This document shows positions 1-64,000 of a stretch of 64,000 nt of DNA, in pieces. The stretch covers positions 124,001-188,000 of the forward strand of contig CAJFTO010000002.1 in NCBI GenBank assembly GCA_904419955.1, given 5' to 3'. Source of the DNA: Candidatus Roslinia caecavium. GTDB lineage: Bacteria > Bacillota > Clostridia > Monoglobales > Monoglobaceae. Under the pieces are notes generated by a model, which saw nothing but the letters and a program-made list of their open reading frames with translations, did not search any database and was not told the DNA's origin. The position numbers were made by a program, and so were the translations under genes. Each line of letters opens with the position of its first letter. Within the stretch, counting starts at the first letter, position 1.

Positions 1-164
1 ATCCTGGCGACGAATATCGAATCGACTATGTTATACAGCGCCTGTATGAGCATAGAGATCACCATCGGGATCGACATAGTCAGGAGCAGCTTATTGACCG
101 GCATGGTCCCCATTTTATTCTCCGTTGTTTGAACAGCTTTTTCCAACGTCTTATTACCTCCCAT
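1..164 (-). CDS. MATE family efflux transporter, N-terminal fragment
   Basis: Only the first ~54 codons lie in the window; the gene runs off the left edge. The translation has a short polar start, then a motif typical of MATE multidrug/Na+ antiporters: a start near MGTMPVNKLLLTMSIPMV followed by ISMLIQALYNIVDSIFV, the first membrane helix with the family's Ala-Leu-Tyr-Asn-x-Val-Asp. MATE proteins export cationic drugs or metabolites using Na+ or H+ gradients. Start is uncertain: ATG at 164, or TTG at 146, which has GGGAGG about ten bases upstream and is better placed. It is divergent from the ankyrin-GH43 gene. The family call is confident; the substrate cannot be told. Confidence 0.85.
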   Translation of the reverse strand, partial: MGGNKTLEKAVQTTENKMGTMPVNKLLLTMSIPMVISMLIQALYNIVDSIFVAR

Positions 165-175
165 TTTCTTTCTGT

Positions 176-216
176 TTTGATCTTAACCGTTTATATACTA
201 TCATAATTTGATCTTA
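176..216. repeat. Direct repeat TTTGATCTTA flanking the MATE -10 region
   Basis: The ten-base word TTTGATCTTA occurs at 176-185 and again at 207-216, 31 bases apart (about three helical turns). One copy lies in the promoter spacer and one just downstream of the -10 element. The position suits an operator for a regulator controlling the MATE gene, but no regulator gene is visible beside it. Confidence 0.35.
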
Positions 217-223
217 TGGTCAA
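195..223 (-). promoter_or_regulatory. Promoter of the MATE gene
   Basis: Read on the minus strand there is TTGACC, a 17-base spacer and TAGTAT, followed about 30 bases later by the start region of the MATE gene. Good fit to a sigma-A promoter, judged by eye. Confidence 0.6.
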
Positions 224-269
224 ACCTATATGCGCCGTGTTATATGTCAAAAAACTTCCCGGTTAGCGC

Positions 270-298
270 TTGATTTTTGTTATATTTTATTATAAATT
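270..298 (+). promoter_or_regulatory. Possible promoter of the ankyrin-GH43 gene
   Basis: TTGATT at 270-275 is followed by an AT-rich stretch; TAAATT lies 17 bases further on and ATAAAT 16. The stretch is so AT-rich that the exact -10 cannot be fixed. Confidence 0.35.
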
Positions 299-342
299 AT
301 ATATGTAAGCTAACTCTAAAACTTCCAAAGGAGAAAAATCAA

Positions 343-2322
343 ATGGAAAACAAACAAATCCTAAAACAATCCATTCTAAATAACGATCTGGCTCAAATCA
401 AAACTCTTCTGTGGCGCGAACCGAAACTCGTAAACGCGGAGGACGAGGACGGCGTGTCCATGTCCCTGCTGATCGCGCGCACAGGGGATATAGAGATGAT
501 AAAATATCTCGTGGAATACACGGTCGCGAGCTTTAATTTAGCCGGAAAAGACGGACGCACCTGCCTGCACGAGGCGGTCCTCTCAGGCAACCTCGAGGCC
601 GTTAAGTACTTCGTGGAAAGAGTCGGAATGTCTCCGGTAAAGGGCGATAAAAACCTCGTTACGCCGTATCAGCTCGCCTACGAAAATAACCTCGGCGACA
701 TTTTAGACTACTTTGAGGAAGTCGTAGGCGCAAAATATGAAGATATGTACCATAACCCCATCCGCACCGGTTTTTACGCGGATCCGTCTATAGTTCGGGT
801 AGGAGAGGACTATTATATGGTAAACTCGTCGTTCGTCTTCTTCCCCTGTATCCCGATCTCGCACTCTACGGACCTCGTTCACTGGAAAGTTATAGGTCAT
901 GCGATAACCAATCCGGAGTGGGCGTACATAGACGAGCTCGAGGGCGGCAGAGGCTACTGGGCGCCCGACATCTCATATAACGACGGCAAGTTCTACATAA
1001 CCGCGACGCTCAGGCTGAACGACGGCGGCGAAATGATCCGCCGCCAGATAGTTGTCTCCTCCGACAAGCCGGAGGGTCCGTACTCGAAACCCGCGTTCAT
1101 AGACGAGGACGGTATCGACCCCTCGATCTTCACCGACAGGGACGGCAGACGCTATATGCTGCTAAACCGCGGCGCGAGGATATTCGAGCTGAATCACGAA
1201 GCTACCGAAAAGATCGGCGAAGCGTCGCTGCTCTACTATGGATATAACAAGCGCGCGCCCGAGGGGCCGCATCTGCTGTATAAGGACGGCTACTACTACC
1301 TGTTCGAGGCCGAGGGCGGAACGGGGATATTCCACCAGATAACCGTTTCGCGTTCCAAAACGCTGATGGGCGTATACGAGCCTTGCCCGTACAACCCCAT
1401 AATGACCCAAAGGGATAGTCAGGAAGCGATACAGTGCTGCGGACACGGCAAGCCGGTCATGACCCAAAACGGCGACTGGTACATCGTCTTCCTGTGCAGC
1501 CGTTTCATCCGCGGCGAAAAGATAGACGGAACGCCCGAGGACTTCGGCCTGCTCGGCCGCGAGACCTGCCTCGAACCGATAACCTGGACTCCGGACGGCT
1601 GGCCTATTATAAACGGGAACAGAGGTCCGTCCGCGCTTCAGATAAAACCGAACCTGCCCGAGACCGCATCGGAGGAATCCTCCGACGGCTACTGGTTCGA
1701 CGACTTCGACGGCCAAACTCCCGAAAACGGCGAAAACGCGCTCAGCGGTATGCGCCCCGACTGGATAACGTCCCGCACTCCCGAGCCGGGATCGTTCGCT
1801 CTAAGCGGCGGCAAGCTAAAGATCAAAGGCTCTAAGTATCCGCTCAGTTCGACCGACGCTAAGGGCATGGTCGTTCGCAGACAGGAGAACTTCGACTTCG
1901 ACGTAACCGTCAAAATGCCGGCGCCGAAATTTACGGACGCGTCCCAAAACGCCGGGATAACCGGTTACTACGACGAGAACACCTACTTTACCTACGGCGT
2001 ATACAAGACCGAAAACGGCTATTCTCTAAAGCTCTTCGAGAAGATAGACGAGCTTGAAAAGTATACGTTCGAGGCGGATATAGCTGATACCGAAAATATC
2101 TATCTCAAGATATGCACTACCGGGCTCAAACGCCGGTTCCTCTACAGCATAGACGGCGAGAACTGGAACGAGCTGGGAACGGTAGAAAACCTCTACTACA
2201 TATGCAGTCAGGCGATAAACAAAGGCAAACGTTTTACCGGAGCTATGATAGGGCTCTACGCCTATGCCGGAGAAAACGAAGCCTGCGCCGAGTTCGACAG
2301 TTTTGAATACAGAGGATATTGA
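343..2322 (+). CDS. Cytoplasmic ankyrin-repeat / GH43 glycosidase fusion (beta-xylosidase or arabinofuranosidase type)
   Basis: A 659-residue protein without a signal peptide. Start at ATG 343 is set by AAAGGAG ten bases upstream; the frame is open further up but lacks a binding site there. Residues 1 to about 120 read as ankyrin repeats (DGVSMSLLIARTGDIEMIKY, DGRTCLHEAVLSGNLEAVKY). About 130 to 450 is a GH43 five-bladed propeller with the expected catalytic triad: Asp147 in ADPS (base), Asp259 in GIDPS (pKa modulator) and Glu307 in PEGPH (acid). The C-terminal ~180 residues look like the beta-sandwich found behind GH43 xylosidases. The family removes xylose or arabinose from oligosaccharides. 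Lack of export implies action on imported oligomers. The ankyrin front is unusual and may bind a partner protein. Exact substrate unknown. Confidence 0.88.
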   Translation: MENKQILKQSILNNDLAQIKTLLWREPKLVNAEDEDGVSMSLLIARTGDIEMIKYLVEYTVASFNLAGKDGRTCLHEAVLSGNLEAVKYFVERVGMSPVKGDKNLVTPYQLAYENNLGDILDYFEEVVGAKYEDMYHNPIRTGFYADPSIVRVGEDYYMVNSSFVFFPCIPISHSTDLVHWKVIGHAITNPEWAYIDELEGGRGYWAPDISYNDGKFYITATLRLNDGGEMIRRQIVVSSDKPEGPYSKPAFIDEDGIDPSIFTDRDGRRYMLLNRGARIFELNHEATEKIGEASLLYYGYNKRAPEGPHLLYKDGYYYLFEAEGGTGIFHQITVSRSKTLMGVYEPCPYNPIMTQRDSQEAIQCCGHGKPVMTQNGDWYIVFLCSRFIRGEKIDGTPEDFGLLGRETCLEPITWTPDGWPIINGNRGPSALQIKPNLPETASEESSDGYWFDDFDGQTPENGENALSGMRPDWITSRTPEPGSFALSGGKLKIKGSKYPLSSTDAKGMVVRRQENFDFDVTVKMPAPKFTDASQNAGITGYYDENTYFTYGVYKTENGYSLKLFEKIDELEKYTFEADIADTENIYLKICTTGLKRRFLYSIDGENWNELGTVENLYYICSQAINKGKRFTGAMIGLYAYAGENEACAEFDSFEYRGY

Positions 2323-2347
2323 TTCATAACGTTATTTAAAATATACA

Positions 2348-2379
2348 CCCCCGTTTGCATATCGCAAGCGGGGTTTTTT
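2348..2379 (+). terminator. Rho-independent terminator after the GH43 gene
   Basis: CCCCGTTTGC pairs with GCAAGCGGGG across a short AT loop and is followed by TTTTTT. It isolates the GH43 gene from the pectate lyase gene downstream. Confidence 0.88.
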
Positions 2380-2523
2380 GTTATCGCCAAAATATTGATC
2401 GAACCATTATTGCGTTGATTTTTAGGAAAGTTTAACAAAATAACCTTACTCTACCCGATTACAATATGTTATAATTATATAATAGGCTAATTGCAAAATA
2501 ACAATAGAATGGACGTGCGGATC

Positions 2524-5500
2524 ATGAAAAGAAAGAAACTTATCACTAAAATTCTAACGGCGCCTGCGCTCGCCTTGTGTTTGAGCGTCTCCAGCGTCGC
2601 CTCTGCCGAAGAACCGATCCTTGCGGTCTCCGATACGATCGAGCTGGCGGCGGCTTCGATACCCGCTTTTCCTGGCGCGGAGGGCGCAGGTATGCACGCG
2701 ACCGGCGGGCGCGGCGGCTCGGTGTATCATGTGACCAACCTAAACGACTCGGGAGCCGGTTCGCTCAGAGACGCGGTCTCATCCTCTAACCGCATAGTCG
2801 TGTTCGACGTTGCGGGCACGATAAGCTTAAAATCGGACATAAACTGCCAAAGCAACATCACGATCGCCGGACAGACCGCTCCGGGCGGAAAAGGAATAAC
2901 TCTAAAGGGCGGTAAATTCGGAATGGGCGGAGACAATATCATAGTAAGGTTTATCTCCTCGCGTCCCGGCGAGAAGGGAAGCGGCTCCGGCGATTACGAC
3001 GCGTGGGGCGGCTCGAAGGGCTCCAACTCGATAATCGACCACTGCTCTATCGGCTGGGCTAACGACGAGCAGTTCGGGCTGTATTCTCAGAACATGAACC
3101 AGACCGTTCAGTACTCGATAATAGGCCCGTCCAACTGCGTATCCTACCACTCGAAGGGCGCGCACGGCTTCGGCGCCATGTTCGGGAAAGGACAGAATTC
3201 CTGGCATCACAACCTCATATGCCACAGCCTTTCCAGAAACTTCAGGGGCAAGGTCGTGGGTACGAACTCGATGGATTTTGTAAACAACGTTATCTACGAC
3301 TGGGGCTACCAGACCGCGTACGGCACGCTTGGACATATCAACTACGTAAACAACACCCTCAAAGCCGGACCGTCCACAAAAGGCGGCTACCGCTTTATAA
3401 ACATCTCGAGCGGAACGGCGCCTGAGAACTACAGATTTTACATGACCGGAAACAGGATATTGAACCCGGACGGCTCGGAATACTCGTCCGCTATCAACTC
3501 CGACAACTGGAACGGCGGTATAAACTACGGAAGCGCCGGATATACGGAAGAAGACTACCGCTCCGACTCCCCGTTCTCCGTCTCGTCGTCCACGGGCGCC
3601 GACGTATCCGTAGCTTACGACGCGGAATCTGCCGAGGATTCGTATGAGAATGTGCTTAGCTACGCAGGCGCGGCGGCTTTCCCGGCGGACAACGACGGTT
3701 CCGCGTACTCGTTTGATGCGGATACCAGCCGAAACAAGATAGACGCTCAAGTTCTGTACGAGACCAGAACGGGAACCGGCTCGCTGACCGGCGGCCGCGA
3801 CTTTTCGACGGTCACCGACGACGCGGTATTGTCGGCGATAGATACGTATGGGATAAACTTCTGCGACTACGACGAATATTATCCCGAAGCCGTCCTGACT
3901 AAGGACATAATCGACAGCGACAACGACGGTATGCCGGACGAGTGGGAAGCGGCGAGAGGCCTCGATCCAAACGACGCGTCCGACGCTACCGGAGATTATC
4001 TGGGCGAGGGGTATAACAATATCGAATACTACATAAACGAGGACATGGATCTATCCGCGTTGACTTCTCCGAATATATACTACGCTAAAACGCCGGTACG
4101 CCTGACGTTTAACGTTACGAGTTCAAACGGAACTCCTATAGAGGGCGCCGAAATAACTATGGATTCATACTCGGTCGCGACCGATTCAAACGGCGCCGCT
4201 CATATAGACGTTATAGCCGGCGATTATACGTATACGATAAGAAAACAGGGCTACTCCACTCAGCGCGACGTAGCCGTCAGCGTTGAAGATACAACCGCGC
4301 AGACAATAAACATTACAATGCAGGAGTCCGATTCATATTCGGTAAACGCAGTGACGAAAACGGCGGACGGCGCTATAATCCGACCCGAAGAGACCGTGGC
4401 GGAATATAAATTCGCCGAGACGAGCGATTACAGTTTCAATTTAGACGACGGCTACAAGGAGGATATAACGTTCGACGGCAAGGTCTACGAAATGGACTTC
4501 GACGCGAGCGATACGACCAAATTCACGGTCGAGGACGATACCCTCCTGACGCTGATATTTAAAGAGAAGGTAACGCCGGGCGAGGGCGATACGCCTATCT
4601 ACTCGACCAACCTCGGTCCCAACGGATACAGTTCGGCGGACGAAAACCACGGCTATACGCCGAGCGAGAACGCGAGCGTTTCGGAATATATTTCAGACGG
4701 CTCTAAATATTCCGTATACCGACTCGGCGAGGACAGCGTAACAAGGACTCTAAACGGCTCCTACAGCGACATGGTCATAGAATTCGACATGATCTATACC
4801 GGCGATACGTCGACTTCGGTCGGCGGCGACGTTGTAGGACTTACCGTATACAACGGAAACAATCAGGGCACGACCGCGGGTATCCGCTTCACCGGTTCGC
4901 TGACTCCTCAGATCTGCGCTTTCGCGGGCGGCAGCAATTACCAGACCTCGACAAGCGTAAGCTCCGGGACAAAGCTCCACTACGTACTAAACTACAGCGG
5001 CGGAACTCTGACCATGTCGGTCGCGAACGCGGACACCGGCGAGATCTTGACCGACGACCTCGTCTGCGGAATGAGAAACAGCGTCGGAACGGCGGAGCGC
5101 CCGATAGACAGGATCGCGTTCAACCGCGGCAACGGCTCGGGGACCACGCCGATAGGCCTGTCCAACGTCAAGATATATCAGATAGGCGGACCCACGGAAG
5201 CCGTTTATCCGTATTCTTCGCACGCGGCGGCGGCGATAGGCGGCGAAACGAAATTTGCGCCGCGCTCGTTTAAGCATCTTACGGACGCCGGGAATATAAA
5301 GATAGATCTGTCAGGCGCTCTGACCTACGCCGTCAAAAATCAGGACGGAACGGAATACGCCGGAAACGAAGTATCGATCGGAAACGACGGCGTCGTAACG
5401 GTATCCGAAGACGCGGCAAAAAGCTATTACCGGCTCGACTATATCTATAACGGGAAAACGGTGAACACGCTCGACTTCAGAACGGCGGATTCTGAGTACG

Positions 5501-6951
5501 GAACCTTCTACAGCTCGGCCGAGAACGGGAAACTCGACGACTTCGTATGCGGCGGCGGAACCGACGCCATGGTCTCCTTCTCGAAGAGCGGCTGGACGCT
5601 GAATCAGACGAACAGCATCGACGGCGCGGAAATGTACCGAGACTTCAATCCCGTCTACGGCGGAACCGCGGAGCTGAGCTTTGACTTTAAGATGGGCGCG
5701 CAAAGAGCGGACGGCGGCGCCGGCGATTATTATAAAAACTACAGCTTTGAGATCCAGTTCCTGGACGCGGAATACGACTCTGAAGGCAACGCGATAAACG
5801 TACTCGGCGGAAAAGAGGATTTAAGCGGCGACAACATCCTGTTCGCTCTGTCAAAGGTCTATTCAACGACGGAGAGAGAAGAAGTTCAATATTACTCCCG
5901 CGGCGCCGACAAGACCTATCTCAGCGACACCGGAACGCTTATCGGCGAATCCACCAGGCTGCATATTACCAATACTACTACGTGGAGTATAAAAGTTACC
6001 TTTGACTTCGACAACCAAACCGCCGATATGACCATTCTCGACAGCGACGGAAACGGCTATGCATACTCGGATATTGAAATCGACGCCGACAGTTTCAAGA
6101 CGCTGCGCGTAGTATCCAAAGTAGACGGAGTTAACGCCGTCACCTGGAAGCCCGTTATTACCAACCTTACATATTCCTCAACCGCATACTCGCCCGCGGA
6201 GCCGACCGAGATCGGCGCTTACGGCCAGAGCGGAACGGCGTACGTAAGCGTTGAAGCGCCCGACAACGGCGGCGCCGATATAACCGAGTACGTAGTAAGC
6301 TGCGAGGATCCGACGGGAAACGTTACGACCTATTCGGGAGCGACGTCTCCGGTAGCGATAACCGGGGTAACCGAGGGAACCTACAACTTTAAAGCGAGCG
6401 TTAAAAATGCGGTCGGCGAGAGTAATCTGAGCGACGCGTCCGCTTCCCTGACGTTCAGCGGTATAAATATACTCCACTCCGAACACGGAAGCGTAACGAC
6501 CGCGAGCGCGCTCGGCGCCGAAGGCGAAGAAGTCAAATTGTCTGTAGATCCGGATCCGGGATATATGCTCGATACTCTTACGATAACCGACGCCGGAGGC
6601 GGCGAGATCGACTACGACGGGATACAATCGATATTTACGATGCCGGGTCAAGCGGTAAACATAACCGCGACGTTTACCGAAGCGCCTATTCCGGAGGGTT
6701 TCTCATCGCTTGGCGAAGATCAGATCTCCGCGCTGTCGTCTAAAGACGCGACGCTCTATATCGCGGTATACGACGCTCAAAACTGCCTTGAAAACCTGAC
6801 CGAACAGCGGCTTACCGCAAACGAAGCGTACATATTCGCTCTGCCCCAGGCGCCCGAAAACGGAAGCGTTAACGCGTATATCTGGGACGGCGAGACCTAC
6901 GAACCTCTATACGACGATCTCAGCGCGGCTTTAGAGCAAGGGATAGAATAA
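2524..6951 (+). CDS. Secreted multidomain pectate lyase (PL1)
   Basis: About 1475 residues from ATG 2524, where the product begins MKRKKLITKILTAPAL and ends its signal peptide near SVASA. An ATG at 2491 is in frame but gives a poor N-terminus. Residues about 45-400 are a PL1 parallel beta-helix (FPGAEGAGMHATGGRGG, DHCSIGW, NFRGKV), which cleaves pectate by beta-elimination. Then a Ca-binding-like SDNDGMPDEW segment near 470, a carboxypeptidase-regulatory-like sandwich (about 515-600), two laminin-G/CBM-like regions (about 690-890 and 990-1215), an Fn3 domain (about 1222-1310), a divergent InlB-type repeat (about 1315-1385) and a terminal module with YIWDGETYEPL. No SLH or sortase signal was seen, so it is released or held by its binding modules. 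Enzyme class is sure; the accessory domain names are approximate. Confidence 0.9.
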   Translation: MKRKKLITKILTAPALALCLSVSSVASAEEPILAVSDTIELAAASIPAFPGAEGAGMHATGGRGGSVYHVTNLNDSGAGSLRDAVSSSNRIVVFDVAGTISLKSDINCQSNITIAGQTAPGGKGITLKGGKFGMGGDNIIVRFISSRPGEKGSGSGDYDAWGGSKGSNSIIDHCSIGWANDEQFGLYSQNMNQTVQYSIIGPSNCVSYHSKGAHGFGAMFGKGQNSWHHNLICHSLSRNFRGKVVGTNSMDFVNNVIYDWGYQTAYGTLGHINYVNNTLKAGPSTKGGYRFINISSGTAPENYRFYMTGNRILNPDGSEYSSAINSDNWNGGINYGSAGYTEEDYRSDSPFSVSSSTGADVSVAYDAESAEDSYENVLSYAGAAAFPADNDGSAYSFDADTSRNKIDAQVLYETRTGTGSLTGGRDFSTVTDDAVLSAIDTYGINFCDYDEYYPEAVLTKDIIDSDNDGMPDEWEAARGLDPNDASDATGDYLGEGYNNIEYYINEDMDLSALTSPNIYYAKTPVRLTFNVTSSNGTPIEGAEITMDSYSVATDSNGAAHIDVIAGDYTYTIRKQGYSTQRDVAVSVEDTTAQTINITMQESDSYSVNAVTKTADGAIIRPEETVAEYKFAETSDYSFNLDDGYKEDITFDGKVYEMDFDASDTTKFTVEDDTLLTLIFKEKVTPGEGDTPIYSTNLGPNGYSSADENHGYTPSENASVSEYISDGSKYSVYRLGEDSVTRTLNGSYSDMVIEFDMIYTGDTSTSVGGDVVGLTVYNGNNQGTTAGIRFTGSLTPQICAFAGGSNYQTSTSVSSGTKLHYVLNYSGGTLTMSVANADTGEILTDDLVCGMRNSVGTAERPIDRIAFNRGNGSGTTPIGLSNVKIYQIGGPTEAVYPYSSHAAAAIGGETKFAPRSFKHLTDAGNIKIDLSGALTYAVKNQDGTEYAGNEVSIGNDGVVTVSEDAAKSYYRLDYIYNGKTVNTLDFRTADSEYGTFYSSAENGKLDDFVCGGGTDAMVSFSKSGWTLNQTNSIDGAEMYRDFNPVYGGTAELSFDFKMGAQRADGGAGDYYKNYSFEIQFLDAEYDSEGNAINVLGGKEDLSGDNILFALSKVYSTTEREEVQYYSRGADKTYLSDTGTLIGESTRLHITNTTTWSIKVTFDFDNQTADMTILDSDGNGYAYSDIEIDADSFKTLRVVSKVDGVNAVTWKPVITNLTYSSTAYSPAEPTEIGAYGQSGTAYVSVEAPDNGGADITEYVVSCEDPTGNVTTYSGATSPVAITGVTEGTYNFKASVKNAVGESNLSDASASLTFSGINILHSEHGSVTTASALGAEGEEVKLSVDPDPGYMLDTLTITDAGGGEIDYDGIQSIFTMPGQAVNITATFTEAPIPEGFSSLGEDQISALSSKDATLYIAVYDAQNCLENLTEQRLTANEAYIFALPQAPENGSVNAYIWDGETYEPLYDDLSAALEQGIE

Positions 6952-6979
6952 CGACCGCCTTTAAAAGGACTGAAAATTT

Positions 6980-7339
6980 ATGCAGACTATCGACCAAGCT
7001 TTAGACAAATTGGAGCATTCATCATTTAGAAGCTCGTTTCGTTTAAAGGAAAAAGATAAGAAATACATCCGGGAAAAGGGGCTGAGCGTTATCCGCGGCC
7101 ACGCCGAAGACTTCATAAGCGCCCGCCTCGCCCCGGCATATATACCGAACGACGGCAAGCAAACCCCGATGCGAGGCCATCCGGTCTTTATTGCTCAGCA
7201 CGCGACAGCCTGTTGTTGTCGCAAGTGCCTTAACAAATGGTACAAAGTACCGATGGGCGTCGAGCTTTCAAAGGAGCGACAGGAGAAAATAGTCAACCTG
7301 ATCATGGGCTGGATAGACCGCCAGCTTAAAACAGAATAA
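6980..7339 (+). CDS. DUF4186 family protein
   Basis: 119 residues with the DUF4186 signature: FRSSFRLKEKDKKYIREKG, then a run on PNDGKQTPMRGHPVFIAQHA and a CCCRKCLNKWY cysteine cluster. The family is small, conserved and of unknown function; the ATACCCRKC cysteines could hold a metal (inference). It lies 28 bases behind the pectate lyase gene with AAAGGA as binding site, so it may be cotranscribed. No link to pectin use is evident. Confidence 0.8.
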   Translation: MQTIDQALDKLEHSSFRSSFRLKEKDKKYIREKGLSVIRGHAEDFISARLAPAYIPNDGKQTPMRGHPVFIAQHATACCCRKCLNKWYKVPMGVELSKERQEKIVNLIMGWIDRQLKTE

Positions 7340-7343
7340 CGCA

Positions 7344-7377
7344 GGGCGGCGCAGTATTCGCGCCGCCCAAACTTTTT
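7344..7377 (+). terminator. Terminator after the DUF4186 gene
   Basis: GGGCGGCGC and GCGCCGCCC form a nine-base perfect stem with a seven-base loop, followed by AAACTTTTT. A near copy of the whole element lies at 8307-8338. Confidence 0.75.
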
Positions 7378-7437
7378 AAAATATATACTTAGATTTCCGA
7401 TGTAACAGCCCGTCGGTAGATCTCCGCCTCTGTCCGA

Positions 7438-8148
7438 TCACTCGCCGAACAGTTCCGCGTTCTCTTCTTTGATACGCTGGCGTTCGGCCGCCTGCTCCTC
7501 CCTGATATTCGGATTCTGCTCATATAGATCTTCTATTAATCCGGGCAGCTCGTCCAGATCCACCGTCTTATTTTCGAACTCGCAGACCGCCGTCCCGTCT
7601 CCCTGCGGTATGTATTTCGCCTGCTCGATAGCGGAGAGAACGTAGTAATCCTCATTAGTTCTATGTCCGCTGTCGTCGCGTTTTAAAAATAACAGCGATT
7701 GCTCGCCCACGGTAAAGTCGGGCGTCCACTCGTCAAGACTTATTGTGTATTCGTCCTCGCCTTTATTAATTCTGAGCGTAATCTGATCTCCGATCGACGG
7801 CTCGCCGAATAATACCTCGTCTACGTCTATCACAATATCTGTTTGAAGTATGCCGCTGCTTATCTCGGGCGCGGTCCACTTACTCTCTAAAATCTCATCG
7901 ACCGTGCCTATAATTATAAGTTCTGAATTTAAAATCACATCGTTTATATCGCGCATTGGCAGAAGTCCGCTTCAAGCTATTATCTCTTTATCCGTATTTT
8001 GTATTTTATCGCTTACGTCGGTAGTCATTATTGGGGTTTCGGCATTGAATAAGCTGACCGGAAACCCGGTTCGGTAACAGATACACACGACCGCCGCAGC
8101 GCACAATATCAATGTTGTCGATACCAATATTTTTTTTCTCATATTCAT
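7438..8148 (-). pseudogene. Exported protein gene interrupted by an in-frame TGA
   Basis: On the minus strand GAGGGGCGG precedes ATG 8148 and opens a frame MNMRKKILVSTTLILCAAAV with a hydrophobic export signal. After 58 codons it meets TGA at 7974-7972. The same frame then continues without any other stop for 178 codons (ATG at 7956, then INSELIIIGTVDEI-like sequence) to a stop at 7438. The internal ATG has no binding site. The simplest reading is one secreted or membrane-anchored protein of about 236 residues broken by a nonsense change. The downstream part has alternating beta strands and an acidic, Glu/Gln-rich tail; I do not recognise the family. TGA is used as a normal stop elsewhere here (2320-2322), so recoding as an amino acid is not indicated. 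A base-calling error is possible. Confidence 0.65.
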
Positions 8149-8306
8149 CCGCCCCTCTTGTCTTTGAAGCCTCGAATAAAAAACTGACTTTTTGTTTTAT
8201 TATAACATATCAATTGTAAGCAATCAATGAATTATCAGAAAAATAATCACATTAATAAAATACAAGAAATCCAATTCATGATACAAACCAATAAAAATAT
8301 CTGCAA

Positions 8307-8338
8307 GGGCGACGCAATTTTCGCGCCGCCCAAACTTT
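8307..8338 (-). terminator. Terminator after the ABC-F gene (copy of the 7344 hairpin)
   Basis: Read on the minus strand, GGGCGGCGC pairs with GCGTCGCCC with one mismatch, directly overlapping the end of the ABC-F gene, with ATATTTTTATT a little further on. In the plus direction the hairpin is followed by AAACTTTTT, so it may work both ways. Confidence 0.6.
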
Positions 8339-9820
8339 TTAAATTTCCACAAACTTATCCGCTATATTGGAACAAAATTCCTCGTCGTGCTCGACAAAAA
8401 GCAAAGTCGGCTTGAACCTCAGTATAAGCTCCTCGATCTGTATCCGCGAAATAATATCTATATAATTCAGCGGCTCGTCCCAGACGTATAAATGCGCCCG
8501 CTCCGACAGGCTTCCGGCAAGCATGACCTTCTTCTTTTGGCCCTCGCTGTAGCTTGAAATATCATACTTGAATACCTCTCTCGGAAAATCCAGCTTCCTA
8601 AGTATCGTCATAAACAGCGTCTCGTCGACGCCGAGGCTCCCGGCGTACTCTTTAAGCGTTCCGCTGAGACCGGACGAGTCTTGACGGACGTAAGATATTT
8701 TAAGCGTTTCGCTCCTTAGCGCTTCTCCGGAATACTCGATATCTTCGCCGACTATCAGCTTAAGAACGCTCGACTTGCCCGCGCCGTTTCCGCCTCTTAA
8801 GCATACGCGTTCTCCCCGCTCCACCGAAAAACCGATCCCGCCGCAGACTTTCCTGCCGTCGTAGAAGATCGAAACGTTATTTAGCTCGACCAACGTACTT
8901 TTCGGAAAACTGAGCGGCGACAGTTTGAGCTCGCCCGAATATTCCACATTTTTCAGCAACGTCCCCTTCTCTTCCGCGGCCTTGAGCTGTCTTGACGCTA
9001 TATTCTTAGCCCGCTTCATCAGCTTTGCAGACTTATGTCCTACGTAGCCTTTGTCGATCTTATTGACTCCGGTCGCGCCTCTGCCGACGTTTTTGCTCTT
9101 TTCTGTTTTATGCGACCATTTCTCGGTCTCGGCCGCGGACGCCTTAAGTCTCTTTATATCCCTTTTAAGTTCCTCGTTCTTCTTAAGTTCCGCGCGGTTT
9201 TTTAGATCGAACTCCTCTTTCCAGGAAGAATAACTCCCCCTTACGACCTCGATCCCGCCTCTGTTGATCGAAAGTATATGATCCGTACAGCCGTCGAGCA
9301 GCCGTCGGTCGTGCGAGACTAAAATGAAACCCTTCTTTTTACTTAAATAATCGCGGAGCGCGTTTTTGGCATAGACGTCTAAATGATTTGTCGGCTCGTC
9401 CAAAAGCAAAAAACCGTTTTCCTTTAAAAACAACGCGGCGATCATCAGCTTCGTCCGCTCCCCTCCCGACAGGACGGAAAACGGCTTATACAACGACTCT
9501 ATGTTCATGTTCAGATACGAAACTTCCCTTACTATCTCCCAGTCGTCCCGGCCGCATATGCTCTCCGCGACGGCGATCGCGGCTTCGTTCTCGTTCAACG
9601 CCCGATAGGGAAAGTAGTTAAACTCCACTTCGGCGGTTATCTTACCGGAATACTCGTACTCTCCGAGCAAAAGCCGTAAAAACGTGGTCTTTCCTCTGCC
9701 GTTTCGTCCGATAAATCCGAGCCTCCAGTCCGTATCGATCTTAAAGTTTACGTTTTCAAACACGTTCTCAGAAGCTCCGTCGTAGCCGAAAGTTAAATTA
9801 TCTACGCTTATAATCGACAC
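8339..9820 (-). CDS. ABC-F ATPase, Lsa-like ribosome protection type
   Basis: 493 residues from GTG 9820, which sits seven bases after AAGGAGGG; the upstream in-frame ATG overlaps that binding site and is rejected. Two ATPase cassettes and no membrane segments. First cassette: IGRNGRGKTT (Walker A), LSGGERTK (signature), LLLDEPTNHLD (Walker B). Second: GGNGAGKSS, SEGQKKK and VWDEPLNYID. A charged interdomain linker lies about residues 185-290. The N-terminus (DTDWRLGFIGRNGRGKTT) resembles the Lsa group, which displaces lincosamide, streptogramin A or pleuromutilin drugs from the ribosome. The long leader with a tiny ORF and a hairpin upstream also fits a drug-responsive ABC-F gene. Antibiotic resistance is inferred; housekeeping ABC-F proteins exist too. 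Confidence 0.85.
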   Translation of the reverse strand: MSIISVDNLTFGYDGASENVFENVNFKIDTDWRLGFIGRNGRGKTTFLRLLLGEYEYSGKITAEVEFNYFPYRALNENEAAIAVAESICGRDDWEIVREVSYLNMNIESLYKPFSVLSGGERTKLMIAALFLKENGFLLLDEPTNHLDVYAKNALRDYLSKKKGFILVSHDRRLLDGCTDHILSINRGGIEVVRGSYSSWKEEFDLKNRAELKKNEELKRDIKRLKASAAETEKWSHKTEKSKNVGRGATGVNKIDKGYVGHKSAKLMKRAKNIASRQLKAAEEKGTLLKNVEYSGELKLSPLSFPKSTLVELNNVSIFYDGRKVCGGIGFSVERGERVCLRGGNGAGKSSVLKLIVGEDIEYSGEALRSETLKISYVRQDSSGLSGTLKEYAGSLGVDETLFMTILRKLDFPREVFKYDISSYSEGQKKKVMLAGSLSERAHLYVWDEPLNYIDIISRIQIEELILRFKPTLLFVEHDEEFCSNIADKFVEI

Positions 9821-9859
9821 AGCGCATCCCTCCTTCACGCAAATATTTCAAAATTAATA

Positions 9860-9890
9860 AAGACCGCGGGAAATAACGATCCCGCAGTCT
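9860..9890 (-). terminator. Attenuator hairpin in the ABC-F leader
   Basis: On the minus strand AGACTGCGGGA pairs with TCCCGCGGTCT (11 pairs, one G-U) and is followed by TTTATTAATTTT, about 40 bases before the ABC-F start. An upstream CGCGGGA (plus-strand 9973-9979) could pair with the hairpin's 3' arm TCCCGCG, giving a possible antiterminator. Confidence 0.6.
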
Positions 9891-9965
9891 GAAAACATTC
9901 ATGCGCAAAACGGCCGCGGAAGCGCGGCTCATCATCGAACGCGACAATATTTCAATGCGAAGCTG

Positions 9966-10049
9966 TTATCTCTCCCGCGCGGCGCTAAACGACGATGAAA
10001 CTCCGCCCAAAAATAAGCGGATCTCAAATATAAAATTCGTCTGCGCCAT
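9966..10049 (-). CDS. Possible second leader ORF before the ABC-F gene
   Basis: A 27-codon frame, MAQTNFIFEIRLFLGG and onward, lies between the six-codon leader and the attenuator. It has no clear binding site, so it may be untranslated. Its end overlaps the CGCGGGA segment that could form an antiterminator, which would give its translation a regulatory effect if real. Confidence 0.25.
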   Translation of the reverse strand: MAQTNFIFEIRLFLGGVSSSFSAARER

Positions 10050-10057
10050 AAAAATAT

Positions 10058-10078
10058 TTAGCAGGAAAAAATAATCAT
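10058..10078 (-). CDS. Six-residue leader peptide upstream of the ABC-F gene
   Basis: Just downstream of the ABC-F promoter, GGAGGT (10085-10090) stands six bases before ATG, which opens MIIFSC followed by TAA. The perfect binding site, very short length and place at the 5' end of a leader of about 250 bases with an attenuator match the upstream ORFs of known drug-inducible ABC-F genes, where a stalled ribosome prevents termination. Confidence 0.6.
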   Translation of the reverse strand: MIIFSC

Positions 10079-10108
10079 CTTCGCACCTCCGTCATAGCTG
10101 TTTCTGTG

Positions 10109-10137
10109 ATTATAACGCCTAAAAGCGCATCTGTCAA
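10109..10137 (-). promoter_or_regulatory. Consensus promoter of the ABC-F gene
   Basis: TTGACA, 17 bases, TATAAT: both boxes match the sigma-A consensus exactly. It lies just past the end of the araC-type gene, so the ABC-F gene is transcribed on its own with a leader of about 280 bases. Confidence 0.85.
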
Positions 10138-10153
10138 GCGCCGTTTTCAGCAA

Positions 10154-10969
10154 TTACGCTTTGCTTTCCCTGTTCGTCTTATGCCTGTATTCGCTCGGCG
10201 TCAGCCCGTGAACCGATTTAAAGACCCTGTTAAACGTCCTCTGACTGTCGAAGCCGGAGTCGGAGCTTATCTTCGTCAACGTATCGTCGGTCGTTCTTAT
10301 CAGCTTCGCGGCGCGCTCGGAACGGATCAGGCCTATATAGCTCCTAAAACTCATTTTGATCCTGTCCGAAAAGATCCTTGAGATATAGTATTTGCTCAGA
10401 TGGAATCTCTCCGCCAGCGAATCGAGCGTTATGTTTTCGGTAAAGTTATCCTTGATATAATTCATCAGCTCGTATGTTATATCATACACCGGCGTCTTAT
10501 CCCTGTTTCCAAGGGCTAAGTTTTCAAACAGGCAGGAGAGTATTATATACATCCAGCCCAGCTTAACCGTGAATACGTCGTCCTTATTTATCCTTTTAAA
10601 CGCTTCTTTTGTATTATCGTCAATCTTATCAGCCGAAACGACCGGATCTTCCGGACAGCAGTCGGTTATGTCCGGAAAAGCGCCGCCGAATATTTTCATA
10701 TCGCAGTTGAGCAATATCTCGTCGGCGTAACGTTCTTCGTCCTTGTAATAGCCGTGCACGAATTCCGGGAATATAACGACGGCTTCGCCTTCGCGTATCT
10801 TATAATGATTATCCTCGATATACATATGCTGCGTTCCCGAATATACGTATAATATCTCCAAATTACTGTGGATATGCGGCGCAAAGTAAAGCTCTCTCTG
10901 GTTATGGATCACCGATATCCCCGTCGGCGCCGTCTTAAATCCGGGATACACTTCATAAAACGGTCTCAT
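10154..10969 (-). CDS. AraC family transcriptional regulator
   Basis: 271 residues from ATG 10969 (GGCGGGGA upstream). The N-terminal ~140 residues form a cupin-like sugar-sensing domain (HIHSNLEILYVYSGTQHMY). The C-terminal ~100 residues carry two helix-turn-helix motifs of the AraC type (LDSLAERFHLSKYYISRIF and a second ending GFDSQRTFNRVFK, then GLTPSEYR). Such proteins usually activate carbohydrate genes when bound to a sugar. It is divergent from the GH3 gene at 11234, about 265 bases away, so that gene is the likely target. Ligand unknown; xylo- or gluco-oligosaccharides are a guess from the neighbour. Confidence 0.9.
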   Translation of the reverse strand: MRPFYEVYPGFKTAPTGISVIHNQRELYFAPHIHSNLEILYVYSGTQHMYIEDNHYKIREGEAVVIFPEFVHGYYKDEERYADEILLNCDMKIFGGAFPDITDCCPEDPVVSADKIDDNTKEAFKRINKDDVFTVKLGWMYIILSCLFENLALGNRDKTPVYDITYELMNYIKDNFTENITLDSLAERFHLSKYYISRIFSDRIKMSFRSYIGLIRSERAAKLIRTTDDTLTKISSDSGFDSQRTFNRVFKSVHGLTPSEYRHKTNRESKA

Positions 10970-11023
10970 GGTTTCCCCGCCTTTACGCAATTTTTGTCTA
11001 ACTTTTAATATATTCTGTCGTGT

Positions 11024-11052
11024 ATTTTATCATATATAGCGCTATAATACAA
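11024..11052 (-). promoter_or_regulatory. Promoter of the araC-type gene, with a palindrome in its spacer
   Basis: On the minus strand TTGTAT, 17 bases, TAAAAT. The spacer contains the perfect 12-base palindrome TATAGCGCTATA (11035-11046). On the plus strand TATAAT at 11043-11048 could be the -10 of the GH3 gene, with no good -35, as is common for AraC-activated promoters. One protein bound at the palindrome could affect both directions. Confidence 0.5.
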
Positions 11053-11233
11053 GTATAAAATGCGAGATATATTTATATAAGAGTGACAAATTTAGCGGTC
11101 GTTCAAATAAACTCTATCTCCGCCCACAGTAAAATTTTGGCTTGTTTGGGCGGCGGTATAAACAATTAGCTTGAAAATTAGACGTACTGCATATATAATA
11201 GACGGCAAATACGATAAGACGGAAGGTGATGGA

Positions 11234-14200
11234 ATGAAAACAGGCGCAAAATCAAAACCAATATATATGGATACAAACTATTCGTTCGAGGAACGCGCGG
11301 CGGATCTCGTCTCGCGCATGACTTTGGAAGAAAAGGTCGCCCAGATAGGGAATGTCGCGGCGGCGGTCAACCGTCTCGGCGTGAGCGGTTACGACTACTG
11401 GCGCGAAGCTCTGCACGGAGTTGCGAGACAGGGAAAGGCGACCAGCTTCCCGTCGCCGCTCTCGATGTCCAATACCTGGAACCGAAAGCTGATACATAAA
11501 ATGGCGGATATGACCGCGACCGAAGCGAGGGGCAAGAACAACAATCTCAACCTGTCCTACTGGAGCCCGACGGTCAACATGGCGCGCGACCCGCGCTGGG
11601 GCAGGAACGAGGAGACGTTCGGCGAGGATCCGTACCTGACCGGTCAGCTCGGTATCCAGTTCGTCAGCGGTATGCAGGGCGACGACGAAAAATATCTTAA
11701 GACGATAGCCACCGTCAAGCATTTTATAGCCAACAACTGTGAAAAGGAGCGCCGCGGCGGCACGTCCGTCATGAGCGAAAAAACTCTTCGCGAATACTAC
11801 GCAAAGGTGTTTCAATATATAGTAGAGGGCGCGGATCCGGCGTCGGCGATGAGTTCGTACAACGCGGTCACTCTAACAAGGGGCGGAGAGACCGTATTCG
11901 ACTACGTCCCGTCCGCCGCGAACCCGTATACGCTGATAGATCTGCTGCGACGCAACTGGGGCTTTAGCGGATATGTGACCGGCGACTGCGGAGCCGTCGC
12001 GGACCTAAACGACAAGGCGGCGTATAAACAGACGCTGTTCCCGGGCGAGGATATTTCCAAGATCCCTCAGTCCGCCACTATAGCCAAAAGCATACAGGCT
12101 GGCAACGATATAGACTGCGGAAACGCGTCGAGACCGAACGGACTCGAAGCCGTTCTAAACGGATATATGTCAGAAGAAGAGCTTAATATAGCCGTATACA
12201 GGCTATTTTTGCAGAGGATGCGCGTCGGAGAATTCGATCCAGATCCGCGCTACGGAGACATAACCCCGGACGTACTCGAAAAGGACGAACACATAGCGGT
12301 CGCCGAAGAGCTGGCAGAGGAATCCTGGGTCCTGCTTAAGAACGAGGACAATATTCTGCCGCTGAAAAAAGATATTAAAAACATGGCCCTTGTAGGCGCG
12401 CTGGCCGACGAAGTAGTCCTCGGCGACTATTCGAGTACTCCCGATATACAGATAACCCCGTACGAGGGTATCAAGCGGGCTCTCTCAGAGACCCGCCCGG
12501 ACGCCGAACTGAATTATCTCGGAGGAGTAACGGACGACGCCGCTTTATTCAGTATAAAGGACTTAGAATTTGTACTTAGCGGCGGCGGGATCAGAAAAAT
12601 AGATCTTTCCAAGGTAGATTCGGTATCGGGCGCCGTTCTTTCTGAAAGCGGCTTTGAAAACGTTACCCGAAAATGCCGCACTGTCGTCAAGGACGTGGAT
12701 TTTTCAAACGTCGAATCCGTCAGAGTTAAATTTTCGGCGTTCGACGCCCCGGGCGGCTCGCTAACCTTACAATACGGAAACGGCGGCCCCGCCGTGGCGG
12801 TATTAAATTCCAAACCCGCGCGAACTGAGGACGAATATATAGAATGCAGCGCCGAATACACCGGAACCTCCGGCGGCTACAACCAGACTGCAGACCTGTA
12901 CATATCGGCGGCCGCAAACTCAACCGAGTTTACTATTGAAAAATACAAGGATCGGCTCGACGAAGCCGACATAATAATCGCATACGCGGGGACCACGCTC
13001 GAGGATTCCTCCGAATCGCACGACCGCGAAAACATACTTCTGCCAAGATCTCAATCGCATGTTCAGGCTTTGACGGATATGTACCCGGACAAAACAGCGG
13101 TCGTTATGCAGACGGTGGGGCAAATAGATACCGCTCCGTTCGAGAAGGGTGCCAAAGCGATACTCTGGACCTCGTACAACGGTCAGACTCAGGGAAGCGC
13201 CATAGGCAGGATACTAACCGGCGCGGCTAACCCTTCCGGCAGACTAACGACGACATGGTATAACGCGTCGGACCTTGAAAAAATGCCGCTAAACGCAGAG
13301 AGAACTTTCACCGAAAACGGCGTAAGCAAATACTACAACAATTATAATATTCAGCAGGCGGACGGATTTCCGGGCAGGACCTACCAGTACTATTCGGGCA
13401 AGTCCTCGTATCCTTTCGGTTACGGTCTCGGTTATACTGAATTTGCATACTCAAATCCGACCGTCTCCAAAAGCGTTATACGCCCCGGAGAAATTCTAAC
13501 GGTATCGATCGACGTAACAAATACCGGATACGTTCCCGGCAAGGAGACCGTTCAGCTTTACGTATCCTTCCCGGATCCCGACGGGATAAACGAGCCGCTT
13601 AAACAGCTTAAAGGGTTTTCAAAAATATCCCTGCTTCCGGGCGAAACCAAAACCGTCGAGCTGGAGCTTGACAGCTCGGACTTTACGCTGTTCGATGAGA
13701 AAGAACAACGAATATATGTTCCAAACGGCGCGTATTCATTGAGTATAGCCAAAAACGCGGACGACGAAAACGCTTTAACGGTCGGCGTTCAAGTACGCGG
13801 AAGTCTGCCTTCCGTTCTCAAGACCGTTAAAGCCATACCCACCGGGCTAACTGTAAACGGTCTGTCCACGTTCGAGGACGGCGCTCCCTCCGAACCGACG
13901 GATCATATCGACTCGCGCGTCTCCGCCGTAATGAGCGACGAACTTGTCTACAATCTAAGCTCCTCTGAGGCGACCGTAGTATATGAAAGCAAAAATCCCG
14001 ATATCGCATTCGTAGACGATGCCGGGCGGGTAGTTTCGGGAATAAAAGAGGGCGTTACGACCATTTCGGCTTCGGTTACAATAGACGGCGTTACCAAATC
14101 GGATTCTTTCCCGGTCGTCTGCAAGCTCAAACAGGCGGTAACCAAAAAGATGCGCGAGGAGTTCGGCTCCGTTTTAGACGGCGAACTCGGTTCATATAAC

Positions 14201-16285
14201 AAAGACGCGTACTCAATCGAAGCGTACAATCGGGTCGCGGATATTGTAGAAAAAGCTAAGAACGACGCCGCGCTTTGCAGGGATATGGACGCGCTGAACG
14301 CGCTGCAAAGCTCCGCTTTGGAACAAATGCGAAGCGTCAAAGCCGAAAGGCTTACCGAAGCGTATACGATCTTTTCCGAAAACGGCGCGTATCTGAAAAA
14401 CGGCAGGATCGATTACGACGACGTCGGAGAAGGTATCCCGACATATAAAGCGGAACCGTCCGAGGTTATCGGCGCGGTTACGCGGAGCGCTCCGTACAAG
14501 ATAGCTCTGTCAGTTAAAGATGAAAAGGGAAATGTAAAAAAGAACGGTATCGTTTGGCGGCTTGAAAAGCTCGGCGGTTCAAAGCGGATTCCTGCGGTCA
14601 TAGAAGGCGGTACCGGCGAACTTACTATATATGAAAGCGGGCTTATTAAGATAAGCGCGATAGATATGGGCGAACTCAAATTCGGCGAGGCGGTAATCCA
14701 TATCAACACGCTGATAAAGACCGCGGACGACGCCGAAGAATCCAATATAAGCGCGTCTCTCCCCGGCGCAAGCGGCGATAAAGAGGGCGCAAACTGCATA
14801 TCTGAGACCAAAAACTACCGGCTGGAATTTAAGGACGTATTTGCCGAAGGTCTAAGCGGCATTAAAATACGCTGCTTGCCGAAAAACGGCGTTTCAACGA
14901 TCAACGTAAGTCTCGGCAGAAGTTCCGCGCCGCGCGATCTTTTGGGTTCCGCGACTGCAAAGGAGACGGGCGGACAGACCGGCTGGAGAGAAATTGAGAT
15001 AGGTATAGACGAGGGCGTTCTCGGGGGCGCAAAAAAGGATGAAAACGGTCTTACTACGCTATACGTGCAGATGAACGGCGCGGTATTCGACTACATGCGT
15101 CTTGAATACGAAGATATAAACGACGCAGTTCCGTATAAGATCGCGGAAATAACGGACGCGGACGGCGGAGTTATAGACGTATCGCTTAAATATATAGGTT
15201 CGAGCAGAGAGCCGCGCGGCGTTCTTACGGCTGTGATTTACGATAAAGACGGACGCGCCGCGTCGCATACGGAGTCCAAGGTCTGCGGCGGCGGGAAATA
15301 CCGTCTCGACGGCGGATACTCTCCCGGAGATAGGATATGCGTATTCGTCCTGAGCGACTCGGACGACGGCGAAGCGCTTTCAGAGCGGTTCGAGCATATA
15401 TATAATACGCCGAAACGGACGAACGTCATAGTATACAGCGCAAGCGACGAAAGATACGCCGGTTTCTTTACGGACAAAAACGGCGAGAAGCTGCCTGAGA
15501 TAGACGGGCTCACCGGATACGGCTTATACGAACGCCCGGACAGACGCGCCCCGTTTGACTTTGAGTACGGCGGCAAAGTATATACATTCTCAAGCGCATG
15601 GCGCTCGCGAGAGGGAAACGAGACTCAGAGCTGCTTATTCTTCACTCCAAAAGCGTCCTGCTCGCTCACAGTAATATTCGACGGCAACGGAGGCGAAGGC
15701 AGAGCGCAGCATATCGTCCAAAACGGAGTAAAGCTATCTTCCGAAAACTCGACGGTAAACGGCGTAACCGTTCTCAGTCGCAGGATAACGGATCTATCGA
15801 GCCCGGTATATACCTACGGCGACGGTCAGAATAAAAATATCTACGCCTTGATAGTCGAGTACGACGACTGCGGCGGTTCGGACGACGGAGAGACCGAAAT
15901 AGTGAAACAAATTTCATGGAACGATTCAACCGTGAGATTGACGCGCAGTCTTACGAACGGAAATACAAAGCTGTCGGTCTCGGAGCTCGAAAACATATGG
16001 ACGGAATTAACGCCCTGTATGTTTAAAGAGAGCGATATAGTTTTGACCGGAGACGAGGAGTTCAGGATAAACGATATAGCCGTCTTTGGAGAAAATTTAT
16101 TCGCGGCGTGCGATAAGGGCGCGCTCCTTATCTTCAAAAACTGCATGAAATGCAATATACTAAAAAAGCCCTGCGAAGCCGACATAGCCGCTCTTTCGGT
16201 ACAAGGAAAGACGATATCCGGCTATGCCGAAAACGGCGATAAGCTGTTCGAGCTGGATCGGGACTTTTATGAAACAAAAAAATAA
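11234..16285 (+). CDS. Multidomain GH3 glycosidase without signal peptide (beta-xylosidase/glucosidase type)
   Basis: 1683 residues from ATG 11234 (GGAAGGTGATGGA upstream). The protein starts with MKTGAKSKPIYMDTNYSFEE, directly the GH3 domain, with no export signal. GH3 N-domain about residues 10-350 with YDYWREALHGVARQG and the nucleophile Asp251 in GYVTGDCGA; C-domain about 356-715, with an inserted carbohydrate-binding-like segment; Fn3-like about 730-815; Big_2-like about 894-960; CBM6-like about 1165-1290; further beta-sandwich regions to the end. The EALHGVAR motif is typical of GH3 beta-xylosidases. It is a paralogue of the gene at 53833 but lacks that protein's N-terminal modules and rhodanese tail. 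Binding modules in a protein with no signal are odd: either it acts inside the cell or export uses another route. A divergent AraC gene likely controls it. Confidence 0.87.
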   Translation: MKTGAKSKPIYMDTNYSFEERAADLVSRMTLEEKVAQIGNVAAAVNRLGVSGYDYWREALHGVARQGKATSFPSPLSMSNTWNRKLIHKMADMTATEARGKNNNLNLSYWSPTVNMARDPRWGRNEETFGEDPYLTGQLGIQFVSGMQGDDEKYLKTIATVKHFIANNCEKERRGGTSVMSEKTLREYYAKVFQYIVEGADPASAMSSYNAVTLTRGGETVFDYVPSAANPYTLIDLLRRNWGFSGYVTGDCGAVADLNDKAAYKQTLFPGEDISKIPQSATIAKSIQAGNDIDCGNASRPNGLEAVLNGYMSEEELNIAVYRLFLQRMRVGEFDPDPRYGDITPDVLEKDEHIAVAEELAEESWVLLKNEDNILPLKKDIKNMALVGALADEVVLGDYSSTPDIQITPYEGIKRALSETRPDAELNYLGGVTDDAALFSIKDLEFVLSGGGIRKIDLSKVDSVSGAVLSESGFENVTRKCRTVVKDVDFSNVESVRVKFSAFDAPGGSLTLQYGNGGPAVAVLNSKPARTEDEYIECSAEYTGTSGGYNQTADLYISAAANSTEFTIEKYKDRLDEADIIIAYAGTTLEDSSESHDRENILLPRSQSHVQALTDMYPDKTAVVMQTVGQIDTAPFEKGAKAILWTSYNGQTQGSAIGRILTGAANPSGRLTTTWYNASDLEKMPLNAERTFTENGVSKYYNNYNIQQADGFPGRTYQYYSGKSSYPFGYGLGYTEFAYSNPTVSKSVIRPGEILTVSIDVTNTGYVPGKETVQLYVSFPDPDGINEPLKQLKGFSKISLLPGETKTVELELDSSDFTLFDEKEQRIYVPNGAYSLSIAKNADDENALTVGVQVRGSLPSVLKTVKAIPTGLTVNGLSTFEDGAPSEPTDHIDSRVSAVMSDELVYNLSSSEATVVYESKNPDIAFVDDAGRVVSGIKEGVTTISASVTIDGVTKSDSFPVVCKLKQAVTKKMREEFGSVLDGELGSYNKDAYSIEAYNRVADIVEKAKNDAALCRDMDALNALQSSALEQMRSVKAERLTEAYTIFSENGAYLKNGRIDYDDVGEGIPTYKAEPSEVIGAVTRSAPYKIALSVKDEKGNVKKNGIVWRLEKLGGSKRIPAVIEGGTGELTIYESGLIKISAIDMGELKFGEAVIHINTLIKTADDAEESNISASLPGASGDKEGANCISETKNYRLEFKDVFAEGLSGIKIRCLPKNGVSTINVSLGRSSAPRDLLGSATAKETGGQTGWREIEIGIDEGVLGGAKKDENGLTTLYVQMNGAVFDYMRLEYEDINDAVPYKIAEITDADGGVIDVSLKYIGSSREPRGVLTAVIYDKDGRAASHTESKVCGGGKYRLDGGYSPGDRICVFVLSDSDDGEALSERFEHIYNTPKRTNVIVYSASDERYAGFFTDKNGEKLPEIDGLTGYGLYERPDRRAPFDFEYGGKVYTFSSAWRSREGNETQSCLFFTPKASCSLTVIFDGNGGEGRAQHIVQNGVKLSSENSTVNGVTVLSRRITDLSSPVYTYGDGQNKNIYALIVEYDDCGGSDDGETEIVKQISWNDSTVRLTRSLTNGNTKLSVSELENIWTELTPCMFKESDIVLTGDEEFRINDIAVFGENLFAACDKGALLIFKNCMKCNILKKPCEADIAALSVQGKTISGYAENGDKLFELDRDFYETKK

Positions 16286-16319
16286 TTAAATATATTATAT
16301 ATTCGATTCTTCCCAATAA

Positions 16320-16342
16320 TACCCGGAGCTAACGCTCCGGGT
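16320..16342. terminator. Hairpin terminator between the convergent GH3 and acetyltransferase genes
   Basis: ACCCGGAGC and GCTCCGGGT form a nine-base stem with a four-base loop. AAAATCTTTATTT follows on the plus strand. It probably serves the GH3 gene and perhaps the convergent acetyltransferase gene. Confidence 0.65.
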
Positions 16343-16349
16343 AAAATCT

Positions 16350-16973
16350 TTATTTGGATATATCTTCGATTTCGGCGTAATATCTATCTCTTTCGGCGTT
16401 CCAATACTTTTTATCCTCTTCCGTGATCGGGCGCAGAACCCTGCACGGATTTCCGACGGCGATCACATTGGAAGGTATATCCTTAGTCACAACCGATCCG
16501 GATCCGATAACTACGCAGTCGCCTATACTGACGCCCGGATTTACTACCGAGCTCCCGCCTATCCAGACGTTGTCGCCTATCGTGATGGGCTTTCCAAACT
16601 CGAGGCCGCTGTTTCTGATCTCCGCGTCTATCGGGTGACCCGCGGTATAAATCCCGACGTTGGGGCCGAACATGACGTTGTCGCCTATTTTAACCTTGCA
16701 CACGTCTATTATCACGCAGCCGTAGTTAGCGTAAAAATTCTCGCCGACCGATATATTCATACCGTAATCGCACCTGAACGTCGGTTCGATATGCAGATTC
16801 TCTCCAGTATTCTCGAAAAGGGTCTGTATGATCTTCTTGCGATATCCGAAATCGTTAGCCTCGGAAAGGTTAAATTCCCTGATCAGCTTTCTCGACCTTG
16901 CAAAACATGCTCTAAGCTCGTTATCGAGCGGACGGTACAGCTTACCCGCGATCATTCTCTCTTTTTCGGTCAT
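16350..16973 (-). CDS. Sugar O-acetyltransferase (maltose/galactoside acetyltransferase family)
   Basis: 207 residues from ATG 16973; GGAGG lies nine bases upstream, while a longer frame starting at 17039 has no site. The N-terminal ~60 residues are the helical Mac domain (MTEKERMIAGKLYRPLDNEL). The rest is a left-handed beta-helix of hexapeptide repeats with the conserved GENFYANYGCVIID, FGPNVGIYTAGHP (catalytic His) and IGDNVWIGGSSVVNPGVSIG. These enzymes move acetyl from acetyl-CoA to sugars, often to clear non-metabolisable ones. It has its own promoter and is not part of the ATP synthase operon. Confidence 0.88.
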   Translation of the reverse strand: MTEKERMIAGKLYRPLDNELRACFARSRKLIREFNLSEANDFGYRKKIIQTLFENTGENLHIEPTFRCDYGMNISVGENFYANYGCVIIDVCKVKIGDNVMFGPNVGIYTAGHPIDAEIRNSGLEFGKPITIGDNVWIGGSSVVNPGVSIGDCVVIGSGSVVTKDIPSNVIAVGNPCRVLRPITEEDKKYWNAERDRYYAEIEDISK

Positions 16974-17010
16974 TTTATCTATCCTCCTAAATCGGTATTT
17001 ATTTTTGATA

Positions 17011-17039
17011 AGTATAGCATATGTTTTAAATATAAGCAA
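17011..17039 (-). promoter_or_regulatory. Promoter of the acetyltransferase gene
   Basis: TTGCTT, 17 bases, TATACT on the minus strand, directly behind the atp operon terminator. Confidence 0.6.
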
Positions 17040-17068
17040 GAAAAAACGCCGCGCAATTCGGCGGCGTT
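17040..17068 (-). terminator. Terminator of the ATP synthase operon
   Basis: On the minus strand AACGCCGC pairs with GCGGCGTT and runs into TTTTTT, ten bases after atpC. Confidence 0.85.
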
Positions 17069-17077
17069 AATAATATA

Positions 17078-17491
17078 TTAACCAATTCTATACTTGCTCG
17101 TAACTTTCAGCCTGCTTACGGCTCGATTAAGAGCCGCCTGGGTCTTATAATACTCCTGTATGCTCTGCTTCTGCCTGAGCTGTTCCTCCGCCCGTTCCTT
17201 AGCTTCGCGGGCGCGTTTTATATCTATATCCTCCGGACGCTCGGCGGTCTCTACAAGGCAAGTTACATACGTCGGCATTATCTCGACTATCCCCTCGCTG
17301 ACGGCGGCGTAGCGCCACTCGCCGTCTACCTTGAACCTTAGCTCGCCCGCGACGTTACAAGTTACGGTAGACTCATGACGAGGAAGAACGCCCTGTTCTC
17401 CGTCGTGAGCCGGAAAGATCAACATTTCGCACTCGCCTGTGTAGAACGGCTTGTCGCTGGCAAGTATCTCTAATTTAAACGTATTCGCCAT
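17078..17491 (-). CDS. atpC: ATP synthase F1 subunit epsilon
   Basis: 137 residues from ATG 17491 (GGAATGGAG upstream); the frame is open further up through the spacer but without a binding site. N-terminal beta-sandwich (FKLEILASDKPFYTGECEML, HDGEQGVLPRHE) and a C-terminal two-helix part rich in Arg/Glu. It couples rotor to the c-ring and can inhibit ATP hydrolysis. It is last in the operon, 209 bases after atpD, a spacer with two hairpins. Confidence 0.95.
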   Translation of the reverse strand: MANTFKLEILASDKPFYTGECEMLIFPAHDGEQGVLPRHESTVTCNVAGELRFKVDGEWRYAAVSEGIVEIMPTYVTCLVETAERPEDIDIKRAREAKERAEEQLRQKQSIQEYYKTQAALNRAVSRLKVTSKYRIG

Positions 17492-17700
17492 AATGATCTC
17501 CATTCCTAGCCCTGCGTCGGCAAAAATAATGATGAAAATTTCTCTTATCCGCAGGGCCGGGAATGATAAGAGATCATTTCGCCCATGCGCGTTTCCGAGC
17601 ATTCTATGCGAGGAAAATTCCGCGCGGGCGCTTTAATCCTGCCGGAGGCTAACGTGAAAATGACTTTCGCGTTAATACCTCCAACGGCTGCGACCAGAAC
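17492..17700 (-). other. Structured spacer between atpD and atpC
   Basis: Two inverted repeats are visible: GGAGG...CCTCC at 17644-17682 with TAACG/CGTTA and GAAA/TTTC inside, and CTCTTATC/GATAAGAG at 17542-17572. Neither is followed by a clear U-run. They may stabilise or process the message; no gene is seen here. Confidence 0.4.
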
Positions 17701-19086
<1,386 letters not shown>

Positions 19087-19140
19087 TTAAGGATTCCTCC
19101 TTCTGTCTTGCCGACAACGTTTATGTTTAAAACGCACGGT

Positions 19141-20040
19141 CTATTTATTCTTCAAACTGTTCGCGCCGCCGACGATCTCGGTTATCTCCTGAGTTATCGC
19201 CGCCTGTCTCGCGCGGTTATATACCAATTCCAGCTCCCTGACTATGTCTCTCGCGCTGTTAGTAGCCGAATCCATAGCCGTCATACGCGCGTGCTGCTCG
19301 CTGCCGAACGACTCGACCATCGCGCCGTATATAAGTCCTCTCAAGAAGTTCGGCACAAGGTTATCCATTACGTCTTTTGGAGACGGGTCGAAAGTCGCCG
19401 TATGATGTATCTCTCTTACCTCATAATCGACGGTTCCTATCTTGCTATGAAATTTTTCGCGCTTAAACGGAAGTATCATTTTTATCTTAGCTTCCTCCGA
19501 CATCGCGGTCACCATCTCGGTATATATTACATATAAATCGTCAATTTCTTTATTTATAAATTTTTCTATCAGAATATCGGCGATCTCTCTCGCTCTGTGA
19601 TGTCTCGGATTCTGCGCCGTATACCTGAAATACTCCTCGTATTTTATCCCGTTTCTCGAACAATACATTCTTCCCGACTGACCTATTATAAACAGCTTAT
19701 GCTCGCCCTTCTTTTTAAGTTCCTCGTCGAGTATTTTCAGCACGTTATGATTATACGCTCCGCACAACCCCTTATCCGCGGTTATGACCAAGTATCCCTT
19801 TTTACGCTTTTCCTCGGGGATCTCCTCCCGCCTATGGAAGAACAGATTGCTCGTGTGCGGCGTATGCTTTAAAATATGGTCGATCGTGCTTTGGAGAGTA
19901 TGAAAATACGGAGCAGTATCGTCTAAAGCCTTTTTTGCTCTTTTCATCTTAGATGAAGAAATGAGATACATAGCGTTCGTTATCTTCATTATATCCTTGA
20001 TACTCTTTATCCTATCGCGGATCTCGCGTATGTTAGCCAT
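19141..20040 (-). CDS. atpG: ATP synthase F1 subunit gamma
   Basis: 299 residues. Conserved N-terminal rotor helix (RIKSIKDIMKITNAMYLISSS), TADKGLCGAYN and the C-terminal helix (RMTAMDSATNSARDIV, YNRARQAAITQEI). Forms the central shaft. Ten bases downstream of atpA and 54 upstream of atpD. Confidence 0.96.
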   Translation of the reverse strand: MANIREIRDRIKSIKDIMKITNAMYLISSSKMKRAKKALDDTAPYFHTLQSTIDHILKHTPHTSNLFFHRREEIPEEKRKKGYLVITADKGLCGAYNHNVLKILDEELKKKGEHKLFIIGQSGRMYCSRNGIKYEEYFRYTAQNPRHHRAREIADILIEKFINKEIDDLYVIYTEMVTAMSEEAKIKMILPFKREKFHSKIGTVDYEVREIHHTATFDPSPKDVMDNLVPNFLRGLIYGAMVESFGSEQHARMTAMDSATNSARDIVRELELVYNRARQAAITQEITEIVGGANSLKNK

Positions 20041-20050
20041 ATCAGTTCAC

Positions 20051-21625
20051 CTACTTCTCCTGATTCTCCGCCTTCTCCTCAGTCGGGTTTGACTCTTCCT
20101 CTTCGTTTTCAGCGTTTCCGTACCTGCTCGATACAAACTCCTTTATGTCTTCTACCAATGCGTTCTCACTCTCGTCGCTGAGTATCTTCTCTTCGTCTAT
20201 CGACTTCATCAATTCCGGCGCGCTTCTTTCGAGATATGAAACAAGGTCGTTTTTAAACTCTTTCATATCGCTGAGCGGAACAGGCATAAACAGTTTATGC
20301 TTAGCCGCGCACAGCAACGACACCTGAGCGTGAAGCGGCAGAGGATTCAAAAGCGGCTGTTTCAAAAGCTCCATTATCCTGTCGCCGTGGTCGAGCAGTT
20401 CCTTAGTCGCCGGATCCAGATCCGAACTGAACTGCGTAAATACCTCCATCTCGCGGTACTGCGCAAGATCGATACGCAGAGAACCCGCGACCTTCTTCAT
20501 CGCCTTTGTCTGCGCCGCTCCGCCGACGCGGGATACCGAAAGTCCGACGTTTACCGCCGGGCGCTGACCTGCGAAAAACAGCTCCGATTCCAGGAATATC
20601 TGTCCGTCCGTGATAGAAATAACGTTTGTCGGTATATATGCGGATATATCTCCCGCAAGAGTCTCTATTATCGGCAGAGCGGTTATCGAACCGCCGCCGT
20701 GTTCGTCGTCAAGTCGACTCGAGCGCTCAAGCAGTCTCGAGTGCAGATAGAATACGTCTCCCGGATAAGCCTCGCGGCCGGGCGGTCTCTCCAAAAGCAG
20801 CGACATAGCTCTGTAAGCCACCGCGTGCTTTGATAGATCGTCGTATACGATCAGCACGTCCTTGCCCTGATGCATAAAGTATTCCGCCATAGCGGTTCCC
20901 GCGTAAGGCGCTATATACTGAAGGGGCGCCGGATCGCTCGCGGACGCCGAGACTACGACCGAATAATCCATAGCGCCGTGTTTTTCAAGGTCGTTCACCA
21001 ATTTTGCAACCGTCGACGCCTTTTGACCTATAGCCACGTATATACAAATTACGTCCTTGCCCTTTTGGTTTACTATGGTGTCTACCGCAATAGCCGTCTT
21101 ACCGGTCTGTCTGTCGCCTATTATAAGCTCCCTCTGGCCTCTGCCTATAGGGAACATGCTGTCTATAGCCATGATACCCGTCTCAAGCGGAACGGATACG
21201 GATTTTCTCTCGATCACGCCGGGCGCCGGGCTTTCGACCGGATAGAACTCGGTCGTCTTTATCTCGCCCTTGCCGTCTATGGGCGCGCCTGTCGCGTCCA
21301 CAACGCGTCCGATCAAATTATCGCCGACGGGAACGCCCGCTCTGCGTCCGCTTCGCTTTACCTTTGAGCCTTCATGCAGTCCATAGTCGCTTCCCAGCAA
21401 AACGCAGCTCACGCTATCGGCCTCCAGGCTCTGAACCATTCCTTTAACTCCTGTCTCGAAAATAACCATTTCTCCGTAAACGGCTTCGCTCAATCCGTAG
21501 ACGGAAACGATTCCGTCGCCGAGCGTTATTATACTGCCTATTTCGTCGACATGGGTCTTTGTATCAAAATTCTGTATCTCCTCTTTTAAGATGGAAATAA
21601 CGTCGCTTGTCTTAATACCGCTCAC
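20051..21625 (-). CDS. atpA: ATP synthase F1 subunit alpha
   Basis: 524 residues with P-loop GDRQTGKT, the VSRVGGAAQ segment and the family's C-terminal helical domain. Non-catalytic nucleotide-binding subunit. The last ~20 residues form a very acidic, low-complexity tail ([19 protein letters not shown]) beyond the usual end of the family (about 500-505), an oddity that may be harmless. Confidence 0.96.
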
Positions 21626-21631
21626 TTACGC

Positions 21632-22156
21632 TCACCTCCGTGTAAACGCCGCGCGCATTCTCTCGTATGCTCCCGCCGCGCTCTTGTCATATACCTTATC
21701 GCCTATCGTCATTCTGTATCCGCCGATCAAGTTCTCGTTCTCATTAAGATTCAATACGACGTCGCTTAAATCAAATTTCTTGATAAGCGCGCTCTTGATC
21801 TTTTTCAATTGCTCGTCGCTCGGCCTTACCGCGTATTCAAATCTTACCTCGGCTATATTTTTCGTTTTAAGCTCGTTTCTTCTGCACGCCTCGGCTATCT
21901 CCGAAAGTCTATGAAAATCGTCGTTTTTACATAAAACCTTAATAAACGCGGATATATCTTCGCTGAAAATTCGATCTATAGCCCGGTATTTCTCCGAAAG
22001 ACTGATCGATGGATTAGTCATAGACTCCGTAAGCTCGGCGCTTTTTTCAGCTAAAGCCGCAGCTTCCATAACCGCCGCCGGATCTATCTTCAGTTCAGCC
22101 AACGCGACGGCGTACCTCTTAGAAACTCCGTCTATAATCGTCGTCTTATTACTCAT
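21632..22156 (-). CDS. atpH: ATP synthase F1 subunit delta
   Basis: 174 residues, OSCP/delta family: helical N-terminal domain (SKRYAVALAELKIDPA) and C-terminal FDLSDVVLNLNENENLIGGY-type end. It ties F1 to the b-subunit stalk. The start overlaps the end of atpF by eight bases, which suggests coupled translation. Confidence 0.92.
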   Translation of the reverse strand: MSNKTTIIDGVSKRYAVALAELKIDPAAVMEAAALAEKSAELTESMTNPSISLSEKYRAIDRIFSEDISAFIKVLCKNDDFHRLSEIAEACRRNELKTKNIAEVRFEYAVRPSDEQLKKIKSALIKKFDLSDVVLNLNENENLIGGYRMTIGDKVYDKSAAGAYERMRAAFTRR

Positions 22157-22661
22157 CTTCAGCGCCAGCCTCTCCGCCGCTTGACTCGTCCGCGCCGTCG
22201 ATCTCAGATATGAAATCGTCCACTGAATTCAAATCCGAACCGCCTTTTGCCGTAACGCGCTGCGCGGCCGCAAGCGCTATCTCGGCTATTTCTACTTTAA
22301 TCCCTCTCATAGAGTTCTCTTTATCCAGCTCGATCTGCTTATTAGCTCTCTCGATGATCCCGGAAGCGTCGGCTTCGGCCTCGGATATGATTCTGTCTCT
22401 CTCCGCGCCGGCCGATACCTTAGCCTCTTTGACGATCTCGTTCGCCTTAACTTCCGCCGCCTTAAGTTTGTCGGTATATTCGATCTTAAGACGCTCGGCC
22501 TCTTCTTTAGATTCGGCCGCGGAGTCTAAATCGTTATTTATTATCTCGGCCCGCTTTTTCATCATATTGGTAACGGGCTTAAATAAAAATATTTTAAGTA
22601 AAATAAACAGAACTATGAGGTTTATAAAAGTGTAAATTATATCCCAGTTTAAATTAAGCAT
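22149..22661 (-). CDS. atpF: ATP synthase F0 subunit b
   Basis: 170 residues. One N-terminal membrane helix (YTFINLIVLFILLKIFLF) then a long, highly charged coiled coil (EEAERLKIEYTDKLKAAEVK), the peripheral stalk. Preceded by GGAAGAG-type site and, further up, by the hairpin after atpE. Confidence 0.94.
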   Translation of the reverse strand: MLNLNWDIIYTFINLIVLFILLKIFLFKPVTNMMKKRAEIINNDLDSAAESKEEAERLKIEYTDKLKAAEVKANEIVKEAKVSAGAERDRIISEAEADASGIIERANKQIELDKENSMRGIKVEIAEIALAAAQRVTAKGGSDLNSVDDFISEIDGADESSGGEAGAEDE

Positions 22662-22793
22662 CTCTTCCGCCTCCGTTTCAAACGGCGCTACGCGCAGCTT
22701 TTTCTAAACTCTATCGCCCGTTATCAACGATCGCTCGCCGCTTCGGGCTAAAAAACCGCGCATAAACCGCTTTCCTAAATCCAATCGGCTATA

Positions 22794-22838
22794 TTAAAAA
22801 TCCAAAGCCGAAACGTTTGTAGTACCCGACTTTGGATT
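22794..22838 (-). terminator. Hairpin with U-run between atpE and atpF
   Basis: On the minus strand AATCCAAAGTCGG pairs with CGGCTTTGGATT over 11 pairs with a 15-base loop and is followed by TTTTTAATAT. It starts nine bases after the atpE stop. This has the form of an intrinsic terminator inside the operon, so it may end part of the transcripts after atpE or protect their 3' end. Confidence 0.65.
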
Positions 22839-22846
22839 CGGAGATA

Positions 22847-23071
22847 TTAGCCTAAGAATAAGATTATCATTATTCCTATAACAAAACCGTAAATAGCCGT
22901 AGCCTCTGCGAGCGCACAGCCCAACAGCAACGCCTTGTTGATATCGCCTTTAGCCTCCGGCTGTCTTGCAATAGCTTCCGTCGCCTTAGACGTCGCTATA
23001 CCTATACCTATACCCGCGCCGATACAAGCCAGCGCCGCTATACCTGCTCCTACTGCTACCAATGCTCCCAT
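22847..23071 (-). CDS. atpE: ATP synthase F0 subunit c
   Basis: 74 residues, two membrane helices joined by the polar loop ARQPEAKGD. The ion-binding carboxylate is Glu in LAEATAIYG. The helix-1 position that is Gln in Na+-binding rings (GQGYA) is Ile here ([11 protein letters not shown]), and the residue after the Glu is Ala, not Ser. This favours H+ over Na+ coupling, by inference from known ring structures. A hairpin directly behind it may raise its expression over the other subunits. Confidence 0.96.
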
Positions 23072-23155
23072 AATTAAACATCTCCTTTGATTTGCTGTAA
23101 CATTCTAAATTATATAATTAAATTTTATTATTTACTATAACATATCGCCCGCCGC

Positions 23156-23842
23156 TTATTCCATAGCCTCTTTCATGAACAGCGAGGTCAAAAATACGAA
23201 TACATACGCCTGAATGAAGCCGTCGAAAAAGTCGAAGTATAGACTGAATATCGCCGGTACCACCGCCGGTACTACAAATTTTATAAGCTCCATTATGACA
23301 AACGCGCCGAGCACGTTTCCGAAAAGTCGCATACAGAGCGACAACGGCTTTATTATCAACTCCATTATATTTATCGGAGTTATCAGTGCCATCGGCTGTC
23401 CAAAACCCTTAAGCCAGCCTTTAACGCCTTTAGCGCGTATCCCGGCATACTGGATAAGAACAATGCTCATTATCGCAAGCCCCGCGGTAACGTTTAGATC
23501 CTTGGTCGGCGGAGTTATTCCAAAAATTCCTATAATATTAGATATTCCCAGATAAATGATCACCGTCGACAGATACGGAATATAACGTTTGCCCTCATCG
23601 CCGAGTATCTCCGTAAAGAAGTTATTTAGAAAACCTATGAACGCCTCTAAATAAATCTGCAGACTGTTCGGCTTCGGTCTAAGCTTTAGGTTTCTTACAA
23701 ATATTATTGAAAACAAAACTAAGACCGCCATTATTCCCCAGGTCACGACCGCCGATTCGGGTACCGGTATTCCCCCGAAAATAGGAACAGTAAACGCGTA
23801 TTTAGTATCAAGTTCTTCAATTAATCTCTCAGAAATACTCAC
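23156..23842 (-). CDS. atpB: ATP synthase F0 subunit a
   Basis: 228 residues from GTG 23842 (AAAGGCGG upstream). Several membrane helices, with SLCMRLFGNVLGAFVIMELI holding the essential Arg, and FDGFIQAYVFVFLTSLFMKE at the end. Forms the ion channel beside the c-ring. First gene of the operon; no atpI is found upstream. Confidence 0.95.
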   Translation of the reverse strand: MSISERLIEELDTKYAFTVPIFGGIPVPESAVVTWGIMAVLVLFSIIFVRNLKLRPKPNSLQIYLEAFIGFLNNFFTEILGDEGKRYIPYLSTVIIYLGISNIIGIFGITPPTKDLNVTAGLAIMSIVLIQYAGIRAKGVKGWLKGFGQPMALITPINIMELIIKPLSLCMRLFGNVLGAFVIMELIKFVVPAVVPAIFSLYFDFFDGFIQAYVFVFLTSLFMKEAME

Positions 23843-24066
23843 GCTTTTTCACCGCCTTTATTGCTATTATTATGCATTAATACAAGTTCATTCAACAAAA
23901 AAAGAAATCTCCAACGAAGTAAATAAAATCGCCTTTGATTTCTATAACAGTATTAGAATTCCAATCATCTTGTTGATGTCGTATATACTTTAGAAAATAA
24001 CCGTTTTTTTAAAGTTGAACGCCTATATTCAATTGTATCGGATCTATGTTTCCGTCAACAGTTATA

Positions 24067-24095
24067 AGTATATTCCCATTTCTTTGTAAAGTCAA
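24067..24095 (-). promoter_or_regulatory. Promoter of the ATP synthase operon
   Basis: TTGACT, 17 bases, TATACT on the minus strand. It leaves a leader of about 220 bases before atpB. The rest of 23843-24195 is AT-rich with no gene seen; a seven-codon frame near 23950 lacks a binding site. Confidence 0.65.
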
Positions 24096-24195
24096 TCTCA
24101 TTTCTGACAAAGAATGTGAACGCAAATAACTTTTTTTTATTAATTTTTCAACAAATCTTTTTTCTGTATCCAAATGTTAACACAAACGTAAAGTT

Positions 24196-24231
24196 TTTAT
24201 AAAAATATCCCGGAGAAAAATTCTCCGGGAT
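24196..24231 (-). terminator. Terminator of the first SLH gene
   Basis: ATCCCGGAGAA and TTCTCCGGGAT form an 11-base perfect stem, followed on the minus strand by ATTTTTAT, 24 bases after the stop. Confidence 0.88.
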
Positions 24232-24254
24232 AAATGCGTTATAACTTATTATTT

Positions 24255-27200
24255 CTATACCGCGGCAAGAACTACATTCTGTCCGCTGAGCTCGGCGGTA
24301 AATTCAGCCGAATTGACAGTTACTTTAGTTATATCCGGCGTAACGCCGCTCGCAAACGTTACTACGGCGTCGCCCGCCGCCGCGTTAGACGCGGGGGTTA
24401 TTGTTATAGCGTTAGTCAGAGCTCCGGTTATATTAACCGCGTTGCCCTTTGTCAAAGCTATATCCTGACCCTCGCCGACCGTTATATTTCCGCTTATCGA
24501 AACGGATACGTCCGTATTGGTTCTATTGGTATAGAGCAGAGCGCCCGCGCCGTTTCTGTTTTTGTTACCCTCAAATGTTCCGCCGTTTATCGCGACCGCC
24601 GCGTTGGTGGTGTATATAACGCCCGCGTTGGTCTCGTTATCGCTAAATATACCTCCGTTTACCGTCAAAGACGAAGTGTTGTCTCTTACTCTGAACAGCG
24701 CCGCTTGCTCCTGCGCCGAATCGGTTTCAGTCGTCAGCGCGCCCGCTGAGTTGCCGCTGAATACGCCGCCGTTTACCGTAAGCGTCGTTCTCTTCGCAAC
24801 GTCGGCTATGAGCCCGTACGTTGCGCGGCTCATATTACTGTACGCTACGCCCGGATTTAAAACGGCCGAGTTGGTCGAATTTCCCGCCGTATAGCAGCCT
24901 ATAAGCGGATTTATAGACGTATAGCCTTCGGCGTTGATAAAGGTCAGACTTACATTATCGTCGCTTCCGTCCGCAGAACCGATTATCACGTTACCGTTTC
25001 TTAAGAATATCGGACCCGCGTCCGCGACTGTCATTCCAGCCTGTTCTCTTCCGGCAACCGGAACCCTTGTGATTGTATGAGGCGTGCCGTCAGATACTAT
25101 TGCTACATATTTATTATCCGCTATCCAAATCTGTTCAGACAAATATGCGTCCGCCGTTATCACTACGGGGTTGGCCTGAGCGGTTTCAGCGCTGTCCGCA
25201 GCCGCAGCTTCAACCGCAGCCGCTATGGACGCGTATTCGGTCGATCCGACTCGAGCTACGTTTCCGCTCTGGTATACCGCTTCAAGGGTTATATCAGCGT
25301 CCGGCATAACGATGGTAAACTTGTCGGTAACCACCGCGGACTGATCCGCCGCGGATCTGTCAGCCCAAGCGGTCGTCTGAGTTCCGTCTACTTCGTAGGT
25401 ATATCTAACGCCTGCTATGTTCGAGCCGGCGACGTCCGCAGTCTCGATGTTAACAGTATCTCCGACGCGAGCCGTCTGAGCGTCTACAGTCATATTAGCT
25501 CCCGCAGTTACGTTGTGTTCAGGTACGGCCGTAGCTCCCGGATCCGCGCTCGGGCTCGCCGTAGGCTCGGCTGGTTCGCCGCCGTCTAAGTCTATATAGA
25601 TCTCAACCTCGTTAAATACTATCGCCGCCGACCAGTTTTGAATTATTATGTATCTGTACTTGCCGTCTGCGGAAGCGTTAGCTCCGGTAGGCTTTACCGG
25701 TCCTACTTCTACATAGTTTTCCTTATCCGTAGACGTTATATCGCTGGAGATAACGCTTACGCCATTTTGAGCCGTACCGTTTGATCTGAGTACGGTCATA
25801 AAGCTTTCTACGTTATCCGGTCTCGGCGGCAGCGTATTGCTTACGCCAACCATCGAGTTGCCCGTACCTCCGTTCGGGAAGTACGCTTTTATACTTGCGA
25901 TATCATACGCTTCGCCAAGGTCGAGCGCCACAAACGTCTGTCTTGTTATATTCGAAGCGTCGTCGTTTGTAACTATTCCGTTGAACAGCTTGCTGCAATC
26001 CGCGTGAACCGTCTCCTCGGGCTCGGTATTCGTACCTCTGTAATACGATAAGCTGTCCTCGGTTATATTTTCAACCTTACCGGTCTCCTGATTTATAGTT
26101 ATTCCGGTTCCCGGGGTCGATACCGGTTCTTCTGTAGCTCCCGGCTCGGGGCTCGCGCTCGCCGCAGGCTCCTCGGTCGGCTCTGCCGGTTCGTCTCCGC
26201 TAAGGTCTATATAGATCTCAAGCTCGTTAAGTCTTGCGCCCGGATTTGACCAGTTATATACCATCACGTATCTGTACTCGCCGTTTTCGTCCGCCGGCGC
26301 CGTTTCGGTTCCGCTTGGCGTCACCGGACCTACCGTTAAGTAGTTGATCGAATCCGTCGATACTACATCCGTCTCGTCGGCGATCACCGGAACTCCGTTC
26401 TGCGAGTCGCCTCTTACCCTTAGCGCGTTGATATATGTGTCTGCGCCGTTCTCCTTCGGGATCGGGTTGTTGCTTACGGCTACCATAGTTCCGTTGGAAT
26501 TTGTCTCGGAACCGTCTGCGATTATATCATGCCCGAAGTAAGTTCTGATCTTGCTTATCGGGTATTCCTGTCCCAGATCGATTACGAGATACTGCTGGTT
26601 CGACATTGAATCAAACACAACGTCCGTATCTCCGTCGAACAATGATCCCCAGTTTGCCGGCAGAGGATCTACAACAGTCGCGTCGGAGCCGCGATACGCC
26701 TTAACGTTGCTCTCCGTAATCCCCTCCACTTTACCGGTTTCCGGATCTATGGTTATTCCTGTAGGAGCCGTCGGTTGAGGCTCGGCGCTTGCCTCGGGCG
26801 GCGTCGTCGGATTTTCTGTCGGAGCCGGGCTCGGGCTTACTTCCGTTCCCGCTGTTGCCGACGGGCTCGGGCTTACCTCAGTTCCGCTGGTCGGCGCCGG
26901 GCTCGGCGTAGCCTCGACTTCCTCCGCCTCGGTTATTCTTATATTTCTTACGCTGACGCTTCCGTGGCTGCCTCTGAGAGTAAATGAGAATTTAGCCACG
27001 AGGGTCTCTCCGTCCTCAAGAACTCTGGATCCGGAGGTCCATGTGTAGCTCTGAGTCTCCCAATCCGCGTCGCTTACTACTTGATCGTGTATAAACGCTA
27101 CTCTGCCGTTGTTTCTTACCGGAGCCGGATCCATTCCGGTCGAATTGTCCGTAACAGCCGGCATATTCCCGTCGTTTGCCGTTACCGTGCTTTCGTTCGT

Positions 27201-29768
27201 ATAACGCGTGTCGGCGTAGAGATAGAAACCGTTGTTTACGCGCTCCGTTATATTGGCCTGCTCGTCAAACGTTATCTGATACTCCGTATCCGGCTTGATA
27301 TTCTTGATCGCTACCGACATCGTATACAATACTCCGTTTTCATCCGCGCTGAGATCGACGTTTGGATCGCTCGTTATGGTCATAACGCCGTCTTCGAGCG
27401 TATAACTTGCGCCTGCGTTGTCGCCGTTTGACTTATACCATACTATGCTGTAGTCGTCCGCCTCGCCGGTAAACTCGTCCGCGAGCGTATCCCATACGTC
27501 CGGCTCTGTCGCCTCGGCCGTAGCCGTCGGGGCTGTCGTCGGAGCCGCCGTGGGTTCCAATGTCGCTTCCGGAGTCGGAGCCGCAGTAGGTTCCGTTGTC
27601 GCGTCCGGAGTCGGAACGGGTTCCGTACCGCTTGTCGCCGTCGGAGCCGCCGTAGGTTCTGTTGTAGCATCCGGAGTCGGAGCTATGGTCGCCGTCGGAA
27701 GTGGATCCGGCATGCTGTCGGTATCGACGTATATCTCAAGCTCGTTAAGGCTTGCCGACGCAGACCAGTCGTATATGATTATGTATCTGAATTCATAGCT
27801 CTCAACAGCGATCGGTTCGATAGGTCCTACTTCTACGTAGTTAGTCGCGTCCTGAGAGGTTGTATCCATATCTATGATGGGAATACCGCTTTGAACTGAA
27901 CCGTTTGTGCGGATAATATCAAAGCGGTCGTTTATCGTGCCGTCGTTGGATATCGCAACCATCGTGGTTCCGTTACCGCCGTTTGCCGAATTCGGGAAAT
28001 ATGCTTTTACCGAATTTATTCTATAGTAGTTGCCCAAATCGATAACCAGGAAGGTCTGGGTGCGTATACTGCTTACCTCGCTGTCGTCGTCGGTCACGCC
28101 GTTGAATATCCTAGAATATCCCATCGGCAGGCTCTCCTGAAGATTACCGGATCTGTCGTAATACTTCAAATCGGATTTGTTGATATTCAGGACCTTTCCG
28201 GTCTCGGGATCTATCGCGATATCAGCGTCCGGAGTCGGAGGCGCTACCGTGGTCACCTCGGGAACCACTACCAAGCTCAGGTCGGAAGCGCCTGCCGGTA
28301 TCTCGATATCCGCGGGGATAGAGATATTAACGCTGCCGGAGCCTATATAGCTGATCGCGCTCTCGTCTATAGCTATCGTCCGGGTCGCGCCCGACGAATC
28401 GGTATAACTGATATACGCGCCGGATACGCCGCTTACCGCATATTCCTCGTTCTCAGGCGTAAGCGTTACAGTTACGGTCTCGCCCGGAGTCACTCCGTCG
28501 AGGTTGCCGCTCGCCGTTACGCTGACCATATCGTCGCCGTCGGTATAGTATACCTCTTCGCCGGAGATAGAGCCTATCGACTGTACTCCCTCGTTTAAGG
28601 TATAGCACGCGTAGATCGTCGCGTCGCCTCTTACCGTGTACGGGAATCTAACCGCCGTACCGCTTCCGTCTCTCTCGGTGTTCCAGCCGGAGAACGTGTG
28701 GTTAAGCCTTGTCGGCTCGGCGGGTTCTTCGATCACCGCGCCGGATTCATACGTAGCCGTAACCGCCGCGTCGCCGTTAGCGAAGTCTATCGTGACTGTG
28801 TAGTCGGTCTCCGCCGTCGGGGTAGGCGTGGGATTACCGCCCGTGGAACCGCCGCCCGTCGAACCTCCGCCTGTCGAGCCGCCGCCCCAGCTACCGCCGC
28901 CGAAGAATATACCGCTCGACGAAGTGGAATCGTTATTCGAATACGGGTCGATTATCGTGCCGCTGTTACTCGAAAGTTCTACGTTAGGCGACATGTTTAC
29001 AACGTTGCCGTAGAACTGACAGCCGGTGAACTGGATCGTTCCGCTCGCCGAAGGCGATACTACAACTCCTTTAGCCACCAAACCGTTGCCCGTAACGCCG
29101 CCGCACTTGATCACGACTATACCGGGCACGTATTGATCGTTTATCTGGGTCGGAGATGTAACGTATAATTTTACTATATTATCGATTATGGTAATAAGCT
29201 CGGCGCGGGTGATATTATCCTGGGGTCTGAACTGACCGTTATCGCCCTGTATGTAACCCTCGCCGGTCATAGCGCCCACGTATGTACTCGCCCAGTCTGA
29301 GATCTGAGCGTAGTCGCCGTATTGGGTTATAGCCGCCTGCGAGGACGTAACGCTGAACGCTCTCGCTATCGCCGTCGCCGCTTCCTCGCGGGTCATGTTG
29401 GCGTTAGGCGCCATGGTACCGTCGCCGTTACCGTTTAATACGCCCGCCGCGTTCAGCTTGAGCGCCGCGTCCGCGTACCAATCCGACGAACTTACGTCGC
29501 TGAACGTATTAGAACTTGTCTCTGTGTAAGACAGAACGTTGTTGATAACCGTAGCCGCCTCGGCGCGGGTTATATTATCGTCGGGACGGAAGTATCCTTC
29601 GTAGCCCTGTATAACGCCCGTCTCGCTCCACTTGTCGATCGCGCTTTCCGCCCAGTGTCCGCTTGTGTCGCCGTACGTCGCTCCAAAGGCCGCGAAGCTC
29701 ATCGGAACCATCGTCAGGATCATGCAGACGGCTATGACGGAAGCCAAAAGACGTCTTCTCTTAGTCAT
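24255..29768 (-). CDS. SLH-anchored surface protein with discoidin-like repeats and beta-helix end
   Basis: 1837 residues; AAGGAGGT precedes ATG 29768. Signal peptide about residues 1-28 (RRRLLASVIAVCMILTMVP). Three SLH repeats (about 33-195; GHWAESAIDKW, FRPDDNITRAEAA) bind secondary wall polymer. A conserved module of about 70 residues follows, then a GGGS-rich linker (about 285-312) and an InlB-like repeat (HTFSGWNTERDGSGTAV). Three discoidin-like units start near residues 515, 1000 and 1220, each with an ETGKV start, LVIDLG or VALDLG and a LNELEIYID or FNEVEIYID end. A CBM4/9-like domain (about 760-925) lies between Thr/Pro-rich linkers. The last ~330 residues have NGGVFSGNS / NGGIFSDNE / NGGTFEGNK turns, a right-handed beta-helix. 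No catalytic motif was recognised; a carbohydrate-binding or adhesive display protein is likely. Confidence 0.87.
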   Translation of the reverse strand: MTKRRRLLASVIAVCMILTMVPMSFAAFGATYGDTSGHWAESAIDKWSETGVIQGYEGYFRPDDNITRAEAATVINNVLSYTETSSNTFSDVSSSDWYADAALKLNAAGVLNGNGDGTMAPNANMTREEAATAIARAFSVTSSQAAITQYGDYAQISDWASTYVGAMTGEGYIQGDNGQFRPQDNITRAELITIIDNIVKLYVTSPTQINDQYVPGIVVIKCGGVTGNGLVAKGVVVSPSASGTIQFTGCQFYGNVVNMSPNVELSSNSGTIIDPYSNNDSTSSSGIFFGGGSWGGGSTGGGSTGGGSTGGNPTPTPTAETDYTVTIDFANGDAAVTATYESGAVIEEPAEPTRLNHTFSGWNTERDGSGTAVRFPYTVRGDATIYACYTLNEGVQSIGSISGEEVYYTDGDDMVSVTASGNLDGVTPGETVTVTLTPENEEYAVSGVSGAYISYTDSSGATRTIAIDESAISYIGSGSVNISIPADIEIPAGASDLSLVVVPEVTTVAPPTPDADIAIDPETGKVLNINKSDLKYYDRSGNLQESLPMGYSRIFNGVTDDDSEVSSIRTQTFLVIDLGNYYRINSVKAYFPNSANGGNGTTMVAISNDGTINDRFDIIRTNGSVQSGIPIIDMDTTSQDATNYVEVGPIEPIAVESYEFRYIIIYDWSASASLNELEIYVDTDSMPDPLPTATIAPTPDATTEPTAAPTATSGTEPVPTPDATTEPTAAPTPEATLEPTAAPTTAPTATAEATEPDVWDTLADEFTGEADDYSIVWYKSNGDNAGASYTLEDGVMTITSDPNVDLSADENGVLYTMSVAIKNIKPDTEYQITFDEQANITERVNNGFYLYADTRYTNESTVTANDGNMPAVTDNSTGMDPAPVRNNGRVAFIHDQVVSDADWETQSYTWTSGSRVLEDGETLVAKFSFTLRGSHGSVSVRNIRITEAEEVEATPSPAPTSGTEVSPSPSATAGTEVSPSPAPTENPTTPPEASAEPQPTAPTGITIDPETGKVEGITESNVKAYRGSDATVVDPLPANWGSLFDGDTDVVFDSMSNQQYLVIDLGQEYPISKIRTYFGHDIIADGSETNSNGTMVAVSNNPIPKENGADTYINALRVRGDSQNGVPVIADETDVVSTDSINYLTVGPVTPSGTETAPADENGEYRYVMVYNWSNPGARLNELEIYIDLSGDEPAEPTEEPAASASPEPGATEEPVSTPGTGITINQETGKVENITEDSLSYYRGTNTEPEETVHADCSKLFNGIVTNDDASNITRQTFVALDLGEAYDIASIKAYFPNGGTGNSMVGVSNTLPPRPDNVESFMTVLRSNGTAQNGVSVISSDITSTDKENYVEVGPVKPTGANASADGKYRYIIIQNWSAAIVFNEVEIYIDLDGGEPAEPTASPSADPGATAVPEHNVTAGANMTVDAQTARVGDTVNIETADVAGSNIAGVRYTYEVDGTQTTAWADRSAADQSAVVTDKFTIVMPDADITLEAVYQSGNVARVGSTEYASIAAAVEAAAADSAETAQANPVVITADAYLSEQIWIADNKYVAIVSDGTPHTITRVPVAGREQAGMTVADAGPIFLRNGNVIIGSADGSDDNVSLTFINAEGYTSINPLIGCYTAGNSTNSAVLNPGVAYSNMSRATYGLIADVAKRTTLTVNGGVFSGNSAGALTTETDSAQEQAALFRVRDNTSSLTVNGGIFSDNETNAGVIYTTNAAVAINGGTFEGNKNRNGAGALLYTNRTNTDVSVSISGNITVGEGQDIALTKGNAVNITGALTNAITITPASNAAAGDAVVTFASGVTPDITKVTVNSAEFTAELSGQNVVLAAV

Positions 29769-29877
29769 AGTTTGACTACCTCCTTAAATATATATATGTG
29801 TGTTTTTATATTTTTTCTATATAGAAGCTGTGAAATAATGCGTAATTAGATATTTTGCATATATTCAGACATAATAA

Positions 29878-29906
29878 ATTATAGCGCCTTCGTACATTTT
29901 AGTCAA
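29878..29906 (-). promoter_or_regulatory. Promoter of the first SLH gene
   Basis: TTGACT, 17 bases, TATAAT on the minus strand, giving a leader of about 105 bases. The gap 29769-30164 holds this promoter and the hairpin at 29994; no gene was seen. Confidence 0.75.
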
Positions 29907-29993
29907 GAGAGGACTTGTGGATTTTAAAATAAATTTATTGCATAAATGTGATTTGAAGCCGGAACGTAAGACTCCGCGACGGATACGAATAAA

Positions 29994-30018
29994 GAGGAGA
30001 CGCAGGACGCGTCTCCTC
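29994..30018 (-). terminator. Hairpin downstream of the peptidase gene
   Basis: GAGGAGACGC and GCGTCTCCTC form a ten-base perfect stem with a five-base loop; TTTATT follows on the minus strand. The U-run is weak, but it lies between the peptidase gene and the promoter of the next gene. Confidence 0.6.
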
Positions 30019-30164
30019 AGGCGTGATAAATTCGTATATTTTTAATCCATTTGATAAACGCTTAAACGACGATCGGTTTTACCGCAGGAATATGAGCTTA
30101 GCCGTAATAACGCCGCCGCCCCCTATTCTCTTAACTCTAAATAGTCTAAAGTATAAAGGATCCG

Positions 30165-30668
30165 TCACGACATATACGACGTGTTTTCCCAATAGTTTGA
30201 TCCGTATACCGCCTCGTCGTAGGCTACCGTTACGCAGCCGACGTTCGGGTCGGGGTCGGCTACTCTTACCCGATTCACAACTCTTTGGCTCAGCGTTCCC
30301 CCGCTTACCTCGTAGCCGTATATCACGACCCAGTGTCCGCCCTGATATGCAATATCCGGTTTTCTGCCCGGATAATCGGCGCCTACGCAGCACAGAAGCG
30401 GTTTATTTTTGTCGATATGTTTGCTTATCTGCTCTCTCGTCGGGAACGCCGCTGTGGTGTATACGTAATTTTTTATTCCGAGCTTCCATAAAAGATCGGA
30501 CGCCGAGCCCATTTGGCCGTTTCTGAAGTTGGGATCGTTTTGTATGATCCGATTCGTCCTGTCGATCTTATCGCTTCTCATACAGTTATATATCATTATA
30601 GCGGCGCTCACCCAGCAGTCGTTGTCGCGCTGCATAGGATCGTATGTAAAGTTTGCGACTGTCGGCAT
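30165..30668 (-). CDS. Papain-like cysteine peptidase (C39/C70-like fold)
   Basis: 167 residues from ATG 30668, set by AAAGGAGATG ten bases upstream. The catalytic set of the papain-like families is visible: Gln13 (oxyanion hole) and Cys18 in QRDNDCWVSAA, His112 in GGHWVVIYGY, Asp138 in VRVADPDP. The spacing and length fit the small C39_2/AvrRpt2-type peptidases. No signal peptide and no ABC exporter nearby, so it is not an obvious bacteriocin-processing domain. It lies 53 bases after the 465-residue gene and shares its transcript. Target unknown; the partner protein upstream is the first candidate. Confidence 0.8.
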   Translation of the reverse strand: MPTVANFTYDPMQRDNDCWVSAAIMIYNCMRSDKIDRTNRIIQNDPNFRNGQMGSASDLLWKLGIKNYVYTTAAFPTREQISKHIDKNKPLLCCVGADYPGRKPDIAYQGGHWVVIYGYEVSGGTLSQRVVNRVRVADPDPNVGCVTVAYDEAVYGSNYWENTSYMS

Positions 30669-30721
30669 ATTCACATCTCCTTTATTTATTAAATAATATA
30701 GATCTCGTCCGTTACTCCGGC

Positions 30722-32119
30722 TCAATCCACATATTCCGGCGTTCCGCCGAGAACATAAGCTACCTGCTGTTCGAGAGGGACGCTTCCGCTTATCTCGGGC
30801 GAGCCGAACTTCATGGTCACGGACTGCTCGCTCTCGCTGAAATCGACGTCGTTTAGGGTATAGCTATGGTCTACGTCGCCGAGCGGAATGAAGTCAAAGA
30901 GTTTGATCTTGACGTTATTGTCGGTATGGACATACTTTGTAAACTCGGATACGTCTATTTTATTAAATGTGACCTCCACGCTCGGAGTCCGGCTGACGAT
31001 AAGCGTCTTAAAGTAGTTGAGCCTGCCGGTCTTACCGAAGAGTTCGCCTGTCGAGAACTCGCCGCCCTGGAGTTTATAGCCGTCGGCGTTCGGGTCGCCG
31101 GTCTTGTTTTTAATCTCCTCGAGGATATTGACCGAGTACCATCCGGTCTTGTTGTCGCTCGAAAGGCTCAGCGGCAGAACGCTCAGCGCGGTCACGCCGG
31201 GATAAGTTATCTTCAAGGAGAAAGACGTTTCCGACGACGTGTAGTCGCTGATGTTTACGACCGAAGAATGTTCGACCTGTATTTCGAGAAGCGTTCCTAA
31301 CGGGATAGGTATCTTGGCTTTGGACTCGACGTATACGTCGCACTCCTCTTCAGAGAAAGAATCGCCGGAGATACTTATGGTAAAGGCGTTAGAGTCGGTC
31401 TTTAGAGATCCGATAAGCTGATTCGCGGACGGCAGCTTATCGAAGCCTACGTAATACGCGTCGTCGCCGGTCTGCATGCCGCCGTTTTTTGAACTTGGCG
31501 TCTTGGCGTTTTGGATCGCGGCCTTAAGCGCGGCGGTCGCCTGCGCGGCGCGGGAGTGAAGATTGTACGCCTGGCCCGACGCCTCGATATATGTCGCGAT
31601 CGAGTCTCTGAGCGAGCTCAGCGTTATCGGCAGGTTGTCGCAGTTCTCAGTTATCGGTCCGTACAGGGCGGTGAGCTGGTTAAAGACGTCGGCTATCTTG
31701 CCGCCGGGCGGCAGAGGGTCGCTGTATTTAAAGTTGGAATTTTCAAACGCTCTGAGTACCGACGCTATCTGGCTCTCGGCCTCGTTGTCGAGTTCGCTAA
31801 GCTGTTTCTGGGTTGTGTTTGAAAACGCGTACACTGAATTTTGCAAAACGGATATATACAGATCCGAAAGTTTTTGATCGCTGATGCCGGCCTCGCCGCT
31901 CGGATCGAATTCAAGCGTTGAGTTCAGGGTCGAGAGCGAAGCGGGATTATAATAAGCGTTCGCGCCGTATGTCAGTCCGTAGTTGAAACCGGCGGGATAG
32001 ATCGCCGGCTTGAAGGACGCGTCCACGATAGTCGGGAGCGCCTTTGGCAGCTTCTCCGCCAAAACGTCCGTAAATCGCCGCTCAAGTTCCGCGTTTATGT
32101 CGTTTTTCTGCGTGTTCAT
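30722..32119 (-). CDS. Unrecognised 465-residue protein paired with a cysteine peptidase
   Basis: Start ATG 32119 follows AGGAGGT; a longer frame has no site. No signal peptide or membrane helix. Residues 1-220 are mostly helical, with a Tyr/Asn/Gly-rich stretch near 40-60 (AGFNYGLTYGANAYYNPA) and helices around DLYISVLQNSVYAFSN. Residues about 240-465 look all-beta (FTISISGDSFSEEECDVYVE, SFSLKITYPGVTALSVLPLS). I cannot name the family. First gene of a two-gene unit with the papain-like peptidase, located between two SLH genes. A helical front with a beta back could suit a structural, pore-forming or injected protein, but that is speculation. Confidence 0.75.
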   Translation of the reverse strand: MNTQKNDINAELERRFTDVLAEKLPKALPTIVDASFKPAIYPAGFNYGLTYGANAYYNPASLSTLNSTLEFDPSGEAGISDQKLSDLYISVLQNSVYAFSNTTQKQLSELDNEAESQIASVLRAFENSNFKYSDPLPPGGKIADVFNQLTALYGPITENCDNLPITLSSLRDSIATYIEASGQAYNLHSRAAQATAALKAAIQNAKTPSSKNGGMQTGDDAYYVGFDKLPSANQLIGSLKTDSNAFTISISGDSFSEEECDVYVESKAKIPIPLGTLLEIQVEHSSVVNISDYTSSETSFSLKITYPGVTALSVLPLSLSSDNKTGWYSVNILEEIKNKTGDPNADGYKLQGGEFSTGELFGKTGRLNYFKTLIVSRTPSVEVTFNKIDVSEFTKYVHTDNNVKIKLFDFIPLGDVDHSYTLNDVDFSESEQSVTMKFGSPEISGSVPLEQQVAYVLGGTPEYVD

Positions 32120-32192
32120 GATTTTACCTCCTGATATTTTTTCACATCCGGATGTTATGTATATACTATAACACAATTAGAATTATATATTT

Positions 32193-32209
32193 TAAACGCG
32201 TAGCGTTTA
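32193..32209. promoter_or_regulatory. Palindrome upstream of the 465-residue gene
   Basis: TAAACGC-GTA-GCGTTTA is a perfect inverted repeat about 75 bases before the gene start, flanked by the repeated word TAGAATTAT on both sides (about 32178 and 32208). A TTGACA is present nearby (minus strand, 32218-32223) but without a matching -10. Candidate operator. The gap 32120-32462 holds only this and the terminator below. Confidence 0.35.
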
Positions 32210-32317
32210 GAATTATGTGTCAAGAGGTTTTTGGAAAATTTATTAATTTATGTAAACTTTAAGCAAAGTGTTTTTTGATTTGAAACCATGTTCTAATTAA
32301 GTTTAGATTTATTCTCA

Positions 32318-32353
32318 AATAAAAAGGGCGCCGCGGTTTCCCGCGGACGCCCT
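32318..32353 (-). terminator. Terminator of the second SLH gene
   Basis: On the minus strand AGGGCGTCCGCGG pairs with CCGCGGCGCCCT (one mismatch, GAAA-type loop) and is followed by TTTTTATTTG. Confidence 0.85.
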
Positions 32354-32462
32354 GTATATGGGTTTGCATTTTAGCTTTGTTATTTTTGATTTACAAATCG
32401 TCATGCTTCAACATACTCTACATTTATGTTAGAAATGCTGAATTTAACGTTATTTGTATCAT

Positions 32463-34890
32463 TTATTCGTTTGCGTTAAGAACTACGCCTAAAAGTCCCT
32501 GAATCCTTCCGTTGGTTGCATTAGGCTCCCATGAGATAGTATGCTCGCCGGCTGTCAGTTCTATCTGACCGGATAAGATCGTCCAATTTCTATCATACGC
32601 TTGTCCATATGCCGGCAATCCTGTCACACTTCCGCCGTCAATGAACGGAGTTTCCGCATTATCCAGCGTTACCGACGGATATCTGTTGTTATATTCAAGC
32701 GCCATCATGCTAAACGTATATGTTCCAGGTTCGCTGATGCTGAACGTAACGCTTCCACTTGCATTCGCATTTAAAGCTACTTTATTGTAGTTGTAAAGCG
32801 TTAAACTATCGACCGAACCAAACGGAGCGCCTAAAGCTTCGTAACCTTCTTGATCAGAAAGCGTAAATACTGTACTGTCGTTTGTCGACAATCCAAGATC
32901 TTCAACATCATATGCTACGCCTACTACATTATAAGCTTCAGATACAACCGCCATACCAGTAGAGTCGATAACCGTACCGGAATAATTGGTTCCGTCGCCT
33001 GTTACCGCTGCATAGACATAACTGCCTATATCATCCGCCGTAAGCGTATACGTATTGTTCGTAGCGCTGTCTATCACCGTAGCGCTTGTAGCAATATTCT
33101 CAGCGGTAAGGTCGTTACTGCTCGCTCTATACCACTGATATGTTACCTGACCGTCCTCCGGAATAGGATCAACCGCTACGCTAAGCTGTTGTCCCTCTTG
33201 AGCAATACCGCTGACCGTGGCAGATGTAAGGGGCGCTACAGACGACGTTTCCGCTACCACGTCCAAGCCGCCGCTTTCGTTTACAGACAGTTCAAAACCG
33301 TCGTCGTCAAATAAGGTAAATTTACCGTCCAAGCTGTCGCCGGAAACGTACTGGATAACGTTAGTAAAGGCGCCTTTAGAGTTCTTTTCAAAGTTTATGG
33401 GAGTTGTGTTGGTTACATTCTCCGCTTTTACCGCTTTTCCACCGCCAACCTCTGCATAAATATTGGCCTCCTGGCAGTTATCGTCAAAGGTGTTATTGCC
33501 CATTATCGTAAGATTCTTTCCGCTGAATACTACCGACGCCGCGCTTGCGTGCGTAGACGTACAATTCTCAAACGCTACTCCGTCAATAACAAGCGTGCCA
33601 TTCTGCTTTGAGCAGACAGCGGATCTATCGCTTGTAGCTATATCTTTAACAGTTATATTTTTTAAGGTTATCGTGCCGCCGGAAGCCTCTATCGGAGTGC
33701 TTGCATAAGTACTCTCGGGATTTCCGGCAAAAGTGAACGTATAGTCGGTACCGTCAAGAGTTACATTAACGTTTGCGCCGTTTGCAACCAATATCGACGG
33801 CGTAGACGAAGCTATGATATTAGTCGATAATACAATACCTTCCTTAGCCGCCTTTATTGTTACATCTTTAGTAAAGTTTGCCTGACTGGTTATTTCAGCG
33901 TTCTCGAGTAATGTGATCTCAGCCGAGTTGGTCGCGGTATTAGCCGCCGTTACAGCCGCCGCAAAGCTCTCGTAATTCTGAGCTTCTCCGTCGTCAAGCG
34001 CTACGCTTGCTACGGCAACAGCCGTAGCTGTTGGAACAGGCGTAGCCGTAGGTTCAGCCGTTGCCGGAGCAGTAGCTGTCGGAGCGGGCGTAGCCGTAGG
34101 TTCTGCGCTCGGCTCAGCAGTGGCCGGAGCAGTAGGCTCTGCCGAAGGTTCTGCTGTTGCCGGAGCAGTAGGTTCGGCGGTAGCTTCGCCCGCAGGAGCT
34201 GCGAATGCCGCGTTTATCGTTACTGCGCTTGCCGGCATTTCAAAAGTATAATAATTATCTCTATCCTGAACAGGCGTTATCTGAATATTGTCCGGCGTCG
34301 AGGTAAACTCGACTTCGTCGCCTTCCGTTGTGGGTACGGCTTTGAGAGTTACCGTATCGCCCGCGTTCAAGTTCTCCAGAGAAGAAACCAGTGATTCCGA
34401 AGTCGTATAAGGAGTAAATTTAAACTGTACGAAAGTCACCTTTGTTCCTTCGCCATATATGTAATAGTCATATCCTGGCTGCATTGTTATATTATTATCA
34501 TATGTATCTTTTGAAGCAGGCGTAGTCTCTATTAAATATTTACCTGTCGCTTCTCCTTGTTTAGCTTCTATAACTTTGAAATTTTTATTGGCCCCAATCT
34601 GATACCTTAAGTCTAACTGGCCTTTTACAGACGCTGTGAGTTTAACAACCGTTCCACTTTGCGGCAGATTTAAATCAGTAGGCGTGCCGCTGTAACCAGC
34701 AGGTCTAGGATTACCGTCTCCAGACATGCCGTTTCCATCAGTAGTATATTTCCAGTTTGAAGGCGTATCTTCAGCTTGTCTGTTGTCAAGAGGATCTATA
34801 GTGAGCATACCTCCTACTGTAAACGCTTCCGGATCTCCTATGCCATTATACTTAGACTGATCGTCTGCAGCAACCCATGTAACAGTTTTT
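32463..34890 (-). CDS. SLH surface protein, C-terminal part after a frameshift
   Basis: About 800 codons in the frame one base off from the part upstream. If one base is restored in the A-run at 34886-34890, the upper frame ending ESLDTEK reads on into TVTWVAADDQSKYNG and this part without a break. ATG at 34808 has AGGAGGT only one base before it, too close to work well, so independent translation is doubtful. Contents: a carbohydrate-binding-like region, a third divergent copy of the InlB-like repeat (AGDTVTLKAVPTTEGDEVEF), Ala/Glu/Pro/Thr linkers, a beta-helix-like region (about 33400-33950, minus) and a terminal beta-sandwich (VTFSISEPGTYTFSMMALEY). Confidence 0.75.
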
Positions 34891-37800
34891 CAGTATCTAA
34901 AGACTCTTCACCTTCTGTAACAAACTGAACATCACCGCCTACTACTTCGCCAATAGAGGCCGTATAAGTTGTAGGTTCTGTCGACGGTACATTTGTCTCA
35001 ACTATAAAATACTGGAGCTGATCCTTTCCGTCGGGATCCGTCGTCAGCGTATCGGTATACTTAGGGAGATTGCCCGTCAGCGAAGCGCTTGAACCTGCGA
35101 AGTCCTCAGCATAACCGTCGATCCAGATCGTAGGTTTGCCCGCGGCTTCGTCGGTGTTCTGGATATTACCGTCTACCGTCAAAGCGGACGTTCTGGTAAC
35201 GTTCGCGCCCTTCGATACTTCTATACCGCCGAACTCGTTGCCGCTTACGTCAAGTATACTATCGGCTACTACGTTGACCAACGCGCCGTTTACCAGCAAA
35301 CCCGCGTCGCCGCCCGAAAGGCTGACTCCGTTTAGGTATACTATAGTCTGGTTAGTGGTCGTAGTCGGTTCGTCTGGATTTATCGCAGAAGCGTCGTACG
35401 CCTGAAGCGCATACTGGCCGCTCCAACCCTCGCCCTGGTCTACTACCGCTATATTGATGTTCTCAAACGCAACAAGACCGCTTGTTACAACTATACCGTC
35501 CTTATCGGAAGCTCCCGTAGCCTGAGGCGTGACCGTTATGGTCTTCTCAGCGTCCGCGCCCTTTATCGTAACGGGGTTGGTTCTGCTTATAGCTATCGTA
35601 GCGTCCGACGTTATGTCCTCTGCGACCGTGATGGTCTCGATGTCTTCGTTAGCGAGAGCCGTCTGCAGCTCGTCCAACGTTCTTACAGTAGCCTCGGTCA
35701 CAGGAGTTGCGCTGGGTTCAGCCGTAGGCTCCGCAGTCGGTTCCGCGGTCGGTTCTGCCGTAGGTTCGGGAACGGCTTCTCCGAAGAGAGCCGTGAGCGT
35801 CAAGTCGCTCTCGGGCATTGTGAAGCTGTAGTAACCTTCAGCGCCGTCGATAGCAGTTATCGTTACGCCCTCTACGCTCGACGTGATGTTAGCAACGTCT
35901 ATAGCAGGAACGGCGTGCAGATATACCGTCTCGCCGCCTTCGTAGCCCGTGTAGTCTTCCGCAAGCTCAGCCGCTGCCGCGTCGTTCGCAACAACTTTGA
36001 GCGCAGTCAAATATGAACCTCTATTTTGCGTAAGCGAAATAGTTACTTGACCGGATTCCGCAACAGTAAACGCGCCTTGAGCAACACCCACATTTATGCT
36101 GCTCTCGCCTTCCGTACCCATCCAAGTCATGGATCCAATTCGCGTCTGGTTCTCATAGGTATTGATTGCAGCGCCGCCGTTTACAGATACGGACCAGCCT
36201 CTGCCGTCATACTCTCTCTGAAGCAGATAAATCGTATAATCGCCGGCCGCTAAGTCGAACGTTAACGCCTCCTCAACAACGCTACTATACTGAGGATACT
36301 CGGTCAATAACGTATCCGCCGCCCCAAATAATGTATCCGCCAAACCTGCGTAATTTTCATTTGCGCTAAACGTAGCGTCGCTTGGATAACTCTGAACGTC
36401 TCCAGTCGTTATATCGCCTATTTTATAAGTTGTTCCGGCAACTTTTGGCTCCGGTTCTGCCGTGGGTTCCGCCGTAGGCTCAGCCGTGGGTTCCATACCC
36501 GGAACCGAGTCTACGACTTCAAAAGTAGCCGTCGGAGCATCCGTTCCAGTTTTATCAAGCGTTAAAGTATACGTATCCGGTTCTACCGGAGCCGTAGGTT
36601 CAGCCGTAGCTTCGCCAGCAGGAGCGGTAGGCTCCGCCGTCGGTTCTGCGGTCGGTTCGGGAACAGCTTCTCCGAAGAGAGCCGTGAGCGTTAAGTCGCT
36701 CTCGGGCATTGTGAAGCTGTAGTAGCCCTCGGCGCCGTCTATCGCAGTCACCGTCACGCCTTCTACGCTCGAGGTGATGTTAGCCGCGTCTATAGCGGGA
36801 TCAGCGTGGAGATATACCGTCTCGCCGCCTTCGTAGCCCGTATAGTCTTCCGCGAGCTCAGCCGCAGCCGCAGCGCTCGGAGCGAACTCAAAACCTAAGA
36901 ACTGACCCGTAACGCCTCTTGTATACAGGATGTACTGATGTCCTTCTACTATATTAAATTCGCTTGTAACTGCTCCGCCGCCTTCAGGAACAGTTTCCGT
37001 ATCGGCTTGCTCGGAATCTATCGTGTTATCCCACAGACGTATCGTTCTGTCTCCTGCCGCTACGCCGACATATGTCGTCAGCGTACCGTTCGCTTTCGCG
37101 TTGACCAACAGCGTAGTCTGATTATCAGAGTTTTGAGGGATCTGACCGCCCGCGCTGGTCACAGAATCTACGTGCGCCGTTATGTTCGAAGTACCGCCCA
37201 TGCGGAATATGAACTGGTAGCCTTCGCCAAAACCGTCGACCGAATACTGGCTTTCAGCCGCCGAAGCCGCCCATACAGCCGTTACTGTCAGGTTATCGTC
37301 GTCGAATATAACTTCGTCGTTGCCGAACGAAGTCGAGCTTGTCGGATAGTATACCGAGTTTGCCGAAGTCGCCGGGGTAGTCGGTTCAGCCGGAGCCTCG
37401 GTCGGCTCAGCCGGAGCTTCCGTAGCCTGGCCGGGAACTTCATCCACTACCTCGAATGTAGCGGCGTCCGCTTCGGTACCCGTCTTATCGAGCGTCAGCG
37501 TATATGTATCGGGTTCTACCGGAGCCGTAGGCTCTGCAGTAGCTTCGCCTGCCGGAGCCGTGGGTTCGCCCGCGGGAGCCGTCGGCTCAGCCGTAGGTTC
37601 GCCTGCCGGAGTCGTCGGTTCCGCAGGTTCCTGAGTAGGAGCCGGAGACGGCGGAGCCGTTACGTCCGTGATCGTTATCTCTATAGTCGAACCCTCCGGA
37701 ACGTTTTCGGGGATCGTAAAGGTGATATCGCCCGTCTCGGGGTCTACCGTTACGTCTTCAATCGTTATATCGTCTTCGCCTTCAGGCGTTATGATAACTA

Positions 37801-39169
37801 CGTCAGCGCCGCTTACTATGCTGCCGTCGGACGTCTCGGTATTATATGTAACTTCTTCGCCGGGAACAGCGTAAGCCGTATCGGCGTCAGCCGTAACGTC
37901 AACGCCTTCCGGAGCCGAAACTTCCGGACGAGTTACTATAGCTACCGTACCCTCGTCGGGAGTGAATATTGCATAGAATGTCGTATCGCCCGTTATAACA
38001 TATGTAGACAGATCTAAAACTTCGTCCGCCGCAGCGTATCTGTCAGTAGACCAACCTACGAACGTGAAGCCTTCCCTTGCGGGCTCCTCTGTCGGAACCG
38101 TGGGATAGCCGCCGGTCTCTATGCTGTCGCTTACTATAACGCCGGATCCGTTGTTATAGTCGAAGTTTACCTCCGCCATATTGTCCGCAGTAGCGGTAGG
38201 TTGTCCGGGAACAGCCGTAGGCGTAGCCTGACCGGGTCTCAGTGTAGCCGTCGGAGCCGGAGTCCTTCTCGAACCGCCGGTACCGCCGCCGCCCCAGCTG
38301 GTGATCAGCGAACTGGTATCGTCGTCGGGAGTCGTGTTGACGTCCTCTACCACGTTCGTTCCGCTGGTTACGAGGTTAACGTTAGGAGAAAGGTTAACTA
38401 TCTTGCCGCTTATCTGCGAACCCGATACCGTTACCGTACCGCTCGCAGACTCGGAGATAACTATGCCGTCCGCTATAATACCGTTTATCGTCAAATCGCC
38501 GTTGGACTTAACTACAACGATACCGCTTACGTACTGAGCGTCGACAGTACCGGGCTCAGTGATGTAGAGCTTAACTATGTTGTCGATTATAGTGACTATC
38601 TCCGCTCTTGTAATCGTGTCCTGAGGTCTGAAGCCGTTAGCGTCGCCCTGAACATAACCGTTAGCGGTCATAGCGCCGATCGACTCCGCAGCCCAATCCG
38701 AGATCTGAGCGTAGTCGGAGTATTGGGTTATAGACGTATCGAACGCCGTAACGCCGAACGCGCGAGCTATCGCGGTAGTCGCTTCTTCACGCGTCATGTT
38801 AGAGTTAGGCGTCATCGTGCCGTCGCCGTTGCCGTTGAGCACGCCCGCGGCGTTGAGCTTAAGCACTGCGTCTGCAAACCAGTCGGATGAAGCGACGTCA
38901 CTGAACGTGTTAGAGCTTACCGTCGTATACGAAAGCACATTGTTCAAAACCGTCGCTACCTCCGCGCGCGTTATTGAATCGTCCGGACGGAATGTTCCGT
39001 CGCCGTAACCCTGGATAACGCCGCGGTCGCTCCATGTGTCTATAGCGGCCTCGGCCCAGTGTCCTGTGGTATCGTCGAACGCCGCCGCGGATACTGTGAC
39101 TACGCTAAGCGTTGATAAAACCATAGCTATAGCAAGTATTGCCGACAGCGCTCTTCTTGTCTTACTCAT
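34838..39169 (-). CDS. SLH-anchored surface protein, N-terminal part (frameshifted gene)
   Basis: 1443 residues, paralogue of the protein at 24255. Signal peptide about 1-28 (RRALSAILAIAMVLSTLSVV), three SLH repeats (about 30-190), the same ~70-residue module (DLTINGIIADGIVISESASG), an InlB-like repeat (REGFTFVGWSTDRY) and long Thr/Pro/Glu/Ala linkers. Two near-identical blocks with YTGYEGGETVYLHA and YYSFTMPESDLTLTALFGE (35755-35977 and 36655-36877) and two TYTLTLDKTGT blocks are internal duplications. A CBM-like domain precedes each of the main blocks. The frame ends early in LLHGLLQTISLSIMA after a slip in an A-run; the intact protein would have about 2235 residues. Probably a wall-bound binding protein. 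Confidence 0.8.
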   Translation of the reverse strand: MSKTRRALSAILAIAMVLSTLSVVTVSAAAFDDTTGHWAEAAIDTWSDRGVIQGYGDGTFRPDDSITRAEVATVLNNVLSYTTVSSNTFSDVASSDWFADAVLKLNAAGVLNGNGDGTMTPNSNMTREEATTAIARAFGVTAFDTSITQYSDYAQISDWAAESIGAMTANGYVQGDANGFRPQDTITRAEIVTIIDNIVKLYITEPGTVDAQYVSGIVVVKSNGDLTINGIIADGIVISESASGTVTVSGSQISGKIVNLSPNVNLVTSGTNVVEDVNTTPDDDTSSLITSWGGGGTGGSRRTPAPTATLRPGQATPTAVPGQPTATADNMAEVNFDYNNGSGVIVSDSIETGGYPTVPTEEPAREGFTFVGWSTDRYAAADEVLDLSTYVITGDTTFYAIFTPDEGTVAIVTRPEVSAPEGVDVTADADTAYAVPGEEVTYNTETSDGSIVSGADVVIITPEGEDDITIEDVTVDPETGDITFTIPENVPEGSTIEITITDVTAPPSPAPTQEPAEPTTPAGEPTAEPTAPAGEPTAPAGEATAEPTAPVEPDTYTLTLDKTGTEADAATFEVVDEVPGQATEAPAEPTEAPAEPTTPATSANSVYYPTSSTSFGNDEVIFDDDNLTVTAVWAASAAESQYSVDGFGEGYQFIFRMGGTSNITAHVDSVTSAGGQIPQNSDNQTTLLVNAKANGTLTTYVGVAAGDRTIRLWDNTIDSEQADTETVPEGGGAVTSEFNIVEGHQYILYTRGVTGQFLGFEFAPSAAAAAELAEDYTGYEGGETVYLHADPAIDAANITSSVEGVTVTAIDGAEGYYSFTMPESDLTLTALFGEAVPEPTAEPTAEPTAPAGEATAEPTAPVEPDTYTLTLDKTGTDAPTATFEVVDSVPGMEPTAEPTAEPTAEPEPKVAGTTYKIGDITTGDVQSYPSDATFSANENYAGLADTLFGAADTLLTEYPQYSSVVEEALTFDLAAGDYTIYLLQREYDGRGWSVSVNGGAAINTYENQTRIGSMTWMGTEGESSINVGVAQGAFTVAESGQVTISLTQNRGSYLTALKVVANDAAAAELAEDYTGYEGGETVYLHAVPAIDVANITSSVEGVTITAIDGAEGYYSFTMPESDLTLTALFGEAVPEPTAEPTAEPTAEPTAEPSATPVTEATVRTLDELQTALANEDIETITVAEDITSDATIAISRTNPVTIKGADAEKTITVTPQATGASDKDGIVVTSGLVAFENINIAVVDQGEGWSGQYALQAYDASAINPDEPTTTTNQTIVYLNGVSLSGGDAGLLVNGALVNVVADSILDVSGNEFGGIEVSKGANVTRTSALTVDGNIQNTDEAAGKPTIWIDGYAEDFAGSSASLTGNLPKYTDTLTTDPDGKDQLQYFIVETNVPSTEPTTYTASIGEVVGGDVQFVTEGEESLDTEKLLHGLLQTISLSIMA
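35755..36877. repeat. Internal direct repeat in the second SLH gene
   Basis: 35755-35977 and 36655-36877 are copies of about 220 bases with mostly silent differences, each coding one InlB-like unit plus the start of a Thr/Pro/Glu/Ala linker. The linkers themselves are short imperfect repeats of GAACCTACGGC-type sequence. Such tracts can recombine or misassemble. Confidence 0.8.
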
Positions 39170-39306
39170 AAGAAAATTTCCCCCTTTTTTGTATTTTTGA
39201 ATTTTTTATGAATAATTAATTTATTTTCCTAAGTAAGCATTATTTTATTGAATTACTGAATTTTCTCCTTTTAATTTAAACATTTTGATAACCATATATT
39301 GCATTT

Positions 39307-39335
39307 ATTATAACACACTCTTTTATCAATTTCAA
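39307..39335 (-). promoter_or_regulatory. Promoter of the second SLH gene
   Basis: TTGAAA, 17 bases, TATAAT on the minus strand, with a leader of about 130 bases. The gap 39170-39567 is AT-rich and otherwise holds only the hairpin at 39463. Confidence 0.7.
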
Positions 39336-39462
39336 TAACTTTTTTGTATTTCTAAGCACACATTTTATACATTATTCATCATATCCAATTTTTGGTTTGA
39401 TTTTTAGGTCATAATGTCCGCGCGCAGTATATTTTGATTTAGCGTCCATATAAACAAATCGA

Positions 39463-39485
39463 GCCGCCCCAGCTATTAGGGCGGC
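39463..39485 (-). terminator. Hairpin downstream of the TPR gene
   Basis: GCCGCCC pairs with GGGCGGC; TCGATTTGTTTAT follows on the minus strand. A weak intrinsic terminator for the TPR gene. Confidence 0.5.
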
Positions 39486-39567
39486 CAATAAAAATATTCG
39501 CAAATTCGTAGCATTTTATGCAAAATCAACCTTGACGCAAAATATGTTACAAGAATTTTTTCAGTAT

Positions 39568-40329
39568 TTATTTCGACTTTAATTCGTTATATAAATTCTC
39601 GATTTCCTCTTTTGATTTTATGCTCAGGAACGAGAACGGCTTTGTAAGCGACTTTTCTATCAGTTCAAGCCCCTTTTCTTTCTCGCCCAGCTCGATCAAG
39701 ACCTCGCCGTAACCGTAATAAGCTTCGGGAAAACGCGGCTCGGGATCCCTTGAAAGCAGTTCCTCGTAGACTTCCGCCGCCTTCTTCAGATCGCCGGTAA
39801 GCGCGTAGCTCTCCGCCAGGTTATCTACTATTATATTGTCGTCCGAGTTGTAGTCGTAGGCTTCGAGATTAAACTCCAGCGCCTTTTCGTACTCGCCCGC
39901 CAGGTTATACATTATGCCTAAGTTTTGGTAGATCGTCGTGGTCTTGTAATCGTCCTCGTAAACCTCCTCGAGCAGCTCGACGGCGGTCTCTATATCGTCT
40001 TCCTTCCACGCCAGCAGAGCCTTGAGCGATTTTATACGATATTTGTCGGCAGTTTTCGGTCTCGCGAGGTTATCCGCCAGGTTGAACGCCTTGCGCGCCG
40101 CGTCCAGCTCGCCGCAGCGGAGGCAGTTATAGCCGTAGAGTATTTTGTTGCCGAGGTTTAGATTTCCTATCTTATCGGCTACGTTGAATATCTTCAGCGC
40201 GCCGAAGTAATCGCCCTTGCTGTACTTATATTTAGCGAACAGCGCGACGATATTCGCGCGTTTTACTACTATTATAATAAGTACGATTATCAGTATCCAT
40301 CTCCATATCGGAACTCCGAACAGTGTCAT
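39568..40329 (-). CDS. Membrane-anchored tetratricopeptide repeat protein
   Basis: 253 residues. One N-terminal membrane helix (WRWILIIVLIIIVV) and then TPR helices through most of the rest (YQNLGIMYNLAGEYEKALEF, DNLAESYALTGDLKKAAEVY, YYGYGEVLIELGEKEKGLEL). TPR domains bind other proteins. AGGAGAAAG precedes ATG 40329. Role unknown. The 280-base gap to asnS is GC-rich and contains two copies of GCGGATAAAAAGC, with no gene seen. Confidence 0.8.
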   Translation of the reverse strand: MTLFGVPIWRWILIIVLIIIVVKRANIVALFAKYKYSKGDYFGALKIFNVADKIGNLNLGNKILYGYNCLRCGELDAARKAFNLADNLARPKTADKYRIKSLKALLAWKEDDIETAVELLEEVYEDDYKTTTIYQNLGIMYNLAGEYEKALEFNLEAYDYNSDDNIIVDNLAESYALTGDLKKAAEVYEELLSRDPEPRFPEAYYGYGEVLIELGEKEKGLELIEKSLTKPFSFLSIKSKEEIENLYNELKSK

Positions 40330-40611
40330 GACTCTTTCTCCTTATATATTTTTTATTTGGCGGCCCGCTCCCGTCTCCCGCCGGTCCGCGTCCTGGCGTC
40401 CCGGGCTTTTTATCCGCCGCTGCGCCAGGACTAACTCCCGGAGCGTAAAACGCCGCCTTATATTTTTCTATAGATCCGCGCGGGTCTTTCTATCCGCGAT
40501 CCCCGCGCCGCAAGCTTGATCCATAAAAATTTTCGCCGCCGCGCTTTTTATCCGCAAAGCAGAATTTTACTCAGCCCGCAAAACGCGCTCCGCACGGGAT
40601 ATATCCTCGCA

Positions 40612-42012
40612 CTAATACATGCTCCCCGCGCATCTGGGATATGGCAGTACGTCGCGGATGTTTGAGACTCCGGTTATATACATAATAAACCGCTCGAAGC
40701 CCAGACCGAAGCCCGCGTGCTTTGTTCCGCCGTAGCGGCGCAGGTCGAGATAACGCTTGTAATCGTCCCGGCTGAGACCGAGCTTGTCCATGCGCGAGAG
40801 CAGTATATCCAGCCGCTCCTCTCTCTGGCTACCGCCTATGATCTCGCCTATCCCCGGGACCAGGCAATCCATCGCCGCGACGGTTTTGTTATCGTCGTTC
40901 ATGCGCATATAAAACGCTTTGATCTCTTTCGGGTAGTCGGTCACGAAGACGGGCTTTTTAAATACGTTTTCCGTCAAGTACCTCTCGTGCTCGGTCTGAA
41001 GATCCATACCCCACTCGACCGGATACTTAAACTCGGCGCCGCTGTTTTTGAGTATTTCGACCGCTTCGGTGTAGGTTATTCTCCCGAACTCGCTGCAAAG
41101 CAGATTATTCAGACGCTCTAAGAGACCGTGGTCCATGAATTTATTAAAAAATTCCATCTCGTCCGGAGCCTGGTTTAATATACTCTCTATCAAATACTTA
41201 AGCATATCCTCGGCGAGCCGCATGTCGTCTTCAAGATCCGCGAACGCTATCTCCGGCTCTACCATCCAGAACTCCGCGGCGTGTCTCGCGGTGTTTGAAT
41301 TCTCCGCCCTGAACGTGGGGCCGAAGGTATATATATCCCCGAACGCCATTGCGAATTCCTCGCCCTCGAGCTGACCGCTCACCGTCAGGTTGGCCGGGCG
41401 CGAAAAGAAGTCCTTTGAATAGTCGACCTCTCCGCCCTTCAGAAGCGGTATATCGGAAAGATCCAATGTCGAGACCCTAAACATCTCGCCGGCTCCCTCG
41501 CAGTCGCTCCCGGTTATTATCGGCGTGTGGGCGTATACGAACCCCCTGTCCGCAAAGAAACGGTGAATGTTCTGCGCGGCCAGAGACCGCACTCTGAACA
41601 CCGCCGAGAACGTGTTTGTTCTGGCGCGAAGATGGGGTATGGTTCGCAGATACTCGAAGCTGTGGCGCTTTTTCTGTAGCGGATAGTCGGGGGCGCTCGC
41701 GCCCTCTATCGAAGCGCGCTCGGCCTTCAGTTCGAACGGCTGTTTTGAATCCGGCGTCAGAGCTACCAAGCCGTCGACGCGGAGCGACGCGCCCACGTTC
41801 AGCTTAGACAGCTCCAAAAAGTTGTCGAGCCGGCTTTTTTCCACGACGACCTGAAGATTTTTAAAACAGGATCCGTCGTTTAGCTCGATAAAACCGAACT
41901 CCTTAGACATGCGCTTCGATCGGATCCAGCCGTTTACATTAACCCGGTCTTCGCCGCCGATCGCGGAATTATCAGAATCTTTAAGGTTGTCGTACAGCGT
42001 CTTGATTTTCAT
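40612..42012 (-). CDS. asnS: Asparaginyl-tRNA synthetase
   Basis: 466 residues, the normal size. N-terminal OB-fold ([20 protein letters not shown]) and class II core: motif 2 with [21 protein letters not shown] and motif 3 at the end ([15 protein letters not shown], then [11 protein letters not shown]). Asn-specific features rather than Asp: ends and inserts match AsnS. Charges tRNA-Asn. Sixteen bases after the GNAT gene, likely in one operon. Confidence 0.95.
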
Positions 42013-42028
42013 TGTTATACCTCCGGCC

Positions 42029-42511
42029 TCAGTCGTATACTTTGATAAGCTCGGCGCGTGGATAGCCGCGGCTCTCCTCTACCGATTTTATGTAAAAGCC
42101 TCTGCCGTAATAAAAACGTATGAGCGGGGTCACGTGCGAACCTGTATGGAGTCTCAGTATCTTTATGTTGTTCTGACGCATCGTCTTATCGACGACGCTC
42201 ATAAGTATCTTTCCTATACCGTTGTTCCGCTGCGTCGATTTGACCGCGAACCTGCTCAGGTACGCTTCCCCGTCGCCGAGCAGCTCGACGCGCACCGCGC
42301 CGACCGGTTCCGAGTCTATAAACACAACGTACACTTCTTTTGTCTCTATATCGTTTTTGACGTCGTCGTACGTCTCGTTGAGCGCCTCGATATCGTAGTC
42401 GAGACCCGCCATTTCACAATATTTCAAAAACGCGTCCTTGGTTATTTTTATTATTGCCGGGATATCCTCCACAGTCGCGCGTTTTACCTCAAAAGCGTAA
42501 AGCTTATCCAA
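42029..42511 (-). CDS. GNAT family N-acetyltransferase
   Basis: 160 residues with GNAT motifs: [20 protein letters not shown], then the acetyl-CoA-binding loop [11 protein letters not shown] and the C-terminal [14 protein letters not shown]. Substrate not predictable. Upstream of asnS by 16 bases. The ~160 bases to argF show no clear promoter or terminator. Confidence 0.85.
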
Positions 42512-42674
42512 TATTATTCACCTGCCAAATTATGTCTTGATATTCTACGCCGCCGGTTATTTGCCGCAGTATTCTCTTCCGGCCGCAAATATCCGCCGAG
42601 CAAAGCCGCTTGAATCTTTTCTAAACCCTCGCCGGCCGCGCGGGCTTGATTCGGGATAATCGCATTCGCTCCCG

Positions 42675-43592
42675 TTATATCATCAAAAGCGCCATGACAG
42701 CTTTTTGAGCGTGAAGTCTGTTTTCCGCTTCGTCGAACACCACGCTTCTCGGTCCGTCGATCACGTCTTCTGTGACCTCGTAGCCCCTGTATGCCGGCAG
42801 GCAGTGGATGAATATGCTGTCCTCCTTGGATTTTCCGAACAGCTCCGAGTTCACCTGATAATCCTTAAACACCTTTACGCGCTCCGCCTTTTCAGCCTCC
42901 CGACCCATGCTTACCCATGTGTCGGTGCAGACCACGTCCGCGCCGGTCACCGCTTCTACGGGGTCGTTGGTTATTATTATTTCAGCGCCTGTCTCCTTAG
43001 CGTCGTCTTTGGCGTTAGCCACTACCTCTTCGTTGCACTCGTAGCCCTTGGGCGTAGCGACGCTCATATCCATACCCGCTTTGGCGCAGGCGTAGAGCAG
43101 CGAATGAGCGACGTTATTGCCGTCTCCGACGTACGCGAGCTTAAGACCGCGCAGTTTGCCTTTGTGCTCGTATACCGTAAGCAGGTCGGCGAGCGCCTGA
43201 CACGGATGCAGAAGATCGGTGAGACCGTTTATCACCGGAACGGAACCGTACTTCGCAAGGTCTAATACGTCCTGATGCGCGTACGTTCTGATCATTATAC
43301 CGTCTACGAATCTGCTCATCACGTTGGCGGTATCGTATATACTCTCCCCTCTGCCGAGCTGCATATCGTTTGCGCTCAGAAACATCGGGTGTCCGCCGAG
43401 CTGGTACATTCCGACCTCGAACGAGATCCTCGTTCTTGTCGAAGACTTGGTAAATATCATTCCAAGCGTCTTTCCCTTTAATATATGATGAGTCTTGCCC
43501 TCTTTCGTCTCTCTTTTGAGCTTTTGAGCCAGCGCGAGGATCTGATTAAACTCCTCGCAGGTTATATCATGTATACTTATCAAATGCTTCAT
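42675..43592 (-). CDS. argF: Ornithine carbamoyltransferase
   Basis: 305 residues. Carbamoyl phosphate site KSSTRTR, HPCQALADL, and the ornithine loop HCLPAYRGYEV are intact; it makes citrulline from ornithine and carbamoyl phosphate in arginine synthesis. Directly follows argD (43-base gap). AGGAGG lies before ATG 43592. Confidence 0.95.
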   Translation of the reverse strand: MKHLISIHDITCEEFNQILALAQKLKRETKEGKTHHILKGKTLGMIFTKSSTRTRISFEVGMYQLGGHPMFLSANDMQLGRGESIYDTANVMSRFVDGIMIRTYAHQDVLDLAKYGSVPVINGLTDLLHPCQALADLLTVYEHKGKLRGLKLAYVGDGNNVAHSLLYACAKAGMDMSVATPKGYECNEEVVANAKDDAKETGAEIIITNDPVEAVTGADVVCTDTWVSMGREAEKAERVKVFKDYQVNSELFGKSKEDSIFIHCLPAYRGYEVTEDVIDGPRSVVFDEAENRLHAQKAVMALLMI

Positions 43593-43635
43593 TATATATT
43601 CCTCCTGAATTTAAATTAATTTATAATATTATAGT

Positions 43636-44847
43636 TCAATATTCTTTTAATATACCGCCGAGGCAGGCTGCCAGCCCGTCTATATCCGCCTTGGTAACGA
43701 CCAGCGGCGGAACCAATCTGAGCGTCCTGTCTCCGATCGCCCCAACGAGATACCCGCTTTCAAACAGTTTATTATTTACCTCTTTGGCGACAGGCTCGCT
43801 AAACTCCAAGCCCTGCATCAACCCGGCGCCCCTGACTTCTTTGACGATCGTATGATTCGCCTTCAGTTCATTCAGTTTTTCCTCGAAATATTCGCCGGTC
43901 TCTTCGGCGTGTTTTAGCAGCCCTTTATTCAGCAACTTATCCAAAACTACCAATCCCGCTCTGGTCGACAGCGGATTGCCGCCGAACGTAGTCCCGTGAT
44001 CGCCGGGTTTGAACGCGTCCGCAATTTTCTCTTTCGCCGCGAATGCTCCAATCGGAACGCCTCCGCCGAGACCTTTAGCCATGGTGAATATATCCGGCTC
44101 TATCCCGTAACGCTCATATGCGAACAGCTTTCCCGTCCTTCCTACGCCGGTCTGGACCTCGTCTACGATCAAAACTATATCGTTCTCGTCGCATATGCGT
44201 CTTACCTCATGGACGAACTCCTTGCTCAGCGGATGCACGCCGCTCTCGCCCTGGATGAGTTCGAGTATTATTCCCGCCGTCTTATCGTTTACCGCGTTTT
44301 TCAGCCCCTCTATATCGTCTCTCTCAATATGCACGAACTTTTCCAAAAGCGGCAAATACGGCTTCTGATATTTAGGCTGTCCCGTAGCCGCCACGGTCGC
44401 GAGCGTTCTGCCGTGGAACGAGTCCAAAAGCGTTACAAACTCGCGTCTTTCGGGTCTGCCGCAGATAAGCTGGTATTTTTTGGCGAGCTTTATCGCGCCC
44501 TCGTTCGCCTCGGCGCCCGTATTCGCAAAGAACACTCTGTCCGCGCAGGTGTTTTCTACCAGCTCCTTTGCGAGACGCGCTTGATTTTCCACATAGTACA
44601 CGCTCGACGTGTGGATCAAATTATCTATCTGCTCCTTAAGAGCCGAAGTGAATTCCTCGTCACCGTAGCCGAGCGAATTTACCGCTATCCCGGCGAAAAA
44701 GTCCTTATATACCTTTCCGTCGGTCGCGGTGAGTTCTATCCCCTTTCCGCTCACAAAGCAGACCGGTATACGGTCTCCGAAGGTATTCATATAGTATTTC
44801 TTATCAAGAGCTATTACCTCGTTTAATCCTAAATGTTTATTCTCCAT
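43636..44847 (-). CDS. argD: Acetylornithine aminotransferase
   Basis: 403 residues, class III PLP aminotransferase. GVGRTGKLFAYE, the PLP-lysine in FTMAKGLGGGVPIGA and GTTFGGNPLS are present; DSFHGRTLATVAATGQPKYQ is the cofactor loop. Converts acetylglutamate semialdehyde to acetylornithine. Paired with argF; the remaining arginine genes are outside the window. No convincing ArgR box was found. Confidence 0.93.
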   Translation of the reverse strand: MENKHLGLNEVIALDKKYYMNTFGDRIPVCFVSGKGIELTATDGKVYKDFFAGIAVNSLGYGDEEFTSALKEQIDNLIHTSSVYYVENQARLAKELVENTCADRVFFANTGAEANEGAIKLAKKYQLICGRPERREFVTLLDSFHGRTLATVAATGQPKYQKPYLPLLEKFVHIERDDIEGLKNAVNDKTAGIILELIQGESGVHPLSKEFVHEVRRICDENDIVLIVDEVQTGVGRTGKLFAYERYGIEPDIFTMAKGLGGGVPIGAFAAKEKIADAFKPGDHGTTFGGNPLSTRAGLVVLDKLLNKGLLKHAEETGEYFEEKLNELKANHTIVKEVRGAGLMQGLEFSEPVAKEVNNKLFESGYLVGAIGDRTLRLVPPLVVTKADIDGLAACLGGILKEY

Positions 44848-44903
44848 TCGTATATCTCCGTTTCGACTTAATTTTTATAGCGTATATCTTATAAAACCAA
44901 AAA

Positions 44904-44936
44904 AGCGGAACAGACGCCAAGGTCTTGCTCCGCTTT
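44904..44936 (-). terminator. Terminator of the rnpA-jag operon
   Basis: On the minus strand AAAGCGGAGCAAGAC pairs imperfectly with GTCTGTTCCGCTTT and runs into TTTTTTGG, about 80 bases after jag. Confidence 0.78.
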
Positions 44937-45019
44937 CGACTCAGTTTATTATGCGACGGCCGGGAAAATTCCCATAAAACTTTTTTCAATCCGTCAATGT
45001 TTAAAACTTAAAGTCCATG

Positions 45020-45988
45020 CTATCTGTTCAGCGCAACAACGACCCTTCTGTTTGGCTCCTCGCCAATACTGTAGGTTCTTACATCTTCGCTATTTTGAAG
45101 CGCCGCATGGATAATTCTTCTTTCATTCGGCGACATGGGCTCTAAAGTTACCGACTTTCTTTCGCGCAGAACCTTGCGCTCTAAACTGCGAGCAAGCTTA
45201 ACGAGGGTTTCCTCCCTCTTGCTTCTGTAACCTTCGGTGTCTATATTTACCTTTATGTAGGAATTGTTCGGCTTGTTTACATACAGACCCGTAAGGTACT
45301 GAACCGCGTCAAGCGTATCGCCGCGCTTGCCGATCAGCAGCCCCATTCTCGAACCGCTTACGTCGACGTCGATCGCAGTCCCGCCGTTCTTAACGTCAAC
45401 CTTGGCGTCTTCTAACCCCATCTTATGAACCAGCTCGGTTACAAAATACTCCGCGTCCTTAAGCGACTGCTCGGTAACCTCTCTGTCCTTTTTATCGTGC
45501 GCCGCCGGCTTGGGATTTGCCGCTGGCGCGGCCTCTGCAACGGCTTCCGCCGCCGGTTTAGCCTTTGGACGATCTTGACTTTCACGGCGCGGCTTCGGCG
45601 CGCCTTCGGCCGTATCCTGAGTTCTCTTCTCTCCGCCGGCCGCCTTTTTTGGGGCTTCTCTGCGCTCTTTATTATCCGAACCGGACGTCCGCTCCTCGCG
45701 GGCCGACGCGTCTCTGTTCGTTTTTCTCGAATTATCCATCTCGGCTTTTCTCTCGCGCATTTCTCGTCGTTTGCTGCGCTCGGCTTTGAGACGTTCTTCC
45801 TCTTCCGCCTCTTTCGTGACCCAAGCCGAGATTATGACCTCTTTGCCCAGCAATAAGCCCAGAAGACCTTTGCCGACCTCGCGTTCGACAGTATACGACA
45901 GCTCGTCTACAGATACGCCAAACTCCTTTGCCGCGAGCTCTAACGCTTCTTCTCTACTTTTTGCGTTTTTTTCTATTTTTCTTGGCAT
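45020..45988 (-). CDS. jag: Jag/KhpB-type RNA-binding protein
   Basis: 322 residues. Jag-N domain about 5-55 (SREEALELAAKEFGVSVDEL), a long charged linker rich in Lys/Glu/Arg/Ala (about 70-175), a KH domain (RMGLLIGKRGDTLDAVQYL) and an R3H domain (SPNERRIIHAALQ). Binds RNA and affects cell envelope processes and sporulation in Gram-positives. The start overlaps the end of yidC by 35 bases. Confidence 0.93.
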   Translation of the reverse strand: MPRKIEKNAKSREEALELAAKEFGVSVDELSYTVEREVGKGLLGLLLGKEVIISAWVTKEAEEEERLKAERSKRREMRERKAEMDNSRKTNRDASAREERTSGSDNKERREAPKKAAGGEKRTQDTAEGAPKPRRESQDRPKAKPAAEAVAEAAPAANPKPAAHDKKDREVTEQSLKDAEYFVTELVHKMGLEDAKVDVKNGGTAIDVDVSGSRMGLLIGKRGDTLDAVQYLTGLYVNKPNNSYIKVNIDTEGYRSKREETLVKLARSLERKVLRERKSVTLEPMSPNERRIIHAALQNSEDVRTYSIGEEPNRRVVVALNR

Positions 45989-46991
45989 TAAGTATCTCTC
46001 CTTCTATCTCCTCATCGCTTATATCGACCGACGCAAACTTCGTTATTACGACCTGCTGAATTATCTGTATAACGTTGCTCAAAACCCAATAAAAACCTAT
46101 CGCCGCCGGCAGCGTAAACGCGATCCACGCCGAGAATATCGGCATGATTATCATCATTGTTTTCATAGGATTCGCCTTTTCAACGCCGTTCTCGTCAACC
46201 TGAGGCTGCTGCTGAGGCTGCAGAGCCTGACTGATCTTCGAAGATACGTACGCGCTCACGCCGGAGAGTATGGCAATAAGCCAAAGTCCTACCGTACCCC
46301 AGCCGAAGTTCTCTGGGATGTTTCCCGTTATCAATCCGACTATCGACCACAGATTCGGCGTCTGAGACAGATCTATACCCAAAAAGTCGAAGTTCAGTAC
46401 AAGTATATTCCTTCCCATCTCGGTGATCCACGGACTGTTCATAACGTCGGGATAATCCTGCAGGAACCTGGCCACCTGTATCTCGTACATACCAAAATTA
46501 CTGTAGTTGGCGTCTCTGAATACGTTGAAGCCCTCTATGTTCATCGAAGACAGCAGCGCGTTTACCGCGTCCGGGTTTGTCGCCGAAAAATCCTCGATAG
46601 CGTTGATGGCTCTCCAAACCTCGTCGCCTCCGAATCCCATTATATACACCATCGGCTGTCTTACTACCCAGTACAGCGCGAGCAGTATAGGCAACTGAAT
46701 AAGAAGAGGCAGACAACCGCTCATCGGATTTATCTTATACTTCTGATAAAGCTTCATTGTCTCCTGGTTCAATTTTTCTTTATCGTTTCCGTATTTCTGC
46801 TGCAACTCGTTCAAGAGCGGCTGAAGTTTCTGGGTTTTCATCATCGACTTCTGCTGCTTGAGCGTCAAAGGAAACAATATCGCTTTAACGATTATAGTAA
46901 AAAGTATCAGCGCAACGCCGTAGTTGCTGCAAATCATATACATTAATTTCAGGACCCAACCGAGTCCCATCATTATATAGGACAAACTCAC
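45954..46991 (-). CDS. yidC: YidC/SpoIIIJ membrane protein insertase
   Basis: 345 residues. Membrane segments include the first (MMGLGWVLKLMYMICSNYGV) and the positively charged groove region LFPLTLKQQKSMMKTQKLQP, then SGCLPLLIQLPILLALYWVV. A C-terminal tail is rich in Lys/Arg (NAKKNRKKRKK). Inserts membrane proteins, including ATP synthase subunit c. The central loop (about 130-240) is longer than in Bacillus YidC. Confidence 0.93.
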   Translation of the reverse strand: MSLSYIMMGLGWVLKLMYMICSNYGVALILFTIIVKAILFPLTLKQQKSMMKTQKLQPLLNELQQKYGNDKEKLNQETMKLYQKYKINPMSGCLPLLIQLPILLALYWVVRQPMVYIMGFGGDEVWRAINAIEDFSATNPDAVNALLSSMNIEGFNVFRDANYSNFGMYEIQVARFLQDYPDVMNSPWITEMGRNILVLNFDFLGIDLSQTPNLWSIVGLITGNIPENFGWGTVGLWLIAILSGVSAYVSSKISQALQPQQQPQVDENGVEKANPMKTMMIIMPIFSAWIAFTLPAAIGFYWVLSNVIQIIQQVVITKFASVDISDEEIEGEILNAKKNRKKRKK

Positions 46992-47098
46992 GCCCTCCTG
47001 TCTTGAGTGTGTTAAATCAAAAAATCATATCTTAATATGAATCTTCCGCCCGGACGCGCCTGTGAAAACGCTGAGCTCGATCCTTTATTCTTCCGGAT

Positions 47099-47335
47099 CT
47101 ACGGAAAATCTATACCTCCGTCGGAAAACGGATTGCATCTGAGTATTCGCCAGATCGCCTTAAGCAGACCTTTAAATACTCCGTATTTTTTTATCGCAAG
47201 AATAGCGTACTGCGAACAACTTGGATAAAAACGACAGCAGGGACGCTTGAGCGGTGAAATATACCTTTGATATAATTTTATCGCTCCTATAAGCGCCGTT
47301 TTTCCAAAACGGCTCAGGCCGTCTAACAGCTTCAT
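47099..47335 (-). CDS. yidD: Membrane protein insertion efficiency factor YidD
   Basis: 78 residues with the family core [20 protein letters not shown], then [12 protein letters not shown] and a [12 protein letters not shown] end. The Cys residues are conserved. Sits between rnpA and yidC as in most bacteria. Confidence 0.92.
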
Positions 47336-47415
47336 ATCGCCTCATCCCGCTTTCTAACGGTTTTTCTGTAAAAATCGAATCCCTCAAATAACCCGTATCT
47401 CCGTACCGAATATTC

Positions 47416-47757
47416 TCAGTCCGCTTTAAGTACGTCTAATTTCCTAAGCCCGTTTAAAAAGCTTCTCTCAAGCGCCGGGGCTTTAAACTTCACCGCCGCG
47501 GCGCGAAGTACTATAACAAAATCGTAACCCGGCTTTATTTTAGTCGAATGTTTTCTAAACAGCTCTCTGAGCCGACGCTTCGCCCTGTTTCTCTGCACGG
47601 CGCCGCCGACCTTCTTCCCGGCGGTCAATCCGAGCCTTACGCGTTTGCCTTTGCTCCTGACAACGTATATAACGAACGCCGGAGCTACGACGCTTGCGCC
47701 CCTGCGGTAAATGTATCTAAACTCCGCGGGCTTCTTTAAACTGGTTATCTTGCTCAT
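47416..47757 (-). CDS. rnpA: Ribonuclease P protein component
   Basis: 113 residues, basic. The signature RNRAKRRLRELFRKH is present, with N-terminal LKKPAEFRYIYRRGASVVA. Partners the RNase P RNA in 5' processing of tRNA. AAAGGAC precedes ATG 47757. Confidence 0.94.
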   Translation of the reverse strand: MSKITSLKKPAEFRYIYRRGASVVAPAFVIYVVRSKGKRVRLGLTAGKKVGGAVQRNRAKRRLRELFRKHSTKIKPGYDFVIVLRAAAVKFKAPALERSFLNGLRKLDVLKAD

Positions 47758-47930
47758 ATAACCGTCCTTTTCCTTTCATATAAAACGCGCGGCTCGCTCG
47801 CCGGCGCGGAGCCGGGATTTCCGATCCAAGCCCTACGCATAGGTTAATACGTCCGCCGGATCCGCGAAAGGGTTTCTACGCCGTCCGAGTCCGGCCGCCC
47901 GATAAGCCGAGTATTCGCCCAAATAAGGCA

Positions 47931-47956
47931 AAAGACGCCCGTAATACGGCGTCTTT
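47931..47956 (-). terminator. Hairpin after rpmH
   Basis: AAAGACGCC pairs with GGCGTCTTT with an eight-base loop, followed on the minus strand by only TTTTGCC. It may cut transcription between rpmH and rnpA partly. Confidence 0.55.
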
Positions 47957-47967
47957 AAAATACTATA

Positions 47968-48102
47968 CTATGCCGAGAGTCTCTTTCTGCCTTTAAGTCT
48001 TCTTCTCGCCAATACTTTACGGCCGTTCTTTGTGCTCATTCTTTTTCTGAAGCCATGAACCTTAGATCTATGTCTTTTTTTAGGCTGATATGTTCTTAAC
48101 AT
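47968..48102 (-). CDS. rpmH: 50S ribosomal protein L34
   Basis: 44 residues, [18 protein letters not shown] and onward to RKRLSA, the complete L34. GAAGGAGGG precedes the ATG. Its position next to dnaA marks the usual origin landmark. Confidence 0.97.
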
Positions 48103-48165
48103 CTATATCCCTCCTTCTACAAGTTCAATATACAAATTGATTTACTCACATAAAAAATCTAATAT

Positions 48166-48195
48166 ATTCTATCACGCCGAAAAGCTGTTGTCAAG
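48166..48195 (-). promoter_or_regulatory. Promoter of rpmH
   Basis: TTGACA, 18 bases, TAGAAT on the minus strand. Confidence 0.7.
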
Positions 48196-48362
48196 CCTAT
48201 TTTTTACAGAATAGCTTAATTAGAAAATTTTTTTACATTCTATTAAAAAATTTTTTCAACCAAAATTCAAATATGTTGTTGTACGATAAATTTTTAATAT
48301 CTATATTTAGTTATTTGTCTTTTATTACAAATTTTTGGCGCTAAAATTTATTTGTTTTTATG

Positions 48363-48391
48363 TTGAAATGTAAAATAAATTCTGTTAAAAT
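48363..48391 (+). promoter_or_regulatory. Promoter of dnaA
   Basis: TTGAAA, 17 bases, TAAAAT, giving a leader of about 120 bases. Confidence 0.65.
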
Positions 48392-48515
48392 AGTAGAAAG
48401 ATTATGTGCGAAACGGCAGGTTATCAACTTTTTTACGGCGTTTGACGGGTGTTTATGCCCAGAACACCCTTTTTTAGCTTTGCCATTTCGCTTGAAAATA
48501 GGAGAGAATACAGAA

Positions 48516-49841
48516 TTGGAGAACGTTAATCAAATTTGGGAAGAGGTTACGCGTTACCTTAAGGACGAAATGTCAAGCGTAGCTTTCGACACATGGATAA
48601 AGCCCATATCGCCCGCGTCGATATCTAACACCACGATCACGCTTACGGTGCCGGGCAATTCGCAAAAAAGCGGTCTGAATAAGAATATGATACTGACCAA
48701 ATACCGCTCTTTGATAGAGAGCGCGATAACAGCGGCGACAGGGTCGGAATACGAGCTGGCCGTCGAGTTTGAAGACGATATGTCAAAACAAGAGGTTGAC
48801 GATCCCATTAAGCTTGAGAGTACGCTTAACCCCAAATATACGTTTGAAAACTTCGTCGTAGGAAACAGCAACAACCTGGCGCACGCCGCCGCTCTCGCGG
48901 TCGCGGAATCTCCGTCTCAGATATATAACCCGCTGTTTATCTACGGCGGCAGCGGTCTCGGCAAGACGCACCTTATGCAGGCCGTGGGCAATTACTTCCT
49001 TAAAAATTATCCGGGCAAGAAGGTGCTCTACACCACTACCGAAAAATTTACATACGAGCTGGTAAACGCCATAAGGGAAAAGACGAATCAGGAATTTAGA
49101 AACAAGCACAGAACGGTCGACCTGCTGCTTATGGACGACATACAGTTCCTGTCCACCAAGGAGCTCGCGCAGGAAGAGTTTTTCCACACCTTTAACGCGC
49201 TGTACGAGGCCGGCAAACAGATAATCCTGACGTCGGACCGGATGCCGTCCGAGACTCCGCATCTTGAGGAGAGGCTTAAAACCAGGTTCCAGATGGGACT
49301 TTTGGCGGATATCCAGCCGCCCGACTACGAAACGAGAATGGCGATCCTAAGGAGCAAGCTCGAGGAAGAATATTTCACGTTCGACGAGGAGATCGTCGAA
49401 TTCGTGGCGAACAATATCACCTCTAACGTCCGAGACTTAGAGGGCGGGCTTAAGAGAATACTCGCCTACGCGGGGATCGAGCGAACCAACACCATATCGA
49501 TGGAACTGGCTCAAAAAGCGCTCAAGGACATACTCTCGACCCTGCCTCAGAGAAATATTACCGTTCAGGTCATAATCGACGAAGTTGAAAAATATTTCAG
49601 GCTCCCCAAAGGCTCGCTCGTCACAAAGAAACGCTCGAACGACATCGCGTATCCGAGACATATAGCGATGTATATATCGAGAGTTATCCTCGACGAGTCG
49701 TATCCTAAGATCGGCGAGGAGTTCAACCGCGACCACACCACAGTAATGACCGCGGTCAAGAAAATCAAGGCCAACCTCAGCGGAGACGCCGAGCTGGAAT
49801 CGATCATCAAAGAACTTGTGGAAAATATAAAAAAGAAATAA
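48516..49841 (+). CDS. dnaA: Chromosomal replication initiator DnaA
   Basis: 441 residues from TTG 48516, which lies nine bases after AGGAGAG; the frame is open up to 48360 but that stretch reads as noncoding leader. Domain I (NVNQIWEEVTRYLKDEMSS), AAA+ domain with Walker A GGSGLGKTH near 143-151 and Walker B LLLMDDIQFL, arginine finger region, and domain IV with the DnaA-box-binding motif FNRDHTTVMTAVKKI. Complete. Confidence 0.96.
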   Translation: MENVNQIWEEVTRYLKDEMSSVAFDTWIKPISPASISNTTITLTVPGNSQKSGLNKNMILTKYRSLIESAITAATGSEYELAVEFEDDMSKQEVDDPIKLESTLNPKYTFENFVVGNSNNLAHAAALAVAESPSQIYNPLFIYGGSGLGKTHLMQAVGNYFLKNYPGKKVLYTTTEKFTYELVNAIREKTNQEFRNKHRTVDLLLMDDIQFLSTKELAQEEFFHTFNALYEAGKQIILTSDRMPSETPHLEERLKTRFQMGLLADIQPPDYETRMAILRSKLEEEYFTFDEEIVEFVANNITSNVRDLEGGLKRILAYAGIERTNTISMELAQKALKDILSTLPQRNITVQVIIDEVEKYFRLPKGSLVTKKRSNDIAYPRHIAMYISRVILDESYPKIGEEFNRDHTTVMTAVKKIKANLSGDAELESIIKELVENIKKK

Positions 49842-49939
49842 TATATAGACTGCGGTTTATACCTTATATTAGTATATTGCGATATATAAGCGGAACTAAT
49901 ACGATCCGCGCCGCGAGCTGATTTTTAATACGATAACCC

Positions 49940-49968
49940 TGTCCGCCGGAGCGCATGTACGGCGGACA
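49940..49968 (+). terminator. Hairpin between dnaA and mnmE
   Basis: TGTCCGCC pairs with GGCGGACA, followed by TTAACATAT. The U-run is poor, so this may be only a partial terminator. Confidence 0.35.
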
Positions 49969-50015
49969 TTAACATATCGGCATAATAAAGCTCCGGACAA
50001 GGAGGACGAATCCAA

Positions 50016-51413
50016 ATGAAAATTTACGATACAATAGCCGCCATAGCCACGCCTATCGGTTCGGGCGGCATAGCTATAATAAGGGTGAGCGGCGAGGACG
50101 CGGTGAAGATCAGCCAAAGCATAATAAAGACCCGCTCCGGCAAGGCTCTTTCAGAGCTTGAATCGCACAAGCTCACGCTCTCGTACGTATGCGATCCCGA
50201 CGCGGAAAACGACGTAATAGACCAGGCACTCGTCGCCGTCATGTTTTCGCCTTCGTCCTATACTGGCGAGGACGTGGTCGAGATAAACTGCCACGGCGGC
50301 TACTTCGCCGCTCAGACGATTCTCGACCGGCTTTTAAAGGCGGGCGCGCGGCTCGCCGAACCCGGCGAGTTTACCCGGCGCGCGTTTATGAACGGCAAGA
50401 CCGACATGCTGGGCGCGGAAGCTGCGATAGACATTATCGGCTCCCACTCGAGCCTCGGCCTGCAAAACGCCGCTAAGTCGCTATGCGGCGCGCTTTCCGA
50501 CAAAATAAACGCGCTGAGGGAGCGTATAATAGCCATAACCGCTCATATTTCGGCGGCCGCGGATTATCCCGAAGAAGTGGACGAGCCCGATACTTCCGAA
50601 CTGTGCGGCGAGATCACGGGGATCTCCTCCGAGATAGACAAACTGCTGAGCGGCTTTAACACGGGCAAGATCCTGCGCGACGGGATAACCACAGTTATAG
50701 TCGGAAAGCCCAACGTGGGGAAATCTTCTATCCTTAACGCGCTGGCCCGCGCCGACCGCGCGATAGTGACCGATATCCCCGGCACTACAAGGGATATTAT
50801 AGAGGAATATATAAATATAAAAGGCGCGGCGCTGCGTCTTATGGATACCGCCGGTATCCGCGCGGCGGACGACGAGGTGGAACAGATAGGAGTAGAGCTC
50901 GCAAAGGAGAGCATAGAAAAAGCCGATCTATGCCTTTTCGTAATAGATTCCGCCTCAGCGCTGACCGACGAGGACTACCAGATCGCGGATAAGCTGAAAA
51001 ACAGTACGGCGCTCGCGATCCTCAACAAAACCGATAAAGGCGGCGAGGCGACCAAGGACATGATAATCCGCGAACTCGGCTTCCCGGAAAGCGCGATCGT
51101 AGAGACCGCGACCCCTAAAGACGAACCGCCGTCGGGCATAGACGCGCTCGAGGACAAGATCGCCGATATGTTTATAACCGGAAAGGCCGACACCGGAGAA
51201 GTCTTTATCTCCAACGAGAGACAGAAAGACTCTCTTTTAAAGGCCAAAAACTCTATATCGCTCGCGCTCGACGCGGCGGAAAACGGGGCGCCGTTCGATC
51301 TGCTCTATATCGATCTTGAGGACAGCCTCTCGGCGCTCGGCGAGGTAATAGGCCTCACCGTTCAGGAGGAAATAATCGACCAGGTATTCAGCAGATTCTG
51401 CGTCGGCAAATAG
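50016..51413 (+). CDS. mnmE: tRNA modification GTPase MnmE
   Basis: 465 residues. Folate-binding N-domain (TIAAIATPIGSGGIAIIRVS), helical domain, inserted G domain with GKPNVGKSS near 230, DTAGI, NKTD, and the C-terminal FCVGK with the essential Cys. With MnmG it makes 5-carboxymethylaminomethyl-type U34 in tRNA. AAGGAGG before the ATG. It normally lies after jag on the other side of dnaA; here it follows dnaA, and mnmG is not in the window. Confidence 0.95.
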   Translation: MKIYDTIAAIATPIGSGGIAIIRVSGEDAVKISQSIIKTRSGKALSELESHKLTLSYVCDPDAENDVIDQALVAVMFSPSSYTGEDVVEINCHGGYFAAQTILDRLLKAGARLAEPGEFTRRAFMNGKTDMLGAEAAIDIIGSHSSLGLQNAAKSLCGALSDKINALRERIIAITAHISAAADYPEEVDEPDTSELCGEITGISSEIDKLLSGFNTGKILRDGITTVIVGKPNVGKSSILNALARADRAIVTDIPGTTRDIIEEYINIKGAALRLMDTAGIRAADDEVEQIGVELAKESIEKADLCLFVIDSASALTDEDYQIADKLKNSTALAILNKTDKGGEATKDMIIRELGFPESAIVETATPKDEPPSGIDALEDKIADMFITGKADTGEVFISNERQKDSLLKAKNSISLALDAAENGAPFDLLYIDLEDSLSALGEVIGLTVQEEIIDQVFSRFCVGK

Positions 51414-51481
51414 AAACCTCTTTGGGCGCCGAACGAATACCATATAAGCATAAACGTTAACGACATAAAGAAGGATTTGAC

Positions 51482-52507
51482 ATGAGTGAAAAAAAAGACG
51501 TAATAAAACTGCCGGCTTCGTTTATCGAAAAATACGTAAGGTTCTCGGATCCGGAATATATCAAGGTATATCTTTACGCCAAATACATGTCCGCGCAAAA
51601 CGGCAAATTTCCCGAAACCGGCGAACTGGCCGCGCGGCTCGGACTCGACGCCGACAAGGTAGCCTTTATAATAGATTTCTGGATCGCGAACGAAGAACTG
51701 ACCGTATCCGACGCGGGCACGATCGCTTTCAGCGCCGAACCCAAAAAGAGCAAGCCCAAGCCGGAAAGTCACAGCTCCGCCAAGACGCCGGATATGAGCC
51801 TTAAACCGTCTTACTCCGGCGCGGAGATCAAGACTGCGAAAGATAAGGATCCCAAGCTTTCGGAACTGTTCTATCAGGTCGAAAATATTCTCGGCAAGCT
51901 TCTGAGCGCAAGCGATCAGGAAATGATATATTCGTTCTACGACTGGCTCGGCCTTCCCGTCGAGGTCATAGTTATGATCCTCTCCTACGCCGCTAAGGTC
52001 GGAAAGACCAACAAGCGGTACATAGAGAAACTCGCTATAGACTGGGCGGACAAAGAGATAAACACCTACGAAAAGGCCGAGCTATACATAAAAGAGCTTG
52101 AAGCGATAGACAGCGCCGAACACAGCGTTCGTTCGATACTCGGGATATACGACCGCGCCTTGACGCAGACCGAGAAGAAATACATAAAGCGCTGGACGCA
52201 GGAGCTCCATGTTCCGACCGAACTGATCCAGGCCGCTTATGACAAGACGGTAGAATATACCGGCAAGCTCGCCTGGAGCTATATGAACAAGCTTATCGTC
52301 TCATGGATGGACGAGGGAATAACCGACTTGGAGTCGCTTAAGAAACACGAGGAGCTGTTTAAACTGAAAAACTCTTCAAATTCGGGCAACGGCGCCAAAC
52401 CGGCGGTCAAGAAGAGCAAGTTCAACAACTACACCGACACCAATAAGACCGATTACGACGAGATAGAGAGGCATTTAGACGATCTGCTCGACACTTATAT
52501 AAAATAA
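51482..52507 (+). CDS. DnaD domain replication protein
   Basis: 341 residues. N-terminal winged-helix-like part (about 1-85), Lys/Ser-rich linker, then two DnaB_2/DnaD domains (about 120-210, YSFYDWLGLPVEVIVMILSY and YIEKLAIDWADKEINTYEKA; and about 225-295, YMNKLIVSWMDEGITDLESL). DnaD helps load the helicase at origins in Firmicutes. Followed 22 bases later by the DnaC-like gene, its likely partner. Confidence 0.85.
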   Translation: MSEKKDVIKLPASFIEKYVRFSDPEYIKVYLYAKYMSAQNGKFPETGELAARLGLDADKVAFIIDFWIANEELTVSDAGTIAFSAEPKKSKPKPESHSSAKTPDMSLKPSYSGAEIKTAKDKDPKLSELFYQVENILGKLLSASDQEMIYSFYDWLGLPVEVIVMILSYAAKVGKTNKRYIEKLAIDWADKEINTYEKAELYIKELEAIDSAEHSVRSILGIYDRALTQTEKKYIKRWTQELHVPTELIQAAYDKTVEYTGKLAWSYMNKLIVSWMDEGITDLESLKKHEELFKLKNSSNSGNGAKPAVKKSKFNNYTDTNKTDYDEIERHLDDLLDTYIK

Positions 52508-52529
52508 CAAGATTTAGGAGGCGACGCCT

Positions 52530-53534
52530 ATGAAATCCGCTCACGCTCTCGCAACTCAGGAGCTGGCCGAGATCAGGGAGACAAATAAACGCAAACACGC
52601 CGAACGGCTCAGGCATGTGAGAAACGCGGCGCCGGAGTTTATACAGATAGAAAACTCGATGCAGAGAGCCGGGACCCAGCTGCTCAAATCAGTTCTGCAC
52701 GGAAATACCGACGATTTTGAGAAGATCAAGTCGATAATACAGAAAAAGCAAGCGGAAAAGGCCGAATTACTGAGAAATCTCGATCTTCCCGAAGACTATC
52801 TGGACGAAAAATACGACTGCGATATTTGCGGCGACACCGGCTTCGACGATAACGGCAGACGCTGCGAATGTCTAAAAAAACTTATCAACAAGTATATAAT
52901 ACAGAACTCTAATATGAGCGAGATAATGAAATCGCAGCGTTTCGATACGCTCGATTTTACTCTTTACTCCGAGACTAACAAGCTCCCTAACGGGCGCACG
53001 GAGCGCGAACAGATAAATAGGATCTACAACGCGGCTTTGAAATTCGCAAATACCTTTGACGAAGATAACCGGAATCTTTTACTTATAGGCAACGCCGGAA
53101 CCGGGAAGACGTTTCTGTCGAGCTGTATCGCGAACCGCGCTTTAGAACGCGGCAAGACCGTATACTATCAGACCGCCTACCCGCTGTTCGAGCTTATGGA
53201 AAATATAAAATTCGGCAAGAACAACGACGATCCCGAGGCCGCGGCCGACATGGCGTATACCGCCAAATATTTAAGACAAGTCGATCTTTTGATCATAGAC
53301 GACCTCGGAAGCGAGTTTACGACCCAGTTTACCGCAGCCGCGTTTTTCGATCTGCTCAACGCGAGACTCACAAGCGGCAAAAGCGTTATCCTGTCCACAA
53401 ACCTGTCGTTAGACGATCTGGAAACGCTATACAGCAGACGCGTCTCGTCAAGGCTTCAGGGCGAATTTCAAATCATTCGGACAATTGGAGACGATATACG
53501 CGAAAAGAAATTAAAACATCAGATATATAAATAA
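52530..53534 (+). CDS. DnaC/DnaI-like helicase loader ATPase
   Basis: 334 residues. A Cys cluster CDICGDTG ... CECL near 97-115 could bind zinc. AAA+ core with Walker A GNAGTGKT near 187 and Walker B LLIIDDLG near 250, then ARLTSGKSVILSTNLSLDDL. IstB-type transposition ATPases share this fold, but there is no istA and the DnaD neighbour favours helicase loading. AGGAGGCG precedes ATG 52530. Confidence 0.85.
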   Translation: MKSAHALATQELAEIRETNKRKHAERLRHVRNAAPEFIQIENSMQRAGTQLLKSVLHGNTDDFEKIKSIIQKKQAEKAELLRNLDLPEDYLDEKYDCDICGDTGFDDNGRRCECLKKLINKYIIQNSNMSEIMKSQRFDTLDFTLYSETNKLPNGRTEREQINRIYNAALKFANTFDEDNRNLLLIGNAGTGKTFLSSCIANRALERGKTVYYQTAYPLFELMENIKFGKNNDDPEAAADMAYTAKYLRQVDLLIIDDLGSEFTTQFTAAAFFDLLNARLTSGKSVILSTNLSLDDLETLYSRRVSSRLQGEFQIIRTIGDDIREKKLKHQIYK

Positions 53535-53591
53535 CTCGAATAATATTTTATAGACAAATTTTGTCTCTATAAAATTTCAATCCATGAACCT

Positions 53592-53619
53592 AAACCGGAG
53601 AGCCGTCTCTCCGGTTTTT
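53592..53619 (+). terminator. Terminator after the dnaC-like gene
   Basis: ACCGGAGAG and CTCTCCGGT form a nine-base stem with a four-base loop, followed by TTTT. Confidence 0.85.
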
Positions 53620-53832
53620 AAGCGCCCGTATGTTACAATTTCATTTCATGCGCGCGCTTTCCGCGCCTACAACTTATGTCTTTGCCGCCATAAATACCTA
53701 CATTATAATACATGGCAGAATATACTGCAATTTTTGTCTACTATCATTGTAAAAATGACTTTTATTATAGGCTTTCGAGTGATACAATTTAGGTATAAAT
53801 AATAAAAAAATATATCATAAGGAGGCTTTTTT

Positions 53833-56800
53833 ATGAAAACTCACAAAATTCTCTCGGCATTTTTGGCTATTGTGATGGTTTGCACATCTATCATAATACC
53901 GGCATACGCCGCAGAGACGACCGACGCGGCGACGCTTGCCGAAGATTTTGGCACGGTAACAAACAACGCCGACGGTTCGGTAACATTAAACTTCGGGCAA
54001 GACTCGATAACGACCAGCGGAGGCGGCGAAATCACGACAGATACCGTAAACGGCGGCGTTTTGAGACCCGACAATCTCAGAACGGACGCCAACGACCTCG
54101 CAGTCCTCACTCTGCCGTCAGTGACCCTGACCGGCTCGGGATATGACAAAGTTGAGATTTATGCCGGAAACAAAAACACGTCTAACGTTACCGTTAAGGT
54201 TGGAGAAACCGAGGTTGCGTCAATATCGAACGTGAATACCGGCAGCGATAACAACGCATGGTCTAACTTTCAACTGTTCACCGCGAATTTAAGCTATACC
54301 GAAGCGGAGGGTGCGGTTACCCTCAACATCTCAGGAGTAGGTGGAAAAACGTACTGCGGCAACTATGTTTACGTAAGATTCTACAACTCCGGCGCGCCGG
54401 CCGTTTCTCCGGATCCGTCCGCGAGCGAAGAACCCTCGGCTCCCTCAGCGTCCCCCGAATCCGAGCAGCCATACTCGATCACCGGCGCGGAATTCAGCGA
54501 CGATCAGACTCTGAGCGTCACATACTCAAAGCAGGAAGACGCTCCCGAATCGGCAGTACTCTTAGCGGCCACGTATACGGATACAAACGAAGATCAAATG
54601 ATCGACTTTAATCAGGTCGATATAGACGGCAGCGGCTCCCAGACGATCGCGCTTGCAAAGCCGGAGACGGGTATTGTTAAGCTGTTTATATGGGACGGAA
54701 CAAATTCGCTCCAGCCGCTCAGCAATACCAGAAAACTCTCGGTCAATATCAGTAGCGGCGACCCGATATACATGGATACAAGCTACTCTTTCGAGGAGCG
54801 CGCGGCGGATCTTGTTTCAAGAATGACCCTTGAAGAAAAGGTTTCGCAGCTCGGTTATAAAGCTCCGGCTATAGAGAGACTCGGCGTTTCTGCATACGAT
54901 TATTGGAAAGAAGCTCTGCACGGCGTTGCAAGACAAGGCAAGGCTACGTCGTTCCCGACGGCGCTCTCGCTTTCCAACACATGGAACCGCGATCTTATCT
55001 ACACTGTCGCGGACGTGATATCCACCGAGGCCAGAGCTAAGAACAACAGATACAATCTTTCATACTGGAGTCCGACGGTCAATATGGCCCGCGACCCGAG
55101 ATGGGGCAGAAACGAAGAGACCTACGGCGAGGATCCGTACCTCTCGAGCCAGATCGGCGCAGAGTTTGTAAAGGGTATGCAGGGCGACGATCCCACATAT
55201 CTTAAGACGATCGCGACGCTTAAGCACTTCGCGGCGAACAACAACGAGACCAGCCGCAGCAGCGGCTCGTCCATGATGACCGAATTCAACTTCAGGAACT
55301 ACTACACAAGAGTATTCCAAGACATCACAGAAATAGTTATGCCGGCTTCGGTAATGGCTTCATATAACGGAACGTCTATCACCAGAAACGGAGAATTTAT
55401 TTACAACTTCATTCCTTCGGCCGCAAATTCGTATCTGCTTCAAGATCTGCTCAGACGCAACTGGGGATTCGACGGATACGTAACGAGCGACTGCGGCGCG
55501 GGCGAATACGCTTGGGGCAGCAACACGAGAGAACCTAATCCCGCCTTCCAGCTGGGAACTCTCGGCAGTACTACGCTTCCTACCGAACAGTATGTAGCGG
55601 CGTTTTTCCAGAACGGACTCAACCTCGAATGCAACCTAAGCGGCGGAAACATATCGACATCGTACGGCGTTGCGGCTGTCGAGAACGGATACTTAAGCGA
55701 AGAAGAACTTGAACGCGTCGTATACGAGCTGTTCCTGCAGAGATTCAGAACGGGCGAATTTGACGACGGCGCTACATATCAGGATATCTCTTCAAGCGAG
55801 ATAGAGACCGACGAGAACGTAGCGGTCGCTGAAGAAGCCGCTGAAGAATCTTGGGTTCTTCTCAAGAACGACGACAATATGCTGCCTCTGAGCGAGGATC
55901 AGACTGATAACATTGCGATAGTTGGTAACTTAGCCGACGAGATAGTCCTCGGCGACTATACGGGCTCGCCCACAAAGACCACTACCCCTGTAGACGGCAT
56001 AACCGAAGAGGTAAAGAGCGTTAATCCCAACGCGGAAGTAAATCACTATGGCGTTGTTACCGACGACACCCTGCTGTTTAACGTTAAAAGCATCAACTTC
56101 GTATACAAAGACGGATCTAAGAAACCCGTCGATTTGACAAAGGCTACGGACGTAAGCGGGATGACTCTGACGGAAGACGGCTCTCTTATCAACGTTACTC
56201 AGACGGCTTCGGCTGTAATTAAAGACGTCGATTTCAACGGCGCGGTAAACGTCGAAATCGAAATGTCGACGGGAAGCAGAATCGGCGGAACGCTCAACAT
56301 CTCGTACGGCGAAGTCGGCACGTTTGCGGCAGTAAGCACAACGCCGACGGACAGTACCGACACGTACGTCGCTTGCAGTCTTCCTCAGAATATCGAGGAC
56401 ACCGGCGGTTACGACGGCGTAAACGATCTGGTCATCACCGCGACGGCGGCTGTAAGGGATTTCTCGGTAGAGAACTTCAAAACGCAGCTCGACGCGGCGG
56501 ACGTTATTATAGCGTACGCGGGCACGGTTCCGAAGAATTCGACGGGCTTAGGCGAATCGGACGCTCAGGAAGGTAAAGACAGAAGCAATATCGACCTTCC
56601 CGCTTCGCAGTCTCACGTTCAAGCGCTCTGCGACGCGTATCCCGACAAGACCGTAGTAGTTATGTCGACGGTCGGTCAGATGAATGTAGAGCCGTTTATG
56701 GATAAGTGCAAAGCTATACTGTGGACGTCGTATAACGGTCAGACTCAGGGCACGGCTCTGGCGAAGATACTGCTCGGCGAGGCTAATCCTTCGGGCAGAC

Positions 56801-59800
56801 TGTCGACGACATGGTATCAAAACAGCGACGTCGATAAAATGGAGCTCAGCAACAGTTCAAATCAGACTTTAGGCGGCATAACGGGTAGATACACAGACTA
56901 CAACATCCAGGCGGACGGCTCTAATCCGGGTCATACCTACCAGTATTACATAGGAGATCCGATCTATCCGTTCGGTTACGGACTTAGCTACACAAGCTTT
57001 GAATATTCAAACCCGACGATCGACCAGACCAGCGTAGACGCGAACGGAACGGTAACGTTCACTGTAGACGTAACGAATACCGGCGCCGTAACCGGCCAGG
57101 AAGTCGTTCAGCTCTACGTTTCGCATCCGGACGCGGGCGTTGGAACAACTCCGGCAAAACAGCTTAAGGGCTTCGAAAAGATCGAGCTTCAGCCGGGCGA
57201 GAAACAGACGGTTTCGATCAGCCTTAACGTAAGAGATATGTATCTGTTCAGCGAGACGGAGCAGAAGGATATCGTTCCGACCGGAACATACACGGCGTAT
57301 CTCGCTAAAAACGCGGACGACGAGACAAATGCGATCGACTTTAACGTAACGGGTACGCTGGCTTCGACGCTTAAGACGGTTCAGGCTATCCCCGACGGCG
57401 TTTCGGTAAACGGACTTATCCGCGAAGACGGCACGGCGCTCGAACCGGTTACTCAGATCGATTCCGGTCTCTCGGCTATAATGAGCGACGAGGTATGGGT
57501 AAATCTTAACGACGCAGACGTCAGATACGAGAGTTCAAACAGTAACGTTGCATCGGTAGACGCAAACGGCATAGTAAGATCCGGCGTATACGAGGGCGTA
57601 GCGACCATCACCTGCACGGTAACGGTCGACGGAGTATCCGTATCGGATTCGTATCCGGTAGTAAATAAGCTGGAGATCAAACCGAGCGTGGAAGAGATCA
57701 ATAACGCGCTGGCTCAGCTCAAAGCGGAATACGACAGATTATCCGCTTCAAAGGACGCGTATTCGGAAACGAACTGGAACGAGATCGAGAAGATCTACAA
57801 CAACGGCGTAAACGGTATCAATAACGCCACTACTCAGTCTGAACTCGCGTCGATAGTCGCAGAAAAGATCAACAACATGAACTCCGTTATTATGGATAAC
57901 CTGTCCAACACCTATACTATAAGTTCGGTCAATCCGGAATTTATCAAGAACGGAGTTATAGACTACTCTGAAAACGGCATACCGATGTACGACGGAGCTA
58001 ACGGAACGATCACCAACTCCAATCCTTACAGCGGTATCCAGCTTCAGGCGGCCGACGAGGACGGAAACATTATCGACAACTCGAAACTGGTATGGCAGAT
58101 CAACAAGTTTGACTCGTCGTCGCGTAGGGTTGCAGATATAAACAGCGAAACGGGCGAACTTACCGTATACGGAAACGGCATCATCCAGATCACGGCCGCA
58201 AACCTTGAAGATATGACCTGCGGCACGTTGATGGTTCAGGTAAATATGCAGATAGAGGGCGAGTACGCCGATAACGCAAACGGCGCGGATCTCACGGATT
58301 CTCAAGGCGCCTGCAGCGGCGGCAACGACGCGGGAAGCACGGCGGATTCGTGGATCGAATATAAATCGGTTAAGCTCTCCAACTTAGATAGCCTTATCGT
58401 CAGATACGCGGGCAGAAACGCCGGTCAGATATACGTCAGCCTTGAGAGAAACAGCGATCCCGAAAACCTGATCGCATCCGGCAACGCGACCGCGACGGGC
58501 GCATGGGGAACATGGTCCGACCTCGAGCTCACTCTCAACGCGGAGAACCTGTACAACGCTCAGGTAAACGGACTGCTCGACGAATACGGCTGCGCGGATA
58601 TCTACATCCAGACCAACGGCACAAACCTCGATTACTTCAGATTGAATTATATCGAGAACAACGACGAAATACCTTATACAATAAACGGCGTTTTGAATAA
58701 GACAGGAGGCAGGATGAAGGTAACGCTCGGCTATCGCGGAAGCGTTCTGGCTACGGACGTTAACCTGACTGCGACGATAAACGGACAGACTCCGGTATCC
58801 ACGACCGTCAGAGGAACCGGCGAATTTGAAATAGCTACCGGCGCAACCGAAGGCCAGACCGTAAGCCTTGTCGTGACCGACGCTGACGGCGCTCCGCTCT
58901 CAGAGGTATACGAGCAGGTATGGCATGAACCGGTTGACAGCGAGATCGTAGTTTATACGCTAAATAGTACCGAATACGACTATACTGTTCTCTCGGGCGG
59001 ATCCGACACTACGCAGTACGCCGATACAGTAAACGGACTTAGCGGCTATGGTTCATGGGCAGTCGTAGATCGTTCGGTTGATTATACTTACAGCGACGTG
59101 AACGAAAAGACTTATGATTACACATTCACTAAGGCTTGGCAGGCCGGCGGAGGAAGCACGACCAACCGTTGCTTCTACTTCACGCCGAAAGCGCCCTGTA
59201 AAGTAACCGTATTATTTAGCGGCGGCGACGCTTCGCGCAGCATGACGATCTACCAGAGCGACGATAATATGATCACGCAGCCGGGCACGGGATCCGTTAA
59301 AGATTTCAGCCTTGAAATAACCGATACTTCGACGCCGGTATACGTATACGGCGGCAGCAGCAACAAACAGCTTTACGCTATAATCGTAGAATACTACGGC
59401 CAGCAGGCTACGACAAGCGAGGACTCCGGCGCGGCGGTCGCCGGGTCCGACGAAGTCGAGGACTACGACAGACCGGTTCAGTATATAGATTGGAACGGAA
59501 CTCAGATCACGCTCACTAAGAACGACTTAACGGGCGAGTCGAAGGTTTGGTATACGAATATACTCGGCACGCGCACGCAGCTAAGCACGGAATATTTCGA
59601 GACTTCCGACGTCGAGTACGGCGCCGACGACAATTATAACATTAACAAACTCGCGGTATACAACGGCAGACTCTACGCGAGCTGCGACGACGGTTTGGTC
59701 ATCGTATTTACCGACTGCGTAAAGTGCTACCAGCTTAAAAAGCCGACCGATATCGACATAAAAGAGATGAGCATCTCTGAAGACGGCGTCATGTATATCA

Positions 59801-60123
59801 GCGACGGCGTAACCGAACAGCAGCTCAACATGTCCGACCTTGGCGCGGACAGCATAAAGGCCGACGAAGCGACGGTTCTCGCCGAGGACGGAGCGATCCT
59901 CATAGACGTCCGCTCGGCTGAAGAGTTCGCCGAAAAGTCGGTCGAGGGCTCGGTGAACATCCCGGTCGATCAGATAGAAGCGGGTCTTGCGGATTACGAC
60001 CAAGACTCGACGCTGATATTCTACTGCTCGGCGGGCTCAAGGGCCGCGAAAGCGGTCGAAACGGCCGAGGCTATGGGATTTACCAACATTTATAACCTCG
60101 GAAGCATAGACGACCTCTTATAA
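53833..60123 (+). CDS. Secreted multidomain GH3 glycosidase with C-terminal rhodanese domain
   Basis: 2096 residues; AAGGAGG precedes the ATG. Signal peptide about 1-26 (HKILSAFLAIVMVCTSIII). N-terminal binding-like sandwich (about 35-198), Pro/Ser linker, a module ending LFIWDGTNSLQPL (about 216-300), then GH3: N-domain from about 315 with YDYWKEALHGVARQG and nucleophile Asp553 in YVTSDCGAG; C-domain about 665-1055; Fn3-like; Big_2-like near 1210-1280; CBM6-like about 1480-1610; further sandwiches. From about 2005 to the end is a rhodanese domain: ILIDVRSAEEFAEKSVEGS, then FYCSAGSRA with active Cys2065. Rhodaneses carry sulfur on that Cys and are normally cytoplasmic single-domain or paired enzymes. 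Fusion to an exported glycosidase is unusual. Likely beta-xylosidase or glucosidase activity outside the cell. No convincing promoter was seen in 53620-53832. Confidence 0.88.
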   Translation: MKTHKILSAFLAIVMVCTSIIIPAYAAETTDAATLAEDFGTVTNNADGSVTLNFGQDSITTSGGGEITTDTVNGGVLRPDNLRTDANDLAVLTLPSVTLTGSGYDKVEIYAGNKNTSNVTVKVGETEVASISNVNTGSDNNAWSNFQLFTANLSYTEAEGAVTLNISGVGGKTYCGNYVYVRFYNSGAPAVSPDPSASEEPSAPSASPESEQPYSITGAEFSDDQTLSVTYSKQEDAPESAVLLAATYTDTNEDQMIDFNQVDIDGSGSQTIALAKPETGIVKLFIWDGTNSLQPLSNTRKLSVNISSGDPIYMDTSYSFEERAADLVSRMTLEEKVSQLGYKAPAIERLGVSAYDYWKEALHGVARQGKATSFPTALSLSNTWNRDLIYTVADVISTEARAKNNRYNLSYWSPTVNMARDPRWGRNEETYGEDPYLSSQIGAEFVKGMQGDDPTYLKTIATLKHFAANNNETSRSSGSSMMTEFNFRNYYTRVFQDITEIVMPASVMASYNGTSITRNGEFIYNFIPSAANSYLLQDLLRRNWGFDGYVTSDCGAGEYAWGSNTREPNPAFQLGTLGSTTLPTEQYVAAFFQNGLNLECNLSGGNISTSYGVAAVENGYLSEEELERVVYELFLQRFRTGEFDDGATYQDISSSEIETDENVAVAEEAAEESWVLLKNDDNMLPLSEDQTDNIAIVGNLADEIVLGDYTGSPTKTTTPVDGITEEVKSVNPNAEVNHYGVVTDDTLLFNVKSINFVYKDGSKKPVDLTKATDVSGMTLTEDGSLINVTQTASAVIKDVDFNGAVNVEIEMSTGSRIGGTLNISYGEVGTFAAVSTTPTDSTDTYVACSLPQNIEDTGGYDGVNDLVITATAAVRDFSVENFKTQLDAADVIIAYAGTVPKNSTGLGESDAQEGKDRSNIDLPASQSHVQALCDAYPDKTVVVMSTVGQMNVEPFMDKCKAILWTSYNGQTQGTALAKILLGEANPSGRLSTTWYQNSDVDKMELSNSSNQTLGGITGRYTDYNIQADGSNPGHTYQYYIGDPIYPFGYGLSYTSFEYSNPTIDQTSVDANGTVTFTVDVTNTGAVTGQEVVQLYVSHPDAGVGTTPAKQLKGFEKIELQPGEKQTVSISLNVRDMYLFSETEQKDIVPTGTYTAYLAKNADDETNAIDFNVTGTLASTLKTVQAIPDGVSVNGLIREDGTALEPVTQIDSGLSAIMSDEVWVNLNDADVRYESSNSNVASVDANGIVRSGVYEGVATITCTVTVDGVSVSDSYPVVNKLEIKPSVEEINNALAQLKAEYDRLSASKDAYSETNWNEIEKIYNNGVNGINNATTQSELASIVAEKINNMNSVIMDNLSNTYTISSVNPEFIKNGVIDYSENGIPMYDGANGTITNSNPYSGIQLQAADEDGNIIDNSKLVWQINKFDSSSRRVADINSETGELTVYGNGIIQITAANLEDMTCGTLMVQVNMQIEGEYADNANGADLTDSQGACSGGNDAGSTADSWIEYKSVKLSNLDSLIVRYAGRNAGQIYVSLERNSDPENLIASGNATATGAWGTWSDLELTLNAENLYNAQVNGLLDEYGCADIYIQTNGTNLDYFRLNYIENNDEIPYTINGVLNKTGGRMKVTLGYRGSVLATDVNLTATINGQTPVSTTVRGTGEFEIATGATEGQTVSLVVTDADGAPLSEVYEQVWHEPVDSEIVVYTLNSTEYDYTVLSGGSDTTQYADTVNGLSGYGSWAVVDRSVDYTYSDVNEKTYDYTFTKAWQAGGGSTTNRCFYFTPKAPCKVTVLFSGGDASRSMTIYQSDDNMITQPGTGSVKDFSLEITDTSTPVYVYGGSSNKQLYAIIVEYYGQQATTSEDSGAAVAGSDEVEDYDRPVQYIDWNGTQITLTKNDLTGESKVWYTNILGTRTQLSTEYFETSDVEYGADDNYNINKLAVYNGRLYASCDDGLVIVFTDCVKCYQLKKPTDIDIKEMSISEDGVMYISDGVTEQQLNMSDLGADSIKADEATVLAEDGAILIDVRSAEEFAEKSVEGSVNIPVDQIEAGLADYDQDSTLIFYCSAGSRAAKAVETAEAMGFTNIYNLGSIDDLL

Positions 60124-60133
60124 ACTTATTTTA

Positions 60134-60163
60134 TCCGCCGCCGATACTGGCGGCGGATTTTTT
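60134..60163 (+). terminator. Terminator of the secreted GH3 gene
   Basis: TCCGCCGCC and GGCGGCGGA form a nine-base stem with a six-base loop and TTTTTT behind it. Confidence 0.9.
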
Positions 60164-60229
60164 AAGCATTACAAACATATGCGGAAAATTCTTAAGCAAC
60201 AACCTGATAACAAATAATAGAAGTACACG

Positions 60230-60264
60230 CAATCGGCGCCGTTATATAGCGCCGATTGTTTTTT
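60230..60264 (+). terminator. Second terminator, 66 bases further on
   Basis: CAATCGGCGC pairs with GCGCCGATTG, followed by TTTTTT. No gene lies between the two terminators, so it is either a backup or the end of a small RNA. The rest of 60124-60418 holds only this and the convergent terminator. Confidence 0.8.
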
Positions 60265-60340
60265 AAATGAAAACATATTATAATAAAACCGATCCTATAA
60301 TTAGAACGCTAACGGCGAAAAGCTAAACGCGCTTTTTTCA

Positions 60341-60373
60341 AAAAAAATAACGCCGGCAATTAATCTGCCGGCG
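60341..60373 (-). terminator. Terminator of the DUF1538/PII-like operon
   Basis: On the minus strand CGCCGGCA pairs with TGCCGGCG, then TTATTTTTTTT. Confidence 0.85.
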
Positions 60374-60418
60374 GATCCGGGGAGCCTTGCGAATCCGCCG
60401 GCTCCCGCGTCCGATCTA

Positions 60419-61135
60419 CTATTCCATGGCGTCGAAACCGATAACGCCGTCTATCGGCAGAGAGATGAGGATGCCCTTCGCTTCGCTGTGGACTCCGCAT
60501 TTTTTACCGATGTTTTGCATGATATCCAACTTGTTCTCGCTGTCGGCGACTATCAAGACCATGTCGCTCTCGTCCTGGATGCTCATGCCCCAAAAGCCCA
60601 CGGCCTGTTCGTTGCCGATGCGTCTGCTCGGGACCACCGTGCCGCCGCCCGCGCCGGCCTCGCGCGCCGCTTCCATGACGTTCTCGCTGTATCCCTGATT
60701 GACCATGACCACAATTAGATAATATTTTATATCCGACATATTAACAGTTACCTTTCTGTCTATTTTTTTGATCTTATCGTCAATATCCTTCGCGTCCAGC
60801 TCCTGAAGCATGCGATACACAAGATTATTCGCGCCGGACATCGGAACGGTAAAGGCTATGCCGCTGTTTACCGTGCCGAGCCTTAACTCTTTCTTGAGCT
60901 TTTTCAGCGCCTTATCCGCGAAAGGCTTTGGCATATAACTCGTTAAAATCCGCTTTTCCGAGCTGCCGAGTCCCAAAACGTCTATCATCTCGCTCGACGC
61001 GGTGCCCTCGGCGTTCCATTCGTACTGCACGGGGATGGCGCCCCGCTGAAACATCTCGGCCGCTCTGTCCGCAAGTTTGGGTTTCGTTATCAAAACCAGC
61101 ATACGAAAAGGCGTGGGTCTATTGTTTGGATCCAT
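60419..61135 (-). CDS. PII-like tandem-domain regulatory protein
   Basis: 238 residues with two ferredoxin-like halves resembling PII signal proteins: RMLVLITKPKLADRAAEMF in the first and YLIVVMVNQGYSENVMEAAR with AGAGGGTVV in the second, the latter close to the GlnB loop region. No GlnK-type uridylylated Tyr motif was recognised. It follows the DUF1538 gene by four bases, so it probably senses a small ligand and controls that membrane protein. Confidence 0.75.
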   Translation of the reverse strand: MDPNNRPTPFRMLVLITKPKLADRAAEMFQRGAIPVQYEWNAEGTASSEMIDVLGLGSSEKRILTSYMPKPFADKALKKLKKELRLGTVNSGIAFTVPMSGANNLVYRMLQELDAKDIDDKIKKIDRKVTVNMSDIKYYLIVVMVNQGYSENVMEAAREAGAGGGTVVPSRRIGNEQAVGFWGMSIQDESDMVLIVADSENKLDIMQNIGKKCGVHSEAKGILISLPIDGVIGFDAME

Positions 61136-61139
61136 TTGT

Positions 61140-62666
61140 TCATTCCTCCGTAAATTCTACAATTGCATCGCTGTCTTCCGGTATCATGTTATCCGGCTTG
61201 GTGATCTTCATCTGCTTATTCAGCTTAAACTTATACTGAAGTCCCATTATCTGGATCGCGATCAGCGGCGTAAGCGCGACCAGCGCCACGACGCCGAAGG
61301 CGTCCGTCATCATATTCCCGCCGACGGCGCCGCACGCGCCGATACAAAACGGCAGCAAAAACGTTGAAGTCATAGGCCCGCTCGCCACTCCGCCCGAGTC
61401 GAACGCGATACCTACGAATATTTTCGGGACGAATCTCGACATGATAAGCGCGACTATGTATCCCGGGATTATGATCCACTGGATAGGCAGTCCGGTCAGT
61501 ATACGCAAAACCGCGAGCCCTATACTGATACCTACGCCTATAGACAGACAGTGGTTCATGGCCTTACCGGATATAGTTCCGCTCGTGACCGCCTGAACCT
61601 GATGGTTGAGTATCTGCACGGCCGGCTCCGCTCTTACAATAAAATATCCCATTATTATACCGATAGGTATAATTATCCACTTATAGCTCGATCCGGCTAT
61701 CTCGCCGCCTATCATCGTTCCTATGGGCGCGAAGCCGACGTTTACGCCGCATAAAAACAATACGAGCCCGATATAGGTATAGATAAAACCTACCGCTACG
61801 CGAATTTGCTGTCTCTTCTGATATTTGCGCCTGATCAACTGAAAAACCACGTACACGGCCATGATCGGCAGAAGCGAGACTAATACTTCTCTCGCGTAAT
61901 GCGGCAGCTCTACCGCGAAGACTTTCATAACGTCTCGCATGGTTCCGACCGACGCGATCTCGGACGCCGACTGCGAGGTCTCCTGCGGCGCGTAAAAGCA
62001 ACCCAGCGCCATGACCGCGAGTATAGGTCCGATACTGGAGATCGCGACCAGGCCGAAGCTGTCGCTCGACGCGTCTTTATCGCCTCTCATCGACGAAAGC
62101 CCCAAGCCCATCGCCATGATAAACGGCACCGTCATCGGCCCCGTCGTAACGCCGCCCGAGTCGAAAGCCACGGCCAAAAAGTCCTGCGGCACGAAAAACG
62201 AGAGCGCGAGCAGCGCTATATACAGGATTATCAGCAGTATCGATAAGTCGATCTTTAAAATAATACGCATTACGGCAAGCGTTAAAAATATACCGACTCC
62301 GATCGCCACGGTCCAGATGAGAACGCTGTTAGGCACTGACGGAACCTGATTCGACAGCACCTGAAGATCCGGCTCGGCAATGGTTATAAGCGCTCCCATC
62401 ACAAAGCTTATCGCTATTATTATACCTATGTTTTTTGATTTTGACAACTCTCCGCCTATCCCCTCTCCCAAAGGGGTCATCGCCGTCTCGGCGCCGAGCT
62501 GGAACATTCCCATACCAACTATCAGCATGACCGTGCTGACTAAAAATATCATCATATTCCCAACGTCGAGTGGAACTAAGAAGATACTCAGCGCCAGCAC
62601 GATACCCGCGACCGGCAAGACCGACGAAAGCGATTCGAGCGTCTTTTCTTTTAATTTTTGATTCAT
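61140..62666 (-). CDS. DUF1538 integral membrane protein (possible cation/proton antiporter)
   Basis: 508 residues, about 12-14 membrane helices in two homologous halves, each with the family motif FDSGGVTTGPMTVPF / FDSGGVASGPMTSTF and LGAETAM/EPDLQVLSNQVPS versus AEPAVQILNHQVQA. Related DUF1538 pairs (UmpAB) have been reported as Na+/H+ antiporters; that function is carried over by family here and not proven. Start ATG 62666 with GGAGGCG upstream. A 16-codon ORF ends two bases before the ATG. Confidence 0.85.
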   Translation of the reverse strand: MNQKLKEKTLESLSSVLPVAGIVLALSIFLVPLDVGNMMIFLVSTVMLIVGMGMFQLGAETAMTPLGEGIGGELSKSKNIGIIIAISFVMGALITIAEPDLQVLSNQVPSVPNSVLIWTVAIGVGIFLTLAVMRIILKIDLSILLIILYIALLALSFFVPQDFLAVAFDSGGVTTGPMTVPFIMAMGLGLSSMRGDKDASSDSFGLVAISSIGPILAVMALGCFYAPQETSQSASEIASVGTMRDVMKVFAVELPHYAREVLVSLLPIMAVYVVFQLIRRKYQKRQQIRVAVGFIYTYIGLVLFLCGVNVGFAPIGTMIGGEIAGSSYKWIIIPIGIIMGYFIVRAEPAVQILNHQVQAVTSGTISGKAMNHCLSIGVGISIGLAVLRILTGLPIQWIIIPGYIVALIMSRFVPKIFVGIAFDSGGVASGPMTSTFLLPFCIGACGAVGGNMMTDAFGVVALVALTPLIAIQIMGLQYKFKLNKQMKITKPDNMIPEDSDAIVEFTEE

Positions 62667-62668
62667 AA

Positions 62669-62719
62669 TTATGGCGCCTCCGGTTTAACTGTTTGTATTT
62701 CATTTTTGCAGTAATTCAT
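62669..62719 (-). CDS. Sixteen-residue leader ORF before the DUF1538 gene
   Basis: GGAGG lies seven bases before ATG 62719, which opens MNYCKNEIQTVKPEAP and stops at TAA two bases before the DUF1538 ATG. A strong site and a tight junction suggest real translation, coupling the leader to the gene. Confidence 0.45.
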   Translation of the reverse strand: MNYCKNEIQTVKPEAP

Positions 62720-62855
62720 ATATTATCCTCCATCACACTTCAGCGGGCGGGAACGGAACTCATGAATAATGATTAACGCTTATCGCGTATCCGTTCTCCG
62801 CTTAAGATTTGTTCGCTAACGGTTAATATTTTTAGCCCCTAAGAAAATTCACCTC

Positions 62856-63284
62856 CTATTTATTTTTAAGATATTCATTCGCATTGGCGGTCATTCGCTC
62901 GATATAATTTTTCAATTTACGTCTTTCCTCCGAAGAAAAACCATCGCATATAATAGAAATAAATTCATTTTGAGCCTCTCTTCCCGCTTCGACGATCTCA
63001 GCGGCGCTTTCGCATAACTGCAAATGAATAGTCCTGTGGTCGTCGCCCTCATACCGGCTTTTTATATATCCCCTCTCTTCAAGATCTCTGACGGAGGTCG
63101 ATACGTGAGATTTTGCGAGTTTGAGCTTGTCGACGATGTCCTTCGCCGTATTCAGCGCGTCCTCTCTCAAAACAAGCAATATGAGTAATTCCGTGCGCGT
63201 TAGGCTGTATTTTGAACATACAGAAGAGAAAAGAACCCCTTGAAGATCCCTGTTTACATATAAATTTTCAAAGATACTTTCCAT
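62856..63284 (-). CDS. MarR family transcriptional regulator
   Basis: 142 residues with winged helix: LTRTELLILLVLREDALNTA, KLKLAKSHVSTSVRDLEER (recognition helix) and the wing GYIKSRYEGDDHRTIHL. Dimeric repressors responding to small molecules. TGGAGGAATT precedes ATG 63284. About 190 bases ahead of the DUF1538 gene on the same strand and probably controls itself and that operon. Confidence 0.9.
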   Translation of the reverse strand: MESIFENLYVNRDLQGVLFSSVCSKYSLTRTELLILLVLREDALNTAKDIVDKLKLAKSHVSTSVRDLEERGYIKSRYEGDDHRTIHLQLCESAAEIVEAGREAQNEFISIICDGFSSEERRKLKNYIERMTANANEYLKNK

Positions 63285-63300
63285 AATTCCTCCAAAAGTT

Positions 63301-63327
63301 CGGTTATGAACCGTTCGTTTTTGAACA
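63301..63327. promoter_or_regulatory. Probable MarR autoregulatory operator
   Basis: Overlapping inverted repeats GGTTATGAACC and GTTCGTTTTTGAAC sit between the -10 and the marR start. The word GTTCG recurs upstream of the DUF1538 gene near 62808. Confidence 0.45.
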
Positions 63328-63332
63328 ATTAT

Positions 63333-63361
63333 ATTATATCGATATTATAGGTAATTGTCAA
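63333..63361 (-). promoter_or_regulatory. Promoter of the marR gene
   Basis: TTGACA, 17 bases, TATAAT: a full consensus on the minus strand. Confidence 0.85.
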
Positions 63362-63438
63362 GCGCGAAAAAGCCGTGATCCTGCATAAATTTTAAGCCCG
63401 CGCCGCGGCTTAATAAGTCGTATATACGACCGTATAGA

Positions 63439-63466
63439 CAAAAAAGAGCCGGTTTCCCGACTCTTT
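63439..63466 (-). terminator. Terminator of the gene at the right edge
   Basis: AAAGAGTCGG pairs with CCGGCTCTTT (one G-U) across GAAA, followed by TTTTT on the minus strand. Confidence 0.85.
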
Positions 63467-63486
63467 GATCTCAAATATATCTTCCG

Positions 63487-64000
63487 TTATCCCACGGCTA
63501 TCGGCTGACGGGATACCTCTGTAACGCTTCCGTCCATATGTACGCGTACGATTATTCTTGCGTTCTCGTTCGGAACCTCTACCGACAACTCGTAGTAGCT
63601 CGAACCCGCGCCGTCGCTCTGCGCCGTCAGACCGCCCGGATCGCCGTTTATCTGAACTCCGTAATAGTTCTCGACTATGGATATGGCTTCCTCTGCGGTA
63701 AGCTCGTCCGCCGCGTCGCTTCCGGAGTTTGCCGCCGCGCTGTCAAGCTCGGCTCTTATCGCGTTATACTCCTCCATATCTTCGGCGCCGAGCTCGTCGG
63801 TATTAACGTATGACAACATCTCCTCGGCGTCGTCGTACATTCCCGCGTCAAGGAAAGAACGCGCTTCAGAAAGCGTGGACGCCGCCTCCATATTATTATT
63901 TTCCGAATTGACCGCGGCCGCTCCGGATTCCGTTTCCGATTCTGAATTTTTAGGCGCCGCGCTCCGCTCCGACTCGGCTTCACTGTTCTCTGCGGCGGAC
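63487..64000 (-). CDS. Unknown protein, C-terminal part, gene cut by the window edge
   Basis: The frame is open to the right edge. The visible 171 residues start with a low-complexity acidic stretch (SEAESERSAAPKNSESETES), then helices (TLSEARSFLDAGMYDDAEEM, TPR-like) and a C-terminal part ELTAEEAISIVENYYG ending in beta strands, which recalls a PepSY-type fold. The linker-like start suggests an exported lipoprotein or membrane-anchored protein, but the N-terminus is not seen. ATG 63891 is internal to the frame and need not be the start. Confidence 0.6.
   Translation of the reverse strand, partial: SAAENSEAESERSAAPKNSESETESGAAAVNSENNNMEAASTLSEARSFLDAGMYDDAEEMLSYVNTDELGAEDMEEYNAIRAELDSAAANSGSDAADELTAEEAISIVENYYGVQINGDPGGLTAQSDGAGSSYYELSVEVPNENARIIVRVHMDGSVTEVSRQPIAVG

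Follow-up and report, generated by a model that had tools for sequence, protein, structure and literature searches.

A two-part cysteine module of blade and rhodanese accompanies xylosidase-type GH3 glycosidases of Monoglobaceae and other Clostridia

The window, a 64,000-nt stretch of DNA from Candidatus Roslinia caecavium, encodes a secreted multidomain GH3 glycosidase whose tail consists of a cysteine-bearing beta domain, here termed the cysteine blade, and a rhodanese domain (Table 1). Together they form a conserved two-part cysteine module that is well supported as a partner of xylosidase-type GH3s, whether as a fusion or as the product of a neighboring gene. Neither Pfam nor NCBIfam describes this recurrent GH3 partner as one family. 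While its domains are known, their combination appears to be new to the searched libraries and papers, among which none dealt with rhodanese-GH3 fusions or Monoglobus rhodaneses. Irrespective of the mechanism by which it acts, a recurrent partner module of GH3 enzymes is thereby defined.

Table 1. Features of the module-bearing GH3 gene and of its paralogue, in window positions.
Feature	Position	Strand	Basis
Secreted multidomain GH3 ORF, 2096 aa, with C-terminal cysteine blade and rhodanese	53833..60123	+	Pfam, ORF
Signal peptide MKTHKILSAFLAIVMVCTSIIIPAYA	53833..53910	+	Judged by eye from the sequence, without a predictor
GH3 N-terminal domain	54910..55497	+	Profile match
GH3 C-terminal domain	55855..56991	+	Profile match
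Fn3-like domain	57100..57309	+	Pfam, above cut-off
Big_2 domain	57508..57627	+	Pfam, above cut-off
Cys554, right after the nucleophile Asp553 (TSDC)	55492..55494	+	Alignment with PcBxl3 Cys268
Cys600 (NLEC), putative disulfide partner of Cys554	55630..55632	+	Alignment with PcBxl3 Cys300
Cysteine blade, beta domain without Pfam call	59476..59829	+	Homology to the last part of stand-alone propeller-like lipoproteins
Cysteine trio C1951, C1962, C1965 (C-x10-C-x2-C) in the blade	59683..59727	+	Alignment
Rhodanese domain PF00581, residues 2012-2089	59866..60099	+	Pfam
Active-site Cys2065 codon, loop CSAGSR	60025-60027	+	Sequence
Paralogue GH3 without signal peptide, blade kept, rhodanese lost	11234..16285 (ORF 11162-16282)	+	Pfam, tree

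The original prediction of a rhodanese domain at the end of an exported GH3 is borne out, since the tail scores 55.6 bits against the PF00581 cut-off of 22.2 (E 8e-15) and a signal peptide is recognized by eye. Both Pfam domains of the catalytic part assign it to GH3 (GH3_N, 118.4 bits vs. a cut-off of 27; GH3_C, 154 bits vs. 31), and, as had been claimed, the frame is unbroken across the junction, the ORF running without a stop into the rhodanese tail. From the list of parts given at the time, the GH3, Fn3-like and Big_2 domains stand, all of them above their cut-offs, but CBM6 does not: Pfam calls it in a paralogue on contig C9 and not in the window protein. Likewise, the rhodanese had been placed correctly, but the traveling unit begins near 59476 rather than at 59830, and only half of the module had been seen. 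The conserved block comprises ~120 residues of beta structure with the three cysteines, followed by the rhodanese. The blade is predicted beta structure without a Pfam call, and the stand-alone forms of the module, described below, give only weak Pfam matches to propellers.

The fold of the tail is predicted with high confidence. An AlphaFold2 model of 227 aa, built from 26 sequences, reaches a mean pLDDT of 93 and a pTM of 0.84, and its last 90 residues match solved rhodaneses, including GlpE, PspE, TSTD1 and CoADR-RHD, with Z 13–15 and an rmsd mostly of 1.2–1.9 over ~90 residues; the structure-match list (VIA) is full of rhodaneses and says little on the blade. A six-residue loop with the active-site cysteine (CSAGSR) is present, as expected of an active thiosulfate sulfurtransferase, and the rhodanese of the window protein may be catalytically active. 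Furthermore, the cysteine trio and the rhodanese cysteine are both kept in 59 of 60 distinct full modules, the single exception (in genome G057) having a stop codon in frame where the blade gives way to the rhodanese. At the Arg position of the loop, 51 of the 60 modules have Arg, three Lys and five Trp, the last all belonging to paralogue group C (see below). The earlier phrase 'rarely exported' does not fit rhodaneses as a whole, as PspE is periplasmic and relatives have rhodanese proteins of ~145–184 aa with lipoprotein-like starts.

A family search returned four rhodanese matches in the source genome itself, one of which forms the C-terminus of another GH3 (2061 aa, contig C9). Long ORFs with the same tail, in some cases cut by contig ends, are present in 16 of 38 genomes of the family from four genera, as well as in other families; GH3s with a rhodanese tail occur in 15 further species of the family besides the source genome. 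Three paralogue groups are distinguished: the exported groups A, to which the window protein belongs, and B, to which the C9 protein belongs, and group C (~1684–1786 aa), which has no signal peptide. In a collection of named genomes, the tail is found in uncultured Monoglobus sp., Candidatus Monoglobus merdigallinarum and other uncultured Clostridia, with the nearest relative of the window protein in Candidatus Monoglobus merdigallinarum (88% in the GH3 region). Beyond the family, a sample of 391 genomes from the class contained the blade in seven more genomes, and a single other family had it in 10 of 70; viral contigs gave no relatives. Because the junction recurs in independent genomes at 60–65% identity, a misassembly, frameshift or chimera at this point is ruled out, and the reading of the tail as an assembly chimera or a functionless chance fusion retains a negligible probability. 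In several Monoglobus genomes (L149–L162), an exported protein of ~430 aa and then a GH3 of 775–785 aa without a signal peptide lie downstream of the fused GH3.

The module is also encoded separately beside GH3 genes. A short exported module gene (259–322 aa) lies directly upstream of a same-strand GH3 gene at loci L165 and L175–L178; at L178, ~20 bases with a ribosome-binding-site-like GGAGG separate the two. The GH3 partners of L175–L178 align with the window protein up to residue 1854 and end just before the start of the module. At L171, the module is located behind the C-terminal part of such a GH3 protein, with one dockerin-like gene in between. In genomes G190, G244 (two loci), G442 and G657, the module ends an exported protein of 428–531 aa with propeller-like repeats and, in most cases, a lipoprotein-type N-terminus, which is again encoded directly upstream of a same-strand GH3. 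The propeller-rhodanese gene of G057, interrupted by its one in-frame stop, is of the same kind. This genome also holds a 144-aa remnant upstream of a second GH3 (L229:7685-8116), in which the lipoprotein start is joined to the last residues and the middle is deleted. Several split loci additionally carry sugar ABC transporter, sugar-binding and two-component genes (named by eye). As the loci were found by module similarity and not via GH3, the linkage is not circular, although the similarity search may have missed more diverged modules far from GH3; with only 4–6 GH3 genes per genome, chance adjacency is negligible. The pairing of module and GH3 looks deliberate.

The paralogue within the window had been reported to lack the rhodanese, and its ORF indeed ends after the blade. 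Of the two histories proposed for it, gain or loss in one copy, loss applies: in the GH3 tree the paralogue is sister to group C (SH-aLRT 99), the five members of which included in the tree all bear blade and rhodanese, and since it also keeps the blade, it must have lost its rhodanese. No rhodanese remnant was seen downstream. The tree gives no resolved relations among groups A, B and C and the short split clade, and fusion and fission are therefore not ordered. Group C GH3s of ~1700 aa (L056–L061, L063, L075 and window 11234–16285) have surface-type domains, but in none of the species seen is a signal peptide evident.

Of the NCBIfam models, xylan 1,4-beta-xylosidase Xyl3A (NF041776, E 6.8e-143) scores best for the GH3 region of the window protein, with 477.5 bits that lie below the equivalog cut-off of 1250. 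Two cysteines are invariant in all 56 GH3s compared, fused or split, one directly after the nucleophile Asp and the other ~46 residues on. In the window protein, this xylosidase-type pair, Cys554 and Cys600, aligns with Cys268 and Cys300 of 7vc7 (counted from the printed alignment); from the residue numbering, 7vc6 and 7vc7 are taken to be PcBxl3. The nucleophile of PcBxl3 is described as residue 267, and a disulfide bond as lining the beta-face of xylose in subsite -1 (PMC8913315). Cys268 and Cys300 are probably the cysteines of this bond, and Cys554 and Cys600 are predicted to form a disulfide beside the catalytic nucleophile that would line the sugar-binding pocket, a prediction for which the alignment is used instead of the GH3 model (mean pLDDT 79). 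PcBxl3 and TrXyl3A share with the window GH3 the catalytic domain, the nucleophile Asp followed by Cys and the second aligned Cys, with the subsite -1 disulfide in the xylosidases, but have no rhodanese, blade or bacterial surface domains. A restriction of the nucleophile-adjacent cysteine to module-linked GH3s was considered and rejected, as it is also present in same-type GH3s that have no module. The motif is not seen in other GH3s (~780 aa; L230) encoded by these genomes.

Among known systems, the closest is PspE of E. coli (NF007627, TIGR02981), likewise an exported single rhodanese domain with one active cysteine, which is the third solved-structure match by sequence to the window tail (2jtq; Z 13.3) and is known to support disulfide formation without DsbA (PMC5403849). 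Unlike the window rhodanese, which is joined to a cysteine blade and a GH3, PspE occurs free, as a protein of 85 aa with a single cysteine, encoded in a stress operon. At 42.5 bits against 102, the window rhodanese falls outside the PspE equivalog. For NF045521 (rhoda_near_glyco), by its short name a rhodanese family near glycosidase genes, the score is 36.9 bits against a cut-off of 145. NF045728 (F510_1955 family glycosylhydrolase) matches the repeat region of the stand-alone form weakly (19.5 vs. 175). The names of these two families include neither a GH3 fusion nor a cysteine blade. Rhodaneses are also fused to catalytic domains in CoA-disulfide reductase-RHD, in persulfide dioxygenase-rhodanese and in a beta-lactamase-fold protein (3tp9); the partners in the former two act on sulfur or thiol metabolites and, unlike in the window protein, none of the three fusions has a glycosidase partner.

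With a dithiol as acceptor, rhodanese produces sulfide and a disulfide (PMC2593051). In cells that lack DsbA, disulfides are restored when periplasmic PspE is overproduced (Chng et al., 2012, cited after PMC5403849). Profile searches of 15 genomes, which covered DsbA and VKOR only, found DsbA in one and VKOR in none, leaving most genomes without a hit. Based on the dithiol chemistry, the PspE precedent and the near-absence of DsbA and VKOR hits, the module is therefore tentatively favored as a dedicated thiol-oxidizing or persulfide-handling partner, similar to PspE, that makes or keeps the GH3 disulfide. The rhodanese cysteine would accept sulfane sulfur from a donor such as thiosulfate and carry it as a persulfide which, directly or via the blade CxxC, would convert a dithiol into a disulfide and set sulfide free. 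The dithiol in question would be Cys554/Cys600 beside the catalytic nucleophile, with the GH3 pair as the putative target of the rhodanese and sulfur as the presumed oxidant. In anaerobes that lack DsbA and VKOR, an exported enzyme would in this way bring along its own DsbA-like means of oxidation or maintenance. A more far-reaching version is rather doubtful; here a dedicated persulfide-driven oxidase domain would form or mend the active-site disulfide in the glycosidase that carries it, so that in anaerobic gut Clostridia the DsbA pathway would be replaced one enzyme at a time. If the proposed oxidizing role is right, it would show how an anaerobe without DsbA and VKOR could form an active-site disulfide in an exported fiber-degrading enzyme, and exported rhodaneses, the role of which is unsettled even for PspE, would gain a concrete, testable substrate. 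Several observations count against the mechanism: the window paralogue keeps the GH3 cysteine pair despite the loss of its rhodanese; the absence of a signal peptide from this paralogue and from group C in several species does not fit an extracellular-only role; GH3s of the same type at L226, L227 and L232 have the nucleophile-adjacent cysteine with no module beside them; five group C copies have Trp in place of the loop Arg; and the disulfide of fungal xylosidases arises with no rhodanese involved.

Alternatively, blade and rhodanese could have a non-catalytic role in capping the GH3 or binding it to a partner at the surface, with the rhodanese fold as a scaffold. In favor of this, most stand-alone forms are lipoproteins whose repeats resemble a propeller, a fold that commonly serves in binding; moreover, some group C copies have lost the loop Arg, and the window paralogue does without a rhodanese. 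However, a pure scaffold would need neither the catalytic cysteine, present in all but one of the distinct full copies, nor the loop Arg or Lys, present in 54, and such a role is somewhat unlikely. The same retention of the cysteine weakens the folded cap put forward in the original prediction, the other suggestion of which, redox or sulfide handling, is still the best class of explanation. An extracytoplasmic thiol or persulfide switch or sensor is an unlikely candidate, in which sulfide or redox conditions would modify Cys2065 or the trio and thereby tune the GH3 or, in stand-alone forms, report to neighboring regulators. Gut habitats are rich in sulfide, all four module cysteines are conserved, and stand-alone forms lie near response regulator, sensor and sugar-binding or ABC transport genes (L184–L188; named by eye). 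Conversely, the fused forms carry no signaling partner in the same protein. Cyanide detoxification is a very improbable function, in which the GH3 would hydrolyze cyanogenic plant glycosides and the rhodanese would turn the released cyanide into thiocyanate. The latter is the classical rhodanese reaction, and several of the genomes, from isolates named Lapin, probably come from herbivorous hosts. However, the GH3 resembles xylosidases and is part of large proteins with CBM6 and Big_2 domains, the stand-alone forms sit with sugar ABC transporters, and PspE and GlpE bind cyanide poorly and do not confer resistance to it (PMC2593051).

Elsewhere in the source genome (L006 on contig C44, ~7350–8953), the gene for a 103-aa rhodanese without a signal peptide precedes those for a membrane protein similar to CcdA and a thioredoxin similar to TlpA, the latter with WCPPC; through these products, named by eye, reducing power might cross the membrane. 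The window also encodes a GH43 beta-xylosidase-type protein (277–2322, + strand) with ankyrin repeats (residues 33–118) before the GH43 domain, an unusual pairing, and a 1837-aa protein (24255–29768, - strand) with three SLH, Flg_new and F5/8-type domains, which is likely anchored to the surface layer.
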